From Candidatus Magnetocorallium paracelense (GTDB taxonomy: Bacteria; Nitrospirota; Thermodesulfovibrionia; Thermodesulfovibrionales; Magnetobacteriaceae): a DNA stretch of 63,214 bases. The notes beneath the pieces were generated by a model. The model did no database searches, was not told the origin of the DNA, and worked only from the letters and a program-made list of their open reading frames with translations. Below, piece by piece: positions 1 to 63,214 of this stretch. The stretch is taken from NCBI GenBank assembly GCA_029001845.1, contig JAREWP010000032.1, positions 1-63,214 on the forward strand, written 5' to 3'. Made by a program: the position numbers and the translations under genes. How positions within the stretch are numbered: position 1 is the stretch's first letter; each line of letters starts with the position of its first letter.

Positions 1-94
1 ATCGTCAATCGTCAATCGTCAATCGTCAATCGTCAATCGTCAATCGTCAATCGTCAATCGTCAATCGTCAATCGTCAATCGTCAATCGTCAATC
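1..94. repeat. Heptanucleotide tandem repeat (ATCGTCA)13
   Basis: Thirteen perfect head-to-tail copies of ATCGTCA run from the window edge and end in a partial unit (ATC) that touches the stop codon of the kinase gene at 95. The array starts at the first base, so its true length is unknown. No interruptions are visible, which is typical of slippage-prone arrays. It lies just downstream of a minus-strand gene, so it would sit in that gene's 3' untranslated region. Confidence 0.95.
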
Positions 95-1219
95 CTACAC
101 CCTTTTTCCATAGGTAAGCTCTTTAAAGCTGATTTTGTATTTAGTCCCTTCTTCTCGGATAATCTCCAACTCCCCCTCCAATTGATCTTCCACGAAACCG
201 GTTATAAGTTGCAGTCCCAGGGATTCACATTCATGTATATCCGCCTCTTTGGGAATTCCAATACCATTGTCGCTTATTATTAATTCATAGACATCTTCAT
301 CCCTTAATGTAACAGAGAGCCTCACCTCTCCCTTACGATCGTCCGGAAAGGCATGGATCAATGAGTTGGTAATAATCTCGTTAACAATAAGTCCGCAGGG
401 TATAACACTATCAATTCCCATGGGCGCTTTCGATCCTTCGATTTCCAGGATAATTCTGCTGCTGTCTGTCACATAGTAACTGAAGAGCCCCTTTGCAAGC
501 GTTCCGAGATAATCGATAAAATCGATAACACCGTGCTTGTCGGAACGAAATAACTTCTCATAGGCCAAGGCAATAGCGCGTATTCTGTTCTGAGTGGTTC
601 TGAACGCCTCCATGTATCCGTTGTCTTTCAGGCATTTATATTGAAGCCTTAACAGGCCGGTGATGATTTGCAGATTATTGCCGACTCTGTGATGTATCTC
701 GCGAATAAGCATCTCCTTTTCCATAATCGAAGATTTCAATTGGTCTTCTGTACGGCTTTGTAACGATTTAATCTTATTCAGGGCGTCCTGCAATTTTTTC
801 ACTAATCCGCTGTTATTATCTCTCTCTTCCTTTAACAACCTCTCGCTTTTATGTTTATGAAGGGCGATTTCGATTGTTGCGCGAAGTTCCCTGTCATTAA
901 AGGGTTTGAGCAGATAACCGAAAGGTTCCGCTGTTTTAGCACTGTTCAAAAGATGCTCGTCATCATGGGAAGTCAGGAAAACAACAGGAATATCATATCT
1001 TATTCCTATCTCCTTTGCCGCTTCGATACCGTCCATTTTGCCTTTTAATACTATATCCATAAGTACGATATCCGGTTTTAACAATTCCGCCTTTTTAATA
1101 GCCCCGTCTCCTGTCGCCGAAGAACCTGAAACACTGTACCCCGATCTTTCCAAAGTCCTTTTTATATCCCTGGCAATAACGATTTCATCTTCTACAATTA
1201 ATACTGTATGTTTATCCAT
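95..1219 (-). CDS. Response-regulator/HisKA_2 hybrid sensor kinase (REC-HisKA_2-HATPase)
   Basis: A cytoplasmic 374-aa signalling protein with no membrane segment. Residues 1-120 form a receiver domain: acidic pocket E10/D11/E12, phospho-acceptor D55, T83 and K105. A coiled linker (about 120-165) leads to a HisKA_2 dimerisation domain with [11 protein letters not shown]176 is the expected phosphorylation site and the usual RVKNN reads RVGNN. An HATPase_c domain follows (N box with [12 protein letters not shown], then DNGIGIP). The family normally takes phosphate or a signal at the receiver and autophosphorylates at the histidine. The ATG at 1219 has AGGGGA just upstream. It is the most downstream gene of the minus-strand sensory block. 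Its ligand and target are unknown. Confidence 0.9.
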
Positions 1220-1496
1220 TACCCTGTCCCCTCATTAATCTTTAAGTGAGCATCTGTTGACAGCGTTTTTAAAAACCATTTTAAATCGGTCCGTAGAACA
1301 GGCGTCCCGCCTGTCCTACGGGGGTGCTTTATCAGGAACTCCCCTGCAAACCTGCATTAAAAAATGAAAATTCCCTGTATGCGATCAAATGGCAAACTTG
1401 AACCCGCGCCCGGGCTTAACTTTCACTGTTTTGTGGAGACTCGCAGAGTCATGGACGTTTATCCCTAACATCCTGTTAATCCTGTCTATAAAAAAT
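1220..1496. other. Intergenic gap with a small hairpin and a family 3 relict
   Basis: I see no gene here. A near-perfect palindrome at 1291-1321 has 14-bp arms CCGTAGAACAGGCG / CGCCTGTCCTACGG with one mismatch and a 3-nt loop. Related sequence containing GGACAGGC and ACGCCTG recurs near 29.93-30.03 kb. Around 1430-1465 a reverse-oriented relict resembles the head of repeat family 3 (GTCATGGACGTTTATCCC). Confidence 0.6.
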
Positions 1497-3623
1497 CTAT
1501 ATCAAAACAGGCTCTTCATCGCATTGTTGCAACTCTATTATAAATACAGCGCCGTTATCGATGTTTTCTGCATACAACCTGCCCTTCATATTCTTCTCTA
1601 TAATTAATTTGGACATATACAAACCGATTCCCGTACCTTCCTTTCCTTTAGATGTTATATAGGGATCGAATATCTTGCCCGATATCTCTTTGGATATCCC
1701 CCCGCCGTTATCCCTGATTGCAAGGACAACCGATTTTCCGTTGGCAGAGAGCTCGATACTGATTATACCTGATTCGTTATCTTTCATCAAACCTTCATGC
1801 AGTCTTTTAATAATCGCATCTCTGGCATTTGTAATAATATTAAGGATTGCCTGTTTAAATTCATTCGGAAACCCCCTGACTATAAGCTCCGGTTTACAAA
1901 TACAAATCCCGCCAATACCATTGGTTTTGAAAAGTTGTTTTTTCTCGCCGTCATAAACGCAATCAAAGAGGATGTCAATATTTGATTTCTTAATTTGAGC
2001 GTATAAAAGATTTATAACATCCCTGATTGCAGAGTTAATCTCAAATGGCGCGATCTCTTTTTCAGGTTTAAAGAAATCTCTGAAATCATTAATTGTATTT
2101 GACATAAATGATATCTGTTCCATGGTATCGTCAACGGACTTATCGAGATACTCCTTGTCGAATTCGCCAAATTCATATGCGTCCTGTACATCCTGAATAA
2201 TCATGCCAATTGCATTCAGGGGTTGTTTCCACTGGTGCGCAATAGCTCCTATCATCTCGCCCATTGCCGCCATCTTTGACTGCTGTACGAGCAACTGCTC
2301 TTTCATCCTTCGTTGTTCGACTTCATTTTCCACTCTTTTTTCAAGGGTCTTATTCAAATCGTCGAGATCGCTCATAATATTCAAACATGCAAAGTGAGTA
2401 TCTTTAAGCTCTTTGTTGGTGCTTCTCAGTTCGTTTTCAATGAGCTCCCGCTCCTTAAGTTCACGAGAGAGACGCTCGTTTATGACCGCAATTTCAGATG
2501 TCCGGAATTCTACTATTTTCTCCAACTCCTTTTTTGACACCGTCGTCTCCTTAAGACTATTCACCATTTCATTAAAGGCGCCGGCAAGGTCTCCCAGTTC
2601 GTCTCTTCTGTCGATTTCAATGTTTGCATCGAAATTGCCGGAACCGATTACCAGGCTCTTGTCTCTTAAGGAAACAAGGGCCTTAGAAAAAGCACGGGCA
2701 AAAAACAAGCCGATAATCAGCGAAAAAAAAGCGACAGGCAGCATAAATATTATTGTCTTGGATCTGAGGTCAGCGGCAAAACGATAGGCGACTTTTATGG
2801 GAATATGAAAAATAAGAGTCCAATTATTTCCTTTAAAATCAAAGTAGCCCTGCTCCCGTGCAAATACATATAAATACTCCCTTCGAGGTTGTCTGTGGTA
2901 GTCTCTGCCGCTGCCATAGGTCTCTCCTGCCATCGATCTTTTATATGATTCTATGGAATCCAGTTTTAACTTATACATATTTTCCCTGTTATGATTTGAA
3001 AAAAGCAGCAATCCGTCCCTGTTTACAAGGTCGATTTCAACGTCTTTACCAAAGGTATGCCTGGAAGTTCTGATAATATCAAAAATTTTCTCCACAGACA
3101 TTCCGGCGACAACCACTCCAAGGGGTTCCCCCTTAAAATCTTTTACAGGCGATGCAAAATAAGCAACAGGAATTTTTAACTCTTCAGCTATCCTTATATC
3201 GGCGGCGGCGCTGACACGGTTCTTTTCAATCGTGTCAATCGACCATCGGACAACATCATGTTTTTTACCTAGATGGAGGCCTGCCGTATCTGCAACTCTT
3301 ATTCTGTCTAAATTAAAAAAAGAGAGGGAAGCATAATACTTATATTGATTTCTGTATTCCAGTAACCTCTTTGTAATCAGATCAGGCGATGAGTCTCTCG
3401 ATTTTATTACAAAGTCGGACGCCAATATTTTAATATCGCTAAGTCGCTCGAACAGCATCTTATCTATCACTCCCATAATATGAGTTGCTTCGAATTCCAT
3501 ATTTTTTATTGTCTGCTTTTCAATATGCCTTATATTCAAACTATAAACGGACAAGGTTATCGTTATTGTTATCAACAGAATAACTCCTGTTAACAAAATC
3601 GACAGCTTTGTAGAAAATTTCAT
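1497..3623 (-). CDS. Membrane sensor histidine kinase (periplasmic Cache-type sensor-HAMP-HisKA-HATPase)
   Basis: A 708-aa kinase. TM1 is at about 8-30. A large periplasmic region of about 240 residues resembles a double Cache ligand-binding domain. TM2 (about 285-310, IFMLPVAFFSLIIGLFF) is followed by HAMP (DELGDLAGAFNEMV), a long coiled coil, and an H-box IAHQWKQPLNAIG with H463 as the phospho-acceptor. The ATPase domain shows NIITNARDAI, DNGGGI and GTGIGLYMSK. There is no fused receiver, so phosphate probably passes to a separate receiver such as the ones at 3924 or 6634, or to the regulator at 18238; this is inference. The ATG at 3623 has only a weak upstream purine stretch. The ligand is unknown. 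Confidence 0.9.
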   Translation of the reverse strand: MKFSTKLSILLTGVILLITITITLSVYSLNIRHIEKQTIKNMEFEATHIMGVIDKMLFERLSDIKILASDFVIKSRDSSPDLITKRLLEYRNQYKYYASLSFFNLDRIRVADTAGLHLGKKHDVVRWSIDTIEKNRVSAAADIRIAEELKIPVAYFASPVKDFKGEPLGVVVAGMSVEKIFDIIRTSRHTFGKDVEIDLVNRDGLLLFSNHNRENMYKLKLDSIESYKRSMAGETYGSGRDYHRQPRREYLYVFAREQGYFDFKGNNWTLIFHIPIKVAYRFAADLRSKTIIFMLPVAFFSLIIGLFFARAFSKALVSLRDKSLVIGSGNFDANIEIDRRDELGDLAGAFNEMVNSLKETTVSKKELEKIVEFRTSEIAVINERLSRELKERELIENELRSTNKELKDTHFACLNIMSDLDDLNKTLEKRVENEVEQRRMKEQLLVQQSKMAAMGEMIGAIAHQWKQPLNAIGMIIQDVQDAYEFGEFDKEYLDKSVDDTMEQISFMSNTINDFRDFFKPEKEIAPFEINSAIRDVINLLYAQIKKSNIDILFDCVYDGEKKQLFKTNGIGGICICKPELIVRGFPNEFKQAILNIITNARDAIIKRLHEGLMKDNESGIISIELSANGKSVVLAIRDNGGGISKEISGKIFDPYITSKGKEGTGIGLYMSKLIIEKNMKGRLYAENIDNGAVFIIELQQCDEEPVLI

Positions 3624-3923
3624 TTTACTTTTTTAAACCGTAATTACTAGGGATGAGATTCTTGAGACTTTATCAGAGAAGCCTTACGATAACTTTCAAA
3701 TGTCAGTTGCCTGACTAAAAGGATAAACATCCAATCTCCTCCGGCTCACCACAAAGAATGACAATTTATAGTGATGGAAGAAGATGATATATTTTAACCA
3801 CGAAGGTCAAGAAGCACGAAGTTAAAAAAAATTCTCTTTCTTCATGGCCTTCGTGATCTTCGTGGCTATTTAAAATTAGACATAACAGGGTCTGTTTTCG
3901 GGACAAAGAAGTTTATCACTAAT
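3624..3923. other. Intergenic gap with degenerate repeat relicts
   Basis: No gene seen. About 3720-3770 contains a decayed relict of the family 3 head (AAACATCCAATC, then CTCACCACAAAG). About 3797-3868 holds an imperfect inverted repeat built on ACCACGAAGGTC and CTTCGTGGCT, a type of dispersed intergenic filler. Confidence 0.5.
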
Positions 3924-4295
3924 CTATCTGACAATGCACTTATTTATCGCATCGAGCAACTTTTTATAATCAATAGGCTTTATTATAGTAAAACAGGCAT
4001 AGGGGCTCTTATGTGCATCGTCATTATATCCTGTTGTGATAATGATCGGTTGATTTCTATTAATTTCCATAATTTTCTCCGCCATCAATACACCACTCAT
4101 TTCAGGCATTTCAATATCTGCAATTACTATGTCAGGATTGTACTTTCCGTACAGCTCCAGGCCCTTCAGCCCGTTTTCGGCTTCATGTACGACCCGAAAC
4201 CGTCTCTTCAAATACTTGGACAACTCCAACCTGGTCATGTTGTCATCTTCAACATATAAAACACTTTTCTGCTTTAAAACAGTAAGTTCGGCCAT
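3924..4295 (-). CDS. Stand-alone receiver-domain response regulator
   Basis: A 123-aa protein that is a single receiver domain with no output domain. Acidic residues E16/D17/D18, phospho-acceptor D60 (IADIEMPEMSG), T87/T88 and K106 (IIKPID) are all present, so it should be phosphorylatable. Such CheY-like proteins act by protein-protein contact or as phosphorelay intermediates. It lies between two kinase genes (1497 and 4650), its most likely partners. The ATG at 4295 is preceded by GAGG. It closely resembles the 125-aa receiver at 6634, including the YNPDIVI.DIEMP core, which indicates duplication. Confidence 0.9.
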   Translation of the reverse strand: MAELTVLKQKSVLYVEDDNMTRLELSKYLKRRFRVVHEAENGLKGLELYGKYNPDIVIADIEMPEMSGVLMAEKIMEINRNQPIIITTGYNDDAHKSPYACFTIIKPIDYKKLLDAINKCIVR

Positions 4296-4318
4296 ACTTT
4301 ATACCTCAAATAACATGT

Positions 4319-4459
4319 AGGTGAATAGACTGAAGGCTAAAGCAAAAAATCTGATGGCTTGGGAGTGTCGACCAAATAAAAAACTTAGATTTTTATCGAT
4401 AACGCATGCTTTACCTAATAGTCTTCAGTCTATATACCTAACCCGGCGTAGCCGGAACC
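4319..4459 (+). repeat. Family 4 inverted-repeat element, copy a
   Basis: Starts AGGTGAATAGACTGAAG and the element body ends with the near-complement (TCTTCAGTCTATATACCT). It shares TGGCTTGGGAGTGTC and ACCTAATAGTCTTCAG with the copy at 44407. Both are followed by AACCCGGC(G/A)TAGCCGG, a small hairpin. No coding potential; a non-autonomous mobile element or structured repeat. Confidence 0.75.
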
Positions 4460-4649
4460 AATAAGGTTTTTGCTCGGCTTTTAATGACAAAATTCAAATG
4501 ACAAATCAAATCCAAATGACTAAATGTCAAAACCTGCTCATATCCCTTTTTTGACATTTGAGCTTTGACATTCATTTGGCCTTTGATCTTTGAAATTTGA
4601 CATTCTTAAATATTGGTGCTTTTTTGCGCACAATTTCATTTATAAGCGA
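4460..4649. other. AT-rich spacer with CAAATGAC/GACATTTG repeats
   Basis: Runs of AAATGACAAAT-like and TTTGACATT-like words form weak inverted repeats. The same vocabulary recurs near 43.40-43.60 kb. No gene seen. Confidence 0.5.
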
Positions 4650-6371
4650 CTAAGTAGATATAACCTCAATGGAAAATTCGACGCCCCTATTCACATTTTT
4701 TACTGTTAATTTGCCGCCCATTTCTCTTTCGATAATCGTTTTCGCCAAATACAGGCCCAATCCGGCCCCCCTGGTCTTGCCCTTTGTCGTGAAGTAAGGA
4801 TCGAAGATGCGGTCTATTATCTTCTCATCTATTCCTCCGCCGTTGTCTGCTATTGTGATCGTCGCTTTTCCGAAGTCTCCTATCCTGTCTGACTTTATGA
4901 TTATCTCTCTTTCCTTCTGCCCCGTTGCTTTAAAATTATCTGCGGAATTTGTAAGAATATTAATAAGCGCCTGAGAAAACTTAGCCTCACGACCATTTAT
5001 CGTTATCTCCCTATCCGTAAATTCCGTATTTACCAAAATCTCATTACCTTTTAAATAAATTTCCATAATATCCAGACATTTCTTAACAGATGACCATACA
5101 TGAAAGCTTTTTGCATAGCCTTCGGAGTTATAGAGCCTGCTAAAACTGTCAATCGTTTCGGACAATCTGTCCAGTTCATCCATTGCCGTCGAGACAGAGA
5201 GGTTCAGGTTCTCCTCGTTTAGCTCATGGAATTTATAGTCATCTTCAATATTTTGTATAATCAGTCCTATCGAATTTAAAGGCTGCCGCCAGTGGTGGGC
5301 TATATTGATCAGCAGTTCGCCCATCGAGATTTGCTGCGATTGCTCGAAAACCAGTTTATCCTTTTCTTTGCGAAGCGTCGAATCTCTCATGATCGATGTA
5401 ACGTATTGTTCGCCCTTTACTTTCCACAGAGCCAGAGAAAGCTCTAAGGGAAACTCACTGCCATCTTTTCTCCTGCCCTCGAGCTCGACGATATCGCCGG
5501 TCGGTCTGTATGTGTTGGTGGAAAGGGCTTTTAAAAAAGATTTTCTATGTGACTCCAGATATCGATCGGGTATGATTATTGTTATCGGTTTACCGACTGC
5601 TTCCTCCAAAGAATAGCCAAACATCTTTCCGGCGCCCTGATTCCATAGAATAATATTTCCCTTCGAGTTAACAGAGACGATTGCGTCAACGGCCGTCTCG
5701 GCTACTGAACGAAACATCTCTTCGCTGCTTTCCAGCAGTTCCAGTGTTCTGCTGTTTCGTAAGGCGATGGCGGCATACTCTCCAAAGACCTCGGCCATTT
5801 TGGCGTCATTTTCATTAAATCCGCCTTTTTTATTGGCAAGTCCCATTATTCCCACTGTCTTACTGTCTATGATCAGCGGTGAAAACATGACATTATCAAG
5901 CGCCGCATGTCCTTCTGGCATGAATTTCATCCATTCGCTTTTTATAAAGTCATTGTCATATACTGCTTTGTTTGTTCTGTAGGACACTTCCCTTAGTCCT
6001 CGTATGGGCATAGGCAGGGAAGGATCCACAGTGCATGGCAGCCCGCCGGCCTCCAGGAACAACACTTCATTTTCCGTCCCGTCACTACTGAGAAGAGCGA
6101 CATAACCGGCTGTTGCACCGAGCAGACTGCAGCAATAATCGAATATCTTTCTTGCAGCCACTTTAAACTCCTGATTCTCAAGAACCGTTCTCGAGCCCTT
6201 TAATAGGGCTTCTATTTCTGCTTCATGCTGCCTGAGACGTACAACATCTTTCTGATGTTCTCTCCCGGACTGCTGCAATAAAAGATTTGCTGTCTCTAAT
6301 TCCGCAACTCGATTACGTAATTCCGAGACCTCGGCAACAAGTTCTTCATATGAACCGTTCTCATTTTTCAT
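4650..6371 (-). CDS. Cytoplasmic GAF-PAS sensor histidine kinase
   Basis: A soluble 573-aa kinase. An N-terminal coiled coil (1-50) leads to a GAF domain (about 60-205, including GLREVSYRTNKAVYDND and LANKKGGFNENDAKMAEVF), a PAS domain (about 210-335, with AVDAIVSVNSKGNIILWN and YVTSIMRDSTLRKEKD), and the H-box IAHHWRQPLNSIG with H359 as likely acceptor. The ATPase domain has ILTNSADNFKATGQ, DNGGGIDEKI and GAGLGLYLAKTI. The H-box matches the other kinases of the block except that the residue after the active histidine is H, not Q. The ATG at 6371 is preceded by GAGGTG. The GAF or PAS domains may bind a small ligand or cofactor; which one is unknown. Confidence 0.9.
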   Translation of the reverse strand: MKNENGSYEELVAEVSELRNRVAELETANLLLQQSGREHQKDVVRLRQHEAEIEALLKGSRTVLENQEFKVAARKIFDYCCSLLGATAGYVALLSSDGTENEVLFLEAGGLPCTVDPSLPMPIRGLREVSYRTNKAVYDNDFIKSEWMKFMPEGHAALDNVMFSPLIIDSKTVGIMGLANKKGGFNENDAKMAEVFGEYAAIALRNSRTLELLESSEEMFRSVAETAVDAIVSVNSKGNIILWNQGAGKMFGYSLEEAVGKPITIIIPDRYLESHRKSFLKALSTNTYRPTGDIVELEGRRKDGSEFPLELSLALWKVKGEQYVTSIMRDSTLRKEKDKLVFEQSQQISMGELLINIAHHWRQPLNSIGLIIQNIEDDYKFHELNEENLNLSVSTAMDELDRLSETIDSFSRLYNSEGYAKSFHVWSSVKKCLDIMEIYLKGNEILVNTEFTDREITINGREAKFSQALINILTNSADNFKATGQKEREIIIKSDRIGDFGKATITIADNGGGIDEKIIDRIFDPYFTTKGKTRGAGLGLYLAKTIIEREMGGKLTVKNVNRGVEFSIEVIST

Positions 6372-6458
6372 TATGGCACCTCATCTTATTAAATAAAGTC
6401 AGAGCAGAGTAAATCTGATTAAAATCAAAAAAAACAAAAATCGATAGTACTCAAAATA

Positions 6459-6499
6459 ATCTAAAAACAGCAGTCAGCTACCAGCGTTCAGCCTTCAGC
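6459..6499 (-). repeat. Family 2 fragment joined to a family 1 fragment
   Basis: Bases from CTAAAAACAGCAGTCAGC to GCCTTCAGC match one end of family 2. The sequence then switches, within the shared word GCCTTCAG, into a reversed family 1 copy. It is a truncated end only. Confidence 0.7.
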
Positions 6500-6585
6500 G
6501 GCTAAACTCGAAGGCTCCGCTTCGCTGCGCCTTCTTAAACATGACCCGCTTCCGTCGGAAGGTGCTTCACCCCTTGAGATTAAGT
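6491..6585 (-). repeat. Family 1 element, truncated, reverse orientation
   Basis: Reverse-complement match to family 1 from its left end (AAGGGGTGAAGCACCTTCCG) to about two thirds of its length (TTCGAGTTTAGCCGCTGAAG). The right terminal repeat is missing and replaced by family 2 sequence. No target duplication can be defined. Confidence 0.8.
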
Positions 6586-6633
6586 ATTACATGAAGGATC
6601 GAATATTTTATCTACTATTTTCGTGTTTAATAA

Positions 6634-7011
6634 TTATCGAGATCCTTTGTAACAGCTGACAATCGCATCTGTCAGCTCTTTATTTATAATAGGTTTAATA
6701 AGAACCCGACAAGATTTTTTGTGTTTGTATTCTTCGTCATTATAAGCGGTAACTATAATAACAGCCTGAGTTTCATTGTGCTCAAAGATTCGCTCCAACA
6801 TCTCAAGACCATTCATAACAGGCATTTCAATATCTGTAATTACTATGTCAGGATTGTAGTTCATATACATCTCAAGCCCTACCTTACCGTTTTCGGCCTC
6901 AAATATCTCATTACATCTGCGACGCAAAAGTCTGACAACACCCTTTCTGATAAGGGTGTCATCTTCTACATATAAGACACTGAGCTGCTTCAAAATTTCG
7001 ATATTGTCCAT
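6634..7011 (-). CDS. Stand-alone receiver-domain response regulator
   Basis: A 125-aa single receiver domain with E16/D17/D18, phospho-acceptor D60 (ITDIEMPVMNG), T88 and K106 (LIKPI). No DNA-binding or enzymatic output domain. It is a paralogue of the receiver at 3924. The ATG at 7011 is well placed after GGAGG. Flanked by the kinases at 4650 and 7425, it probably receives phosphate from one of them and passes it on or acts by binding a partner; this is inference from position. Confidence 0.9.
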   Translation of the reverse strand: MDNIEILKQLSVLYVEDDTLIRKGVVRLLRRRCNEIFEAENGKVGLEMYMNYNPDIVITDIEMPVMNGLEMLERIFEHNETQAVIIVTAYNDEEYKHKKSCRVLIKPIINKELTDAIVSCYKGSR

Positions 7012-7173
7012 AAATATGCCTCCGTCGCCTCTTACCTTTTACTCATCTCTATAATATTAAGTTAAAATGCTTCGGACAGACTTAATAATGCCTGAGTCTA
7101 TATTCATCTGATCAGCTGTTCACGCCAGGGATTCAATTGTCTCAATTATATATGGTTTCAAAAACATGATACC

Positions 7174-7327
7174 GTCATTCCCGCAGTCTTTTTAGCGGGA
7201 AACCGGCGTTCCTGAACACCTTCCATAACACGTTTTCTTTTTTCCGAACTCCGGATTCCCGCCTAAGGGACTGCGGGAATGACGCTTTGTTTTGTATGAA
7301 TTCGAATGTTATTAAGACTGATGAATC
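7174..7327. repeat. Family 5 inverted-repeat element, copy a
   Basis: Begins GTCATTCCCGCAGTC and its hairpin part ends at 7283 with GACTGCGGGAATGAC, the reverse complement. It is followed by a tail (GCTTTGTTTTGTATGAATTC...) that is nearly identical to the copy at 29649. A shared AAAATGAAAATTCCTA box lies about 40 bp further on in both. No coding potential. Confidence 0.8.
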
Positions 7328-7424
7328 CTCTGTCTAAAATCCCCACCCCGGCAAACCCGAATAAAAAAAATGAAAATTCCTAAACGTTGAATTAACACCC
7401 TAGGTGCGGACTTTTCATGTATAC

Positions 7425-9917
7425 TTACTCTCCTATCAAACGAATAGAAAACATCGCCCCCCTGCCCTTATTCACAACAGAGATAGCACCGCCCAATTTC
7501 TCTTCAATAATCGTCTTGGACATATAGAGACCAATACCTGTTCCTTTGTCCTCCTTTGTAGTAAAATAGGGATCAAAAATCTTTTCCAATTGATCGTCCG
7601 GTATGCCGCCTCCATTGTCCTCTATGTTGACAACAATCTCGTCCCCCTCCTTTGTAAGTTCTATTGAGATGACACCTTCCTCATCGCCTGCGCCTTTTTC
7701 TCTTTTTTTAAGAATCGCATCCTTCCCGTTATCCATAATATTTAATACAACCTGTTTGAACTCATTGGAATACCCTCTGTATGTAAGCTCCGGTTCACAG
7801 GAACATACTTTGTCTACAACATGATCTGAAGTTTTTTTTACCGCGCCTTCATAGGTGCATGTAAGATAAACCGATATCCCCTTCTTTTGTAATTGATGTA
7901 AAATCAGCGAAATAGTCTCCCTAATGGCGGAATTAATTTTGAATAAAACTTTTTCCTTGCCGGGCAAAAAGAAATTTCTAAAATCATCGACAGTCTGGGA
8001 CATAAATTTGATTTGATCCATTGTGTTCCCTATTGATTTCGTTAGATAACTCTCGTCGAGCTCTCCATATTCAAAGGCGTCCTGTAAATCCTGGGCTATG
8101 ATGCTTATTGCATTAAGAGGCTGCTTCCACTGGTGCGCAATCACACCTATCATCTCTCCCATTGACGCCATTTTGGACTGCTGTATCAAAAGCTTATCCT
8201 TTAACTTCATCATTTCTGTTTCTTGCCTGACTCGTTCTTCAAGGTCTTTATTCAAACTCTCTAAATCGTCCTTTGCCTTATTCAATTCGATCTGCTGCTT
8301 ATAAAAATCCTCCATAATATTTATGCTCGCTCTTTGTGACGCCTTCAACTCTCGATTGGCCTGACGTAAGGTATCTCCCGCCCTTTTACGCTCCTCTTCA
8401 TTACCTATGGCGGAAGCAAGTATGCCAATTAATCTCCTCTCCTCCTCATCAGGCTCATAATCTGTATTGTATACAACGCAAAGGCTCCCGACAAACTCCT
8501 CATGACAGCGCACGGGATGTCCCATATAGGTTTTCAATCCATAGAGCGAAACATTGGGATCGCTGTGAAAATAGGCCGTATCAGGCAGGTCTCTTACCAA
8601 AAAAATCTCACCGCGGCCCTCCTTTATAACATCATAACAAATGTGCCCGTCCGGATTATCCTCAGCCCGAAAGTTATCGGGGGTGTTCCAGCGACCGATG
8701 GAGCACAAAAGTCCGTTCCTCAGCCTGTTGTATAAAGCACATGTCGCCTCGAGCAGTTCACCGCATGTTTTGGTCAGGAGTTCAATATTCTTTTCATAGT
8801 CTGTACGGAGTTGAAGAAAGACGTTATTTAATTTCGAAAGCCTCTCCCCGGTTCTTCTCTGCTTTGTTATATCCTGAAAGGCCACGACAGATGCAGAGTG
8901 GGCGCCGTTTTCAAAGAGAGGCGTAGCGACATAGGATATGGGCAGGAGAGTACCGTTCTTTCTTGTAAAGTAAGCCCTATCGCTCCTTACGGATCCGCCT
9001 GTTTTAAAGACCTCTTCACATGGGCAATTCCACCTCTCTCCCTCTGCTTTATCCCCATGGCGGCATTGTATAATGTCATGGATCTTTTTGTTCAGAAGCT
9101 CTCTTTCCTTCCAACCAATCAAACGTTCCGCCTCAGGGTTCATAAATGTCAGTCTGCCGAATCTGTCAAGTACATAGAGCCCCTCTCCCAATGCCAATGT
9201 AATATGGTGAAGCCTTTTTTCGCTGCTCACAAGGGCCTCTTCAGCTACCGCTCTTTCTACTATGTTTTTCAGCAGATAGTCGATATTGTTTGAGGGGTTT
9301 TCCTTTTTTAAAAATTCCTCGGGAGGTATATAGTAGTGATTTTTGCATATGAGATTGTCATAAATAACAACAGGATGGGTATGCAAAACATCGCGTATGA
9401 TATCCGGGGAAAAACGATTTCGATTATATTGGCAAATGGCAAGTATATCTTTTTTCGGGAAAAAGTAATTGAGCTTCGCTTCGTACTCTATAAGACGCTC
9501 AACCCCTTTGTCATTGCCAAGGGCCCAACTCATCTCCCCGGTCACCCTGACTGTGGAATAGCCCTCCCTTTTCGCCTCATCTATCGTTTTATCGATGAAC
9601 TCTATCATCACATCGGGATCAAAGTATCCGCCTTTGAGATAGGCGTCATGTTTATTGATCACTGTCAATGCCGACGATCTCATTACCGAATCAACATCGA
9701 CTCCGTTTATCTTCATTGCGGCAAGTACTGCGGAAGCCGTATTTTCATCGACAATATAGATACACTTCTCTCCCCTTTTCAATCCTGTTTTCATGAAGTG
9801 AATAACAGTATTGAACTGCTCTGTCCTGCTGTTATATATGAGGCATAGATGGTTGTGCTTCTCAAGCCCCTCGATCTGCTTTCTCAATTTACTGCTCTTG
9901 TCTATAACATTAAGCAT
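7425..9917 (-). CDS. MEDS-PAS-GAF sensor histidine kinase
   Basis: A soluble 830-aa kinase. Residues 1-190 resemble a MEDS domain (HLCLIYNSRTEQF; GEKCIYIVDENTA), a sensory fold with a degenerate RecA-like core known from DcmR-type regulators. A PAS domain (about 235-350) carries a CRHGDKAEGERWNCPCEEVF segment. A GAF domain (about 365-515), a coiled coil, and the H-box IAHQWKQPLNAIS with H595 follow. The ATPase domain has NIMDNGKDAI, DNGGGIPDDQ and GTGIGLYMSK. Its ATG lies inside the end of the upstream sensor gene (9910-12951), an 8-base overlap (ATGCTTAA), with AGAGG upstream. The two are probably translated together, so the upstream membrane sensor may feed this kinase. Signal and target are unknown. 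Confidence 0.88.
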   Translation of the reverse strand: MLNVIDKSSKLRKQIEGLEKHNHLCLIYNSRTEQFNTVIHFMKTGLKRGEKCIYIVDENTASAVLAAMKINGVDVDSVMRSSALTVINKHDAYLKGGYFDPDVMIEFIDKTIDEAKREGYSTVRVTGEMSWALGNDKGVERLIEYEAKLNYFFPKKDILAICQYNRNRFSPDIIRDVLHTHPVVIYDNLICKNHYYIPPEEFLKKENPSNNIDYLLKNIVERAVAEEALVSSEKRLHHITLALGEGLYVLDRFGRLTFMNPEAERLIGWKERELLNKKIHDIIQCRHGDKAEGERWNCPCEEVFKTGGSVRSDRAYFTRKNGTLLPISYVATPLFENGAHSASVVAFQDITKQRRTGERLSKLNNVFLQLRTDYEKNIELLTKTCGELLEATCALYNRLRNGLLCSIGRWNTPDNFRAEDNPDGHICYDVIKEGRGEIFLVRDLPDTAYFHSDPNVSLYGLKTYMGHPVRCHEEFVGSLCVVYNTDYEPDEEERRLIGILASAIGNEEERKRAGDTLRQANRELKASQRASINIMEDFYKQQIELNKAKDDLESLNKDLEERVRQETEMMKLKDKLLIQQSKMASMGEMIGVIAHQWKQPLNAISIIAQDLQDAFEYGELDESYLTKSIGNTMDQIKFMSQTVDDFRNFFLPGKEKVLFKINSAIRETISLILHQLQKKGISVYLTCTYEGAVKKTSDHVVDKVCSCEPELTYRGYSNEFKQVVLNIMDNGKDAILKKREKGAGDEEGVISIELTKEGDEIVVNIEDNGGGIPDDQLEKIFDPYFTTKEDKGTGIGLYMSKTIIEEKLGGAISVVNKGRGAMFSIRLIGE

Positions 9918-12900
9918 TTTTCACCTCTTCCTCATCTTCCGACAGGCTGTATTTAGCCGGTTCTCCCAATCTTTCAAGCAAGCTGTTTACTTCCTTTTTT
10001 AATTCGATCATTCGAAACTCTCTTCCTACCGTGACTTTATGAAATTTCTCCAGAAATTCACTCTTATCCAGCAGTTCCTCATTCATCTCTCTAATCTCTT
10101 CTTCGTTCCTTTTCTGTTCTGTAATATCCAGAGAAATCCCCATACGGACAATTCGACCGTCTATCCATTTGATTGCCCGGTCAGTGTTGAGATACCATCT
10201 GTTTGTAAGGGGATTCAAAAACTCCCACTTATAAACCTCACCGGGCTGTCCCGCCTGGTCGACGATCTTGTCATTCGTACAAAAATCGCAAGGGCCCGTC
10301 TGATTTGTATGAATCGTCTGCCAACATTTTTTTCCTACAATGTCACCTGTCAGACTTTGTAAAAATTCATTGATAAACAAAACTTCATAGCTCTCAATAT
10401 CAGCAACATGAACGGCGGCTTCAAGACTGTTTACTATCGTGGCAAACCGTTCGAACTCATCTTTTGCATCCTGTTCGGCTTTCATTCGTTCCGTAATATC
10501 TTCCTTTACGGCAATATAATTGGTTATAACACCGTCTTTATCTTTCACAGGAGAAATGGTGGCTGACTCCCAATAAAAGTCACCACTTTTTTTCTTGTTA
10601 TAAAACTCGCCTCGCCAAATCATGCCAGATGTAATGGTCTCCCACAACTCCTTATAAAACGCATCTGAATGAAGGCCAGATTTGAGTACTGCCGGAGTTT
10701 GCCCTGTCGCCTCATCGAAAGTATATCCCGATACTTTACTAAATACAGGATTGACATATTCGATAACACCATTTGGATCTGTAACGACGATTGACACAGG
10801 ACTCTGCTCGACTGCCATCGAGAGTTTCTGAATCTCCTTCTCGGCCTCTATTCTCAATCGATTCGCTCTGTGGGCCTCGATAATATTACCACAGGTAATA
10901 CAGAGGGGCTGTAAAAACTGTAAAGTCCCTTCATCATACCCGCCGCTCTTGTTGGCCACACCTGCCATGCCTGTCAATCTGTCTCCATAATAAAAAGGCA
11001 GGCCAAGAAACGATCGCAGCGGGGGATGACCTTCCGGCAGTCCTCCCTTTCGCAAATCTGTGGCAGGATCATTGGAAATCACGGGCTCGCCGGTTGCTAT
11101 GACATGACCATACAGCGTTTTCAGATTTGTAAACTCAAAGCCTTTGACTTTATAATTCTCATACAGCTCTTTAGTCTCATCGTTCCACGCAATGTTTGTG
11201 ATGGCGAATGTCTTTAAATAGGGCTCCCCTGTCCGAGCATGGAGCACCTCTCCGATAAAGCCGAACTCACTTTCCGTTAATGAAACCAGAGAATTCAGCA
11301 GTTCTTCAAAAAATCTGTGAGGATCGGAAGATAAAATATATTTGGATTGTATATTCATTATTGTATCCAGAAGTTTATTGCTTCTGTTAAGTGCTTCGTC
11401 CGTAAGCTTGCGCTCTGTAATGTCACGAACAATTCCCAGTGCATGCCACTTGGCATTAACCGGTATGGAAGAAAAAGAAATCTCCACCGGGAACTCCGAT
11501 CCATCCTTTCTAAGAGCCGCCAGCTCGCGCACCCTGCCGACACTCGGGCCCTGCCCTGTCATCGTGAACACTCGAAACCTTTTATGAAAGGCCTCGTGAT
11601 ATCGGGGAGGGGCAATAAGAGGATGCAAATCCTTATCCTTTACCTCAACAAAGGAGTATCCGAACATCTCTTCGGCAGCTTGGTTCCAGTATATTATTTT
11701 GCCATTGTGATCCATAATAATAATGGCGTCCGCAGCAGTTGCCGTGATTGTTCGAAAGACCCTCTCCGTTTCCAGCTCCGATTGCTCCGCTCTTTTACGC
11801 GCCACATAGGCATAGGCATACAAACATGATCCAATAGTAAGGATTACAAACATGATTGCATAAAGCTGGAGAAATCTGTAGAAAAACCTGTTAGCCTTTG
11901 AATCAAGAGTATTACGTGAAACATAGGAAACAACTTTCCAATAATAAGAGCCGGTACTCATGGATTTTTCGCTTGATTCTAAGGCGTTGATCGAATCTGA
12001 AGCCGATTTCCGTACCTCTAAAGGGGGATAGATCGTTGTAAAAGTAAACATACCGCTTTCATTGTGAAATTGCCCGGCCTCCTGTCCGGAAATTCGCGAC
12101 CATGCCTCTTTATATTTATTTTTAAATCTTTTATCTGCTCTTTCTTTAAACATAAAGCCCCACTCCTCTTCAGGATTCGGCCCGTGAAGCCAATATCCTT
12201 CAGAATTGAGAAGCATTATATAACCGTTCGAATTTGTCGAGGCCTGCTTGAAATTCTTAACAAGTTTCGCACCAAGGTAATTAAGGACCAAAACACCCTT
12301 TTTACTATTGCTGCTGTCAAAGACAGGCGTAGCGAATCGAATCATTGGTTTGAGAGGTTTTTCTATTTTACCCTTTTCTATATTCAGATCAAAGGGAGAG
12401 ACATAGACTTCATCTTTATTAAGAATAAAAGTATCTCTAAAATAGTAGCGTCTCCCCTTTTGTTGCAGCTTTCCTTCAGGTACTGTATAGGGATTACCGT
12501 TGTCGTAATTGATTCTCACGACTTCCATCCCCCTATGGTCAAGAAATCGCACCTGATCATAAAGCCCTTTTCGTTCAGAGAAAACCAGCCAGTTTTCCAA
12601 TAAATTATCGAGCGCCTTTGAATCGTTCTTCTCAACCATCTCCATTAAATCACTTTGCTCGGAAAGAAACATGAGGTCCGAAACAACGGATATGAAATCT
12701 CCGGCAATAATATGCTTCAACAACTCTATATTATGAGTCTCCCGGACTTCCACGCCAACCCTCTCGGTTTTGATATCTCTGTCATAGAGAATCAGAGCAA
12801 GACCTCCCACAAGAGCTGACAAAGGAAGGAGGAGAAAGAAAAATCTTTTTAAAATTCGATAAAAATCCTTTTGACTCATGTTTTTTAATATCAACTTCGA

Positions 12901-12951
12901 CAATTTTTTTCGATCCCGATGCCCTAAGGGCCTATCAAATACCACTTTCAT
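9910..12951 (-). CDS. Membrane-anchored multi-PAS/GAF sensor lacking a kinase domain
   Basis: A 1013-aa sensor. TM1 is at about 37-56, a periplasmic domain of about 300 residues follows, and TM2 is at about 365-385. Then come PAS (ATAADAIIIMDHNGKIIYWN), a GAF-type domain with PHRFFEELLNSLVSLTESE, and two more PAS modules (VTDPNGVIEYVNPVFSKVSG; the last with CWQTIHTNQTGPCDFC). The protein ends in a short coiled coil with no HisKA, HATPase, GGDEF or EAL domain. It could be a kinase whose catalytic part was lost, or a dedicated input subunit; the 8-base overlap with the kinase at 7425 favours the second. Two starts are possible, ATG at 12951 or ATG at 12879; neither has a strong ribosome site. 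Confidence 0.85.
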   Translation of the reverse strand: MKVVFDRPLGHRDRKKLSKLILKNMSQKDFYRILKRFFFLLLPLSALVGGLALILYDRDIKTERVGVEVRETHNIELLKHIIAGDFISVVSDLMFLSEQSDLMEMVEKNDSKALDNLLENWLVFSERKGLYDQVRFLDHRGMEVVRINYDNGNPYTVPEGKLQQKGRRYYFRDTFILNKDEVYVSPFDLNIEKGKIEKPLKPMIRFATPVFDSSNSKKGVLVLNYLGAKLVKNFKQASTNSNGYIMLLNSEGYWLHGPNPEEEWGFMFKERADKRFKNKYKEAWSRISGQEAGQFHNESGMFTFTTIYPPLEVRKSASDSINALESSEKSMSTGSYYWKVVSYVSRNTLDSKANRFFYRFLQLYAIMFVILTIGSCLYAYAYVARKRAEQSELETERVFRTITATAADAIIIMDHNGKIIYWNQAAEEMFGYSFVEVKDKDLHPLIAPPRYHEAFHKRFRVFTMTGQGPSVGRVRELAALRKDGSEFPVEISFSSIPVNAKWHALGIVRDITERKLTDEALNRSNKLLDTIMNIQSKYILSSDPHRFFEELLNSLVSLTESEFGFIGEVLHARTGEPYLKTFAITNIAWNDETKELYENYKVKGFEFTNLKTLYGHVIATGEPVISNDPATDLRKGGLPEGHPPLRSFLGLPFYYGDRLTGMAGVANKSGGYDEGTLQFLQPLCITCGNIIEAHRANRLRIEAEKEIQKLSMAVEQSPVSIVVTDPNGVIEYVNPVFSKVSGYTFDEATGQTPAVLKSGLHSDAFYKELWETITSGMIWRGEFYNKKKSGDFYWESATISPVKDKDGVITNYIAVKEDITERMKAEQDAKDEFERFATIVNSLEAAVHVADIESYEVLFINEFLQSLTGDIVGKKCWQTIHTNQTGPCDFCTNDKIVDQAGQPGEVYKWEFLNPLTNRWYLNTDRAIKWIDGRIVRMGISLDITEQKRNEEEIREMNEELLDKSEFLEKFHKVTVGREFRMIELKKEVNSLLERLGEPAKYSLSEDEEEVKNA

Positions 12952-12975
12952 AAGTCTTAATGTAATTCTTAATAA

Positions 12976-15486
12976 TCACACCAGGGACAACTCAATGGTA
13001 AACTTAACACCGCCTTCGATATTTTCTGCATACAGTCTGCCGAACATGTTGTTTTCAATAATGATTCTTGACATATATAAACCGATCCCCGTTCCCTCTT
13101 CCCGGTTTTTTGTAGTAAAATAGGGCTCGAATATTCTCTCCATTAAATTTTCAGGAATATTTTTTCCTCTGTTGCTGACTTCAATCACTATACTGTTCTT
13201 ACGATTATACATATTTATTAAAATAACCCCTTTATCAATACCAGGAACCCCCTCCTCCCTGGCTTCCAAAATCGCGCTCTTTGCATTGCCCGTTAAATTC
13301 AAAATAACCTGTTTAAATTCGTTTGGGTAGCCCTCTGTCCGAGAGTTTATACCTTTCCCGGAATTCATCGTAATGTATATATCGTTGTGTTTAAGCTGCG
13401 CCTCCTGAAGTGAAAGGGCTGATTTTACGGCCTTTACAGTGTCAAAGACTTCCTTATCTTTTGAAGGTCTGTGGAAATTCCGAAAATCGTCTATTGTCCC
13501 TGACATGAAATCGATTTGCTTTAACGATTCTCTAATCGTATTATTGATATACTTCCTGTCGAGCTCTCCATAGTCATAGGCGTCACCAATATCCTGAATC
13601 ATTATGGAGAGTGCATTTAACGGCTGCCTCCATTGGTGCGCAATAGCCCCGATCATCTCGCCCATGACAGCCATTTTAGATTGCTGCACCAGAAGCTCTT
13701 CCTTCTGTTTTCGAGACTCCACCTCTTTACTGACACTCTCTTCAAGGGCCTTATTCATTTTAATGAGTTCATTTTCGATTCTTTTGCGGTCCGTCACATC
13801 CATGGACATTAAAACAAATCCCGTCAAATTACCTGTTTTGTCCAAAATTCCCGAAACTCTTGAATCGATTATACGTATCTCTCCCTCCCTTTCCTGTTCA
13901 ACGGTATACTTATAGACTCCTTCTTTTTTTACAATTTCTATCGCACGCTCGAAGCGTCGGTGCTCCACATTCTCTTTTGTGTGCATCTCCATAACGCTCT
14001 TGCCTGCCACTTCCGTGGCGGTATAACCAAAAATTTTTTCCGCCAGAGGATTGTAGTATATAATCCTGAAGTTCATATCAGTTGCGGCAATGGCTATCTC
14101 TGTAGAGGAATATAAGAGACTGTCGATAAAAGACTTCTTTTCCATCAGGTAGATTTCAGTTTGCTCCCGTTCGGATACTTCCTTTTTTAAAAGTTCATTT
14201 GCCTTTTGAAGCTCCAACGTGCGTTTGCGGACAAGAAGCTCCAAATCGGCTTCGTTTTGTTTTAAGGACTCAATAGAATTTCTTAGTTTTACCACCATTT
14301 CATTAAAGGCCTGAGACAACAGACCGATTTCGTCTTTCGACTGTACTTCAATCCTGTAATTCAGCTCTCCCTCGGCAATTTTGACGGCTCCCTCAGTCAG
14401 TCTCTTAACTGGAGTCGATAAGGTCTTTACAAAGAGAACAACAAGCATACCGATAAAAAAGGCGATTACAAAGCTAATGATAATAAGACTCTGCTTTAAT
14501 TCCCTTATCGGAGCAAAGGCTTCATCCAAATCCATCTCTATAAATATGCACCACGTCGTTGGTTCCCACTTTTCGCCGGAAATTCCTTTTCGCTCGCCCG
14601 GAACAGATACTCTGGTGTGAATCTTCGTGCTCACCGGCGAATACCCCATTATCGTCTTGATTCCCCTATGGAGATTTTCGGAATAGCCGACGCTTTTACT
14701 TCTTGATAATCTCTTTTCATGGTCAGAGAGAACTTTGTTTCCTTCCTTTGAATGAATAATCACACTCCCTTGAGATCGAGTTAAAAATGTATAATCGCTC
14801 TTACCTGTATTACCGGATGTCACTATCTCGAATATCTTGTTTATCTTGTAATTGATTTTTAGAATACCAATGACCTTTCCATTATATCTAACAGGAACGA
14901 TGACTCCCACGACAAACGACCTGACGCTCTCGTCATATCCTCTGTCATCGATAAAAAGAGTGTTTCCCCTTTCATCGAATGTATAACGCCACCACTGTTC
15001 GTCAGCCTGATAGTAATCGGAAAGAATTTTCGACATTCCCAGGACAGCGCCTTTTACATCTGTTACAAATATCTCTCCATACTTTGCAGGATCGCTTCTT
15101 TTATATTCTTTTAAAAAGATGGAAAGAGAGTTGTCTAATAGTCGTTTTGCCATGTTATCTTTCCCCTTGGACTCAATCCAGCGTACATCGGCTTTATGAA
15201 TACTCTCATATATTTCCTCTTCACTCTTATTGACATATAACTTGTTCGCCTCCCTGACAGCGTTGATCACTTTGCTTTTTTGGGCCAACGTGATTGTTTC
15301 CGATATTCTCTCTTCTATAATGTTGGCTATAGCGCCGGCCTTTTCTGCGGCAAGATTTTCAAAGCTTTTTCCGATGGAATGTTTTATCGCTTTTTTAGAT
15401 GTATTTATGGATATCGTCGAAAAAACTGCAATAGGAATCAGCGAGATTACCATGAATACAATAGTCAGTTTTGTGCTTATTTTCAC
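12976..15486 (-). CDS. Membrane sensor histidine kinase (Cache-HAMP-PAS-HisKA-HATPase)
   Basis: An 836-aa kinase. TM1 is at about 7-27. A large periplasmic Cache-like domain shows GEIFVTDVKGAVLGMSK and QWWRYTFDERGNTLFIDD, motifs common in double Cache sensors. TM2 (about 333-353) precedes HAMP (RLTEGAVKIAEGELNYRIE), a PAS domain (about 455-570), a coiled coil and the H-box IAHQWRQPLNALS with H617. The ATPase domain is degenerate in its G1 region (VSNRGKNIPENL where paralogues have DNGGGI) but keeps GTGIGLYMSR. The start is GTG at 15486 with AAGGAG five bases upstream. Ligand unknown. Confidence 0.9.
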   Translation of the reverse strand: MKISTKLTIVFMVISLIPIAVFSTISINTSKKAIKHSIGKSFENLAAEKAGAIANIIEERISETITLAQKSKVINAVREANKLYVNKSEEEIYESIHKADVRWIESKGKDNMAKRLLDNSLSIFLKEYKRSDPAKYGEIFVTDVKGAVLGMSKILSDYYQADEQWWRYTFDERGNTLFIDDRGYDESVRSFVVGVIVPVRYNGKVIGILKINYKINKIFEIVTSGNTGKSDYTFLTRSQGSVIIHSKEGNKVLSDHEKRLSRSKSVGYSENLHRGIKTIMGYSPVSTKIHTRVSVPGERKGISGEKWEPTTWCIFIEMDLDEAFAPIRELKQSLIIISFVIAFFIGMLVVLFVKTLSTPVKRLTEGAVKIAEGELNYRIEVQSKDEIGLLSQAFNEMVVKLRNSIESLKQNEADLELLVRKRTLELQKANELLKKEVSEREQTEIYLMEKKSFIDSLLYSSTEIAIAATDMNFRIIYYNPLAEKIFGYTATEVAGKSVMEMHTKENVEHRRFERAIEIVKKEGVYKYTVEQEREGEIRIIDSRVSGILDKTGNLTGFVLMSMDVTDRKRIENELIKMNKALEESVSKEVESRKQKEELLVQQSKMAVMGEMIGAIAHQWRQPLNALSIMIQDIGDAYDYGELDRKYINNTIRESLKQIDFMSGTIDDFRNFHRPSKDKEVFDTVKAVKSALSLQEAQLKHNDIYITMNSGKGINSRTEGYPNEFKQVILNLTGNAKSAILEAREEGVPGIDKGVILINMYNRKNSIVIEVSNRGKNIPENLMERIFEPYFTTKNREEGTGIGLYMSRIIIENNMFGRLYAENIEGGVKFTIELSLV

Positions 15487-15535
15487 TTTTTCTCCTTAAT
15501 CGTCCGGTTAAGCTGCGTAAACAGCGACTTTGCTT

Positions 15536-17782
15536 TTAAAATTCGATTATAAATTCTGTCCCCCTGTTTCTGTTTACATTTACAGAACCTTTTAGCTGCC
15601 TCTCTGCAAGGGTAAAAACCAGATTCAGTCCCAATGAATCTCTGTTCACAGGATCGATATGCCCGGGGAGGCCGATTCCGTTGTCTTTTACTGTCAATGT
15701 TAACGTACCACCTTGCGAACATTTTAACTCTATATATATTTCCCCCTCTTTATTGTCCGGAAAGGCGTGTTCCAAAGAATTCGAGACCAGTTCATTAAGA
15801 ATCAATCCGCAGGGAATGGCCCTGTCTATGTCAGGCAGGCAGTTTTCGAGATTAAGTTTCAAAGAAACATTGCGTGAGACATGGGAATAGGAATTAAAAA
15901 GTACTGCCGTAAAGTCTCTGACATAATCGGAAAAGTTGATATTCGCCAGATTTTCCGACAAGTATAGTTTTTCATGGATCAAGGCCATTGACTGTATTCT
16001 GTTTCCTGTCTCTCGCATGATATCCGTAAAATTCTTTTCTTTCACATTTTCCGACTGCAGGTATATAAGAGAAGAAATCAGTTGAAGGTTGTTTTTAACC
16101 CTGTGATGGATCTCTTTCAAAAGGAGCTCTTTCTCATGGAGTGAATCGGTTATCTGCTTCTTTGCTTCCTGTCTGGACAAATAATTCGCGATCATTTCAT
16201 TTATAATACGTATAATACGTATATGATCTTTCGTCCACAGCAGGCCGTTATTTTCTCCGGTAATGGCAGTGAAACCATATGTATTGCCGTCGATTTCGAT
16301 TGGAACGGCAAGAAAAGAGGTTATATTATTTGACATAAGCAGCTTCTTTTCAATACGACCCTGATCCGGTATAGACTCTGTATCATAGATCACAATATTC
16401 TCTCCTGACTCTATTCTCTCGCAAAACCAGGGCAATTCGTTACTATCGTTGTCTCCAAAGCTCTCTGTTCTTACACCTCCATGTATAACATAGGATCTAT
16501 GAATCTCTTTGCTCTCTTTATGAAACAGAAAGATACAGGCCCTGGTAATGGAGAATATCTCGTCAAGAAAAAACAGGGCTTTATAGAAATCGGGACTCTC
16601 CTGTGAGGAAAAAATTTTCGATAGAACCAGCAAATTCTCCTCTACAGACAGACGTCGTCTGATCTCCTCTTCCGCCTTTTTCCTGTCTGTTATGTCTCTT
16701 GCAATTGTAGAAAAAAACTCTGTCCCGCCGTCCGTTCCCCTGTGTGAAAGAACGACCTGAGACAGGGGGAGCTCTTTTCCTTCACTGTCGGTCAACCGTG
16801 TCTCCCCCTTCCATATGCCACTGCCTATGGCAGCAGTGAAACTCTCTTTGGAGATCAAATCACTTACCTTTCCGGGGTACATTTGTGAAAGATTCCGGCC
16901 CTTGTCAACGCCCTCTGCCGAAATTCCAAAGACCTTTAATGCAGCATTATTCAGATAGAGAATATTTCCCTCTCTGTCGGAAATTCCGACAATATCGTCC
17001 GTTATCTCGATAATGGAAGTAAGTCTCTTAACCTCCTCCTCTTTGATAGAGTGCTTTCCGATCTGCTTTTTCTCTCTGAAAACGATCACAGAGATTGCAG
17101 CCAGACCGATCAGCCATAAAATCACATGAGTAATAAAGAGAGTTTCAATCTTTTCCCTTTCCAGAAATAAATAGGCTTTCATTGGCACGGAAATACTCAC
17201 TCCGCCACGAATATCGTTTACTTTATATCCCTGATGGAAATGGCACTTGAGGCAGGCCTGCTTTGTTATCATTGGTCGCATCAGACGTAAATAGGCTTCT
17301 CCGTCAATATCCGTAAATTCGAAAACCTCTTTCTCCCCCCTTTCGAACGCCTCCAGGGCCTCTGTCTCCCACTTATCGGGCCTGTTAATCGGATTCAGCA
17401 CCTTTAAACTTGTAATACGCCCTCTGGTTCCGTACAGATCGGCGTAAAAACCCATGATCTGGCGAAGCATATAAGCAGGGTTCATTAAGGTGAGTTTCTT
17501 TCCATTGTTCGTTAAAAGGTCTCTGTCAACGATATGCTTGAGATAAGGGTTTGGAGGCGTCATGTTATCAGGAGGAACATATATGCCGCCATGGAAAGCG
17601 GCCCACATCCTGAAAGCCTGATCTTTATTAAAGCTTATACGAGCCTCGTTTTTTGAGAGTTCCCGCGTGTGACGCCGCTCATTGGCGATGTTCAGATAGA
17701 GAGAGAGAGCAATAACTACTGACCAAAAGGCTGTAAATGCAATCGAATAACGATAGAGTCGGGAATAGATACGATGGGTCAT
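15536..17782 (-). CDS. Heme-type DUF3365 sensor kinase (DUF3365-PAS-GAF-HisKA_2-HATPase)
   Basis: A 748-aa membrane kinase. TM1 (about 12-32) and TM2 (about 214-236) bracket a periplasmic DUF3365-like domain containing CLKCH at 177-181, the CxxCH signature for covalent c-type heme, followed by [16 protein letters not shown] domain (about 255-370) with an [13 protein letters not shown] tail and a GAF domain (about 390-535) come next. The HisKA_2 box [10 protein letters not shown] (H559) and an ATPase domain ([23 protein letters not shown]) complete it. DUF3365 proteins are associated with redox or gas sensing in the periplasm. The 3' half resembles the kinase at 95. The ATG at 17782 has GCAGG upstream. 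Confidence 0.88.
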
Positions 17783-17929
17783 TTCAACCTGCCTTCGGTA
17801 TAAGCGACGATTGTGATGAAAGCACCTCTCAACCTTGAGATCTCGAACATATCAGAGCAGGGCGTCATTTTTCACACTCTTAATCTTACTCTAATCTGAA
17901 TCTCAAATCATAAAGAGTATGAGTAGAGT

Positions 17930-18063
17930 CAATACCATTCACTTAAGGGGTGAAGCACCTTCCGACGGAAGCGGGTCATGTTTGAGAAGGCGCAGCGAAG
18001 CGGAGCCTTCGAGTTTAGCCGATGAAAGCGGATGGTGCTTTGCTCCTTAAGTTAATGACAGTG
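17930..18063 (+). mobile_element. Family 1 134-bp inverted-repeat element with 10-bp target duplication
   Basis: The left end CAATACCATTCACTTAAGG and the reverse complement of the right end (CACTGTCATTAACTTAAGG) form imperfect terminal inverted repeats. The interior has a second palindrome around GGCGCAGCGAAGCGGAGCC. Perfect 10-bp direct repeats TGAGTAGAGT flank it (17920-17929 and 18064-18073). No coding capacity, so it fits a MITE-like non-autonomous element moved in trans. It lies between the divergent kinase at 15536 and the regulator at 18238. Confidence 0.9.
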
Positions 18064-18176
18064 TGAGTAGAGTTAAAAGATATTTGAGACATTTAAAATC
18101 AAGAATCATGCCACATAAAAAGCATTGTTTTTCCCTATCTGAGTAATTCTTTTCTCAATAAAAGTGTCTTTTTTTT

Positions 18177-18208
18177 CAAGACATGTCTTGCCTTTCAAGA
18201 CAGACTTG
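18177..18208. promoter_or_regulatory. Paired CAAG..CTTG palindromes upstream of the sigma-54 regulator
   Basis: A perfect 14-bp palindrome CAAGACATGTCTTG (18177-18190) is followed five bases later by an imperfect copy, CAAGACAGACTTG (18196-18208). They end about 30 bp before the ATG at 18238, beyond which GGAAGGAAG serves as ribosome site. The arrangement suggests a dimeric repressor or autoregulatory operator. Which protein binds is not visible. Confidence 0.45.
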
Positions 18209-18237
18209 TTTTATCATAAAAGCTGTGGAAGGAAGTT

Positions 18238-19668
18238 ATGGCTGATATTCTGATAATGGATGACGACAAATCATTTTGCGACAGGCTTGCAAGAATCGTC
18301 GAGCGCATGGGGCATCAAGTGTCATGCACCCATACGATTAAGGATACGCTTACGATTTCCGACACCAATTCATTTGATGTCGTTTTACTGGACGTCGTAA
18401 TGCCAGATGGCAACGGACTCGATCTTATTCCCCATTTCAGGGAAGCCCCGACCTCTCCGGAAATCGTTATTATTACAGCAGACGGTGATCCCAACGGTGC
18501 TGAAATTGCCATTAGAAGCGGCGCCTGGGACTATATTGAAAAACCTCTGCAAAAAAAGACCCTCTCCCTTACGCTTCTACGGGCGCTGAAGTACCACAAA
18601 GAGAAATCCCATAGAAAGAAAAGCCGTACCTTGCTGTTCGACGGTGTCATTGGCAGCAGCTCAGTCATGCAGGACTGCTGCGATCTGACGATTCAGGCTG
18701 CCGGCGGCAATGTAAACGTCCTTGTCACCGGCGAAACAGGAACGGGAAAGGAGCTTTTTGCACTGGCGATTCATAACAACAGCCAACGGAGTCAAAACAA
18801 CTTTGTCGTCGTGGATTGCACGGCCCTGCCTGAAAATCTCATTGAAAGCATACTCTTCGGACATGAAAAAGGCGCTTTTACAGGGGCTGAGAAGAGACGT
18901 GAAGGGCTTATAAAACAAGCTGACGGAGGAACGTTGTTTCTCGATGAAGTCGGTGAGCTCCCCCTTGCAATTCAAAAGACCTTCCTTCGTGTGTTGCAGG
19001 AACGACGTTTTACTCCCCTTGGAGCAGGCTATGAAGTGAAAAGCGATTTCAGACTGGTTGCCGCCACAAACAGAGACCTCGCCGGGATGGTAAAGGAAAG
19101 CAGGTTTAGGGAAGACCTCTATTTCAGACTCAAATCACTGACGATCCACCTCCCTCCATTACGAGAGAGGAACGATGACATACGAGACATTGCAACACAT
19201 CTTATGTCACAGCATTGCAAGAGGTTCGGATATCCTGCAAAGAGTTTTGCTCCCGATTTTTTTGAGGGGATAACAAAATACAATTGGCCGGGAAATGTTC
19301 GCGAGCTCGGCAATGCGCTTGAAAATTCAGTTACTTCAGCTCAGCAGGACACAACGATTTTCCTCCATCATCTCCCCAAATACCTTCGCATCAAGATCGC
19401 CCAGGCATCGTTAAATTATAACAGCAGCGATTCCAAACGATTCAATTACCTCAGCGACGAACTACCCGACTGGAGGAGCTTTAAAAACGACGCCGTTTCT
19501 AAACTTGAAAAGCAATATGTAAATCAGCTCCTTTTCATCACGAACAATAATATAAAAGAAGCATGTAAAATATCCGATCTCTCCAGACCACGATTGTACG
19601 CCATTATGAAAAAACTGGGTGTATCGAGGAACGAATTACCGAACAGTAATTCGGCGCCGGCCGGATAA
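18238..19668 (+). CDS. Sigma-54-dependent response regulator (NtrC family)
   Basis: A 476-aa transcription activator. The receiver domain (1-120) has D9/D10, phospho-acceptor D52 (LLDVVMPDGNG) and K102. The AAA+ domain has Walker A GETGTGKE (165-172), the sigma-54-contacting loop GAFTGA (212-217), Walker B GGTLFLDE (230-237) and the R-finger region FREDLYFRL. A Fis-type helix-turn-helix lies near the end (NNIKEACKISDLSRPRLYAIM). Phosphorylation should drive oligomerisation and ATP-dependent opening of sigma-54 promoters. It is divergent from the sensor block and is the only DNA-binding regulator nearby, so it is the natural candidate output for those kinases (inference). Confidence 0.95.
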   Translation: MADILIMDDDKSFCDRLARIVERMGHQVSCTHTIKDTLTISDTNSFDVVLLDVVMPDGNGLDLIPHFREAPTSPEIVIITADGDPNGAEIAIRSGAWDYIEKPLQKKTLSLTLLRALKYHKEKSHRKKSRTLLFDGVIGSSSVMQDCCDLTIQAAGGNVNVLVTGETGTGKELFALAIHNNSQRSQNNFVVVDCTALPENLIESILFGHEKGAFTGAEKRREGLIKQADGGTLFLDEVGELPLAIQKTFLRVLQERRFTPLGAGYEVKSDFRLVAATNRDLAGMVKESRFREDLYFRLKSLTIHLPPLRERNDDIRDIATHLMSQHCKRFGYPAKSFAPDFFEGITKYNWPGNVRELGNALENSVTSAQQDTTIFLHHLPKYLRIKIAQASLNYNSSDSKRFNYLSDELPDWRSFKNDAVSKLEKQYVNQLLFITNNNIKEACKISDLSRPRLYAIMKKLGVSRNELPNSNSAPAG

Positions 19669-19702
19669 CGTCCTTCAAATCGAATATCGAACCGGGAGCG
19701 GA

Positions 19703-20746
19703 CTATCGCTCTTTAATGGCAAAGCCCAGACCTGTTTCACCATCGCTCGAATCTGTATCTACAAAGGTAAAATAATCTCCCCCGGAGTTGACCATACCGT
19801 AACTAGACCATCCCCCTTCGCCTGCTAATGTCAGGCCGCCGTCCGGCTCGATTTCATAGGTAAAGGCCCCGTATGCAGGCTCATTATCAGAGGCATAGAG
19901 GTTGGCGTATTCGCCATTACCTGCGCCATCGTAATAACCTGAGGAATAAAAGGTTTCGGGATTACTGTAAACAGAAGCGGAAATAAACCGCCCCTTAAGA
20001 GAGGCAACGGACATTTCCGAAGACTCTTTTATGGCGAATCCCATAAGTGCGTCGCCATTACTTAAATCGGTATCGGTAAATAGTAAAAGATTCCCCTCTG
20101 CACTCAGCACGCCGTAACTCACTCTCTCTTCACTGCCGACTCTCATTGTCACACTACCCTCTGAGGCGACCTCGTAAGTAAATGTCTCGCTCTCCAAATC
20201 GCCTGCCGAGTTGGATATATTTGTGTATTCCCCCTCTCCCTTTCCATCAAAAGAAAAAGAGGAATAAGCTGTCACGTTATCATTGGAATAGGAGGCGCTT
20301 TTAAATTGTCCGTACAAGTCTGCATTCGTCATCCCCGAGGATTCCCTGACTCCAACACCAAAACCGACATACCCGTCGCTGCCGTCTGTGTCTGAATAGG
20401 TATATATACTTCCGTCAAAACTGACTATCCCGTAGCTGACTTCACCACTGTTATAGGTTACGCTAAAACTTCCGTCTCCATCTACTTCATATGTAAATGA
20501 CTCTGACACCAGGTTATTGTTGGATGTCGATAGATTTTCATATTCAGCATTTCCGTTACCGTCAAAAGAGAGAGTAGAATAAACCGTTAAATCATCGTTA
20601 AAAAAAGAGACAGACCTGAATTGTCCCTTTAAAAGGGAATTATAATTATCAGGGGAGGAGTCATCTCCGCAGCCTGCCATAACAAGCAGCAAAAACAATC
20701 CCCCAAACCGTAAAGCCTTGAGTAAAAAAAATTTGTGTTTCATCAT
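19703..20746 (-). CDS. Three-repeat secreted lipoprotein, function unknown
   Basis: A 347-aa protein with a lipoprotein signal: basic start, hydrophobic stretch FGGLFLLLVM and lipobox MAGC, so the mature protein begins at C26. The rest is three repeats of about 105 residues, each starting L(K/Y)G(Q/R)F(R/K/I)SAS-like and containing (Y/F)(D)G.G..EY.N(L/I) and a closing (F/Y)(T/S)(D)TD.S(D/N)G stretch. The repeats look beta-rich and suggest a surface or periplasmic structural or binding role. The two methionines at the start make the exact initiation codon uncertain by one residue. It converges on the sigma-54 regulator 34 bases away. I do not recognise the family. Confidence 0.8.
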   Translation of the reverse strand: MMKHKFFLLKALRFGGLFLLLVMAGCGDDSSPDNYNSLLKGQFRSVSFFNDDLTVYSTLSFDGNGNAEYENLSTSNNNLVSESFTYEVDGDGSFSVTYNSGEVSYGIVSFDGSIYTYSDTDGSDGYVGFGVGVRESSGMTNADLYGQFKSASYSNDNVTAYSSFSFDGKGEGEYTNISNSAGDLESETFTYEVASEGSVTMRVGSEERVSYGVLSAEGNLLLFTDTDLSNGDALMGFAIKESSEMSVASLKGRFISASVYSNPETFYSSGYYDGAGNGEYANLYASDNEPAYGAFTYEIEPDGGLTLAGEGGWSSYGMVNSGGDYFTFVDTDSSDGETGLGFAIKER

Positions 20747-20775
20747 TGAATCCTTTCCTTGTAAGTAGTTATATA

Positions 20776-21561
20776 TTACCTAATAGTGACAGGCAATAAT
20801 CTTTCGAGTATCTTTTTAAGAGATTTCATCTCTTCATAAACTACGCCTATTATCAGTTGCCTTAAAGCCTCCTTCGAGCCCTTGTTCACACCTCTCATTG
20901 AAGCAATATATTCCGCTCTCCTGACAGGAGGTATGATTACAGGACAATAACCAAATTTTATAGCCATTACACTTAACAACAATCTGCCGATTCTGCCGTT
21001 TCCATCGATAAAGGGATGGATTGACTCAAATTCTCCATGGATATCGCTTATCCTAATTAAGGGATGAATATTTTGAACGACTTTTGGAGACAGATCGGAT
21101 ATATGCGCACTCATAAGATCCGGAACTTTTGAATAATCTGGAGGGATGTAGTCAGTGCCTGTTATTAAGACATTTTTCTCTCTATATTTGCCGGCTGATT
21201 CGGTATCTAAACGACAATACAATAATCTATGCAAATCCAAAATGTCCGATTCCGTAATCTCTTTATTCAAAAGAGTGTAAATGCGATCGAAAGCCAGTGC
21301 ATGATCGACTGCCTCTATATGTTCGATCAATGTCTTACCGCCTACCGTTATCCCCTCTTCTATAATGACTTTTGTCTCCGATTCCGTTAAAGTATTACCT
21401 TCCAATGCATTGGAGGAATATGTCAGCCCAATGCGATAATAGGCTCTTAACTGCCCTGTAACATCCTGCGGCAACGGCCTGTGCTTGTCGATAAACGCCT
21501 TTATCGCATCTGTCTTTTTAAGTATATCTTCCATCTCGGGCCAATGTTTCTTGGATTGCAA
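20776..21561 (-). CDS. Fic family protein (putative AMP-transferase)
   Basis: A 261-aa Fic-domain protein. The catalytic motif HPFIDGNGRIGR (182-193) is complete, with H182 and the nucleotide-binding arginines. An N-terminal SNALEG (50-55) matches the inhibitory (S/T)xxxE(G/N) motif, so the enzyme is probably autoinhibited, as in class II Fic proteins. Fic proteins typically transfer AMP from ATP to a hydroxyl of a target protein. The C-terminal winged-helix domain common in larger Fic proteins is absent. The TTG at 21561 lacks a clear ribosome site; an ATG at 21534 is an alternative. Substrate unknown. Confidence 0.9.
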   Translation of the reverse strand: MQSKKHWPEMEDILKKTDAIKAFIDKHRPLPQDVTGQLRAYYRIGLTYSSNALEGNTLTESETKVIIEEGITVGGKTLIEHIEAVDHALAFDRIYTLLNKEITESDILDLHRLLYCRLDTESAGKYREKNVLITGTDYIPPDYSKVPDLMSAHISDLSPKVVQNIHPLIRISDIHGEFESIHPFIDGNGRIGRLLLSVMAIKFGYCPVIIPPVRRAEYIASMRGVNKGSKEALRQLIIGVVYEEMKSLKKILERLLPVTIR

Positions 21562-21629
21562 TTATACAAAAAAATCAGTAATTACTTAATGGGCAATGAT
21601 ATTAAACCATTCTCTATACAGTCAATGAT

Positions 21630-21796
21630 CCTAAAAAACAGCATTTAGCTGTCAGCCATCAGCTGTCAGCTTTTTAATTGCAATACTTTATGGTTCAAAA
21701 CACATTCATCCATAAGGTGAAGCTTATTATTGGCAGAATATCAATACTTTCCCTGGCTGAAGGCTGACAGCTGATAGCTGACTGCTGGTTTTTAGG
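21630..21796 (+). repeat. Family 2 inverted-repeat element, copy a
   Basis: About 167 bp with outer ends CCTAAAAAACAGC and GCTGGTTTTTAGG and inner CAGCTGTCAGC / GCTGACAGCTGATAGC arms. ATGAT occurs on both flanks (21625-21629 and 21797-21801), a possible 5-bp target duplication. The interior GGTGAAGCTTATTATTGGC matches the copies at 48828 and, reversed, 22495. No coding capacity. Confidence 0.8.
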
Positions 21797-21841
21797 ATGA
21801 TGGATTCAAGCTTTCGGAATTCAACAACACTTTGGAGAATC

Positions 21842-22228
21842 TCACAATTTGCCGAATATTTTTAAATCTTCCTTTGTCGTATGATCTACAAACCAGTCCG
21901 TTATGAATTGAACGATATCGGAAGAACCGGTTTCTCCATTTTTTAAAAGTTCGATTTTCACTTTGAGATCGTTGAGTAACTGCATATGCATTGTCTGGTG
22001 CTCCACAAGCCCTTCAAGTCGGGCGTAATAAATAATATTCTCTTCGGAAATAAAATGAAAAGAAGCATATCTTGAAAGTTCTTTAAGCAGCCTCTCCTTA
22101 TACAACAAATCGGAAGCGCCCGATAAACGGTTGCCAATTCTGTTAATCAGCTCGCAAAAGTATTGATGTTGAAGATCAACCTCCCTGTTTCCGGTCTCAT
22201 AAAGTCCTTTCCATGCTATAATACTCAT
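21842..22228 (-). CDS. Bacteriohemerythrin (non-heme diiron oxygen-binding protein)
   Basis: A 128-aa hemerythrin-like protein. From the chosen start the diiron ligands are all present: H21 (DLQH), H58 and E62 (FHFISEE), H77 and H81 (EHQTMH), H116 and D121 (DHTTKED). The family binds O2 reversibly and serves in oxygen storage, delivery or sensing in microaerophiles and anaerobes. The ATG at 22228 is chosen because GGAGG lies eight bases upstream and the family begins with such an MSIIAWKGLYETGN segment; an ATG nine codons upstream is open but has no ribosome site. It stands alone between repeat-filled gaps. Confidence 0.92.
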   Translation of the reverse strand: MSIIAWKGLYETGNREVDLQHQYFCELINRIGNRLSGASDLLYKERLLKELSRYASFHFISEENIIYYARLEGLVEHQTMHMQLLNDLKVKIELLKNGETGSSDIVQFITDWFVDHTTKEDLKIFGKL

Positions 22229-22333
22229 AAGAAAGCCCTCCAAATATCTCAGCATATGCCATAGGCGATTTCTTTGTATTATTTATCAAGCGAGGTAAAA
22301 ACATCAACAGGCAGACGATATGAACCTGACACT

Positions 22334-22467
22334 CAATACCATTAACTTAAGGGGTGAAGCACCTTCCGACGTAGGCGGGTCATGTTTGAGAAGGCGCAGC
22401 GAAGCGAAGCCTTCGAGTTTAGCCGCTGAAGGCGGATGGTGCTTTGCTCCTTAAGTTAATGACATTG
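22334..22467 (+). mobile_element. Family 1 134-bp element with 10-bp target duplication
   Basis: Same ends and length as the copy at 17930. Perfect direct repeats ACCTGACACT flank it (22324-22333 and 22468-22477). Left end CAATACCATTAACTTAAGG; the reverse complement of the right end is CAATGTCATTAACTTAAGG. Confidence 0.92.
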
Positions 22468-22494
22468 ACCTGACACTGAAAAAGTCTGCTATTA

Positions 22495-22656
22495 TCTAAA
22501 AAAGTATTAAGCAGTCAGCTATCAGCCTTCAGCAAAAGAACGTGTTGATCTTATGCCAATAATAAGCTTCACTATACAGGTGAATGTATTTAGAACCGTA
22601 AGTGTTGCAATTTAAAAAGCTGAAGGCTGATCGCTGACAGCTGATGGCTGTTTTTA
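22495..22656 (-). repeat. Family 2 element, copy c, reverse orientation
   Basis: Reverse-complement match to the copies at 21630 and 48828, more diverged at its outer left end. It ends in GCTGATGGCTGTTTTTA, only seven bases before the ATG of the DUF488 gene at 22663, so it occupies that gene's leader. Confidence 0.75.
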
Positions 22657-22662
22657 ATAAAA

Positions 22663-23004
22663 ATGATCAAAACAAAAAGTATTTTAGAAAAAAGAAGTGA
22701 CAAAGACGGCACAAGGATTTGTGTCATGAGGTATACAAAGCCTTTTCACGACTATGACGAATGGATCGTGGACCTGGCGCCTTCTTCTAAATTATTGCAT
22801 AAAAGTCTTCAGGGGAAGATCAGTTGGGAAGAGTATAGGGAGATGTATATATTGGAAATGGAAAACCGGAGGCATCTTATACACGAATTGAAAAAGCGGA
22901 GCGATCAGGGAGAGGTCATCACACTTCTATGCTGGGAAAGGGACGATAACCATTGCCACAGAAAAATACTCAAGGAATTGATCTTGGGCGAAAAGGAGAG
23001 GTAA
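22663..23004 (+). CDS. DUF488 family protein
   Basis: A 113-aa protein with the DUF488 pattern: basic N-terminal strand, then WIVDLAPSSKLLHK, ISWEEYREMY.LEM and VITLLCWERDDNHCHRK, where the LLC..(E)...CHR signature closes the domain. No verified function is known to me for the family. The ATG follows a family 2 repeat directly and no ribosome site is visible, so translation may be weak or start elsewhere. The stop codon abuts the ATG of the next gene (TAAATG), which indicates coupled translation with the membrane protein at 23005. Confidence 0.85.
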   Translation: MIKTKSILEKRSDKDGTRICVMRYTKPFHDYDEWIVDLAPSSKLLHKSLQGKISWEEYREMYILEMENRRHLIHELKKRSDQGEVITLLCWERDDNHCHRKILKELILGEKER

Positions 23005-25458
23005 ATGTCTGTTCTTGCTTTTTCAAAGGATTTCTGCAATAAACATTTCACCCCAGGTAATAATCCGCCAATTGTCCCTTTAATTACTTTCTTATGCGTT
23101 TTGATCTGCTATTCATATTTTATCCACTTCATCGGTACGAAATCATGGAATGTAACCAGTCGCCTCGCTCTGACATATGCGATAGCGGATCAAGGTACAT
23201 TCAGAATCGATGACTATCACCTGAACACAGGAGACAAGGCATATTATAATGGTCATTACTATTCAGATAAAGCACCGGGCGCCTCTTTTCTTGCGTTACC
23301 CTTTTATTACCTTCTGAAGTCGACAGGAATTCAATCGGAGAAATATACAAGATACATCCTCACTCTTTTTGTAATCGCTTTGCCCTCTGCTCTTTCCCTC
23401 TTCTTTTTCCTTGAAATCCTGAAACTCCTTGGGATATCCGATGAGTGGCATAGAGTTATCATTACCCTGTCCTACTATTTATGCACACCGGCCTTTCCTT
23501 TCTCTACGATTCTGTACGGCCATCAGTTAGCTGCGGCATGCAGCATATCGGCTTTTTATTTTCTTTTTAAAATACGAATACGTAAAGAATCGGAAATAAC
23601 GCTCTCACTTTTGCTCTCCGGGCTGATGGCCGGTTGGGCCTACATCAGCGATTATCCTTCAGGCATTATTATGGTCTTTCTCACCGTTTACTGCATAATC
23701 TCAATAAGGAGAAAGCCCATGTTTTTTTGGTGGGTCACAGGTTTATTAATACCAATCGGCATCCTCTTTTATTATAACTTCTCTTGCTTTGGAGGTATCT
23801 TTCAAAACGCCTATAAGTATCACGAGATATATAATCATCAGGAAGGATTTATGGGCATAAAATGGCCCAGAACAGAAGCATTATGGGGAATTTCATTCAG
23901 CTCCTATCGTGGCATATTCTATCAATCTCCTCTATTGCTCCTGAGTATTCCAGGCGTTTATTATTTTCGAAAACAAAGAGAATATAAAAATGAATTTTTC
24001 CTGTATCTCTTTATTGTAATTGCTTTTTTAACATTCAACTCAGGTTTTACTTACTGGAACGGCGTAGGGAGCGTAAACGCAAGGTTCATGATTCCGGCTC
24101 TTCCATTCCTTGTTTTATTGTCAGTCAGAACATTTCAAAAATGGCCTGACCAGGCAGTTGTACTTTCACTGATCTCTTTTGTTTTTATGCTTACAATTTG
24201 TGCGACAGAGCCTCGCACTGATTATAGGATTCAAAATCCTCTCTTTTATTTTAACTTTTTTCTTCTCTCTCAAGGATTTGCTTCGGAAAATCTGGGAGTT
24301 ATGGCAGGTCTTGGAAAATGGCCTGCTTTCCTTTTCCTCCCCATTGTCGTGACGGTTTGTATTATTGTAATTCGAAAAACAACCTGCCAGAGCGTACCAA
24401 CAAAGATCGGTAAAAAAGAGACAATGAGCATGATTGCTTTGCTTGTTTTAACCATTGTCTGGATTATTGCTACAGGCCTGGAGGGACGTTTTCAAAGAAC
24501 TTTAAACAGGGCCCATGCTCTTTATCACTATTATGGAACAGGAGGAAAGATAAACCTCATTGAAGCAGAAACAGAATACCTGAATGCCATGTCAATGGAT
24601 CCTTTTCAACCATCCCCCTACAAACAACTTGTGAAAATCGCCAAGAGTAGAAGAAAGCCGGCTCTGGCTCTTACATATTATGACAAACAAATACAAAATG
24701 GCGTTCAGCCTGTTACTGCAATGGTGGAAAAGGCGATTCTCCTCAACGAACTTGGTGAAACAAAAATGGCGGAATCGCTTCTTAATAAAGCTTCGTCTTT
24801 AGCCGATAAGACAGATAAAGATGAAGACTTGATTTACATACATAGAAATATCGGTAATTGCTACGATAATTTGGAAAGATTTGAAGATGCCGCATATCAC
24901 TATAGGGAAGCGCTTCAAATAAATCCGAACCTCTTCGATATGAATGTAAACATCGGCGTTGTCCTGCAAAAACAGGGGAAAGCGGATCAAGCCCTTTCAT
25001 ATTATGAGAAGGCTCTGACACTAAGGTCTGACAAGTCAATGCTGCATAATAATATTGGCAGCATTCTTAGATTAAAAGGGGAACTCGAAAAGTCCATTTT
25101 CCATCTCAGAACCGCTATAAGGCTGGATCGGGATAATGGCAACGCCAAAAAAAATATAGCACTTGCGCTTGCAGAGACCGAAAATTATGAGGAAGCAATT
25201 CTTCATTTATCGGATTTTGTCAGAATTCATCCGGACGATCGTGAGGCGCATTATAATTTAGGCAGCCTCTTACTTAAGGTTGGAGACAACATGGCAGCTA
25301 TAGAGGAATATTGTAAGGCATTAAAGATCAACCCCGATTGGACAAAACCCAAAGAAAAGATTAAAAAAATATTGATGCTGAAAAACAAAATGAAAAATCA
25401 CAACGAATCAACGGAAACAGGCAAAGCAGAGGACTTATGTAACGATTCAAGCTTGTAA
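23005..25458 (+). CDS. Polytopic GT-C-like membrane protein with C-terminal TPR repeats
   Basis: An 817-aa protein. The N-terminal 480 residues contain about ten hydrophobic segments. After TM1 comes a loop with IDDYHLNTGDKAYY and YYSDKAPGASFLALP, a pattern I associate with GT-C-type lipid-linked sugar transferases. The C-terminal 300 residues carry tetratricopeptide-like repeats (YIHRNIGNCYDNLERFEDA; NVNIGVVLQKQGKADQA; NNIGSILRLKGELEKS; YNLGSLLLKVGDNMAA). It could be a glycosyltransferase or a membrane scaffold with protein-binding repeats. AAAGGAGAGG before the ATG is a good ribosome site and overlaps the end of the DUF488 gene. Confidence 0.75.
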   Translation: MSVLAFSKDFCNKHFTPGNNPPIVPLITFLCVLICYSYFIHFIGTKSWNVTSRLALTYAIADQGTFRIDDYHLNTGDKAYYNGHYYSDKAPGASFLALPFYYLLKSTGIQSEKYTRYILTLFVIALPSALSLFFFLEILKLLGISDEWHRVIITLSYYLCTPAFPFSTILYGHQLAAACSISAFYFLFKIRIRKESEITLSLLLSGLMAGWAYISDYPSGIIMVFLTVYCIISIRRKPMFFWWVTGLLIPIGILFYYNFSCFGGIFQNAYKYHEIYNHQEGFMGIKWPRTEALWGISFSSYRGIFYQSPLLLLSIPGVYYFRKQREYKNEFFLYLFIVIAFLTFNSGFTYWNGVGSVNARFMIPALPFLVLLSVRTFQKWPDQAVVLSLISFVFMLTICATEPRTDYRIQNPLFYFNFFLLSQGFASENLGVMAGLGKWPAFLFLPIVVTVCIIVIRKTTCQSVPTKIGKKETMSMIALLVLTIVWIIATGLEGRFQRTLNRAHALYHYYGTGGKINLIEAETEYLNAMSMDPFQPSPYKQLVKIAKSRRKPALALTYYDKQIQNGVQPVTAMVEKAILLNELGETKMAESLLNKASSLADKTDKDEDLIYIHRNIGNCYDNLERFEDAAYHYREALQINPNLFDMNVNIGVVLQKQGKADQALSYYEKALTLRSDKSMLHNNIGSILRLKGELEKSIFHLRTAIRLDRDNGNAKKNIALALAETENYEEAILHLSDFVRIHPDDREAHYNLGSLLLKVGDNMAAIEEYCKALKINPDWTKPKEKIKKILMLKNKMKNHNESTETGKAEDLCNDSSL

Positions 25459-25716
25459 GCGCGAAACCCGTCAACACAACAGTTATGGACTTTATTAAGA
25501 AAAAAGGGGCAATGCAAATTGGACGATTCAGGCGGAAGCATATGCATACTTTAATGCTTTTTGGTATATTATATCCTTCTTAAATACCTGACAAATCAAA
25601 GCACAGATTTGGAACTTATCCCTTTGTGGTAATATTTTTTTAATTTATATCTGTATTTAACTTTGAAATCTAAACAACAAAGCGGTCAAATCAGTGTTTT
25701 TGTAAAAGGAGTGAAT
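25459..25716. other. Intergenic region upstream of the GAPDH homologue
   Basis: AT-rich, no open frame of note. It must hold the promoter for the gene at 25717. I cannot identify -35/-10 boxes with confidence. Confidence 0.4.
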
Positions 25717-26967
25717 ATGAATGGTAACGGGATTTCTAAATTGGGAATTAACGGCCTTGGCCGTATAGGTAAACTCACACTCTGGCGCCATGTCGCCGAA
25801 AAGTCCTTCAAAGAAATTGTAATCAACATCGGACGTGAAGCAGGCAAATCATTACATGACGTGGCTCACTATATAGAGAGGGACTCCACATACGGGGCAA
25901 TGCACAAATATATTTACGGCTGTCGCGGCGAAAAATTGATCAAAGAAATCGATGACACCAACGGCGCAATGAATATAGACGATATAAAAGTAACTCTCCT
26001 GAGAGAAAAACGTAATCCCGCTGAAATAGGATGGGAACAACACGGAGTCAGACTGGTTGTCGATACAACCGGCAGTTTTCTCGATCCTGTAATCGAATCC
26101 GATAATCCGAAAGGGTCAATAAGGGGGCATCTCGATGCCGGCGCAGAAAGAGTAATCCTCTCTGCACCCTTTAAGATTAAGGATAAAGCAAAAGAGATGC
26201 CCTCCGATTGTGTAACAACGGTGATGGGTATTAACGAAAATGATTACGATCCGATCAGGCATAAAATCGTATCCGCCGCTTCCTGCACGACCACATGTCT
26301 TGCACATATGGTAAAACCGCTTCTTGATACTTTTGGCGCCAAAAGGATACTTTCGGCCTCAATGTCGACAGTCCATGCAGCCACCGGCTCGCAGGAAGTA
26401 TTGGACAGATTGTCGAAGGGGGGCGCAAAGGATCTGAGAAAGAGCAGGAGTATACTAAACAACATTATACTCACCACGACCGGGGCCGCCGACACCCTGG
26501 CTCTCGTTATACCGGAGATGAAACATATAGGTTTTATCGCCGAGTCAGTGAGAATACCAACCACTACGGGCTCTCTCGTCATCTTGGCGGTAAATTTTCA
26601 GGAAGACGATACAGGTGAATCCGTCAGGAGAGAAATCATTAATGAAGCATATAAAAAATCCGCTGCTCTGGATAAAAGAAAATACCTCAGATACAGTGAA
26701 GAACAAAACGTCTCCTGTGACATCATAGGGATTCCCGGAGCGGCGGTGATTATAGAAGGCCACGAGACCCATACGCGCACTGCCGAGTTGACAATAGACC
26801 TGGAAAGAGTCGCCGGCGTCAGAAAGGAGATTCTAAAAGAAGCTCACAACACAACGATAAAAGTACCGATCACACAGGCCGTGATATACGGATGGTACGA
26901 TAATGAGTTGGGCAGCTATGTCAACCTCCTGGCGGACCGTACACTAAGCATCGCAGAGGATATGTGA
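25717..26967 (+). CDS. Divergent glyceraldehyde-3-phosphate dehydrogenase homologue
   Basis: A 416-aa NAD(P)-dependent dehydrogenase. The Rossmann motif NGLGRIGK opens the chain. The active-site segment SAASCTTTC holds the catalytic cysteine (canonical SCTTNC, Asn replaced by Thr); STVHAATGSQ holds the histidine, and GFIAESVRIPTTTGS corresponds to the phosphate-binding arginine strand. The chain is longer than usual (about 330-340) and ends WYDNELGSYVN where the family has WYDNEWGYS. It probably oxidises GAP or a related aldehyde phosphate; the divergence leaves substrate and direction open. The ATG at 25717 is chosen for AAAGGAG seven bases upstream; an open frame extends 18 codons further without a site. 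Confidence 0.85.
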   Translation: MNGNGISKLGINGLGRIGKLTLWRHVAEKSFKEIVINIGREAGKSLHDVAHYIERDSTYGAMHKYIYGCRGEKLIKEIDDTNGAMNIDDIKVTLLREKRNPAEIGWEQHGVRLVVDTTGSFLDPVIESDNPKGSIRGHLDAGAERVILSAPFKIKDKAKEMPSDCVTTVMGINENDYDPIRHKIVSAASCTTTCLAHMVKPLLDTFGAKRILSASMSTVHAATGSQEVLDRLSKGGAKDLRKSRSILNNIILTTTGAADTLALVIPEMKHIGFIAESVRIPTTTGSLVILAVNFQEDDTGESVRREIINEAYKKSAALDKRKYLRYSEEQNVSCDIIGIPGAAVIIEGHETHTRTAELTIDLERVAGVRKEILKEAHNTTIKVPITQAVIYGWYDNELGSYVNLLADRTLSIAEDM

Positions 26968-27027
26968 CAAATCCAGATTACCAACGGTTCACGCAGTCTA
27001 AAGCCTGCGGCTACATTTTATACTTAT

Positions 27028-27047
27028 GCCCCGCAATGAAGCGGGGC
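27028..27047. terminator. Candidate bidirectional terminator hairpin
   Basis: GCCCCGC-AATGAA-GCGGGGC forms a 7-bp GC-rich stem between the convergent genes ending at 26967 (+) and 27076 (-). Only a short T run (CTTTCC) follows, so efficiency is uncertain. Confidence 0.5.
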
Positions 27048-27075
27048 TTTCCGGAAACGAAGCACAGGCTTTGAT

Positions 27076-29271
27076 TTAATGAACAATATCGAAACTTACG
27101 GAATCGACAAATATCTCCAAATCTCCGTCATCTAGATCCAACATACCATCCATCAACATATCCACTCCGAAGTAGAACAGATATACGCCTGTCTGAAGTT
27201 CGGTCACGCCGAGAGAGGGGTCCGTTGTGTCCAGTATGACTGCTTCATCAATAACCTCGAGAGGCCCCTGGCTGTAAGGATAGTAGTCATGAATCCATGA
27301 CATGGTAAGCTCGTCAAAAAACAACCACCCCCTGGGCCCTTCTCCGAGGATCCAAAGGTCCGCGTACTCGCCCGCCCTGTCACCGGGGTCCAGCGAAATC
27401 GTTATCATCACATCCCTGCCCTTTTTGATACGCATGTTATTGTCCACGCCATTGATCTTGATATCGGGCTCAGGATCGATTCCGCCCGATACTTCTGCAT
27501 TAAAAGTCGCTGTAACGCTCACATTGTCGTTCATGGAAACAATACAACTCCCTGTACCGGAGCAAGGGGCCGACCACCCGTCAAATGTGCTGCCTGTATC
27601 GGCAACAGCTGTGAGTTCAACCTGCACGCTTTCTTCAATATTCTCCGCACAATCAGCACCGCAATCGATTCCCGCCGGTGAGCTGGTTACAACCCCGCTG
27701 CCTGTTCCATCAACAACAACTGTGAGCTCATAACTCTGCGGAACTCCGTTGCCTGTAAGCGACACGCTCTCTTCAGGTGTCTCCGGATCATTAGAAGGAA
27801 TTACAAGAGAAGCGGTTCTGTTTCCTTGAACTGTAGGAGCAAAAATAACCGATACTGTACATTCACCGGTTGTTGGTGCAAGGGACTGACCGGAACAGTT
27901 GTCCGAACCGGGTACAATCTCAAATTGTGATGCATCGGTTCCTGTTATATCAATCGTTCCAATAACGAGATTCTCGTTAATCCCTGAGTTGCTTACAGTG
28001 ACTTCCAGTAGTGTTGACTGCTCGTTTACTGTAATGCTTCCAAAATCCAGTGCCTCAGGAGATACCGAGATATCTTGTACATCCGGTCCGAGCTTAATCA
28101 GGTACATGTCATAACCGCCTGTTGTAAGAGCAGTTGTATTGGTATTACCCAAAATGGCGTAACCACCGTCTGAGGTCTGAATAACAGCAGTAGCAAAATC
28201 ATCTCCATCCCCACCGTATGTTTCAGACCATATCTCAATTCCTTCGCTATCGGTTCTTACTACATAGATATCGTTGTCGCCTCCATCAGTTTTTTTTTTT
28301 GCACTGGCAATAATAAAACCGCCGTCATTGGTCTGTGCAACAGAAGAAGCTTCCGATCCGTCGTAGAACTCGCCCCCAAATACTTTGCTCCACATGGAAT
28401 TACCATTTGTGTCTGTCCTGACCAGTTGGATATCGGTCACTCCAAGGAGTTGAGGATGGTCGGATGTTGCACCTATAAAAACAAAGCCATCGCTTAGTTT
28501 GGCGCCAGAGGAAAATCCTTCTGTTTCCGAATGTCCAAAATCATAATTTGTCCACGCTTCGGATGTTCCGTTATTCGTTATTTTTTTTATAAATGAATCC
28601 CATTGATTGTCCGAAGGATCTCTGGAATTCCCTGCTATAACAAATTCTCCATTCCCTGTCTCTGTTACCCATTGTCCGCTGTCATAATTTGACCTCCCAT
28701 ACGTATTATATGTCCAGTCCAGCGTACCATTATTTTGTGTTTTTAGCAGAAAAGCGTTATTTGCATTGGGGTCCCTTCCTGTAATAATATAACCGTCTGA
28801 AACGACTTGTATATAACTTGGAATTCTATCGACATCATCTATATCATATTTCTCCCATTCCATCACGCCATTTTGATCTGTCTTTATAAGATATATCCGA
28901 CCACCGGGATATCCAAATGATTCGGTCTTTCCAAGAATGATGAATCCGCCATCGGATGTCCTTTGCATTGCATTACCAACATCGAACCCAATATCTCCAA
29001 AGGTTTTCTCTTCACCAGACTGAGCAAGGTCATTGCCATCACGATCGGTCAGGATCAGATAGACATCGCTATCCCCCGCTCCAAAGGAATAGGTGCCCCC
29101 TATAAGCGCATAACCGTTATCTGTTTCAATCAGCGACCTGTTGGCTCTTTCATTGTTCGCACCAGCATATGTACGCTCCCACTCAGTAGAAGGCGCCGCA
29201 GCAAACCCGTCCGCAGTTACCATTATCGTACAAATAAAAACAAAAATACATAAAAAAACCTTTACTCTCAT
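27076..29271 (-). CDS. Large exported beta-propeller-like / choice-of-anchor / InlB-B repeat protein
   Basis: About 731 aa, exported. The Sec signal peptide is MRVKVFLCIFVFICTIMVTADGFAAAP. Residues about 30-410 carry repeats of the form TSDGG(Y/F)(A/I)(I)(L)G.T..(G.GD.D)(I)Y(L)(I)(K/R)TD..G, a propeller-like array. An HYDIN/ASPM-type choice-of-anchor Ig domain follows (PEALDFGSITVNEQSTLLEV; SNDPETPEESVSLTGNG), then a divergent InlB B-repeat (GSGVVTSSPAGIDCGADC; FDGWSAPCSGTGSC), then a C-terminal module also found in the protein at 33237. Probably a surface protein for adhesion or binding. The start ATG at 29271 is chosen for AAGGAG upstream; the frame is open 13 codons further. Confidence 0.85.
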   Translation of the reverse strand: MRVKVFLCIFVFICTIMVTADGFAAAPSTEWERTYAGANNERANRSLIETDNGYALIGGTYSFGAGDSDVYLILTDRDGNDLAQSGEEKTFGDIGFDVGNAMQRTSDGGFIILGKTESFGYPGGRIYLIKTDQNGVMEWEKYDIDDVDRIPSYIQVVSDGYIITGRDPNANNAFLLKTQNNGTLDWTYNTYGRSNYDSGQWVTETGNGEFVIAGNSRDPSDNQWDSFIKKITNNGTSEAWTNYDFGHSETEGFSSGAKLSDGFVFIGATSDHPQLLGVTDIQLVRTDTNGNSMWSKVFGGEFYDGSEASSVAQTNDGGFIIASAKKKTDGGDNDIYVVRTDSEGIEIWSETYGGDGDDFATAVIQTSDGGYAILGNTNTTALTTGGYDMYLIKLGPDVQDISVSPEALDFGSITVNEQSTLLEVTVSNSGINENLVIGTIDITGTDASQFEIVPGSDNCSGQSLAPTTGECTVSVIFAPTVQGNRTASLVIPSNDPETPEESVSLTGNGVPQSYELTVVVDGTGSGVVTSSPAGIDCGADCAENIEESVQVELTAVADTGSTFDGWSAPCSGTGSCIVSMNDNVSVTATFNAEVSGGIDPEPDIKINGVDNNMRIKKGRDVMITISLDPGDRAGEYADLWILGEGPRGWLFFDELTMSWIHDYYPYSQGPLEVIDEAVILDTTDPSLGVTELQTGVYLFYFGVDMLMDGMLDLDDGDLEIFVDSVSFDIVH

Positions 29272-30510
29272 AATTAACTCCTTCATCCATTCATAAGTGT
29301 TGTTAAGCATTCATAACTTCTCCATACATAAATCCAAGCCAAATAATTAAATCATCTTCATCACCTCCCTGTCTGTAGATGTATTACGTTATTATTGCAA
29401 TTGGCAATCATCATGAAAATTGGCGATTTTACCCTGTCAGCAAGTTAATGCCTCCGGGAGGACTTCAAAATGTAACCGCGGGCTTCACCGCCGGTTCACC
29501 GAACACGGGCGCAGGCTAAAGCATGCGGCTACATTTTTTGCTCCCTCTCCCCCATTGAAGGGCTTATCGTGTCCCACATTTTTTACCGGACACCGTGGGT
29601 ATAAAGAGCCATTAGTCCAAATAACCTATGGTTATAAGAGAAGATAGCGTCATTCCCGCAATCCCTATTAGCGGGAATCCAGTTCTGCAAAAGAAATCGT
29701 GTAATGAACGGTGCTCTAAACCGCCGGTTTCCCGCTTAAGGGACTGCGGGAATGACGCTTTGTTTTGTATGAATTCGAACGTTTATAAGACAGATGAATC
29801 AGTTGGTTTATAATACCTACCTCTCACAAAGCCACATAAAAATGAAAATTCCTATCCCATCAAGTCAACGTCCTTCAGAGGGACTTTTCTATTAAGGAGC
29901 ACCATTGAAAACTTTGCTTCCCGAGACAGACGTCCCGCCTGTTCGTTTCAGTATAACGAACCGCCTTCATTCGAGGCAGTTTGCGATTCCGCTTACAGAA
30001 AGGACAGGCAGGACGCCTGCCCTACGGTTCATTGGTTATTTTGAATTTCCCTTTTAACCAAAACAGTAAACTTGCACGGTATACATACAAAAAAAAACGG
30101 CTTCAAATGATACATTCAGCATTATAATACATAAAATAAAAAAAGTCAATATAAATAAAACTTTAAATTTTAGAAATTAGTTGCAAAATATGTGAATATC
30201 ACTTCTAAAACCACATACACAAAAAACAACCCATTGCATGCAAAAAAATCAAAAATACCACACGCTTCAGGATATGCCTCACTTTTAATCAAAAAAAAAT
30301 GTTCATTAACATGGTCATGAACAAGAAAAGAAAACCATGCAAAATCCCTTTGAGCCTCTTTCACTAACTCTATGATTTATGTCATACTAAAAAACTCCTA
30401 TTTCAATTAAAATATCTGCAAGAGAAACAGACATTCGCTTTTTATGAGTTTTCTCAGCTAATTACAGTTTCATACCATCAATTTTGGTTTGATTAAGAAG
30501 GAGGAATGAA
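29272..30510. other. 1.2-kb gene-free region with dispersed repeats
   Basis: I see no convincing gene. It holds a CAGGCTAAAGCATGCGGCTAC repeat near 29.51 kb (related to one at about 26.99 kb), family 5 copy b, a GGACAGGC/GCCTGTCC palindromic repeat near 29.93-30.03 kb, and AT-rich sequence up to the DUF1858 gene. The promoter of the redox cluster must lie in its last part. Confidence 0.6.
29649..29800. repeat. Family 5 inverted-repeat element, copy b
   Basis: Begins GTCATTCCCGCAATC and its hairpin part ends at 29756 with GGGAATGAC. The tail GCTTTGTTTTGTATGAATTC and the following GATGAATC match copy a at 7174. The centres differ, while ends and tail are conserved. Confidence 0.8.
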
Positions 30511-30723
30511 ATGGCCGATGAAAAAACATCAGTAACAAAGGACTCGATAATAGGCGATGTAATCAAGAAAAGTCCCGCCGCAAAGGAAGTAATCAAAAAA
30601 TATTTTGGAGACGGCTGTTTTACATGTCCGGGGATTAATATGGAATCATTATCTTTCGGTTCTATGATGCATAATATAGATCCGAAAAAAATTGTTGACG
30701 AGATCAATTCATTGGAGGGATAA
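30511..30723 (+). CDS. DUF1858 / hybrid-cluster-associated redox-disulfide domain protein
   Basis: A 70-aa cytoplasmic protein. It matches the DUF1858 pattern: DSIIGDVIKKSPAAKEVIKKYF, then GDGCFTCPGI with the CxxC pair C36/C39, then a helical tail. The family is linked to redox metabolism in anaerobes, often beside hybrid-cluster proteins; no such gene is in this window. AAGGAGG lies seven bases before the ATG. The next gene begins one base after the stop (TAA-A-ATG), so the two are probably co-translated. Confidence 0.88.
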   Translation: MADEKTSVTKDSIIGDVIKKSPAAKEVIKKYFGDGCFTCPGINMESLSFGSMMHNIDPKKIVDEINSLEG

Positions 30724-30724
30724 A

Positions 30725-30853
30725 ATGGAATTAAAATGTTTTGTATGCGGAGCCACGGAAAAAGAGAGGGTCTACATGGAATGTTACCATGAGGGCGATA
30801 AAAAGGTTGTATGCGTTCGTTGCCTGCCGCCCCTTATCCATGGCGCCCATTAA
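30725..30853 (+). CDS. 42-aa double-CxxC mini-protein
   Basis: A small open frame starting one base after the DUF1858 stop. The protein reads MELKCFVCGATEKERV, then a charged middle, then CVRCLPPLIHGAH. Two CxxC pairs (C5/C8 and C30/C33) and a near-terminal histidine suggest a zinc-ribbon or redox mini-protein. The coupled position after the DUF1858 gene supports translation. I do not know a named family for it. Confidence 0.7.
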   Translation: MELKCFVCGATEKERVYMECYHEGDKKVVCVRCLPPLIHGAH

Positions 30854-30877
30854 TCAGGTTACATATTTCTATTCGTT

Positions 30878-31123
30878 ATGTTTTTAGTGAAATGGAAAAA
30901 ATGGAGTATCTGCAGGACAGTGCTTCTGTTGGCCGGTCTTTTTATAAGCCTGGGAGTCGCCTTGGGATACCTTGTACATCCCTACTTTTTTGCCCTGCCC
31001 GGCATGATAGGTATCATGCTTGTAGTGCTTGCCGCCACAGGATTCTGCCCTATGGTTATGTTTCTGCATAAACTCGGATTACCCTGCGATATGACAACAA
31101 AGGAGCCGCCCGATGTTGTATAG
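30878..31123 (+). CDS. DUF2892-like small inner-membrane protein
   Basis: An 81-aa protein with two hydrophobic segments (about 14-34 and 41-61) and the TGFCPMVMFLHKLG signature near the end, as in YgaP-type DUF2892 membrane domains. It follows the two CxxC proteins with a 24-base gap, probably one operon. The ATG at 30878 has no strong ribosome site; a GTG four codons downstream is possible. Role unknown; a link to sulfur or redox handling is suggested only by the neighbours. Confidence 0.72.
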   Translation: MFLVKWKKWSICRTVLLLAGLFISLGVALGYLVHPYFFALPGMIGIMLVVLAATGFCPMVMFLHKLGLPCDMTTKEPPDVV

Positions 31124-31217
31124 GCTTTAATGACATTGACTTTATTACAGAAAGGTTGTAACTGCCGGGACGGCCGGAATTCCATACAGCTCAGCAGTTA
31201 CAAAAGGTTTAGATAAA

Positions 31218-31685
31218 ATGGCTGTTGAAACACAAATCGTAGCAAACGATTTTTCTCTCGATCCCGAAGTTCACGATGAATTTCATATTGTAACGTTCGC
31301 AGAGCCTGACTCTTCCATGCTCATACCCTATGGAGAAGCCTTTGGTGTAAAAGAGGAGACGATTAAACGCTTCGCCTCTGCCGTGAATGACAAATTCGAA
31401 GTGGGCAGCATGGCGCCCCTTGCCAATCTCACTGCCGTGCCTAAAAGGATAATTCTCAATTTTAAGGACAGCGACGTTCTGTTTAAAGAAATTATTTACA
31501 TCTTACGGGAAAACGATCGCAATCCCAAGCTTCAGTTCGATAAAATTCTTTTTGACTTCAGAAATGCCGTTGCGCCCTTTATAGTCAGAGCAGTTACAAA
31601 GGCAGTGGACAGACTCTACAGGCCCTATAAAATGAAAGACAACGGCAGTAAAAAAGACAAACTGATAATAGTGGTAGACGAATAG
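31218..31685 (+). CDS. Conserved-looking hypothetical protein
   Basis: A 155-aa soluble protein with no signal peptide, membrane segment or motif I recognise. It is mixed alpha/beta in character: a hydrophilic start, a strand-rich middle (PKRIILNFKDSDVLFKEIIYI) and a basic C-terminus ending KLIIVVDE. The ATG has AAAGG ten bases upstream. It is last in the plus-strand redox cluster and converges on the next gene with only 7 bases between stops. Possibly part of the same operon. Confidence 0.7.
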   Translation: MAVETQIVANDFSLDPEVHDEFHIVTFAEPDSSMLIPYGEAFGVKEETIKRFASAVNDKFEVGSMAPLANLTAVPKRIILNFKDSDVLFKEIIYILRENDRNPKLQFDKILFDFRNAVAPFIVRAVTKAVDRLYRPYKMKDNGSKKDKLIIVVDE

Positions 31686-31692
31686 TTTACGG

Positions 31693-32238
31693 TTATCTTT
31701 CGATTCTGAACCGCAGAATTCCTAAAATATCCGGTGTTGGCGACAGAGAGTACACCTCGATTCTCCATGCCCCGATACTATGGGGCCATAACTTTTTCGA
31801 ACTCCTTGTTCGAAAATTTTCCGAAGGCTCGATATACAGCTTTACGACAGATACGGCGTCTTCCGCGAGATTAAAACCCTCTTGAGAGGCCAACCATAAA
31901 AGCTCGGTATCACCAAGATAGGAACGTTGTCGCTCGTCATAAAAAGTCGCTTTGTCATTCTCATTGTCATCGCCCCGATGAAACCAGACATGGAGTATCT
32001 CTTCCTCTACCGATGCATGTAACTCCGTTATGCAATAGAGTTTTTCCCTGTCCGACAGTTTTATGGTGGTGACAGTGTCCTTTTCCGCTGTTATAAGCCG
32101 GGAGCATTCGTAGGTTTTCTTATTAAAGTCAGCCTCTTTACATAATCCGAATTTTCTCAGTTCCGAGGCATGGGAAGGCAAGGAGAGGTAAAAAAAGATA
32201 AGAAGGGAAAAAATTATTTTTTTCGTTGACCGGGTCAT
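31693..32238 (-). CDS. Exported DUF2914-like protein
   Basis: A 181-aa protein with a Sec signal (KKIIFSLLIFFYLSLPSHAS). The mature part fits the DUF2914 pattern: CITEL....EEEILHVWFHRGD, then RSSKKLWPHSIGAWRIEVYS and a closing strand GILRFRIE. Two cysteines near the mature N-terminus (CKEAD and YECSRL) could form a disulfide. The family is periplasmic or membrane-attached and of unknown function. It faces the redox cluster; no ribosome site is obvious. Confidence 0.7.
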   Translation of the reverse strand: MTRSTKKIIFSLLIFFYLSLPSHASELRKFGLCKEADFNKKTYECSRLITAEKDTVTTIKLSDREKLYCITELHASVEEEILHVWFHRGDDNENDKATFYDERQRSYLGDTELLWLASQEGFNLAEDAVSVVKLYIEPSENFRTRSSKKLWPHSIGAWRIEVYSLSPTPDILGILRFRIER

Positions 32239-32326
32239 GATATACAGTCAGAGTTTTGTTAAAGCCGGGACAGACGGTCAGCCTGTCCCTTAATGTTTCA
32301 TTTATAAACAGATACTAATCTCTGCA

Positions 32327-32533
32327 TCATAAAATTCTAACGTTTTCAGCCTTTGTTCGTCCTCTGTCCTCAATTATATCGAACTCCACCCTCTGTGTTT
32401 CGCTCAGGGTCTTAAATCCGGAGCCTTGAATCCCGGTGTGATGCACAAAGACGTCTCCTCCATCATCATCTCTGGTGATGAATCCATAACCTTTTTTTTC
32501 GTTAAACCATTTGACTGTTCCTTCGTAAGACAT
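32327..32533 (-). CDS. Cold-shock domain protein
   Basis: A 68-aa CSD protein beginning MSYEGTVKWFNEKKGYGFI. RNP1 (KGYGFI) and RNP2 (DVFVHH) nucleic-acid-binding motifs are intact. It binds single-stranded RNA/DNA and acts as an RNA chaperone; whether it is cold-induced is not visible. The ATG at 32533 matches the family start; AAGGAG lies 11 bases upstream, and a GTG two codons earlier has closer spacing. Its promoter lies in the divergent gap 32534-32746. Confidence 0.93.
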   Translation of the reverse strand: MSYEGTVKWFNEKKGYGFITRDDDGGDVFVHHTGIQGSGFKTLSETQRVEFDIIEDRGRTKAENVRIL

Positions 32534-32746
32534 TAACACAAGTTCTCCTTTTGAAAGTAAATAATCCTGTATATAAAACAAGGTTATATTTTATACATTT
32601 ATCTGTGAGGTAAAGTCAAGGGTATATTCACTAAAAAATCGTTTGAAAGTCGATTTTTTAAAGGTCAGCCCCGGAAAAAGAAAAAGGCCCGAAAAGAGAC
32701 AAATTTGAGTTTCTCATATTACCCGTGGTAAACTGAAATTATTGAG

Positions 32747-33214
32747 ATGTTGGTAAAGAAAGCTTATATAATTGGAGTAATTGGCGGCAGAAAGGCCGAT
32801 ATAAAAGAACTCGTGATTGCAGAGAAAGTGGGAAGACTGTTGGCTGAAAACAGTGTCATGTTGATTTGCGGAGGTCTTGGAGGGGTAATGGAAGCTTCGG
32901 CAAGAGGTGCGAAAACGGCAGGTGGGGTGACAGTAGGAATATTGCCTCAAGAGGAAAAAGAGTATGCCAACGATTTCATAGATATTCCCATAGCAACCGG
33001 ATTGGGCATAGGGAGAAATATTATTATTGCAAGGACCGCCGACGCTCTCATAGCAGTCGGCGGTGAATACGGAACACTTTCTGAGATCGCCTTTGGCCTG
33101 CAAATGAATAAACCTGTAATAGGCATAGGTTCCTGGCGCATAGACGGGGTAATCGACGCAGACAATCCCGACAGCGCCGTTAAAAAAGCATTAAGCGCTC
33201 TGTCTGCAGACTGA
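32747..33214 (+). CDS. TIGR00725 family protein (LOG/MoCo-carrier-like Rossmann fold)
   Basis: A 155-aa Rossmann-fold protein: IIGVIGGRKAD, then LICGGLGGVMEASARGAK with the GGxxGxM nucleotide-binding loop, GGVTVGILP, RN.IIARTADALIAVGGEYGTLSEIAF and KPVIGIG. It matches the TIGR00725 family, related to LOG phosphoribohydrolases and molybdenum-cofactor carrier proteins. The exact substrate is not set for this branch. The ATG at 32747 has only a weak upstream purine motif. It lies 22 bases before the exported protein gene at 33237 without an obvious functional link. Confidence 0.85.
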   Translation: MLVKKAYIIGVIGGRKADIKELVIAEKVGRLLAENSVMLICGGLGGVMEASARGAKTAGGVTVGILPQEEKEYANDFIDIPIATGLGIGRNIIIARTADALIAVGGEYGTLSEIAFGLQMNKPVIGIGSWRIDGVIDADNPDSAVKKALSALSAD

Positions 33215-33236
33215 TGACACAGTGAGGAGGCATAAC

Positions 33237-34814
33237 GTGCTTGTTTTGAAAAGTACCGCATTTGTCGTATTTCTTCAATCTCTGTTTTGCCTCCTTATCT
33301 TTTTCAGGTACGTAAACGCAGCAACCTGGTTTGTAGACAGTGCAGGTACGGAGCCCGGAGACGGTCTGACTTGGGAAACGCCTTTTTTAACGATTGATGA
33401 GGCCTTGGACTCGGCTGCCGAAAATGACGAGATTTGGGTAAAGGCGGGCTCCTACACTCTATCTTCTCAAATCCTAGTCGAGAAGAAGGTATCCCTATTA
33501 GGGGGATTTAACGGAACCGAAGCAGTAGAGACCGAGAGAGACCATGAAAGTAACATCGTAATTATAGATGGCGGCGGAACCGGCAGATGTCTTTACATTA
33601 AGGAGGACGCAGTTGTCGATGGTTTTACAATAACGAACTGTGTTTCCGCCACATCCTTTGGCGGCGGGATCAGGGTATATCTCTCTTCACCTGTAATAAG
33701 TAATTGTATTATCTCAAACAGCCGGGCCCTTAAAGGGGGAGGCATATACAACTCAACATCCTCACCGACAATATCGAATTGCAGTATTTTTAACAATACA
33801 GGTGAGAACAACGGAGGGGGGATATATAACAGCCCTTCTTCCCTTCCGATAATCGAAGACTCTCTCATCTATAACAACACGGCGCTGTATGGAGGCGGCA
33901 TAAGAAATTACGGCTCCTCTCCGACTATTAAAAACTCTCTTATTTATAATAATACAGCTCTCTACGGAGGCGCGCTGTACAACAGTTTCTCCTCTTCTCC
34001 AGAAATAATTCACTCCACTATATATAAAAACGAGGCTGACTTCGGAGGCGGGGTGTATAATACGTCGGCCTCTTCGCCTGTCATTACGAATACGATACTG
34101 TGGGGGAATCTCAACATCGACGAGGAGGAGTCAGAGGATGACAACGTATCAAATACAAAGGAGGTCTTTAACAACGACAACGACTCGACTCCCCTTATTT
34201 CATACTCCATAGTCGAAGGCAATTATACAGGCACGGCGAATATCGGAGAAGATCCCCTCTTTACAGATCCCAATGCATTTGACCTGAGCCTTTCCGAAGC
34301 ATCCCCGGCCATTGACGCCGCTGCCTGCAACAGCACCGTAACAACCGATATCCTTGGTGGCGCGAGACCTCAGGGAGTTGAGTGCGATATCGGCGCTTAT
34401 GAATATGCATCAGGATCGGACCAGGCCTGTGACCCTTTGGGAATCGATATAAAAGTAAACGGTTCCGATACTCCCGATGCAGTGACCGTCAATGATTCCA
34501 TTACAATTTCCCTGGCTCTGGAAGCAGGTTGCGACGAAAATACAGAAGCCGACTGGTGGCTGGAAGAGTTTATTTCCGGAGAACCCTACTATTTCGATCT
34601 GCTTTCTCTTTCCTGGGTTTCTTCCGGTGATGAGTCAGACAATACGCCCGTTACCTTCCAGGGCCCGCTCTTCTCTTTTCCTGAATTCGATTTTTACGTT
34701 ATCGACGAACCGATAGAAGGCGCCTATGAGTTTTACTTTGCAGTAGACCTGACAATGGATGGTGAAGCAGACGAATCTCTATATTCCGATTCTGTCACAA
34801 TTGATGTGGAATGA
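33237..34814 (+). CDS. Exported parallel beta-helix (choice-of-anchor Q-type) surface protein
   Basis: A 525-aa exported protein starting GTG at 33237, chosen because GAGGAGG sits six bases upstream; the frame is open five codons further. The signal peptide is about 24 residues (AFVVFLQSLFCLLIFFRYVNA). A right-handed beta-helix follows, with about seven turns of the form GGG(I)YN..SSP.I.(N/D)(C/S).I(Y/F)NN(T). The last third is a C-terminal module, DIKVNGSD...ITISL to YEFYFAVDLTMDG and DSVTIDVE, shared with the protein at 27076. Probably a surface or glycan-binding protein. Confidence 0.85.
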   Translation: MLVLKSTAFVVFLQSLFCLLIFFRYVNAATWFVDSAGTEPGDGLTWETPFLTIDEALDSAAENDEIWVKAGSYTLSSQILVEKKVSLLGGFNGTEAVETERDHESNIVIIDGGGTGRCLYIKEDAVVDGFTITNCVSATSFGGGIRVYLSSPVISNCIISNSRALKGGGIYNSTSSPTISNCSIFNNTGENNGGGIYNSPSSLPIIEDSLIYNNTALYGGGIRNYGSSPTIKNSLIYNNTALYGGALYNSFSSSPEIIHSTIYKNEADFGGGVYNTSASSPVITNTILWGNLNIDEEESEDDNVSNTKEVFNNDNDSTPLISYSIVEGNYTGTANIGEDPLFTDPNAFDLSLSEASPAIDAAACNSTVTTDILGGARPQGVECDIGAYEYASGSDQACDPLGIDIKVNGSDTPDAVTVNDSITISLALEAGCDENTEADWWLEEFISGEPYYFDLLSLSWVSSGDESDNTPVTFQGPLFSFPEFDFYVIDEPIEGAYEFYFAVDLTMDGEADESLYSDSVTIDVE

Positions 34815-34857
34815 AAAAGAGGCAACGGTTCACAGGGAACGGGGATCGGTGGCCTGT

Positions 34858-35982
34858 CTAAAGACGTTTGTTCGGCAATCCTGCCTGAGATATAATGAAT
34901 TCTTCGAATTTCAACGCTATATTGTCCCATTGAAACTTCCTGGCATATTCTCTGCCGTTTTCCCCTAAAAAGAGTCTAAGACTCTCATCACTCAAAAGAG
35001 TCTCCATTGCAGAAGCAAGGTCCCCATAGTTTCCCGATTCGAAGGTAAGACCGATTTCATTCTGTTTTACAAAAGAGAGTTCCCGAATATCGGCCGTAAC
35101 AACGGCTTTCCCGCAGGCAGCAGCCTCTATGATGCTGATGGGAGACGATTCATGGCGAGAAGGGAGGACAAAAAACGTTGCCCCTAAAAGGAGTTTTTCT
35201 TTCTCCACCCCTGAAACAAAGCCCCTGTACTCGACTCCTCGTGTGACATCGGGCGAGAGGTTTTCAAGTAGTGTTTCCCATTTGTCAAACTCATATCCGG
35301 CCAAAAGGAGTTTTAACCCGCTATGACGGATACACAGCTCCTCATATGCCTTGATCAAAAGGTCCAGTCCCTTTGTATAGATATCGATTCTGCTGAAAAA
35401 GAGGATGTAATCTCCATCCGTCGTCGTTGTATCGAGGAGCGACTTTTCTATTCCGTTCGGTATAACAGGGCAGGACAAATGTTTTGTTCTTTCACTCAAT
35501 ACCTTTTCCCTGGTCACCTCTGAGACAAAAATAAATGTGTCGTAGATATATGGGTATATTCTTTCGACAATATAAATGGGAATCGAGTAAAGAGGACTGA
35601 ATTTCCTGAAAGAGTGTTCATACATAACACCCTGCACCTGAAGGATAACAGGCGTTTTCATCAGCAGCCTGGAGAAAAAGGGGGTTGTAGGAAGAAAGTT
35701 CTCCACGATGAGATCATATTTCCCGCCATGTCGGGCCACATATACCGATGCCGCTAAAGTATAGGCAAGCACGCTTGCCGTCAGATTATTACTTTCCATA
35801 CCAAGGAAGATGTGCTTCAGCCCGTTGATCTCTCCATCCCGTGCGCCGGGATATTTCATGCAGAGCAGTGTTATCTTATGTCTCTCCCCAAGTCTCTTAT
35901 ATATTTCATATGCCCTTACGCCTGCCCCCCCAAATCCGAAGGGACTCCCAAAACTCTCATAAATAATTTGCAGTATTTTCAT
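34858..35982 (-). CDS. Family 4 glycosyltransferase
   Basis: A 374-aa GT-B-fold enzyme. N-terminal acceptor domain begins MKILQIIYESFGSPFGFGGAG; the donor domain shows CPVIPNGIEKSLL, ILFFSRIDIYTKGLDLLIKA and PSRHESSPISIIEAAACGKAV, where the E..(P)..(I)..(E)A pattern is the GT4 nucleotide-sugar motif. It probably adds a sugar to a surface polysaccharide or lipid carrier; sugar and acceptor are unknown. The ATG lies two bases after the stop of the kinase at 35985, so the two are coupled. Confidence 0.92.
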   Translation of the reverse strand: MKILQIIYESFGSPFGFGGAGVRAYEIYKRLGERHKITLLCMKYPGARDGEINGLKHIFLGMESNNLTASVLAYTLAASVYVARHGGKYDLIVENFLPTTPFFSRLLMKTPVILQVQGVMYEHSFRKFSPLYSIPIYIVERIYPYIYDTFIFVSEVTREKVLSERTKHLSCPVIPNGIEKSLLDTTTTDGDYILFFSRIDIYTKGLDLLIKAYEELCIRHSGLKLLLAGYEFDKWETLLENLSPDVTRGVEYRGFVSGVEKEKLLLGATFFVLPSRHESSPISIIEAAACGKAVVTADIRELSFVKQNEIGLTFESGNYGDLASAMETLLSDESLRLFLGENGREYARKFQWDNIALKFEEFIISQAGLPNKRL

Positions 35983-35984
35983 TC

Positions 35985-37880
35985 CTACACCATTAACTCT
36001 CCTTTAATCCCCTCCAAAGTCTCATGGGCGCTTTCATAATCATATGTAAGTATCTGTTTCTCCAATTTCTTATACTCATCGGTTTTATTACACATAGTTA
36101 AAAACTCTTCCAACTTTCCGACATACTGCTCAGAGTCGGTATTACTCGATTGTATAAGCATCGAGAGCTCTTGTATGAGCGGCTTCACGCTCTCTCTGTC
36201 TGCGTCCCCTATTTTCATAAAAGAAGAGTTCAACGGTTCTTCTAATGTTGAGGACAACTCTGCAGCGACCTCTCCAGGAAGCCCCCTCTTACCGTTATAC
36301 TCTTCTATACCCTCCTGTAGCACAGGACGTACTACCGGATTTCCCGGTGAAACATCATGATCGTCTCTTCCGGAGGCTTCTACATTGTCCCGTTCCGCAG
36401 CAGCTGTTGTAAAATCACTCCCCTGTTCGTCACGGAATCCCAAATCTATTGTAAAAAAGAAAGTGCTCCCCCTGCCGTACTCGCTTTCCACCCATATCTT
36501 ACCACCCATATTCTCGACAATCCGTTTACTGATGGCCAGTCCCAGCCCGGTTCCTCCAAAACTGCGGGTATTGGAAGCATCGACCTGGAAAAAGGGTTGA
36601 AACAGTTTCGATATCTGATCGGCAGCGATTCCCGCACCGGTGTCTGTGACCGAAAATCGTAACAAAACAGCTCCCTCCAGTTTATTGATAAGCCTGGCGG
36701 AAACCACGATCTCCCCCTTTTCCGAAAATTTCACGGCATTGCTTACCAGATTGATAAGCACCTGGTTCAGACGGGCAGGGTCTCCAATGAGCAGGGGAGG
36801 AATCTCGGAGTCAATATCGAAAACAACATCCATCTCCTTTTCTTTCGCAGCTATCGTCGTTAGGGGAGAGAGTTTGTCCAATACATCATCCAGACGGAAC
36901 TCTACATTCTCTATCCGAAATGTTTCTGCATCTATTTTTGAAAAATCGAGAATATCGTTAATAATTCGGAGCAAAGATTTGGCTGCACCGTTGATTTTTG
37001 TCAGATACTCCCGAATCTTTGGTGAAGGGTCGGCTTCCAGGGCAAGAAAGGTGATTCCCATAATGGAGTTCATGGGCGTTCTGATCTCGTGACTCATATT
37101 TGCCATAAAATTGCTCTTTGCCTGACTGGCCTCTTCGGCGACAGCTCTTGAATGGTCCAGAGAATCCACCATGAGGCTCACATTATCGCTGATAAATTCA
37201 AATTCGTAAATACCCGAATATTCAGGCTTTCTGTTTTCCTTAATAGGATCGATGATCTGCTTTAAAGGTATCTGAATATATCTTCTGAGATAATAAAAAA
37301 GCAGTAAAATGGCAATTAAAAGAGTACCTGCCGTTATACCGTATAAATACTTTACTCTGCTCAATATCTGTGAGTATTCGGACACATCCTTGAGCAACAA
37401 CAGATCCCAGGCCCATGGATCGAAGTGAAAATGGTAAAAGTAGACCCCCCCTTTTTCATGATCAGAAAAATATATTCTGTTTTCATGCATTTCCTCTCTT
37501 GCCTTCAAGTCCGGAAAAAAGGCAGGATCATAATTACGAAGCAGCACCTCCCGGGCCCGATCGACAATACTGACATGAAGGTTGTGCTTCCCTGCGAACT
37601 CTTCGATCTTACCGAGAACCCGGCCCTTCTTAACAATTGTCGCCCCTTTCTTATTAAAAGTACTGTTCCTCATTAGCTCGTCCACTGCATTATTGCAGAT
37701 ATTATATATATCATGGGACAGTCTCTCGATGTCATCCCTGATATTTTTCTCGGCAAAATCCGATACCGAACTAAGTACGAAGAGATAAAGACTTATACCC
37801 GTAAATATCTGCAACAACAACACAGGCGTTACGATTCTGAATGCAAGGCTGTTAATCAGCTTTTTTAATTTTCTTTTCAT
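35985..37880 (-). CDS. Membrane sensor kinase with Hpt-like tail but no receiver
   Basis: A 631-aa kinase. TM1 (about 15-36), a periplasmic domain of about 145 residues, and TM2 (about 177-200). The HisKA box SHEIRTPMNSIMG has H264. The ATPase domain shows NLVSNAVKFSEKGE, DTGAGIAADQ and GGTGLGLAISK. A hydrophilic linker and a helical tail (SVKPLIQELSMLIQSS...QILTYDYESAHETLEGI) follow, resembling the segment near the Hpt/C-terminus of hybrid kinases, but no receiver lies between. It differs from the AHQWKQ kinases of region 1. Downstream partner unknown. The ATG at 37880 has no strong ribosome site. Confidence 0.88.
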   Translation of the reverse strand: MKRKLKKLINSLAFRIVTPVLLLQIFTGISLYLFVLSSVSDFAEKNIRDDIERLSHDIYNICNNAVDELMRNSTFNKKGATIVKKGRVLGKIEEFAGKHNLHVSIVDRAREVLLRNYDPAFFPDLKAREEMHENRIYFSDHEKGGVYFYHFHFDPWAWDLLLLKDVSEYSQILSRVKYLYGITAGTLLIAILLLFYYLRRYIQIPLKQIIDPIKENRKPEYSGIYEFEFISDNVSLMVDSLDHSRAVAEEASQAKSNFMANMSHEIRTPMNSIMGITFLALEADPSPKIREYLTKINGAAKSLLRIINDILDFSKIDAETFRIENVEFRLDDVLDKLSPLTTIAAKEKEMDVVFDIDSEIPPLLIGDPARLNQVLINLVSNAVKFSEKGEIVVSARLINKLEGAVLLRFSVTDTGAGIAADQISKLFQPFFQVDASNTRSFGGTGLGLAISKRIVENMGGKIWVESEYGRGSTFFFTIDLGFRDEQGSDFTTAAAERDNVEASGRDDHDVSPGNPVVRPVLQEGIEEYNGKRGLPGEVAAELSSTLEEPLNSSFMKIGDADRESVKPLIQELSMLIQSSNTDSEQYVGKLEEFLTMCNKTDEYKKLEKQILTYDYESAHETLEGIKGELMV

Positions 37881-37932
37881 CTGTCATACCTGTGGCATGG
37901 AAAGTCAATGACATTGATATTTTCATTCAAAA

Positions 37933-38202
37933 TTAGTCAAACAATTCAGCATGTGTTCCCAGGCGTGTTGGTCGCAGTTCAAAATCAGTAATTGAATAAA
38001 TGAGTAACCAATCCGATTGGATGTGGCATTCTCTAAAATCCCTCCACTCTCCTTTGTGCTTGTGATCTTTAAATGATGGCGACAGTGGCTGAGGGATCGA
38101 TAATGTTTCCAAAACATCCCTGAGAATATTAAGATCAAAGCATTGTCGGGCTGCCCTTTTCAAGTCCTTTTTGAAACGCGAAGTGGGTCGAACGGGCAAC
38201 AT
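37933..38202 (-). CDS. YafQ-family mRNA interferase toxin
   Basis: An 89-aa RelE-superfamily toxin of the YafQ branch. Residues matching the catalytic set are present: H48 in KDHKHKGEW, H60 in RECHI, the D64/W65 pair in SDWLLIY, H84 in GTHAELF and the aromatic F88. YafQ-type toxins cut mRNA on the ribosome and are neutralised by a RelB/DinJ antitoxin. The start ATG overlaps the antitoxin remnant's stop (TAATG). The toxin looks intact while the antitoxin does not, so it may be silent, mutated elsewhere in activity, or controlled in trans. Confidence 0.88.
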   Translation of the reverse strand: MLPVRPTSRFKKDLKRAARQCFDLNILRDVLETLSIPQPLSPSFKDHKHKGEWRDFRECHIQSDWLLIYSITDFELRPTRLGTHAELFD

Positions 38203-38330
38203 TAGAAATCAAAATCCTCGAACATAGAGTTCACGCTGTCATACCGTTTTCCTTCACCATTTCTGGCGTTTTGCATAACTTGGATAGTGGGAAGGCGTAC
38301 ATCGAGAAGTGGAAATCGTCCTGTCTTATT
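38202..38330 (-). pseudogene. Truncated RelB/DinJ-type antitoxin remnant
   Basis: Directly upstream of YafQ an open frame translates to a stretch with LLDVRLPTIQVMQNARNGEG and a tail KRYDSVNSMFEDFDF. It resembles the C-terminal half of RelB/DinJ antitoxins. The N-terminal ribbon-helix-helix part is missing: the 3' end of the binding-protein gene (stop at 38330) lies where it should be. The only ATG in frame is at 38274-38276, giving a 24-aa peptide. That part normally wraps the toxin, so a residual neutralising peptide is conceivable. The stop overlaps the toxin ATG by one base. Confidence 0.7.
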
Positions 38331-39493
38331 TATCGATCGAACACCGGTTTCGAAGTTATCAATCCCTCAGGCCACACAATCTCCTTTTTACCCTTTTGCC
38401 ACTGTAAAGTAACGACAAAATGGCTGATCTGCTTGCCGGTTTTGTCAACGCCGTATCTTCCCAATATAGTCATCGTATCCATTTTGGAAAGCATATCTCT
38501 CACTTTCTCCCTGTCAATGGCACCGGCCTTGTTGATGGCCGCCTCAAATATCTTACCGGCTGCGTACGCCGTGGCTGCCTGATAGACCGGTTCCTGATTG
38601 TAAGCAGCTTTAAAGGAGTCATAAAACACTTTCGATCCCGGCATATAGGTCTTGTCATTGTACTCCCAGAGGGATGCGGAAAAAGTGTGGTCTGCTTTGT
38701 CTTTGAGTTTGTCATGAAATGCCTGCATAACAGGACCGACCGTAGCAAAATACGCTTTAGGACGCCATCCGATTCTGTCAAGGGAAAGCCGCATATTCAG
38801 GGCTTCGTCAAAATGTCCGCAAACCATCAGGGCCTCTGCATTTGTCTTTTCCGCCATACGGGCTATCTTGTCGAGATTGGCGGTACCCTTTTTAAAACCT
38901 TCATAAAAAACGACCTTCCTGCCAAACCTTTTCGCCCATGTAACGGCGCCCTTGGCCATGCTTGTGGAAAAGGAGTCGTCTGCATAAACAATGGCCAATG
39001 TCTCGATATCACTCATGGCAAGGAGTTCCAGAAAGCCAACGGCATATTTGCCGGCAGGTTTATAGACACCAAATAAATAACGATACCCCTGCCGCCACAG
39101 CGAGTCTGCGGAAGCACCCGCTGTAAGCAGCGGATACCCGTATTTCTCGGTAATAGGGGCGATCGCCCCTGTAATCCCGCTCGAATAGGGAGCAAAAGCA
39201 AGATCGCACCGGTTGTTTATGATGAAATCCTTGTATAGTTTTTTCGCCTCCTCTTTGTCGCTTTTATCATTCCGGATAATCATTTTTACCTGTCTGCCAA
39301 GTATCCCTCCCCTTTTATTCACTTCCCTCTCCCACAACAGGTACCCCTTCTTCTGCATGTCCGACATATTGGCGTACTTACCTGTTAATCCCAAGGTAAC
39401 TCCAAACCTGATCGGCTCATCGACCTCGGCGCAGGCACTGCCCCCCCAAATCAATAAACCTGACAATAACAATGAAATAATAAATAATCTCAT
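38330..39493 (-). CDS. Periplasmic substrate-binding protein, branched-chain amino-acid type (orphan)
   Basis: A 387-aa protein with signal peptide MRLFIISLLLSGLLIW and a Type 1 periplasmic-binding fold: RFGVTLGLTGKYA, a two-lobe core and a segment with AFAPYSSGITGAIAPI. The class binds amino acids, amides, urea or aromatic acids and usually delivers them to an ABC permease. No permease or ATPase gene is nearby; the next intact downstream gene past the toxin encodes a kinase with a periplasmic domain, so a sensory role is possible. The ATG at 39493 follows GGGAGG at six bases; a repeat end sits just upstream. Confidence 0.87.
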   Translation of the reverse strand: MRLFIISLLLSGLLIWGGSACAEVDEPIRFGVTLGLTGKYANMSDMQKKGYLLWEREVNKRGGILGRQVKMIIRNDKSDKEEAKKLYKDFIINNRCDLAFAPYSSGITGAIAPITEKYGYPLLTAGASADSLWRQGYRYLFGVYKPAGKYAVGFLELLAMSDIETLAIVYADDSFSTSMAKGAVTWAKRFGRKVVFYEGFKKGTANLDKIARMAEKTNAEALMVCGHFDEALNMRLSLDRIGWRPKAYFATVGPVMQAFHDKLKDKADHTFSASLWEYNDKTYMPGSKVFYDSFKAAYNQEPVYQAATAYAAGKIFEAAINKAGAIDREKVRDMLSKMDTMTILGRYGVDKTGKQISHFVVTLQWQKGKKEIVWPEGLITSKPVFDR

Positions 39494-39508
39494 ATAGGAC
39501 CTCCCTAT

Positions 39509-39575
39509 CAATACCATTAACTTAAGGGGTGAAGCACCTTCCGACGGAAGCAGGTCATGTCTGAGAAGGCGGAGA
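39509..39575 (+). repeat. Family 1 element, left half only
   Basis: Starts CAATACCATTAACTTAAGG and follows family 1 to about GTCTGAGAAGGCGG, then diverges. It sits 15 bp upstream of the binding-protein start codon on the opposite strand, close to its ribosome site and possibly its promoter. Confidence 0.85.
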
Positions 39576-39682
39576 GAAAGGGAACAATTCCATCTGCCTT
39601 ACCTTTGCAATGTTTTGCCTGTTTGAACAGGATTCGTATTCGTCGGAAGGAATCTCTTTGAAATTCTTTTAAAAAAACATCC

Positions 39683-39840
39683 AATTATGGAACAAACGTC
39701 CATGAACCTCCGGTTCACTACAAAGCATGAAAACAGTTAGAATGAGCAGTGATGTCCTGATGAAACAAGGTGGTGTTTGAGTTTGCGACTTTCAGCTTGT
39801 TTTGGCAGGACATTGCTGCTGCTTCCGGCACGATGCAGGT
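39683..39840 (+). repeat. Family 3 element, copy a (decayed hairpin)
   Basis: Head ACAAACGTCCATGAACCTCC, then ACTACAAAGCATGAAAAC, then hairpin arms at 39740-39769 and 39796-39825 that pair at 23 of 30 positions, loop GTGGTGTTTGAGTTTGCGAC. It forms a direct tandem with copy b, with a repeat period of about 158 bp. Confidence 0.8.
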
Positions 39841-40010
39841 TATTTTCGGGATAAACGTCCATGGCCCTCCGGGCCACCACAAAGCATGAAAATGGTTAGA
39901 AGAAGCAGTGATGTCCTGCCAGAACAAGGTGGTGTTTGAGTTTGCGAGTTTCAGCTTGTTCTGGCAGGACATCACTGCTTCTTCCGGTGCGCATTCGTTT
40001 ATTTACGGAG
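39841..40010 (+). repeat. Family 3 element, copy b (perfect 30-bp hairpin)
   Basis: Head ATAAACGTCCATGGCCCTCC, GGGCCACCACAAAGCATG, then a hairpin: left arm 39899-39928, right arm 39955-39984, perfectly complementary over 30 bp, with a 26-nt loop. The tail is CCGGTGCGCATTCGTTTATT. Translated frames through it look like proteins only because the arms are long. Confidence 0.92.
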
Positions 40011-40058
40011 TAAAATCACCATTATGTAAGACAATGGGAACAACTCTCCAAATATTTC

Positions 40059-40862
40059 TTACCATGCCGTCCAGCCTCCGTCGACAATGATATTTTGACC
40101 GGTCACATATGCTGACAAATCACTGGCAAGATAGGCAACAGCTCCTTTTAAGTCTTCTTGTTTCGCCATACGCCCCAAAGGCGTTCTCTTTATATATCGA
40201 GAAACAAATGTCTTATCCTGAGAGCGGCTCACCCCCCCGGGACTAATTGCGTTTACTCTCACCTTTGGGGCCAAAACAGTCGAAAGGTACCGTGTTAATT
40301 GCAAAACCCCTCCTTTACTCGCGCCGTAGGCTGCCGGGTTCCCCATATCCGTGCCTTCATAAAGCTGCATGTCGGGCCCAACTGTTCCATAAATGGAACT
40401 GACATTAATAATGGATCCATGCTTTGATTTAATGAGCATTTTGGAGCATGACTGAATGAGTACAAAGATAGAAGTAAGATTTATTTCTAAGGCTTTTCTC
40501 CACGTATCTGCACTTTGTTTTTCAAAAGCAACAGTCCAACCTTCCAAATCTGATATTCCACTCAAGGCGGCCGTGGTCACAAGAATATCTAACCTCCCAA
40601 ATTTCTTGGCGACCGCAGAGCTGATGGAACGTACCTCTTCCTCGACAGACAAATCAACAACGAGCGGAAAGGCGTCTGCCTTATATTTACGGACTAATCG
40701 TTTAGCCTTTGCATTGCATGCAGAACGATTGACATCCACCAGAACAATGTGTGCTCCCATCTCGGCTAAAGTCTCAGCCATAACAAAACCTAAAAAGCCG
40801 GCCCCGCCCGTCACGACAGCCACACGCCCCTTTATATTCATTAATTGTTTTATCGATTTCAT
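40059..40862 (-). CDS. Short-chain dehydrogenase/reductase of a sugar pathway
   Basis: A 267-aa classical SDR. Cofactor motif TGGAGFLG near the N-terminus, acidic VDVN after strand 2 (NAD preference), catalytic S (NVSSIYG) and YGASK, and C-terminal SPGGVSRSQ and IIVDGGW. It probably oxidises or reduces a sugar or sugar-nucleotide intermediate. It overlaps the CMP-sugar synthetase by four bases (ATGA), and that gene overlaps the Gfo/Idh/MocA gene by four, so all three form one operon read from 42567. A similar SDR plus cytidylyltransferase pairing occurs in ptmA/ptmB flagellin-glycosylation loci; I do not claim orthology. Confidence 0.9.
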   Translation of the reverse strand: MKSIKQLMNIKGRVAVVTGGAGFLGFVMAETLAEMGAHIVLVDVNRSACNAKAKRLVRKYKADAFPLVVDLSVEEEVRSISSAVAKKFGRLDILVTTAALSGISDLEGWTVAFEKQSADTWRKALEINLTSIFVLIQSCSKMLIKSKHGSIINVSSIYGTVGPDMQLYEGTDMGNPAAYGASKGGVLQLTRYLSTVLAPKVRVNAISPGGVSRSQDKTFVSRYIKRTPLGRMAKQEDLKGAVAYLASDLSAYVTGQNIIVDGGWTAW

Positions 40863-41569
40863 GTGATCGAAAACTTTCGGTTCATCATAAATTCTGCATA
40901 TTCAAAATCTAATTCTGTATCAATGTCCAATGATCGCTCTTTGGGAACGATTACCATTTCTGTTTTTCCATCAAAAACAGCATTACCTTCCAAAATAAAC
41001 TTTGCTTTCGCCGCATAAGCCACTGTTGTCACATCATAAACATGTGGGGCTTCTTGTCTCTGTCTAATAGTTTCCTTCACCTTTTTAACCACGCTTAAAT
41101 TACCCTCTGCATCACGTTCCACCATATTATAATAAGGATTTCTTTCACACTCCCTCACAGTTACAACGACATCGGCATCGGTATCCAATAATTTATCAAG
41201 GCATCTATCCACATCACGTGCTTCTCTTAATGGCGACGTCGGTGGTATTGAAACCAAAACATCCACTTCTCGACCGGCTACTTTACTGACCTTGGAAATG
41301 GCATGCTTCCAAGATAAAAGCTCCGGTGAATCATCTCGTGCTAATTCAGAGGGCCTCATAAAAGGAACTTCCGCCCCATACTCTTTGGCAATAGAGGCAA
41401 TTTCCTGATCATCAGTAGAAACAATAAGTTTATCAATCTTTGAGACAGCCAGACCTGCTTCAATGGCATAAGCAATGAGCGGCTTTCCACATAAAAGCTT
41501 AACATTCTTTCCGGGAACTCCCTTAGATCCCCCACGGGCAAAAATAGATCCTAAAACAAATGGTTTCAA
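40859..41569 (-). CDS. Acylneuraminate cytidylyltransferase family (CMP-sugar synthetase)
   Basis: A 236-aa nucleotidyltransferase: N-terminal FARGGSKGVPGKN is the CTP-binding loop, with K for binding, followed by CGKPLIAYAIEAG and KLIVSTDDQEI; later VLVSIPPTSPLR and SLDIDTELDFEYAE (metal-binding DxDxxxD-like end). It activates a nonulosonic acid such as a sialic, legionaminic or pseudaminic acid to its CMP form. The start is TTG at 41569, its TTGA overlapping the stop of the Gfo gene. Flanked by SDR and Gfo genes, it points to surface glycan or flagellar glycan synthesis. Confidence 0.9.
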   Translation of the reverse strand: MKPFVLGSIFARGGSKGVPGKNVKLLCGKPLIAYAIEAGLAVSKIDKLIVSTDDQEIASIAKEYGAEVPFMRPSELARDDSPELLSWKHAISKVSKVAGREVDVLVSIPPTSPLREARDVDRCLDKLLDTDADVVVTVRECERNPYYNMVERDAEGNLSVVKKVKETIRQRQEAPHVYDVTTVAYAAKAKFILEGNAVFDGKTEMVIVPKERSLDIDTELDFEYAEFMMNRKFSIT

Positions 41570-42567
41570 AATTTCACCACTCTTCCTTCCTTAGCCGAAC
41601 ACTTTGCAGAAAGAGCGATTTCCACAACACGCTTTCCATCATGCCCTGTAATATCCGGTTGTTTTTTATTCTCCACGCAGTCAAAGAAATGCTGCATTTG
41701 ATGAGTAAACATTTGATTATAAGCATTCACATTATTATTGTCGTATATTTTAACCGGCTCACTATTTCCCTTATTAAACAAACGAACATAGTGATCATGG
41801 TCAAACTTCACCTCGATCGTCCCTTCTGTACCAACAATACGGCAGGAACGACGCCCCCCATGATCGAACATATCTAAATGAACATTCCCAATCGCCTTAT
41901 TTGCAAAGCGCAAATTAATCTCAGCCACATCTTCGACATCAATTTCAAGATCACTTATGGTATCAACGCACGCACTTACTTCAACCACCTCACCGACGAG
42001 CCAACGCACATAATCTAATTCATGGCTCAATTCAAAAATAACTCCGCCTCCTAAATCTGAACGTGCGCTCACATTTTTACGATAATCACTTCCAGGTCTC
42101 CAGTCGGGTAAAAAGCGTCCCACCTCAGCCCTAATCGACAAAATGCGTCCAATCTTCCCTGCATCGAGCATTTTCTTTACAACCTTAAGGGGTTCTAAAA
42201 AACGCAAAACATATCCGACCATCAATACTAAATTTCTTGCTTTACATTCTTGAATCACCGCGTCAACACCTTCAAGAGTTGAAGATACAGGTTTCTCGAT
42301 AAAGAGATGTTTGCCTGCTTTTGCAAAAAATAAGGCCTTTTGCATATGAAAAGGAGCGGGGTTCGCGATGACAACAATATCCGCATTCCAGTTTAAAGAT
42401 TCCGTCTCATCAAAAAAAAATTCACTCACCAAATCCGTGTCATCATCCAAGTCAGAAGACTTTGTATGTTCCCTGAGAGCAGCTACCTCAATATTCGCAT
42501 CAATGCCTTTAATATTTCTTAAATGCCGCCGTCCAATACTTCCTAATCCAACAATTAAAATTCTCAT
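41566..42567 (-). CDS. Gfo/Idh/MocA family oxidoreductase
   Basis: A 333-aa NAD(P)-dependent sugar dehydrogenase: Rossmann start MRILIVGLGSIGRRHLRN, then NADIVVIANPAPFH, the EKPVSS catalytic lysine strand (EKP), and GGGVIFELSHELDYVRWL typical of the second domain. It acts on a sugar or sugar nucleotide, probably upstream of the CMP-sugar step. It is first in the three-gene operon; the ATG at 42567 has no obvious ribosome site. Base use resembles its two partners. Confidence 0.9.
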   Translation of the reverse strand: MRILIVGLGSIGRRHLRNIKGIDANIEVAALREHTKSSDLDDDTDLVSEFFFDETESLNWNADIVVIANPAPFHMQKALFFAKAGKHLFIEKPVSSTLEGVDAVIQECKARNLVLMVGYVLRFLEPLKVVKKMLDAGKIGRILSIRAEVGRFLPDWRPGSDYRKNVSARSDLGGGVIFELSHELDYVRWLVGEVVEVSACVDTISDLEIDVEDVAEINLRFANKAIGNVHLDMFDHGGRRSCRIVGTEGTIEVKFDHDHYVRLFNKGNSEPVKIYDNNNVNAYNQMFTHQMQHFFDCVENKKQPDITGHDGKRVVEIALSAKCSAKEGRVVKF

Positions 42568-42643
42568 GATGATTATTTTACAAATTTAATCCCAAAAGTC
42601 TAATTTACGACACGCCTTAAATATGATAAATATCTCAACGATG

Positions 42644-43309
42644 TCAATCTACCGAGCTTGATCGTCTTTTTTCCGGACAATATCTGTGTGATAATAGTTG
42701 GAATAAGGCTTCTTTGTCAAGAAATTGACCTGATATGTAATTCATTTCTGTTTTAGCCGGATAAAAATCGAAATCCTCTAATAGAGGAAAATTTTTATAT
42801 ATTCTCAGCAGCACCTTATAAGCTTCCTGCTCATTCCCTTGTTCAATAAATATGGGATAGATTGCTGTCAGGCACTTATATGGGATTCGTACGCTTTATA
42901 ATTGCCCCGACGATGCTTTTAATGACATTTTCTCTAATATAGGGCTTTATTAATACACCGTCAATATAATCCTCAAGTGCCTGAACGATCGTCGTATTCT
43001 CCATCTTTTCGGTAGTTTAAAAAAACATCTTTTCGCCATTATTGGGATCTCTTATCATCTTTACCTTCTGCAAAAGCTCTATACCGCTCTTTCCGCTACA
43101 TTCCAATTCACATAAGATGAAATCATGCTCTCTATGGCAGTATTCCTTAACTGCTTCATCGATGTCCTGTGAATAGGTAATGGTTTTTTATTGTCTATTC
43201 CTAATTCGCATAAGAGGGATGACAATGTGGTGCGATAGAATGAGTTCGGATCTACTATCAACGTTCTTTTTGATTGAAAAAATGTTATTAATATAGTCTT
43301 GGGATCCAT
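42644..43309 (-). pseudogene. Decayed response regulator (REC plus C-terminal domain)
   Basis: Read from ATG 43309 the frame gives KRTLIVDPNSFYRTTLSSLL, the start of a receiver domain. A shift near 43190 is needed to continue as HDFILCELECSGKSGIELL, where the phospho-acceptor aspartate reads E. A stop interrupts (GEKMFF-stop), then DGVLIKPYIRENVIKSIV follows with the conserved K-P. After another stop and shift comes a helical tail, IYPIFIEQGNEQEAYKVLL to GQFLDKEALFQLL. Several disruptions plus the lost aspartate show a dead gene related to the receivers of region 1. Confidence 0.75.
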
Positions 43310-43773
43310 ACCAAAAACTCTCCATAGGTAAAAAATGTTGTAACTATTTAGTCGTTTATAAATGAAATTGAGCGCAAAAAAGCAACAATTTTTTTCAATA
43401 TCAAAATCCAAAGTTCAAATGTCAAAAAAAGTTCACAGGGATCTGAGATCAGAGGTCAGTTTTTCACAACTGTTGTTTTAACTGACCCCTGACCCCTGAC
43501 CTCTGTCCTCTTGTTTTTTTGACATTTAGTCATTTGGATTTGTTCCCTGATCAGGTCAGGGACAAACCCGATATTTTGATTTTGTCATTTGTCATTAAAA
43601 CGTTCCGAAAATAAGGATTTTTGTCATAGAAGGACATAATTATCATATTGCATGCTTTGTGGCGAACCGGAGGTTCATGGACATTTATCCTGTTAATCCC
43701 GTTAAAAGACTCAGCATTGAACAATTTTAAAAATATATTTGATTTCGTCGCCTTTTTATGATACAATGGTTTT
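43310..43773. other. Intergenic gap with inverted repeat and family 3 relict
   Basis: No gene seen. 43430-43502 carries an inverted repeat of GATCAGAGGTCAG and CTGACCCCTGACC words. 43640-43700 is a reverse-oriented relict of the family 3 head (GCATGCTTTGTGGCG, GTTCATGGACATTTATCC). TTTGACATTT/AAATGAC words match 4.46-4.65 kb. Confidence 0.6.
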
Positions 43774-44307
43774 ATGAATCCCCAAGGGAACGACAGAAGG
43801 GTATCGGTCACGAAATACGGAAAAGCGATATGTACGATTCTGGCTGTTCTGTTTGCTGTCATTCTTCTCATCGCTTTCCTTGGTTATAAGACCGGCAATC
43901 CTGTGGGATATCGTTTTATTCCTTTCATTCTTCTTATTGTCAGCTTCGGAATAACAGCCTTTTTCTTAATTATCTTTCTTTTACTGCGTGTTATGGGACC
44001 ATTTAACAGATTAATGGAAGAGATCGGCATTATATTGGCCGGTGAATACAGAAGGCGTCTCTATCTGAGAGAGAATGACGTTGCCCTGATCAGGTCTTTT
44101 ACTGAAAATCTTAATATTTTGCTGGACAGGCTGGAAAAAAAGCATCGTTGCAATACAACTTTAACAGAAACATTACAGACAGAGACTAAAAAAATAACCG
44201 ACATGGCTGCTGACAATGATACATCGGACAGTGAATTACGAGAATCCCTTATCTCTTTCAAACAACGACTGAAGCTTGTATGCAAGGAAAACCCGGATCA
44301 TAACTGA
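43774..44307 (+). CDS. Small two-TM membrane protein with cytoplasmic coiled coil
   Basis: A 177-aa protein. TM1 is at about 18-38 (AICTILAVLFAVILLIAFLG), TM2 at about 49-72 (IPFILLIVSFGITAFFLII). A HAMP-like stretch (RVMGPFNRLMEEIGIILAGEY) follows, then a charged coiled-coil tail to the end. The layout resembles the membrane part of a sensor or chemoreceptor without its signalling domain. No ribosome site is clear at the ATG. I do not recognise a family; it stands between a dead regulator and repeats. Confidence 0.65.
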   Translation: MNPQGNDRRVSVTKYGKAICTILAVLFAVILLIAFLGYKTGNPVGYRFIPFILLIVSFGITAFFLIIFLLLRVMGPFNRLMEEIGIILAGEYRRRLYLRENDVALIRSFTENLNILLDRLEKKHRCNTTLTETLQTETKKITDMAADNDTSDSELRESLISFKQRLKLVCKENPDHN

Positions 44308-44406
44308 CTCGCATCGATCCCCCTCTTTTTTTCCCTTCTTTTATCCCTGCTTTGATATAATACGTTGAGTCCTTTATTTAATTGCATAGTTATTTTGTAA
44401 CTACTC

Positions 44407-44554
44407 AGGTATACAAGGCTGAAGACTGAAGCAAATTATCTAATGGCTTGGGAGTGTCAGCCAATAAAAAACGTAAAGTTTTATCAATAACCCATGTTTT
44501 ACCTAATAGTCTTCAGCCTACAGTCTATACACCTAACCCGGCATAGCCGGAACC
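44407..44554 (+). repeat. Family 4 element, copy b
   Basis: Starts AGGTATACAAGGCTGAAGAC, contains TGGCTTGGGAGTGTC and ACCTAATAGTCTTCAG, and ends AACCCGGCATAGCCGG. The bases just before it, GTAACTACTCAGGT (overlapping its start), recur exactly at about 62174 downstream of the IS66 transposase gene. Confidence 0.75.
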
Positions 44555-44586
44555 AAAGAGGTTTGGGGAATTTCTTCGAAATTCCC

Positions 44587-44718
44587 TTTAAGTCTCCTCT
44601 CCCCTTGAGGGGAGAGGATTAAGGTGAGGGGTGACGGTGGAGAAGCGTTAACCTGTCGAGTACCTTGCCGCACCCCCTCACCCCACCCCTCTCCCCCTTC
44701 AAAGGGGAAGAGGGAGTA
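44587..44718. repeat. Family 6 palindromic repeat (CTCTCCCCTTGAGGGGAG type)
   Basis: Left part CTCTCCCCTTGAGGGGAGAG with AAGGTGAGGGGTG, right part CACCCCCTCACCCC with CTCTCCCCCTTCAAAGGGG. Each half is itself a small palindrome and the two halves are inverted to each other. A dispersed non-coding repeat in the leader of the reductase gene at 44741. Confidence 0.65.
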
Positions 44719-44740
44719 AAAGAGATGTAAAGGAGTCGTT

Positions 44741-45316
44741 ATGAAGGTTGTTGCCTTTTTGGGAAGTCCCAGAGTACAGGGAAATACGGAAATTCTTTTA
44801 AAAGAAGCGCTTAAGCCGATTAATGAGGCCGGTCATGAGACTACTCTGATCAGGCCCGATCAGATGAATATCTCTCCCTGTCTGAACTGCGGCGCATGTG
44901 ACGCATCGGGAGAATGCATTATTAATGACGAAATGGACGAAGTTTATGAACTCATACGCAAATGCGATAGATTTATCATGGCTTCACCTATATACTTCGC
45001 CGGACTAACTGCCCAGATTAAGACAATGATCGACAGATGTCAGTCTGTCTGGTGCGAGAAATTTCTCTTGAACAGAGATATTCCCTCCGGCCCTGAGGGG
45101 CGAAAGGGGCTTCTGATAATGGTGGGCTCCCATGATAAAGAAATGCAGTATAAATGTGGTAATACCACTGCAGCCGCGTTTTTCAGAACAATAAGCGTTC
45201 CCGAGCATCAGACATTATACTACACCGGAATCGATGCAATGGGTGAAGTGGATAATCGTCCCGATGCATTTAAAGAGGTATTCGAGGCAGGGCAACGCCT
45301 AGTAGCGAAAGTCTGA
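44741..45316 (+). CDS. Iron-sulfur flavoprotein-like NADPH-dependent FMN reductase
   Basis: A 191-aa flavodoxin-fold protein. The N-terminal LGSPRVQGNTEILL loop binds FMN phosphate; CLNCGACDASGEC (C47, C50, C53, C59) fits the compact cluster motif of iron-sulfur flavoproteins; MASPIYFAGLTAQIKTMIDR is the family core. It probably transfers electrons between a reductant and a one- or two-electron acceptor in anaerobic metabolism or oxidative defence. AAAGGAG is well placed before the ATG. A family 6 repeat fills the upstream region. Confidence 0.88.
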   Translation: MKVVAFLGSPRVQGNTEILLKEALKPINEAGHETTLIRPDQMNISPCLNCGACDASGECIINDEMDEVYELIRKCDRFIMASPIYFAGLTAQIKTMIDRCQSVWCEKFLLNRDIPSGPEGRKGLLIMVGSHDKEMQYKCGNTTAAAFFRTISVPEHQTLYYTGIDAMGEVDNRPDAFKEVFEAGQRLVAKV

Positions 45317-45464
45317 ACACCTAAAGGAATGAACATGTGAATCTTTTGGGTTCCGTACTTTTTCAAATTCAGTAAAGGGCGTCTGATTTGTAAATAGGAG
45401 CGTATGCAAAATCAAGTAGTGCTGAACTTGATTCAGTAATGATATCAATGTGCAACCTTTAAAT

Positions 45465-45598
45465 CAATACCATTAACTTAAGGGGTGAAGGACCTTCCGA
45501 CGGAAGCGGGTCATGTCTGAGAAGGCGCAGCGAAGCGGAGCCTTCGAGTTTAGCCGATGAAGGCGGATGGTGCTTTACTCCTTAAGTTAATGACATTG
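45465..45598 (+). mobile_element. Family 1 134-bp element with 10-bp target duplication
   Basis: Same length and ends as the copies at 17930 and 22334. Perfect direct repeats ACCTTTAAAT flank it (45455-45464 and 45599-45608). It sits in the leader between the flavoprotein and the glutaredoxin gene. Confidence 0.92.
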
Positions 45599-45653
45599 AC
45601 CTTTAAATCACAACTTATTTCTGACCTGACCCTAAATATAAAGGAGATAAATA

Positions 45654-45914
45654 ATGGCAAAAAAAGAGACTGTATTATTTGCATTAAGTACATGCCCTGC
45701 ATGTAAAAAGACAAAGGATTTTTTTACTGATAACAATATAGATCATCTCCTTGTAGAGGTGGATCTTATAGACATCGATTCAAGAGACAAGATGCTGGCT
45801 GAGCTTAAAAAGCATAACCCCAAGGAGACATTTCCCACAATCGTAATTAACGGCGGTGAAAAGGTAATCGTAGGCTATGACAAAAAGGAGCTGGCAACAA
45901 TCTTCACCACCTAA
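45654..45914 (+). CDS. Glutaredoxin-like thiol oxidoreductase
   Basis: An 86-aa thioredoxin-fold protein with the CPAC redox pair at C14/C17 (LSTCPACKKTKDFF), the cis-proline region ETFPTIVING and closing GYDKKEL. It is smaller than classical glutaredoxins and similar to single-domain Grx/NrdH-like forms that lack other domains. It reduces disulfides with glutathione or a thioredoxin reductase; the electron donor is not visible. AAAGGAG is eight bases before the ATG. A family 1 element occupies the region 55 bp upstream. Confidence 0.9.
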   Translation: MAKKETVLFALSTCPACKKTKDFFTDNNIDHLLVEVDLIDIDSRDKMLAELKKHNPKETFPTIVINGGEKVIVGYDKKELATIFTT

Positions 45915-46075
45915 GGCAATTACTGACAACAGGGGAGGCGCAGGCAGACTTTCGTCCGTATTGACAGGGACGAACCTGTGTCTGTTCGTCCGGCCCCGTA
46001 CCGGTACTCCGATGCCGTTGATCGTTTGCCTTCGCCGGGTCAGACACGCAGGTCCGCCCCTACAGTTTTTGTGGG
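45915..46075. other. Spacer with short inverted-repeat filler
   Basis: GACAGGGACGAACCTGTGTC and neighbouring GGCGCAGGCAGAC / GTCAGACACGCAGGTCCGCC words form weak palindromes. No gene seen. Confidence 0.5.
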
Positions 46076-46252
46076 CGTCTATTTTCGGAGCAAACGTCCA
46101 TGGCCCTCCGGGCCACCACAAAGCATGAAAATCGTTAGAAGGAGCAGTGATGTCCAGCCAAAACAAGGTGGTGTTTGAGTTTACGAGTTTCAGCTTGTTT
46201 TGGCTGGACATCACTGCTCCTTCCGGTACGCATTAGTCTATTTACAGGATAA
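46076..46252 (+). repeat. Family 3 element, copy c (perfect 30-bp hairpin)
   Basis: Head CAAACGTCCATGGCCCTCC, then GGGCCACCACAAAGCATG, then arms at 46138-46167 and 46194-46223, perfectly complementary over 30 bp, loop of 26 nt. Compared with copy b the arms differ at positions 5, 19 and 24, each change matched on the other arm, while the loop differs at one base. The tail is CCGGTACGCATTAGTCTATT. Confidence 0.92.
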
Positions 46253-46314
46253 ACACTTTTTAGCGAATACTCATTTTTAAGCTTTAGAATATATATCTTA
46301 CAGGAAATATACTA

Positions 46315-47529
46315 TTGAACAGAGTCGTTATTACAGGCATAGGGGCCGTAACTCCTTTGGGAAACAGCTTTTCCCAATCATGGAATTCTCTTATTCAGGG
46401 CAATACCGGAATCGTTTCAATATCTATTGAGAATTTATGTGGGAAAACGACTATTGCAGGTACTGTAAAAGATTTCAAAGCCGAAAAATTCCTAAACCCC
46501 AAGGAACTTAAAAGACTCGATCCATTTGTAATATATGCTCTTGCATCGGCCCAAATGGCGCTGAACGATTCAGGTCTGACTGCGATCCATGGCGATAAAT
46601 GTTCTGTAATCGTTGGGTCGAGCAGAGGCGGAATAACCTCCCTCCAAAGAGCAATGAATAAACTCTCTCATTCTCGGAATACCTCAAAAAGAATAATTTC
46701 TCCATATCTTATGCCGGCTTCAACCATAAGCATGGCTGCTTCATATATTTCTCAAACTTTTGGTATGAAAGGCCATACATTAGGTATATCGAATGCCTGC
46801 GCCGCAGGAACAAACGCAATAGGAGAGGCTTATCGTCTGATAAAACACGGCTATAGCAATATGGCTCTTGCAGGAGGGGCCGAGGCCCCTGTTTGCGAGT
46901 TATGTATTCTGGGCTATAACTCGGCAGGCGCCTTATCGAAGTTAAAAACACCGAACGCATCGAAACCATTTGACACAGATCGTGACGGATTTGTACTTTC
47001 CGAAGGCGCATGCCTGGTCGTTCTCGAAGAATTGACTGCCGCCCGAAAGCGAGGCGCCGTGGCGTATGCCGAAATCATCGGTTACGGCAATTCATCGGAC
47101 GCCTTCGATCAGGTAAAACCCGATCCGGTCGGCGAGGCAAAAGCAATTGAGTTCGCCCTGAAAGAAGCCGACCTCTCTCCAAAGGATATCTCTCATATCA
47201 ATGCCCATGCCACATCGACAATTTTGGGGGACAGGAACGAAGCTGCCGCTTTCGGGATTATTTTCGGTGACAGATTAAAAGACATTCCTTTGTCAGCCAA
47301 CAAATCCATGACAGGCCACATGCTTGCCGCATCAGGCGCCTTCGAGACAGCGGCCGCAGCAATGACTGTTAATAAAGGCATAATTCCACCAACAATCAAC
47401 ACAAAAAAAACAGACCCGGGCCTCGGAATAAATCTGATCACCGAATTATCGAAAACCAAAATCGAAACCGCCATCTCCTGCTCTTACGGTTTTGGCGGAG
47501 TAAACGCAGTTTTGGTTTTAAAAAAGTAG
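46315..47529 (+). CDS. fabF-like: FabF-type beta-ketoacyl-ACP synthase
   Basis: A 404-aa condensing enzyme: RVVITGIGAVTPLG, active-site cysteine in GISNACAAGTNAIGEA, histidines in INAHATSTILGD and NKSMTGHMLAASGAFE, and a C-terminal SYGFGGVNA. It joins an acyl-enzyme with malonyl-ACP in fatty acid chain elongation. The start is TTG at 46315 with AGGAAA upstream; no ATG is better placed. It is outside a fab operon (no fabD, fabG or acpP nearby) and 1.8 kb before the PKS-NRPS, so a role in making its acyl starter is possible but unproven. Confidence 0.92.
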   Translation: MNRVVITGIGAVTPLGNSFSQSWNSLIQGNTGIVSISIENLCGKTTIAGTVKDFKAEKFLNPKELKRLDPFVIYALASAQMALNDSGLTAIHGDKCSVIVGSSRGGITSLQRAMNKLSHSRNTSKRIISPYLMPASTISMAASYISQTFGMKGHTLGISNACAAGTNAIGEAYRLIKHGYSNMALAGGAEAPVCELCILGYNSAGALSKLKTPNASKPFDTDRDGFVLSEGACLVVLEELTAARKRGAVAYAEIIGYGNSSDAFDQVKPDPVGEAKAIEFALKEADLSPKDISHINAHATSTILGDRNEAAAFGIIFGDRLKDIPLSANKSMTGHMLAASGAFETAAAAMTVNKGIIPPTINTKKTDPGLGINLITELSKTKIETAISCSYGFGGVNAVLVLKK

Positions 47530-47639
47530 TAAGGGCGGTACAAAAAAATTTTTCCCTACCCTTTCCCTCAATCAGCCATACAATAACACCCCGATGTTTT
47601 CGTTTCATGTTTTTTGTAGGTAGATTACCTACAAAAAAA

Positions 47640-47923
47640 CAGCAAAAGACCTACATATTTTTCTGCCTCTGCCAGTATATAATTAAAGAGGATATTCTTC
47701 ATGCCGAAAGGAACAAAGCGCAAATGTATATTGATATTGCAGGCGTGAACTTTGTAATGATAATGGGGAATCAGAACGTGGGGTTAATTAATAAAAAGGC
47801 TGTGAAATCCTTAGATTATATATGACAAAAATTATAATCGAGAAAAATATGGGAGGCAGGATTTGTGCCAAAAATATTGATGGCGGCGTAAGTTTTACGA
47901 TAGAGCTGGAAAGGGGGGTGTGA
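47640..47923 (+). pseudogene. Internally deleted PAS-histidine kinase remnant
   Basis: Two pieces of a kinase are joined. The first gives AERNKAQMYIDIAGVNFVM and GLINKKA, the start of a PAS domain. The second gives LRLYMTKIIIEKNMGGRIC to GVSFTIELERGV-stop, the very end of an HATPase domain, matching the tails of the kinases at 1497 and 12976. Roughly 250 residues or more (rest of PAS, H-box, most of ATPase) are missing at about 47805. The remnant's last codons carry the GGGGGTG that serves as ribosome site for the gene at 47927. Confidence 0.75.
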
Positions 47924-47926
47924 AAA

Positions 47927-48844
47927 ATGAAAGTTTTTGTGACAGGAGGTACGGGATTTGTCGGCAGTCTGCTTATAAAAAAGCTTTTAGAGGAAGGTTT
48001 CAATGTTACCGTATTAAAAAGAGGAAGAAAGCCTGCAAAGCATCTGCCTTTGGAAGTAAATATTGTAGAAGGAGAGCCAACGGAATATGGCGAGTGGCGG
48101 GAATCTGCAAAAGAGCATGATGTGGCGATAAATCTGGCGGGTGCCTCGATCTTTACAATTTGGACGGAAAAGGCGAAAAAGCTGATTCGTGACAGCAGAA
48201 TGATGACAACAAAAAATCTTGTAAAGGCTATATCGAGTCAGGGCAGTAAGACCTCTCTTCTAATAAGCACATCTGCTGTGGGGTATTATGGACCATATGG
48301 TGATGAATCGATTGATGAAAAACATCCGGCAGGTGACGATTTTCTTGCCTCAGTGACAAAGGAGTGGGAATGGGAAGCCGGGAAAGCTAAAAATGCAGGA
48401 ATTCGGGTCGTTATCAATCGTTTCGGTATTGTGATGGGTGCATCAGGCGGCGCCTTGAAAAAAATGCTCCCTGCCTTTAAACTTCATATGGGTAATCCTC
48501 TTGGTTCGGGGGAACAGTGGTTTCCCTGGATTCATGAAAGCGACTTAATGAACATTCATCTTTTTGAGATTAGGAATAAGGACATTGAAGGACCTGTTAA
48601 TTGTACGGCGCCCAATTCAGTGAGAAATTCGGAATTTACGAAAGCTCTTAAAAGGGCATTGGGAAAGCCTTCATTCATGCCTCCTGTTCCCGGATTTATA
48701 GTCAAAACCATTTTAGGCGAAATGGGGGCTGTATTACTGGAAGGCCAAAAAGCAATACCCTCAAAGCTGATGGAACATAATTTTTCCTTTCTCTATCCGG
48801 ATATAGATAGAGCGCTCAATAATTTAACTAAAAACAGCATTTAG
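47927..48844 (+). CDS. TIGR01777 family SDR-type epimerase-like protein
   Basis: A 305-aa extended-SDR protein: KVFVTGGTGFVGSLL cofactor loop, INLAGASIF, LISTSAVGYYGPYGDE, and a C-terminal DUF1731-like end (PVPGFIVKTILGEMGAVLLEGQKA). The family resembles YfcH; its substrate is not known. The last codons read LTKNSI-stop and lie inside a family 2 repeat that starts at 48828, so the repeat supplies the stop codon. The native C-terminus was probably slightly different. GGGGGTG upstream comes from the kinase remnant. Confidence 0.88.
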   Translation: MKVFVTGGTGFVGSLLIKKLLEEGFNVTVLKRGRKPAKHLPLEVNIVEGEPTEYGEWRESAKEHDVAINLAGASIFTIWTEKAKKLIRDSRMMTTKNLVKAISSQGSKTSLLISTSAVGYYGPYGDESIDEKHPAGDDFLASVTKEWEWEAGKAKNAGIRVVINRFGIVMGASGGALKKMLPAFKLHMGNPLGSGEQWFPWIHESDLMNIHLFEIRNKDIEGPVNCTAPNSVRNSEFTKALKRALGKPSFMPPVPGFIVKTILGEMGAVLLEGQKAIPSKLMEHNFSFLYPDIDRALNNLTKNSI

Positions 48845-48990
48845 CTGTCAGCCATCAGCTATCAGCTTTTAAATTCCAACACTTTATAGTTCAAAACACC
48901 TTCACCCATAAGGTGAAGCTTATTTTGGCATAACATCAATACTTTCCCTTGCTGAAGGCTGACAGCTGATAGCTGACTGCTGTTTTTAGG
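48828..48990 (+). repeat. Family 2 element, copy b (provides a stop codon)
   Basis: CTAAAAACAGCATTTAGCTGTC to GCTGACTGCTGTTTTTAGG. The interior matches the copy at 21630 (GTGAAGCTTATTTTGGC). The first 17 bases encode the last five residues and stop of the TIGR01777 protein. Confidence 0.88.
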
Positions 48991-49119
48991 ATCAAAATCT
49001 TCACGCCTCACGAACCCGCCTTTGCCTTCTGCCGGCGGTTATGGTATACTTTTACTGTGTATACCGTGATTCTCCCACAGGGAACTTTTCACCACAGAGT
49101 ACACAGAGATTTCATAGTG

Positions 49120-49266
49120 AAAAAACAGCTGTCAGCTGTCAGCCCTCTGTTTTCAAAGTTTTGCATAATACCGGCATATCACTTTTGGGTGAGTGTTGTT
49201 TTTAACGTAACGCTTTGATTTTTCTTAGCTGACTGCTGATAGCTGACTGCTGACAGCTTTTTTTAG
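49120..49266 (+). repeat. Family 2-related element, diverged interior
   Basis: Outer arms AAAAAACAGCTGTCAGC and GCTGACAGCTTTTTTTAG match family 2, but the centre is different and includes TATCACTTTTGGGTGAGTG. It ends about 63 bp before the PKS-NRPS start and could carry its promoter or terminator; neither is identified. Confidence 0.65.
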
Positions 49267-49329
49267 ATAAAAGCCCAAGTAACAAGTTTTCTCTGCGCTC
49301 TCTGTAGTGGCTGAACTGTTAATAAAAAT

Positions 49330-52300
49330 ATGAAAAAACTGCTAAATATACAACCAACCACAAGTTTGACAATAAAAGAGACCTCTACAAATGACATTGC
49401 AATTATAGGGATCGGTCTAAAACTGGCTGATTATGAAAACCATGATGATTTTTGGGCCGATTTAATCTTGGCAGTCGACCGGATACGCACCATACCTGAG
49501 CAAAGAAGGAAAGACGCGGATGCAATCATCAGGTTTAAAGGAGGAATGCCGGGCAATATCCGCTACAGGGAGATGGCTTACCTGGACAGGATAGACGAGT
49601 TTGACTGCAGGTTTTTTAACATTTCCCCAAAAGAGGCCGAACTAATGTCGCCGGATCAGCGGTTGTTTATGCAAACCGCATGGAAAGCCCTGGAGGACGC
49701 CGGATATGGAGACGCCAAACTGAAAGGCGCTAAAGTGGGTGTTTTCATGGGAATGGGATCGGCTAACGAATACGCGGAACTGGCCCGCCAAATATGCCGG
49801 GACGATGAGATTCGCGCTTTACTTAGCAACGTACCTTCCAACACGGCGGCCCGTCTTTCATACATCCTGAATTGGCGCGGGCCTGCTTTGATGGTTGACA
49901 CGGCCTGCTCGTCCTCTCTTGTCGCCGTTCATTTAGCGTGCCGCGCATTAAGGGCAAATGAGTGCAAGCTTGCTTTGGCGGGTACGGTAAAGACAGTTAT
50001 TTTACCGGGGGAACGGGAGAAAATAGAGATCGAATCGCCGGACAACAGAACCAGAACCTTTGACGACGCCTCGGCCGGTACCGGAGCAGGAGAAGGAGTA
50101 CTTGCAATACTTTTGAAGCCCCTTGAGAGGGCCATACATGATGAAGATCCGATTTATGCGGTAATAAAAGGGAGCGCCGTTAATCATGACGGTTCTTCCG
50201 CCGGTATGACCGTGCCAAACGCCGAAGCCCAAGCCGAGCTCATCGACCTGGCATGGAAAGAAGCCCGCATTGATCCCCAAACGGTCCGGTTCATTGAAGC
50301 CCACGGCACGGCCACCAGGCTGGGCGACACTATTGAAATTGAAGGCATTACAAAGGCCTTTGTAAAATATACGGATGAAAAGCAGTTCTGCGCAGTGGGG
50401 TCGGTGAAGTCAAATTTTGGACATCTCGACAACGCCGCCGGACTAATCGGTCTGGTAAAAGCGGCTTTAAGTCTTCAAAAAAGAAAATATCCGCCTCTGG
50501 TTCATTTTAATAAACCCAACCGCAACATCCCCTTTAAAGACTCTCCCGTATTTCCGGCTGCTGAACTTGTTGAATTGTATGATGCAAAAGGGGTGATTCG
50601 ATGTGGCGTCAGCGCTTTTGGATTAAGCGGAATTAATTGTCATCTGGTGATGCAGGAACCGCCGTCAATAAAAAGAACCATAAACACTCCCAAAAGGTTT
50701 CACCTCTTTGAAAGAAAACGGCACTGGTTTAAACTGCCCTCACGCCCCTATGAAAAAGATCCGGGGTCTTTCGTATTTATCAGACAACAACTTGCCGAAA
50801 TGCCGGACAGGATTGTTTACAGGGCCGGCCTTGATCATGAACTGGATTGGCTGTTAAATGAACATAGAATAGGGGGCGAGCCCTGCATGCCAGGGGCCGC
50901 TTACTTTCAGTTGTTCATGGAAGCCGCAAATAAGCAGGGTCGTAATGGTGTGATAGAAGCTGAAAACCTATTGTGGGAGAACCTGTTGACCATAACGCCT
51001 GAAGAGCTTAGGACGTCAAATAATAAGACTACGATAATATTGGAAGATAAGAATAAAAACCTCTCCCTTTCAATTGTGCGTAAACAACCAAACGGGGTTT
51101 GGACTCAATATGCCTCGGCAAGGATCAAAGCCGCAGCACAGCAAAAAACCAATCTTCTGGATATTGACGAAATTAAAGATCGGTGTATAAAGAAGACAAA
51201 GGAGGGGAAAACATCCCCAAACACCGAACAAACACTTGTAAATACCGGCGAGCGGTGGAATTGTAAAAAGGATATCTGGGAAAATGAAAAAGAACGCCTC
51301 CAGCTTATAAGATTACATGATGATTTTAAAAACGATCTTGACCGGTTTGATTATCATCCCCCAATGCTCGACGCCGCATTAAGTTCCGGTTTACGGGAAC
51401 CCGGATTTATACCAATGTCCTGCGGCCGGGCAAGGTTATACGGACCTGTAACAAATGAAATTTACAGTTACATAAAAACGCCCGAAATCAAATCATCTGA
51501 AATACTGACCTACGATGTCGTTATCACCAATGGGGACGGTAAAATTATTGCGGAATTCAATGATCTTACATTTAAGCGCGTTCAAAGAGAGTGGCCGTTG
51601 TTTGACGTAACCTGGATTCAGGAGAAAACGCGGATTTCACACACCCCGGAAGGTCTTTGTGTTATAGGAGAAAACGAATCATTGAAATCGCCCGACACTT
51701 TTGAAATTCCACGCACCGATGATGAACGCCTGGCCCTTATTCACAGACTTGAAAAGCTGAAACCGGCAGGGATAATATATGCGCCGCCGGTACAAGACCG
51801 GCCGTGCGCCTCACTTGAAGATATTGACGCAAGGTTGGAATCAGGCATTTATAATTTGTTTCGTTTCGTAAAATCCATGATCAACCATAAATATCCACAT
51901 ATGCTGCAAATAGTGGCGGTCGGGAACAATACCTATCCGGTAACGGGTAAGGAAACCTTTTTACATCCGGAAAACGCGGCCCTGGAGGGGCTTACAAAAG
52001 TAATAAACCGTGAGTGCGACAATATTGCCTGCAAATACATTGACATTGATGAATCAACAACACTCCGGGATATTGTAAGCGAGTTTGCCGGTGCATTCGA
52101 TTCGGCCCCTTCGGTGGCTTTTCGTAACGGAGTCAGATATATAAAAGACTATAAACAGATTCAAGCGATTGAGCCTAAGATAAAAATAAAAGACCAGGGC
52201 GTTTATCTCATAACCGGCGGACTTGGCGGCATAGGCATTGAAATCGCAAAATACCTGTCCGGCCAAAACCGGGTAAAGCTGGCTCTAATCGGCCGCACCG

Positions 52301-55300
52301 GTTTGCCAACCCGTGAAACATGGTCTGAAACAGTAAAAGAGGAGTCAAAAGAGGCCGGTAAAATTCGCTCTCTCCTTGAAATAGAACAAAAGGGTTCGGA
52401 GGTTCTTGTTCTTTCAGCCGATGTATCCAATCCGGATCAAATGGAAAAAGCCGTAAGCGGAGTGCGTGAAAACTTCGGGTCCATAGACGGGGTTATACAT
52501 TGCGCCGGAATAGCCGGTCAGGGGTTTATCTTTAGAAAAAATGATGGTGATTTTATAAACGTGCTCAAACCTAAAGTACAGGGGGCCTGGATATTAGACC
52601 AGATAACCCGCCGGGACGATCCGGACTTTTTTATACTCTCCTCGTCCTTAACGGCCTTAACAGGTGCGCCGGGTCAGTCGGACTATACAGCGGCGAACTC
52701 CTTTTTAGACGCATTTTCAGATTTTAGAAACAAAGAAGGCGGAAAAACATTGTCTATTAACTGGCCCCCGTGGAAAGAAACGGGAATGGCATTTGACTGG
52801 GGAGTTGATCAAACCGGATATGCCGTTAAAACCCGTGACGCAACCAGCGCCTTAAACAAGTTACTTTCCTATGACGGCCCCAGGGCTGTAATGATTCCTC
52901 CGGGTATGCATATAAAAGAGATATTACAATATTCAGACACCAACGCATGCAGTGAATCTGTAACGGTTGAAAAAAACAACGACGTAACTCTTTCAGGCAG
53001 GGATAACGGTATTTACAGCGACCTTGAGAAGACGATAGCTCAGGTATGGTGCGAAGTATTGGGACACAGGGAAATAAGCATTAAAGATGATTATTACGAA
53101 CTGGGCGGAGACTCGCTTGACGCAAATAAGATACGGGATAAAATCGGCGAAAAGCTCAACATAAAAGCGTCAATTGAAGATATATTTAATTACACCACCT
53201 TAGAAGCATATGCGTCGTTTCTTGAAACAAAACACAGGCCCGACCAAGCCCCGGCCCAAATTAATCCCATAGGCAAACACCCTTTTTACGAGGCGTCAGC
53301 GGCCCAGCGCCGATTGTACATCATATGGGAGCTTGCAAAAGAGAGCACCGGATACAATCTGCCGTGCATTCTCTATATCAAAAATAGGGTTGACGCTGCA
53401 CAATTAAAAACCGCCTTTGAGAAGCTTATCGCCCGTCACGAATCATTACGTACCTCTTTTAAGATGGATGAAGACCGGCTTGTGCAGGTTGTGCCGGACC
53501 ATGTTGATTTTGTTTTAACGGAAACGATTATCCATACCTCGGGAATTGAAGCATACGCCCGTAAATATATAAAACCCTTTGATCTTGTAAAAGCCCCTTT
53601 GATAAGGGCCGAACTCGTTACCCTGGAAACGGGTGAGAAATTACTTTTCATCGATGTACACCATATTGCGGCCGACGCATTGTCGCTTCAGATTATTTTT
53701 AATGAATTGAACCTCTTATATAAAAATGAAGACCTGCCGGAACTGAAAATACAGTACAAAGATTTTGCCCATTGGCAAAACAGGTTTTTTGAGTCAAAAG
53801 AGTTTCAGTCACATGAAGCGTATTGGCTCAATCAATTTGAAAAAGATATTCCAACACTTGAATTTCCTTATGATTTTCATCGGCCTTCGATGATAACATA
53901 TGAAGGAGCAGTAACCAAATTCACCGTTGATAAAGAACTTTTTCTAAAAGTACGCCGATTTTCAGCCGGCAATGAAACCACTCCGTTTATGGTTTTTCTA
54001 ACCGCTTTTTTCATTCTCTTCCATAAATACAGTCGGCAAAGGGACATCATAATAGCCATTGCCGTACTGGGCCGCAATATTCCCGAAGTGCAAAATATGG
54101 TCGGCATGTTTATTAATCACCTTGCCATAAGGGCCAATCCGGAAGCCGATAAAAGTATAAAAGAGTTTCTTGAAGAGGTTAAGCAGCTTACGGTAAACGC
54201 TTACGCCCACCAGGATTACCCTTTTGACCGGTTAATTCAAAAGCTGAATCTGCCCAGGGATATGAGCCGCGAACCGTTAACGGGCATAACATTCTCATAT
54301 ATGAATTTTGAAAAGACGGCGCCCGATATGACAGGACTCCGGCTGCGGCCTTATGAAGGTATTGTAAAAGATTCATCAAAATTTGACATCTCTATATTCG
54401 CAACAGAGTTTGACGACAGCGTTGTTTTTGCAGTTGAATACTATTCGGCTCTTTTTAGCGCCGAAACCATGGAACTGTTGGGTTCCCGATTTTTAAGAAC
54501 CCTTGAAGAACTCGCTGTAAGGGAAGATGCGACAATAGGCGGTATTGACTTTCTACTGAAAGGAGAGCGAGAAGAAATCTTACAAGGATTTAATCATAAC
54601 GCCTTAGAACTTCCTACAGACAAATGCATACAGGAACTCTTTGAAGAGCAGGCTGAAAAGAGGCCGGATGCCGCGGCCCTTATTTTCAACCACAGCGAGA
54701 TGACGTATCACGAACTGAACTCCCTGGCCAACCGAACCGCCCGTTATTTAAAGAGAATGGGCGTCGGGCCCGAAACGATCGTGGGAGTTTATATGGAACG
54801 TTCTTTGGAAATGGTTACAGCGGTTTTAGGTATTCTAAAAGCAGGTGGCGCATACCTGCCGCTGGATATTGATTTCCCTAAAGAACGCCTTACTTTTATG
54901 ATAATCAACGCCGGGGCTTCCCATCTCATGACTGTATCAAAATTAAAAGAGAATCTGCCGGAGACAAAGGCAAAAACGGTTTACATTGATAAAGAGATAT
55001 TGGCAAAAAAGCCGGGAGAACCAGACCTTGAAAACCCGGTATGTGAAACAAAACCGTCAAACCTTGCCTGTGTCATGTATACTTCAGGTTCCACTGGAGA
55101 GCCCAAAGGAACCTGCGTTTTACAACGCAGCGTTGTACGACTGATCAACAATCCAAACTATGCCTCATTACAGCCTGATGATGTTTTTATACAAATGTCC
55201 CCTTTTGCCTTTGATGCATCGACCTTTGAAATATGGGGCAGCCTTTTAAACGGGGCCGCACTCGTCATTTTACCTCCCTACAAACATTCACTGGGGGAAC

Positions 55301-58300
55301 TGGGAAGTTTCATAAAAGAAAATAAGGTTTCCATCATTTTTATAACTTCAGGGCTTTTTAACCTCATGATTGAAGAGAATATCGGAGATTTAACCACAAT
55401 AGGCCAATTGCTGACAGGCGGGGAAGTCATGTCGATCCGACACGCCCAAAAGGCATTGGACCGGCTCGGGGATTGCCGCCTTATTCATGTGTACGGACCC
55501 ACTGAAAACACAACATTTACCACTTATTGCGAACTGAGGGGGACTCAAATTCGCGGTTCCGCTTCCATCGGTAAACCGGTTACCGGTACAAAGGTATACA
55601 TTCTTGACGCCGAACTTCAACCTGTTCCCGTTGGAATGACGGGAGAGCTTTATACCGGCGGCGCCGGCTTAGCCAGGGGCTATTTAAAGAGGCCCGATTT
55701 AACGGCCGCACAATTTATTCCCAATCCATTCGCTTCGGTTCCTGGAGAAAGGCTTTATAAAACCGGTGATTTGGCCCGTTTTCTGCCCAACGGGAATATA
55801 GAATTTATAGGCCGAAGGGATAACCAGGTTAAGATTCGGGGTTTCCGTATCGAACTTGACGAGGTGGAATCAAATATAAGACTCCATCCAACCGTGCGCG
55901 ACACCGCCGTTGTGATCCATAAAAGAAATCAAAGGGAAAAACTATTGGCCGCTTATATTGTTCCCGGACAGGGTTTTGACGTGACTCAATTAAAAGCGTT
56001 TCTAAAAAACAAACTGCCCGATTATATGATGCCCTCGGCTTTTAAAACCATTGAGAAATTGCCCCTTAAGGCCAATGGTAAGGTGGACCGCCGGAGGCTT
56101 TCGGAAACTCTTCCCGATTTTTCACTGCCCCGGGAAAACTATGAACAACCCTCAACCCCTGAAGAAGAAATCGTCGCGCAAATCTGGGCTGAAATCCTGC
56201 ACGTCCAACGCGTCGGACGGCGCGACAACTTCTTTGAACTGGGCGGCCACTCATTGCTTGCAACTCAGGCAATATCAAGAATGCGAAACATATTTAAAAT
56301 GGAACTGCCCTTAAGACGTCTCTTTGAAAGCCCCACACTTGAGGAATTTTGCCGTGGAATTTTAATCGGAGAGACCCGGATCGAGAGTGAAGAGCTGAAA
56401 CCTTTAGAGCGACTCGGAGAATTTCCCCTTTCATTTGCCCAGGAGAGGCTGTGGTTTTTAGACAGGTTAGTACCGGACAGCCCTTTCTACAATATCTCAC
56501 GCTCCCTTGTCCTGAAAGGAGAGCTAAAGGCAGATATCCTGGAGAAAACGTTACAGGCCCTTGTCAATCGCCACGAGACGCTTCGCACCTCATTTGCCTT
56601 AGACGCCAAAGGCAACCCGTTACAAATTATAGAACCGGAATTGAAGCTGGAAATACCGATTATCGACTTAACGGGTTTCTCCGGCAGTCAACAGTACGAT
56701 GAAGTAAAAAAACTGGCAAAGGAAAACGAAAAAAAGATATTTGATCTGACAAAAGCGCCTTTGATAAGGGCTTCGCTTGTAAAACTGTCGAAAACCGAAC
56801 ACCTTCTTTTAACAACAATACACCACATCATATCGGACGGTTGGTCGATTGGCGTTTTTAATAAAGAAGCCACGGCCCTCTACAACGCCTATTGTTCCGG
56901 AAAAGAATCCCCCCTGTCCGGGCTTGAGATACAATACGCCGACTTCAGCACCTGGCAGCGCCGTTGGCTTGGCAAAGGTATTTATGACGCACAACTGAAA
57001 TATTGGAAAAAACAGTTAAAGGGCCTGCCCCTTTTACATCTGATTACCGATAAACCCAGACCCGCCGTTGCAACGTATAACGGCGCAATTAAAGAAATTG
57101 AGATACCTTCTGATGTAACAAAGGCATTGAAGGAATTGAGTCTGCAGTCCTCGACAAGCCTGTTTATGACGCTCATGGCCGGATTAACGGTAGTTTTTAA
57201 CAGATACACCGGCCTGGACGACATCGTTTTGGGATCACCCATTGCAAACAGGGTTCGCAGGGAGCTTGAGCCCTTAATAGGCTTTTTTGTAAACACCCTT
57301 GTTATGCGGTGCGATTTGTCGGGCGATCCAAAATTTGGCGAACTGATGAACAGGGTGCGTAAAACGGCGCTGGAGGCCTATGAAAATCAGGATTTGCCCT
57401 TTGAACATCTCGTTGAGGAACTTCAACCTGAAAGAGATATGAGCCGCAATCCATTGGTACAGGTAATCTTTGCCCTGCAAAACGCACCTATGAAAGAGAT
57501 CGATTTTGACAATGTAAAAATAGAACCATTGAGGAATGAAACCTACATGGTGCGATGCGATATGGAATTCCATCTCTTTGAAACCGGCGATTCAGTTAAA
57601 GGTTATCTATTGTACAATACCGATCTCTTTGAAGCTTCAACCATTGTACGCATACTCTCACATTATCGAAACATTCTCAAAGAAGCGGCGGATAATCCCC
57701 ATAAAAAAATATCAGCTTACGAAATCATCGATAGTTTAGAGAAAGGCAAACTGCTTTTTGACTGGAACCGTACAGAAACAAATTATGAAAAAGATAAGAC
57801 CATTGCAGATTTATTTGAAGATCAAGCTGCACGTGCTCCTGACGCCGTTGCCCTTGTCTATGAAAAGGAGCAGCTCACGTATAAAGAGTTAGACTCCGAA
57901 TCGTCTAAGCTTGCCGGGTACTTGCAGGAAATCGGCGTAAGGCCGGACGTTGTGGTTGCCATTTGCATGGAACGTTCCTTTGAAATGATCATAGGAGTTT
58001 TAGGTGTTCTTAGGGCCGGCGGTGCATATCTTCCCCTTGACCCTGAATACCCTGAGCAGAGATTGGAATATATGCTGAATGACTCCGGGGCCGGGGTGTT
58101 GTTAACAAACTCGGGTTTAGCCGGAAGACTGCCCGCAGCATCGGCAAAAAAGGTATATATAGACAAAATACGGGTGGAGTTGGAAAAACGAAGCGCTCAA
58201 AATCTTGTACGCAATGCAGCACTTGATAATCTGGCCTATGTGATTTATACATCCGGTTCCACTGGAAGGCCGAAAGGTGTTATGGTGGGACACCGTGGTC

Positions 58301-61300
58301 TGATGAGTCTGCTTACGTCGAATATGAAAGCCTATCATCTTGAGCCGGACGACCGCGTACTGCTGTTTGCCTCTTTCAGTTTTGACGCTTCTGTCTGCGA
58401 CATTGCATTTACGTTAACAAAGGGGGCCTCGCTTCAATTAATATCCGCCGAGAAATTAGTACCTGACGAGAATTTTATTGATCTAATAAATGATTGTTCC
58501 ATCACCTACGCAGGTTTAACCCCTTCTTTCCTGGCTGCTCTACCTCAAAAAGAAACGCCCTCTTTAAAAAAGATCATCGTCGCCGGAGAAGCATGCACCC
58601 GGGAGTTGGCAGCAAAATGGTCGAAAGGTCGTACATTTATCAACGCTTACGGCCCCACCGAATCTACGGTTTGCGCCGCTTTAACCGAATGCGAAGATAA
58701 CGGTAAGCCGCCGACCATCGGCAAGCCCATACCCAACACGCAAATCTATATTTTAGACCGCAATCTCGATGTCGTCCCAATCGGCGTACCGGGCGAACTG
58801 CACATTGGGGGCGAAAGCACGGCCCGCGGATACATGAACCGGCCCGGACTGACGGCCGAAAAATTTATTCCAAATCCTTTTAACCACAATCCCGGGGCCA
58901 GACTTTATAAAACAGGCGATCTGGCCCGCTATCTGGACGATGGAAACATCGAATTCCTCGGCCGCATGGACAATCAGGTAAAAATCCGGGGGTTCCGCAT
59001 TGAATTAGGTGAGATCGAATCCCTGTTGTCCGGACTGCCGGAAGTACAAAAAAGCGTAGTAGTGGATCACAAAGATTCCATGGGCAATAAAAAGCTGACC
59101 GCCTATGTTGTACCGGATTATAAAGGTATGGAATCTCAGGCTGAAAAAGAGGAACACCGAAGCGATATGGTTTCAGAGTGGCGGACCATTTACGACGAAA
59201 ATTACAGCCGAACCGCTGAAATGGAAAAATCACTTTTTACCGGCTGGAACAGCAGTTATACCGGCGAACCGTTAGATGAAAAAGATATGCTTCAGTGGGT
59301 TGAAAACACGACCTCCCAAATACTCTCCCTTAAACCAAAGAATCTGCTTGAAATAGGATGCGGTCTCGGCTTGCTTTTAAGAGAAATCGCCCCAAAGTGT
59401 CAAACCTATGTTGGAACAGATTTTTCAAAACCTGTTATTGATTATCTAAGCAATATGCTTAAGAAGAACACCGCTTTATCAAAGGTTAAGCTTTTAAACC
59501 GTGGGGCCCATAACTTTGAAGGAATTGAAGACGAATCCTTTGACGTTATCGTACTAAACTCGGTTGTTCAGTATTTTCCCGATGCAGACTATCTTTTAAA
59601 GGTATTGGCAGACTCCGTAAAGAAACTGAAACCCGGGGGCTGCCTGTTTATAGGAGACCTTCGCAACTATGCCATGTTAAAAGCATTTCACGCATCCCTA
59701 CAGTTGTTTCAGGCCGGCCCATCAACCCCGCTGAAGGAATTAAACCATAGGATTCATGAAAACATGCGAAACGAACAGGAACTGCTGATACAACCGGATT
59801 TCTTCCATGAATTGATCAAAGAGATCCCTGAACTGAATCACCTCAGGATAGAGCCGAAATTCGGAAATTACAACAATGAGTTAAGCCGGTACAGGTACGA
59901 CGTTTTTCTCTGGAAAAACATGGATGTAAGTAAAAAAACAGAGCACCCCGAATGGATCGACTGGAAGGGCATGGATATAACGCGGATTCACGATTTGCTT
60001 ACATCAAAAAAGGAAAAACCGGTGGCCCTAAAAACCATAACCAATTCACGCACAGAAGAAGACGATCGAATTCTGCACGGACTTGCAAAGGCTTTTGAAG
60101 ATGAAACCGTTATACAATTAAAGAGGAAAGCAACGGGAGTTCGGAACAAAGGCATTGAACCCGATGATTTGCGCCAAATAAGTAAAGAGCTCTCAATGTC
60201 CATTGAATTTCAGCTAAACAACGATTTCTCTTTTGACGTTGTTTTTATACCAAAGCCACTGGAAGGGAAAGTGAAATATACCCCTTGTTTTACAGAGGGA
60301 TATAAACCATTAAAATCAAGAGTAAACAACCCTGTTCACGCAAAACTGATCAGACAAATCGCACCAAAGCTTCGTAAACGTCTAAGCGAAAAACTTCCTG
60401 ACTATATGATTCCGTCGGCTTTTGTATTGATTGACTCCATACCGTTGAATCCCAACGGTAAAATAGACAAAAAAGCATTACCTGACCCGGGAAAGAGAGG
60501 AATCTCAGGTGGAACGGAACATATTGAACCGCGAAACAACATTGAAAAAAGGCTGGTTGAAATATGGCGTTCAATATTGGGCATAAATAAAATAGGAGTG
60601 AAAGACAACTTTTTTCAGTCCGGCGGACATTCCCTTCTTGCCGTCAGCCTGATTGCGAGAATTAACAAAGAGTTTAACACCGAACTGCCCCTGGCGGGCA
60701 TTTTTAAAAGCCCCACGATAGAGGATTTTACAAAACAGCTTGGGGAAAATCAAAAACCGGGCAAATGGACGCCTCTGGTTCCGGTACGTTCCGGCGTATC
60801 CAAAACACCTCTTTTCTGTTTTTATCCTGCCGGCGGCAATGTCTATTCATATAAACAATTGGGCGATCAATTGGACCATGATCAACCCTTTTATGTTTTA
60901 CAGGCTTATGGACTGGAAAAAGGCCAAACCCCTTTTAACAGAATAGAAGACATCGTGAACTATCAGCTTGACTGGATTCTGTCCGTCCAGCCTCAGGGCC
61001 CTTACTTTCTTTCAGGTTGGTCATTAGGCGGACTCCTTGCATTTGAAACTGCCCAAACATTGCTGGCAATGGGCCACAAGATAGCGCTGCTGGCCCTGTT
61101 TGACAGTTCCGCCAGAAAACCCGATGAATTTTTCAAACTCGCTAAAGCTGACAATGCGGGATTTATGGCAGGTCTCTATGCGGAATTTTTAACGTTACCG
61201 GTAGACAAACTGCGAACAATGAATGAAGAGGAACAAAATCTTTATATCGTAAATGAACTGAAACAAGCGGGATTAGTGTCCGATGATTTTGATTATGAAC

Positions 61301-61581
61301 AGGCCTGCAGGCTCTTTAAAGTTTACAAAAGCAATTCAAAAGCGGTTTATCAGTACAATCCCCGTCCATACCAAGGAAAGGTAACACTATTTCGTCCCGT
61401 AAAAAAATCTCTCTCCGCTTTTCAATACACTCAGAGCAAAACACAGGGCTGGGGCGAATTTGCCGTTGAAGGAGTCGACGTACACTTCGTTCCCGGAACC
61501 CACGAAACCATGTTGAAAAACCCTAATGTTAAGGTATTGGCTGATAAGCTGAAACAGTGTATGAGAGAGGCCGGGCGGTAA
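49330..61581 (+). CDS. Hybrid trans-AT-like PKS-NRPS (KS-DH-KR-ACP-C-A-PCP-C-A(nMT)-PCP-TE)
   Basis: A 4083-aa megasynthase. KS 20-450: C193, H325, H365. No acyltransferase follows; a post-AT-type linker leads directly to DH (H512 in HRIGGEPCMP, D681). KR about 955-1150: TGGLGGIG 962-969, Y1119. ACP serine S1262. C1: HHIAADA 1444-1450. A1 about 1810-2260: YTSGSTGEPKG 1917-1927, K2251. PCP S2308. C2: HHIISDG 2498-2504. A2 about 2820-3720 with an N-methyltransferase insert (EIGCGLG 3341-3347), K3711. PCP S3768. TE: S3898, D3925, H4058. A malonyl-type unit would be supplied by an AT in trans. Predicted product: acyl-aa-N-methyl-aa released by the TE. The ATG at 49330 has no clear ribosome site. 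Confidence 0.93.
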   Translation: MKKLLNIQPTTSLTIKETSTNDIAIIGIGLKLADYENHDDFWADLILAVDRIRTIPEQRRKDADAIIRFKGGMPGNIRYREMAYLDRIDEFDCRFFNISPKEAELMSPDQRLFMQTAWKALEDAGYGDAKLKGAKVGVFMGMGSANEYAELARQICRDDEIRALLSNVPSNTAARLSYILNWRGPALMVDTACSSSLVAVHLACRALRANECKLALAGTVKTVILPGEREKIEIESPDNRTRTFDDASAGTGAGEGVLAILLKPLERAIHDEDPIYAVIKGSAVNHDGSSAGMTVPNAEAQAELIDLAWKEARIDPQTVRFIEAHGTATRLGDTIEIEGITKAFVKYTDEKQFCAVGSVKSNFGHLDNAAGLIGLVKAALSLQKRKYPPLVHFNKPNRNIPFKDSPVFPAAELVELYDAKGVIRCGVSAFGLSGINCHLVMQEPPSIKRTINTPKRFHLFERKRHWFKLPSRPYEKDPGSFVFIRQQLAEMPDRIVYRAGLDHELDWLLNEHRIGGEPCMPGAAYFQLFMEAANKQGRNGVIEAENLLWENLLTITPEELRTSNNKTTIILEDKNKNLSLSIVRKQPNGVWTQYASARIKAAAQQKTNLLDIDEIKDRCIKKTKEGKTSPNTEQTLVNTGERWNCKKDIWENEKERLQLIRLHDDFKNDLDRFDYHPPMLDAALSSGLREPGFIPMSCGRARLYGPVTNEIYSYIKTPEIKSSEILTYDVVITNGDGKIIAEFNDLTFKRVQREWPLFDVTWIQEKTRISHTPEGLCVIGENESLKSPDTFEIPRTDDERLALIHRLEKLKPAGIIYAPPVQDRPCASLEDIDARLESGIYNLFRFVKSMINHKYPHMLQIVAVGNNTYPVTGKETFLHPENAALEGLTKVINRECDNIACKYIDIDESTTLRDIVSEFAGAFDSAPSVAFRNGVRYIKDYKQIQAIEPKIKIKDQGVYLITGGLGGIGIEIAKYLSGQNRVKLALIGRTGLPTRETWSETVKEESKEAGKIRSLLEIEQKGSEVLVLSADVSNPDQMEKAVSGVRENFGSIDGVIHCAGIAGQGFIFRKNDGDFINVLKPKVQGAWILDQITRRDDPDFFILSSSLTALTGAPGQSDYTAANSFLDAFSDFRNKEGGKTLSINWPPWKETGMAFDWGVDQTGYAVKTRDATSALNKLLSYDGPRAVMIPPGMHIKEILQYSDTNACSESVTVEKNNDVTLSGRDNGIYSDLEKTIAQVWCEVLGHREISIKDDYYELGGDSLDANKIRDKIGEKLNIKASIEDIFNYTTLEAYASFLETKHRPDQAPAQINPIGKHPFYEASAAQRRLYIIWELAKESTGYNLPCILYIKNRVDAAQLKTAFEKLIARHESLRTSFKMDEDRLVQVVPDHVDFVLTETIIHTSGIEAYARKYIKPFDLVKAPLIRAELVTLETGEKLLFIDVHHIAADALSLQIIFNELNLLYKNEDLPELKIQYKDFAHWQNRFFESKEFQSHEAYWLNQFEKDIPTLEFPYDFHRPSMITYEGAVTKFTVDKELFLKVRRFSAGNETTPFMVFLTAFFILFHKYSRQRDIIIAIAVLGRNIPEVQNMVGMFINHLAIRANPEADKSIKEFLEEVKQLTVNAYAHQDYPFDRLIQKLNLPRDMSREPLTGITFSYMNFEKTAPDMTGLRLRPYEGIVKDSSKFDISIFATEFDDSVVFAVEYYSALFSAETMELLGSRFLRTLEELAVREDATIGGIDFLLKGEREEILQGFNHNALELPTDKCIQELFEEQAEKRPDAAALIFNHSEMTYHELNSLANRTARYLKRMGVGPETIVGVYMERSLEMVTAVLGILKAGGAYLPLDIDFPKERLTFMIINAGASHLMTVSKLKENLPETKAKTVYIDKEILAKKPGEPDLENPVCETKPSNLACVMYTSGSTGEPKGTCVLQRSVVRLINNPNYASLQPDDVFIQMSPFAFDASTFEIWGSLLNGAALVILPPYKHSLGELGSFIKENKVSIIFITSGLFNLMIEENIGDLTTIGQLLTGGEVMSIRHAQKALDRLGDCRLIHVYGPTENTTFTTYCELRGTQIRGSASIGKPVTGTKVYILDAELQPVPVGMTGELYTGGAGLARGYLKRPDLTAAQFIPNPFASVPGERLYKTGDLARFLPNGNIEFIGRRDNQVKIRGFRIELDEVESNIRLHPTVRDTAVVIHKRNQREKLLAAYIVPGQGFDVTQLKAFLKNKLPDYMMPSAFKTIEKLPLKANGKVDRRRLSETLPDFSLPRENYEQPSTPEEEIVAQIWAEILHVQRVGRRDNFFELGGHSLLATQAISRMRNIFKMELPLRRLFESPTLEEFCRGILIGETRIESEELKPLERLGEFPLSFAQERLWFLDRLVPDSPFYNISRSLVLKGELKADILEKTLQALVNRHETLRTSFALDAKGNPLQIIEPELKLEIPIIDLTGFSGSQQYDEVKKLAKENEKKIFDLTKAPLIRASLVKLSKTEHLLLTTIHHIISDGWSIGVFNKEATALYNAYCSGKESPLSGLEIQYADFSTWQRRWLGKGIYDAQLKYWKKQLKGLPLLHLITDKPRPAVATYNGAIKEIEIPSDVTKALKELSLQSSTSLFMTLMAGLTVVFNRYTGLDDIVLGSPIANRVRRELEPLIGFFVNTLVMRCDLSGDPKFGELMNRVRKTALEAYENQDLPFEHLVEELQPERDMSRNPLVQVIFALQNAPMKEIDFDNVKIEPLRNETYMVRCDMEFHLFETGDSVKGYLLYNTDLFEASTIVRILSHYRNILKEAADNPHKKISAYEIIDSLEKGKLLFDWNRTETNYEKDKTIADLFEDQAARAPDAVALVYEKEQLTYKELDSESSKLAGYLQEIGVRPDVVVAICMERSFEMIIGVLGVLRAGGAYLPLDPEYPEQRLEYMLNDSGAGVLLTNSGLAGRLPAASAKKVYIDKIRVELEKRSAQNLVRNAALDNLAYVIYTSGSTGRPKGVMVGHRGLMSLLTSNMKAYHLEPDDRVLLFASFSFDASVCDIAFTLTKGASLQLISAEKLVPDENFIDLINDCSITYAGLTPSFLAALPQKETPSLKKIIVAGEACTRELAAKWSKGRTFINAYGPTESTVCAALTECEDNGKPPTIGKPIPNTQIYILDRNLDVVPIGVPGELHIGGESTARGYMNRPGLTAEKFIPNPFNHNPGARLYKTGDLARYLDDGNIEFLGRMDNQVKIRGFRIELGEIESLLSGLPEVQKSVVVDHKDSMGNKKLTAYVVPDYKGMESQAEKEEHRSDMVSEWRTIYDENYSRTAEMEKSLFTGWNSSYTGEPLDEKDMLQWVENTTSQILSLKPKNLLEIGCGLGLLLREIAPKCQTYVGTDFSKPVIDYLSNMLKKNTALSKVKLLNRGAHNFEGIEDESFDVIVLNSVVQYFPDADYLLKVLADSVKKLKPGGCLFIGDLRNYAMLKAFHASLQLFQAGPSTPLKELNHRIHENMRNEQELLIQPDFFHELIKEIPELNHLRIEPKFGNYNNELSRYRYDVFLWKNMDVSKKTEHPEWIDWKGMDITRIHDLLTSKKEKPVALKTITNSRTEEDDRILHGLAKAFEDETVIQLKRKATGVRNKGIEPDDLRQISKELSMSIEFQLNNDFSFDVVFIPKPLEGKVKYTPCFTEGYKPLKSRVNNPVHAKLIRQIAPKLRKRLSEKLPDYMIPSAFVLIDSIPLNPNGKIDKKALPDPGKRGISGGTEHIEPRNNIEKRLVEIWRSILGINKIGVKDNFFQSGGHSLLAVSLIARINKEFNTELPLAGIFKSPTIEDFTKQLGENQKPGKWTPLVPVRSGVSKTPLFCFYPAGGNVYSYKQLGDQLDHDQPFYVLQAYGLEKGQTPFNRIEDIVNYQLDWILSVQPQGPYFLSGWSLGGLLAFETAQTLLAMGHKIALLALFDSSARKPDEFFKLAKADNAGFMAGLYAEFLTLPVDKLRTMNEEEQNLYIVNELKQAGLVSDDFDYEQACRLFKVYKSNSKAVYQYNPRPYQGKVTLFRPVKKSLSAFQYTQSKTQGWGEFAVEGVDVHFVPGTHETMLKNPNVKVLADKLKQCMREAGR

Positions 61582-61823
61582 AAAATAATTGGAGCTCCAT
61601 TATTCGTTCTTACTCAGCTTTTTCCCTTCTTTTTCACTTATATAGTTAAATTTATATTGACAGATACGTCATGTTTATCATAGTATAAGAGGTTACTGCT
61701 TATATTAATTTGTTAATCACCATCTATTACTTAAATAAAAAGCCTGGTTAAACAAAGTTCATACCAGGAGTATGGAAGAAAATTTTTAAACAGACCTCTG
61801 ATCTCTGTAAACTGTTATATTGA
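61582..61823. other. Spacer after the PKS-NRPS with a short palindrome
   Basis: AATAATTGGAGCTCCATTATT (near 61585-61605) is a near-perfect palindrome just after the stop. It lacks a following T run, so I do not call it a terminator. The rest is AT-rich without a gene. Confidence 0.5.
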
Positions 61824-62162
61824 ATGAAAGTATTAAGAAGAATTCAACCAGGCAAAGCAGGCACGAAGAAATATTTAGAAGAATATGGCGAAAAATTAGT
61901 ATGTGTACGATATATCTATGACGAAGAGGAACAAACAAAAACGAAAACTATAGAGTTGGTTGTAGAGAAAAGACCTTGGCATAAAACATCCGGGAAAATA
62001 TCGGAGTCTGAAATTATGCATGTAAGAGTTAATTATAGGGAGACAGAATTAAGAAAGCAGATAAAATCTGCAGGTGGTAAGTGGAATAGAGAAGAAAAGG
62101 TATGGGAATTGAGTTATAGAGATGTTAAAGACTTAGAACTTACTGATAGAATTATTGAATAG
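61824..62162 (+). CDS. Conserved hypothetical protein (KTIELVVE family)
   Basis: A 112-aa basic protein: KVLRRIQPGKAGTKKYLEEYG, CVRYIYDEEE, KTKTIELVVEKRPWH, and VNYRETELRKQIKSAGGKWN. I recall a small family with this pattern (RVQPGxxGTKKL, VRVxYxExELRxxVKxAGGxW) in many proteobacteria, often near mobile elements, but know no function. The ATG at 61824 lacks a strong ribosome site. It lies next to the IS66 transposase gene, which fits that habit. Confidence 0.7.
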   Translation: MKVLRRIQPGKAGTKKYLEEYGEKLVCVRYIYDEEEQTKTKTIELVVEKRPWHKTSGKISESEIMHVRVNYRETELRKQIKSAGGKWNREEKVWELSYRDVKDLELTDRIIE

Positions 62163-62200
62163 TTAAAAAAAAGGTAACTACTCAGGTCAAAGAGAAGAAA

Positions 62201-63214
62201 TTAAGAAGAGGCGGGGATAAAGGGATTAGCATTCAAAGCATTAAAGACAGAAGAGAGTATATCCGGACCTTGTTTTCTGACAGTAGAGATATAACTGCGG
62301 ATACGTGCAAAATGAAGGGCGCCATTGTAAGTACGAAAGCAGCCTGAGATTTTTTGACGTACTTTAATCATGCGAATATCCTGCTCTGCCTGATTATTGG
62401 TAAAAGGAATAGTGAAATCGTGAAGAAAAGCAAGCACATAAGGCTCATATGTATCAAGGCGATGGAGAAGATTTTGAGCTTTGGTTTTCTTTGGACGACC
62501 ACGTTTTATAGGATTTGAGGCAGGAGTATTAATAACAGGATTAGCCTCATACCCTTTAGAGATAATACAGCGGTAACGATCAATGAAAGTTTTTTTGAAA
62601 TATTCAGTCAATTTCGAGTATGTCTCTTTATACTTTTGTGTAAAAGAAAGGATATTAAGCAAAAGATTACTCATGTCATCTGCCCATGGCTGATTTTGAT
62701 TTTCATGGAGAGATTGAAGTTCTCTTAAAAGATGAGCATTGCACAGTGCATGAAGAGTATCGTACTTAAGATATGGTTTCCAAAAATCGTGAATCAGGCA
62801 GCCTGTAAAACGGGGCAGGATATTAAATGAATCCATTGCATCACAGCCTCTTTTTTGGTGAATACCATAGAAGGTCAGCTTATCCGTACTTGCGGTATGC
62901 AGCCAATGAAGTTTGTTGATAATACGTATGCCTGTTTCATCAACATGAAGAAAAGGAGCAGTCAACAGTTCCTCAATAAGGGCAGTGTGGAAGGGTTGGA
63001 GGTGATCATAACATTTTTTGGTAGCCTGAAACAGTACGGCTTCACTGACAGGTTGCCCGAACAGATCATTACATAGCTGACTTATGCGCTTGGAAGGAAG
63101 AAGCTGTTGGTGATGGAGATATATAAGCAGAGATTGAAAACGAGGGCCGTATTGTGCGGGGGCGACAACAGAATCAGGAAATGACGGGCGGACTACTCTG
63201 CTGCAACACGGACA
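62201..63214 (-). mobile_element. tnpC-like: IS66-family transposase (TnpC), 5' end outside the window
   Basis: One open frame of 337 codons runs to the window edge. It starts inside a CPCC zinc-finger-like region, then FPDSVVAPAQYGPRFQSLLIYLH and LPSKRISQLCNDLFG, then the DDE region with HVDETGIRIINKLHWLHT, HDFWKPYLKYDTLHALCNAHLLREL, and the closing NNQAEQDIRMIKVRQKISGCFR. These match IS66 TnpC order. An ATG at 62965 would give only the second half, so that start is artificial. The left part of the element lies beyond 63214. GTAACTACTCAGGT near 62174, about 15 bp past the stop, may be the element's end. Confidence 0.88.

Follow-up and report, generated by a model that had tools for sequence, protein, structure and literature searches.

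PATEs and CGTC-tagged REPs are non-autonomous palindromic elements, which are thought to move as single-stranded DNA. The BOX elements of Streptococcus pneumoniae are small repeats in which the end modules are fixed and the middle varies. PATEs, the palindrome-associated transposable elements of Haloquadratum, have no terminal inverted repeats, target duplication or transposase gene, and are characterized by near-terminal palindromes at each end and by short core-deleted forms (PMC3119063). The CGTC-tagged REPs, in which the stem begins with A-T pairs, apparently lack a dedicated transposase (PMC3733652). In addition, template switching between hairpin arms is reported to give multiple matched changes and loop inversion (PMC8794818). 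Here we compare these systems with a family of hairpin-containing repeats in Candidatus Magnetocorallium paracelense, starting from a 63,214-nt stretch of contig JAREWP010000032.1 that was analysed as a whole (the window).

Results

Hairpins in the window and in the host genome

The initial annotation had reported two perfect 30-bp hairpins and a decayed third copy, and all three were recovered at the positions and with the pairing described (Table 1). Between the perfect copies, three arm positions are changed (5, 19 and 24), each change being matched on the opposite arm, and the 26-nt loop differs by one base (G/A), also as described. Considered as single-stranded DNA, the perfect hairpin of the tandem pair has a z of −11.9 relative to dinucleotide shuffles. 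The genome search with a hairpin covariance model that had been proposed there, carried out with a model from 18 hairpins, gave 143 matches on both strands, corresponding to ~73 places in the host genome (6.0 Mb, 103 contigs), indicating that the hairpins are not a product of chance. The hairpin constitutes just the middle part of a 159-bp repeat unit, the surrounding 159-174 bp being repeated too, and a DNA search found ~48 full units. The analyses below cover ~1.2 Mb around the elements and genome-wide searches. An attC-type integron site was rejected by eye, as there is no matching core.

Table 1 Elements and element parts located in the window
Feature	Position	Strand	Remarks
H-type element, copy 1 of tandem pair	39697..39855	+	decayed arms (23/30); CGTCC start, GGGATAAA end
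86-nt hairpin of copy 1	39740..39825	+	23/30 Watson-Crick pairs
H-type element, copy 2 of tandem pair	39856..40014	+	immediately 3' of the copy 1 RRYAAA end; GGAGTAAA end
Left end (LE) of copy 2	39857..39888	+	GTCCATG, 6-bp stem with TCC loop, CACCACAAAGCATG
86-nt hairpin of copy 2	39899..39984	+	30/30
Right end (RE) of copy 2	39997..40014	+	GTTTATTTACGGAGTAAA
H-type element, copy 3	46095..46253	+	directly 3' of the R-type right end (46077-46094)
86-nt hairpin of copy 3	46138..46223	+	30/30
R-type palindromic cargo remnant and right end	45951..46094	+	inverted palindromes GACGAACCTGTGTCTGTTCGTC, GGGTCAGACACGCAGGTCCGCCCCTAC; approximate limits; no intact left end seen
K-type element, same ends	3728..3907	+	AACCACGAAGG...CTTCGTGG palindrome
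Solo left end, truncated	43651..43683	-	
Left end of a further divergent element	1424..1457	-	

The window contains other features as well. A second repeat family, TCAATACCATTAACTTAAGG..., lies at 39507-39583 and 45463-45599; its second copy is closed by the inverted end CCTTAAGTTAATGACATTGA, which gives it the look of a MITE bounded by terminal inverted repeats. A palindromic repeat of another kind, CCCCTCACCCC.../GGGGTGAGG, lies at 44560-44740, and positions 49330-61581 hold a 4083-aa ORF for a hybrid polyketide synthase/non-ribosomal peptide synthetase with KS, DH and KR domains, two condensation and AMP-binding domains, a methyltransferase and a thioesterase.

Constant ends and exchangeable cargoes

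The unit is laid out as CGTCCATG-small hairpin-CACCACAAAGCATGAAAAT, the large hairpin, and GTYTATTTTCGGRRYAAA. The left end, i.e., CGTCCATG, a 6-bp stem (TGNNCC) with a TCC loop, and CACCACAAAGCATGAAAAT, has 93 genome copies within 3 mismatches, versus 0 for a reversed control. The right end GTYTATTTTCGGRRYAAA (consensus GTCTATTTTCGGRRYAAA) has 138 copies within 2 mismatches, versus 4 in the reversed control. We analysed 110 left ends for cargo and conservation: the C, G, T and C of the CGTC tag are conserved in 87, 89, 87 and 101, respectively, and the C, C and A of the CCA after the stem in 107, 98 and 106. The LE and RE consensuses have no inverted repeat common to the termini, and a GAAAAT/ATTTTC stem between LE and RE, possible in 78 of 87, belongs to the lowest-energy fold in only 23. 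The CACCAC of the left end is complementary over 6 bases to the GTGGTG of the hairpin loop, in 39856-40014 and in other H elements, and may reflect either a kissing contact or coincidence.

The same ends enclose at least three palindromic cargoes that are unrelated to one another. The H hairpin accounts for 56 of the 110 left ends, the R cargo (GTAGGGGCGAACCTGTGTGTTCGCCC with inverted GTAGGGGCAGACCTGCGTGTCTGCCCC, a pair of GTAG-tagged palindromes) for 14, and the K cargo (AACCACGAAGG...CTTCGTGGTT) for 12; minimal M forms of 71-75 bp, with almost no cargo, make up 6, and other cargoes or truncated copies the other 22. Complete H elements are 159-161 bp long. The left palindrome occurs in all copies; the right palindrome is cargo and is absent from the M forms. 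R palindromes are found in relatives as free GTAG-tagged pairs, and here between LE and RE, for example at loci L079 and L106 (R-/K-type cargo).

Insertion site, arrays and orientation

The elements lie directly 3' of (G)RRYAAA, with its As present in 40, 40 and 42 of the 48 copies that have a unique left flank, and the right end carries an RRYAAA of its own. To the right of this terminal RRYAAA, the DNA has no consensus among 70 copies. Within a copy the left and right RRY letters are independent, with 3 of 23 full matches where 3.1 are expected; target duplication was therefore rejected, and one motif belongs to the target while the other travels with the element. The elements are dispersed over ~88 sampled sites, and 87 of the 88 (counted as clusters) are outside ORFs/genes. 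All 13 arrays are head-to-tail, and in these the next element, including H behind R elements, begins right after the previous RRYAAA; this is most simply read as insertion where the previous element itself supplies the site. A search for empty sites in the ~1.2 Mb around the elements returned only self-matches of the arrays.

Relative to neighbouring genes, the orientation of the elements shows no bias. Relative to GC skew, 33 of 88 are positive (Wilcoxon p ~9e-5 for third positions, ~0.002 for intergenic DNA), with p = 0.07 only in a sign test using one value per locus. The bias is suggestive, and would agree, indirectly, with movement that is strand-specific and takes place at replication forks. 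It is directed towards the C-rich strand; if the leading strand is G-rich, this is opposite to top-strand insertion into the lagging-strand template, and would be compatible with an active bottom strand, on which LE is GTGG and a hairpin.

Distribution

The H hairpin was found in none of 18 other genomes of the family and, with the covariance model, in none of 395 other genomes of the phylum, and the left end did not occur in any of the order's 175 other genomes searched. A pattern scan of GTDB gave nine isolated matches in unrelated taxa, about the number expected by chance, and the rest of the unit was unmatched where read. Two matches in viral contigs were rejected as a single unrelated sequence upstream of a short ORF, and the hairpin loop has no viral match. 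The element family is genome-specific and without an enzyme of its own, with more than 100 copies into which different hairpins have been swapped.

Covariation of the hairpin arms

Across 61 copies, 1683 of the 1830 stem cells are Watson-Crick. The covariation extends beyond the three sites first noted: 11 of the 30 pairs have at least two Watson-Crick types, with 15 extra types in all. Pair 5 occurs as all four Watson-Crick pairs and is paired in 52 of 61 copies, whereas shuffling the arms among copies leaves 22 paired on average and 32 at most. A smaller hairpin set with slid controls gave the same result, and the small left hairpin has matched variation too. The initial annotation had named uncompensated mismatches in further copies as a sign against its reading; at least one non-Watson-Crick pair is indeed present in 46 of 61 copies, yet the covariation of the family is far above that of shuffled arms. 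The covariation is real.

Where two distinct arm pairs are separated by a single stem position, the change involves both sides in 16 cases and one side in 12. Many of the both-side changes are flips (C-G to G-C, T-A to A-T), which lack a paired intermediate. In two copies (C77:33166-33251 and C82:35304-35389), the loop is reverse-complemented between normally oriented ends. A tree of the non-arm columns implies many label changes, 21 for pair 5, although this tree is weak and the event counts are not firm. The G-T cells outnumber the A-C cells (107 versus 13), but a single tandem pair at positions 11-12 accounts for 76 of the 107, and counting by distinct position and type gives 12 versus 9; selection on the RNA of one strand, as suggested by the G-T excess, was rejected as not robust by distinct events. 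The tandem T-G/G-T wobble (5'-TG-3' opposite 5'-TG-3') occurs at two places in the stem, pairs 11-12 and 22-23, and is the commonest state at the former (36-40 of 61 copies).

This covariation is best read as arm-to-arm copying rather than as a conserved RNA: changes come in pairs and lack intermediates, purines and pyrimidines are flipped, and two copies carry an inverted loop. A structured RNA or mRNA regulatory hairpin maintained by selection, its stem having undergone true compensatory evolution, is very unlikely, although it would accommodate the strength of the covariation, arms twice as divergent as the loop, the intergenic location of the copies and a wobble excess that a plus-strand RNA would explain. 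That excess is mostly the one tandem wobble; moreover, unrelated palindromes stand in for the hairpin in other elements with these ends, purine-pyrimidine flips would have to pass through unpaired intermediates, the loop is inverted in two copies, many copies have decayed independently and to all stages, and the hairpin shows no orientation preference relative to neighbouring genes and is absent from all relatives searched. Rfam gave no match at gathering score, only sub-threshold ones, mostly to microRNA hairpin models. The "undescribed structured RNA" of the initial annotation is accordingly not supported, while two of its other options are: a "hairpin transposon" (as a mobile repeat that is non-autonomous and has a target and defined ends) and "arm homogenisation". 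It is possible, if doubtful, that the compensated changes are instead few and old and were spread among the copies by gene conversion of whole hairpins, not being renewed by copying between arms. The 15 extra Watson-Crick types over just 11 pairs and the chimaeric arms (G-G and C-C at pair 5) speak for this, whereas the loop inversions require exchange or switching inside a hairpin, and the many label changes on the weak tree also point to arm-to-arm copying.

Candidate transposases

The genome has five intact REP-type Y1 transposase genes, the paralogues L057, L059, L060, L061 and L062, flanked by a repeat, GGGGACAGG, that differs from LE and RE. The upstream DNA of four of the five shares a GGGACAGG motif, and these paralogues are a candidate for a separate RAYT/TIR system. 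Genome-wide, neither LE nor RE was found at the five intact Y1 genes, nor at the locus of the single intact IS91-type Y2 transposase gene (Y2_Tnp), and the genome has no Transposase_20 (PF02371) match that would indicate an IS110 transposase. An autonomous partner among the Y1, Y2 and IS110 families was thus rejected, as no gene carries LE or RE. Because no such transposase was found, we infer the mover, a single-strand HUH mechanism, from the anatomy of the element.

Two more specific assignments of the mover can be weighed. One is a form of the HUH reading in which the resident REP-associated tyrosine transposases mobilise the bottom strand, where the left end, like a classical REP, is GTGG and a hairpin; we regard it as conceivable but tentative. 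On that strand LE reads CATGCTTTGTGG-TGNNCC-GGA-GGNNCA, the bases of its CCAC complement being 89-97% conserved; the five Y1 genes are intact, bottom-strand activity would fit the orientation bias, and the R cargo itself consists of two GTAG-tagged palindromes in inverted arrangement. On the other hand, LE does not flank the Y1 genes, the subclass that they resemble has GGGG[AT][CG]A[CG] as its flanking repeat (Quentin et al., PMC6006769), and the conserved bases of LE reach well past GTGG. The other assignment, a rolling-circle (IS91/Helitron-like, Y2) non-autonomous element in place of an IS200/IS605/REP-type (Y1) one, is unlikely. It would suit the minimal form, in which a hairpin lies near one end only, with the target motif there and the same motif at the other end, as well as the head-to-tail arrays and the presence of an intact Y2_Tnp gene. 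However, neither LE nor RE accompanies that gene, and complete copies include no one-ended products with a variable right end, the H lengths being tightly confined to 159-161 bp.

Discussion

The element is PATE-like in its anatomy, with exchangeable palindromic cargo; it shows most of the PATE features and several of those of CGTC-tagged REPs. Like PATEs, it has neither terminal inverted repeats nor a target duplication and is too short for a transposase, and it shares with them a near-terminal palindrome, here at the left end, a short 5' target motif, core-deleted minimal forms and insertion beside other mobile elements. Unlike PATEs, it is bacterial, its left palindrome alone is constant while the inner one is exchangeable, and its ends match no IS605-type transposon; the host genome has no IS200/IS605 transposon with similar ends, as none of its intact Y1 genes carries LE or RE. 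The resemblance to CGTC-tagged REPs (Di Nocera et al. 2013, PMC3733652) includes CGTC at one end, a short stem-loop with a covarying stem that is followed by a CCA tail, a large number of intergenic copies and the failure to find a dedicated transposase. The stem and loop differ in size (6 bp and 3 nt here, versus 8-9 bp and 4-5 nt in the REPs), two unpaired bases separate the tag from the stem, and the stem-loop belongs to a longer unit that has a target and whose right end is fixed; in addition, the arrays are head-to-tail, whereas CGTC REP dimers are mostly head-to-head. We file the family as PATE-like because most PATE features are present, while the size of the CGTC stem and loop and the link to an IS605-type transposon do not fit.

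The family also touches on GTAG/GTGG REPs, REPINs and RAYT (TnpA-REP) systems, through the bottom strand of LE, where alone GT[AG]G stands 5' of the hairpin foot, the GTAG-tagged inverted pair in the R cargo and the resident RAYT-type genes. Unlike in RAYT systems, LE does not flank the RAYT genes, and the element has a long conserved flank and a separate right end. It resembles BOX elements in combining fixed end modules with a variable middle; its sequence is unrelated to theirs, and whole unrelated palindromes are exchanged. Several compensatory changes per event and loop inversion are shared with template-switch hairpin mutation, reported in RNA genes (PMC8794818), whereas here they affect a dispersed DNA repeat.

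Taken together, the hairpin is probably the inner, exchangeable palindrome of a small mobile element that is not autonomous, with movement of the HUH type and copying between its arms. The element would be moved in trans, as folded single-stranded DNA, by a tyrosine transposase of the HUH class, either IS200/IS605-like or REP-associated, and the terminal RRYAAA motifs would be the left and right cleavage sites. The compensated arm changes would mostly come from arm-to-arm copying, by template switching or by recombination within the hairpin during replication, which would perfect the stem and sometimes invert the loop, rather than from selection on an RNA.

We put forward more speculatively, as a picture that we would not yet expect to hold in full, a cassette-like single-stranded family in which constant ends capture and spread palindromes, including REP pairs. 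Its inner hairpins might be continually re-perfected by arm-to-arm copying in the course of the life cycle, and the transposase acting in trans might recognise the left hairpin and the RRYAAA site.

A strongly covarying stem around a conserved loop is usually taken to flag a new structured RNA; the present family shows that this pattern can also arise in a DNA repeat that is dispersed. The ~70 natural copies, two of them with inverted loops, form a set for measuring template switching. Finally, the family adds a CGTC-REP-like case in which the insertion site is exact and the ends are clear, and this bears on how CGTC repeats, which have no known transposase, spread.
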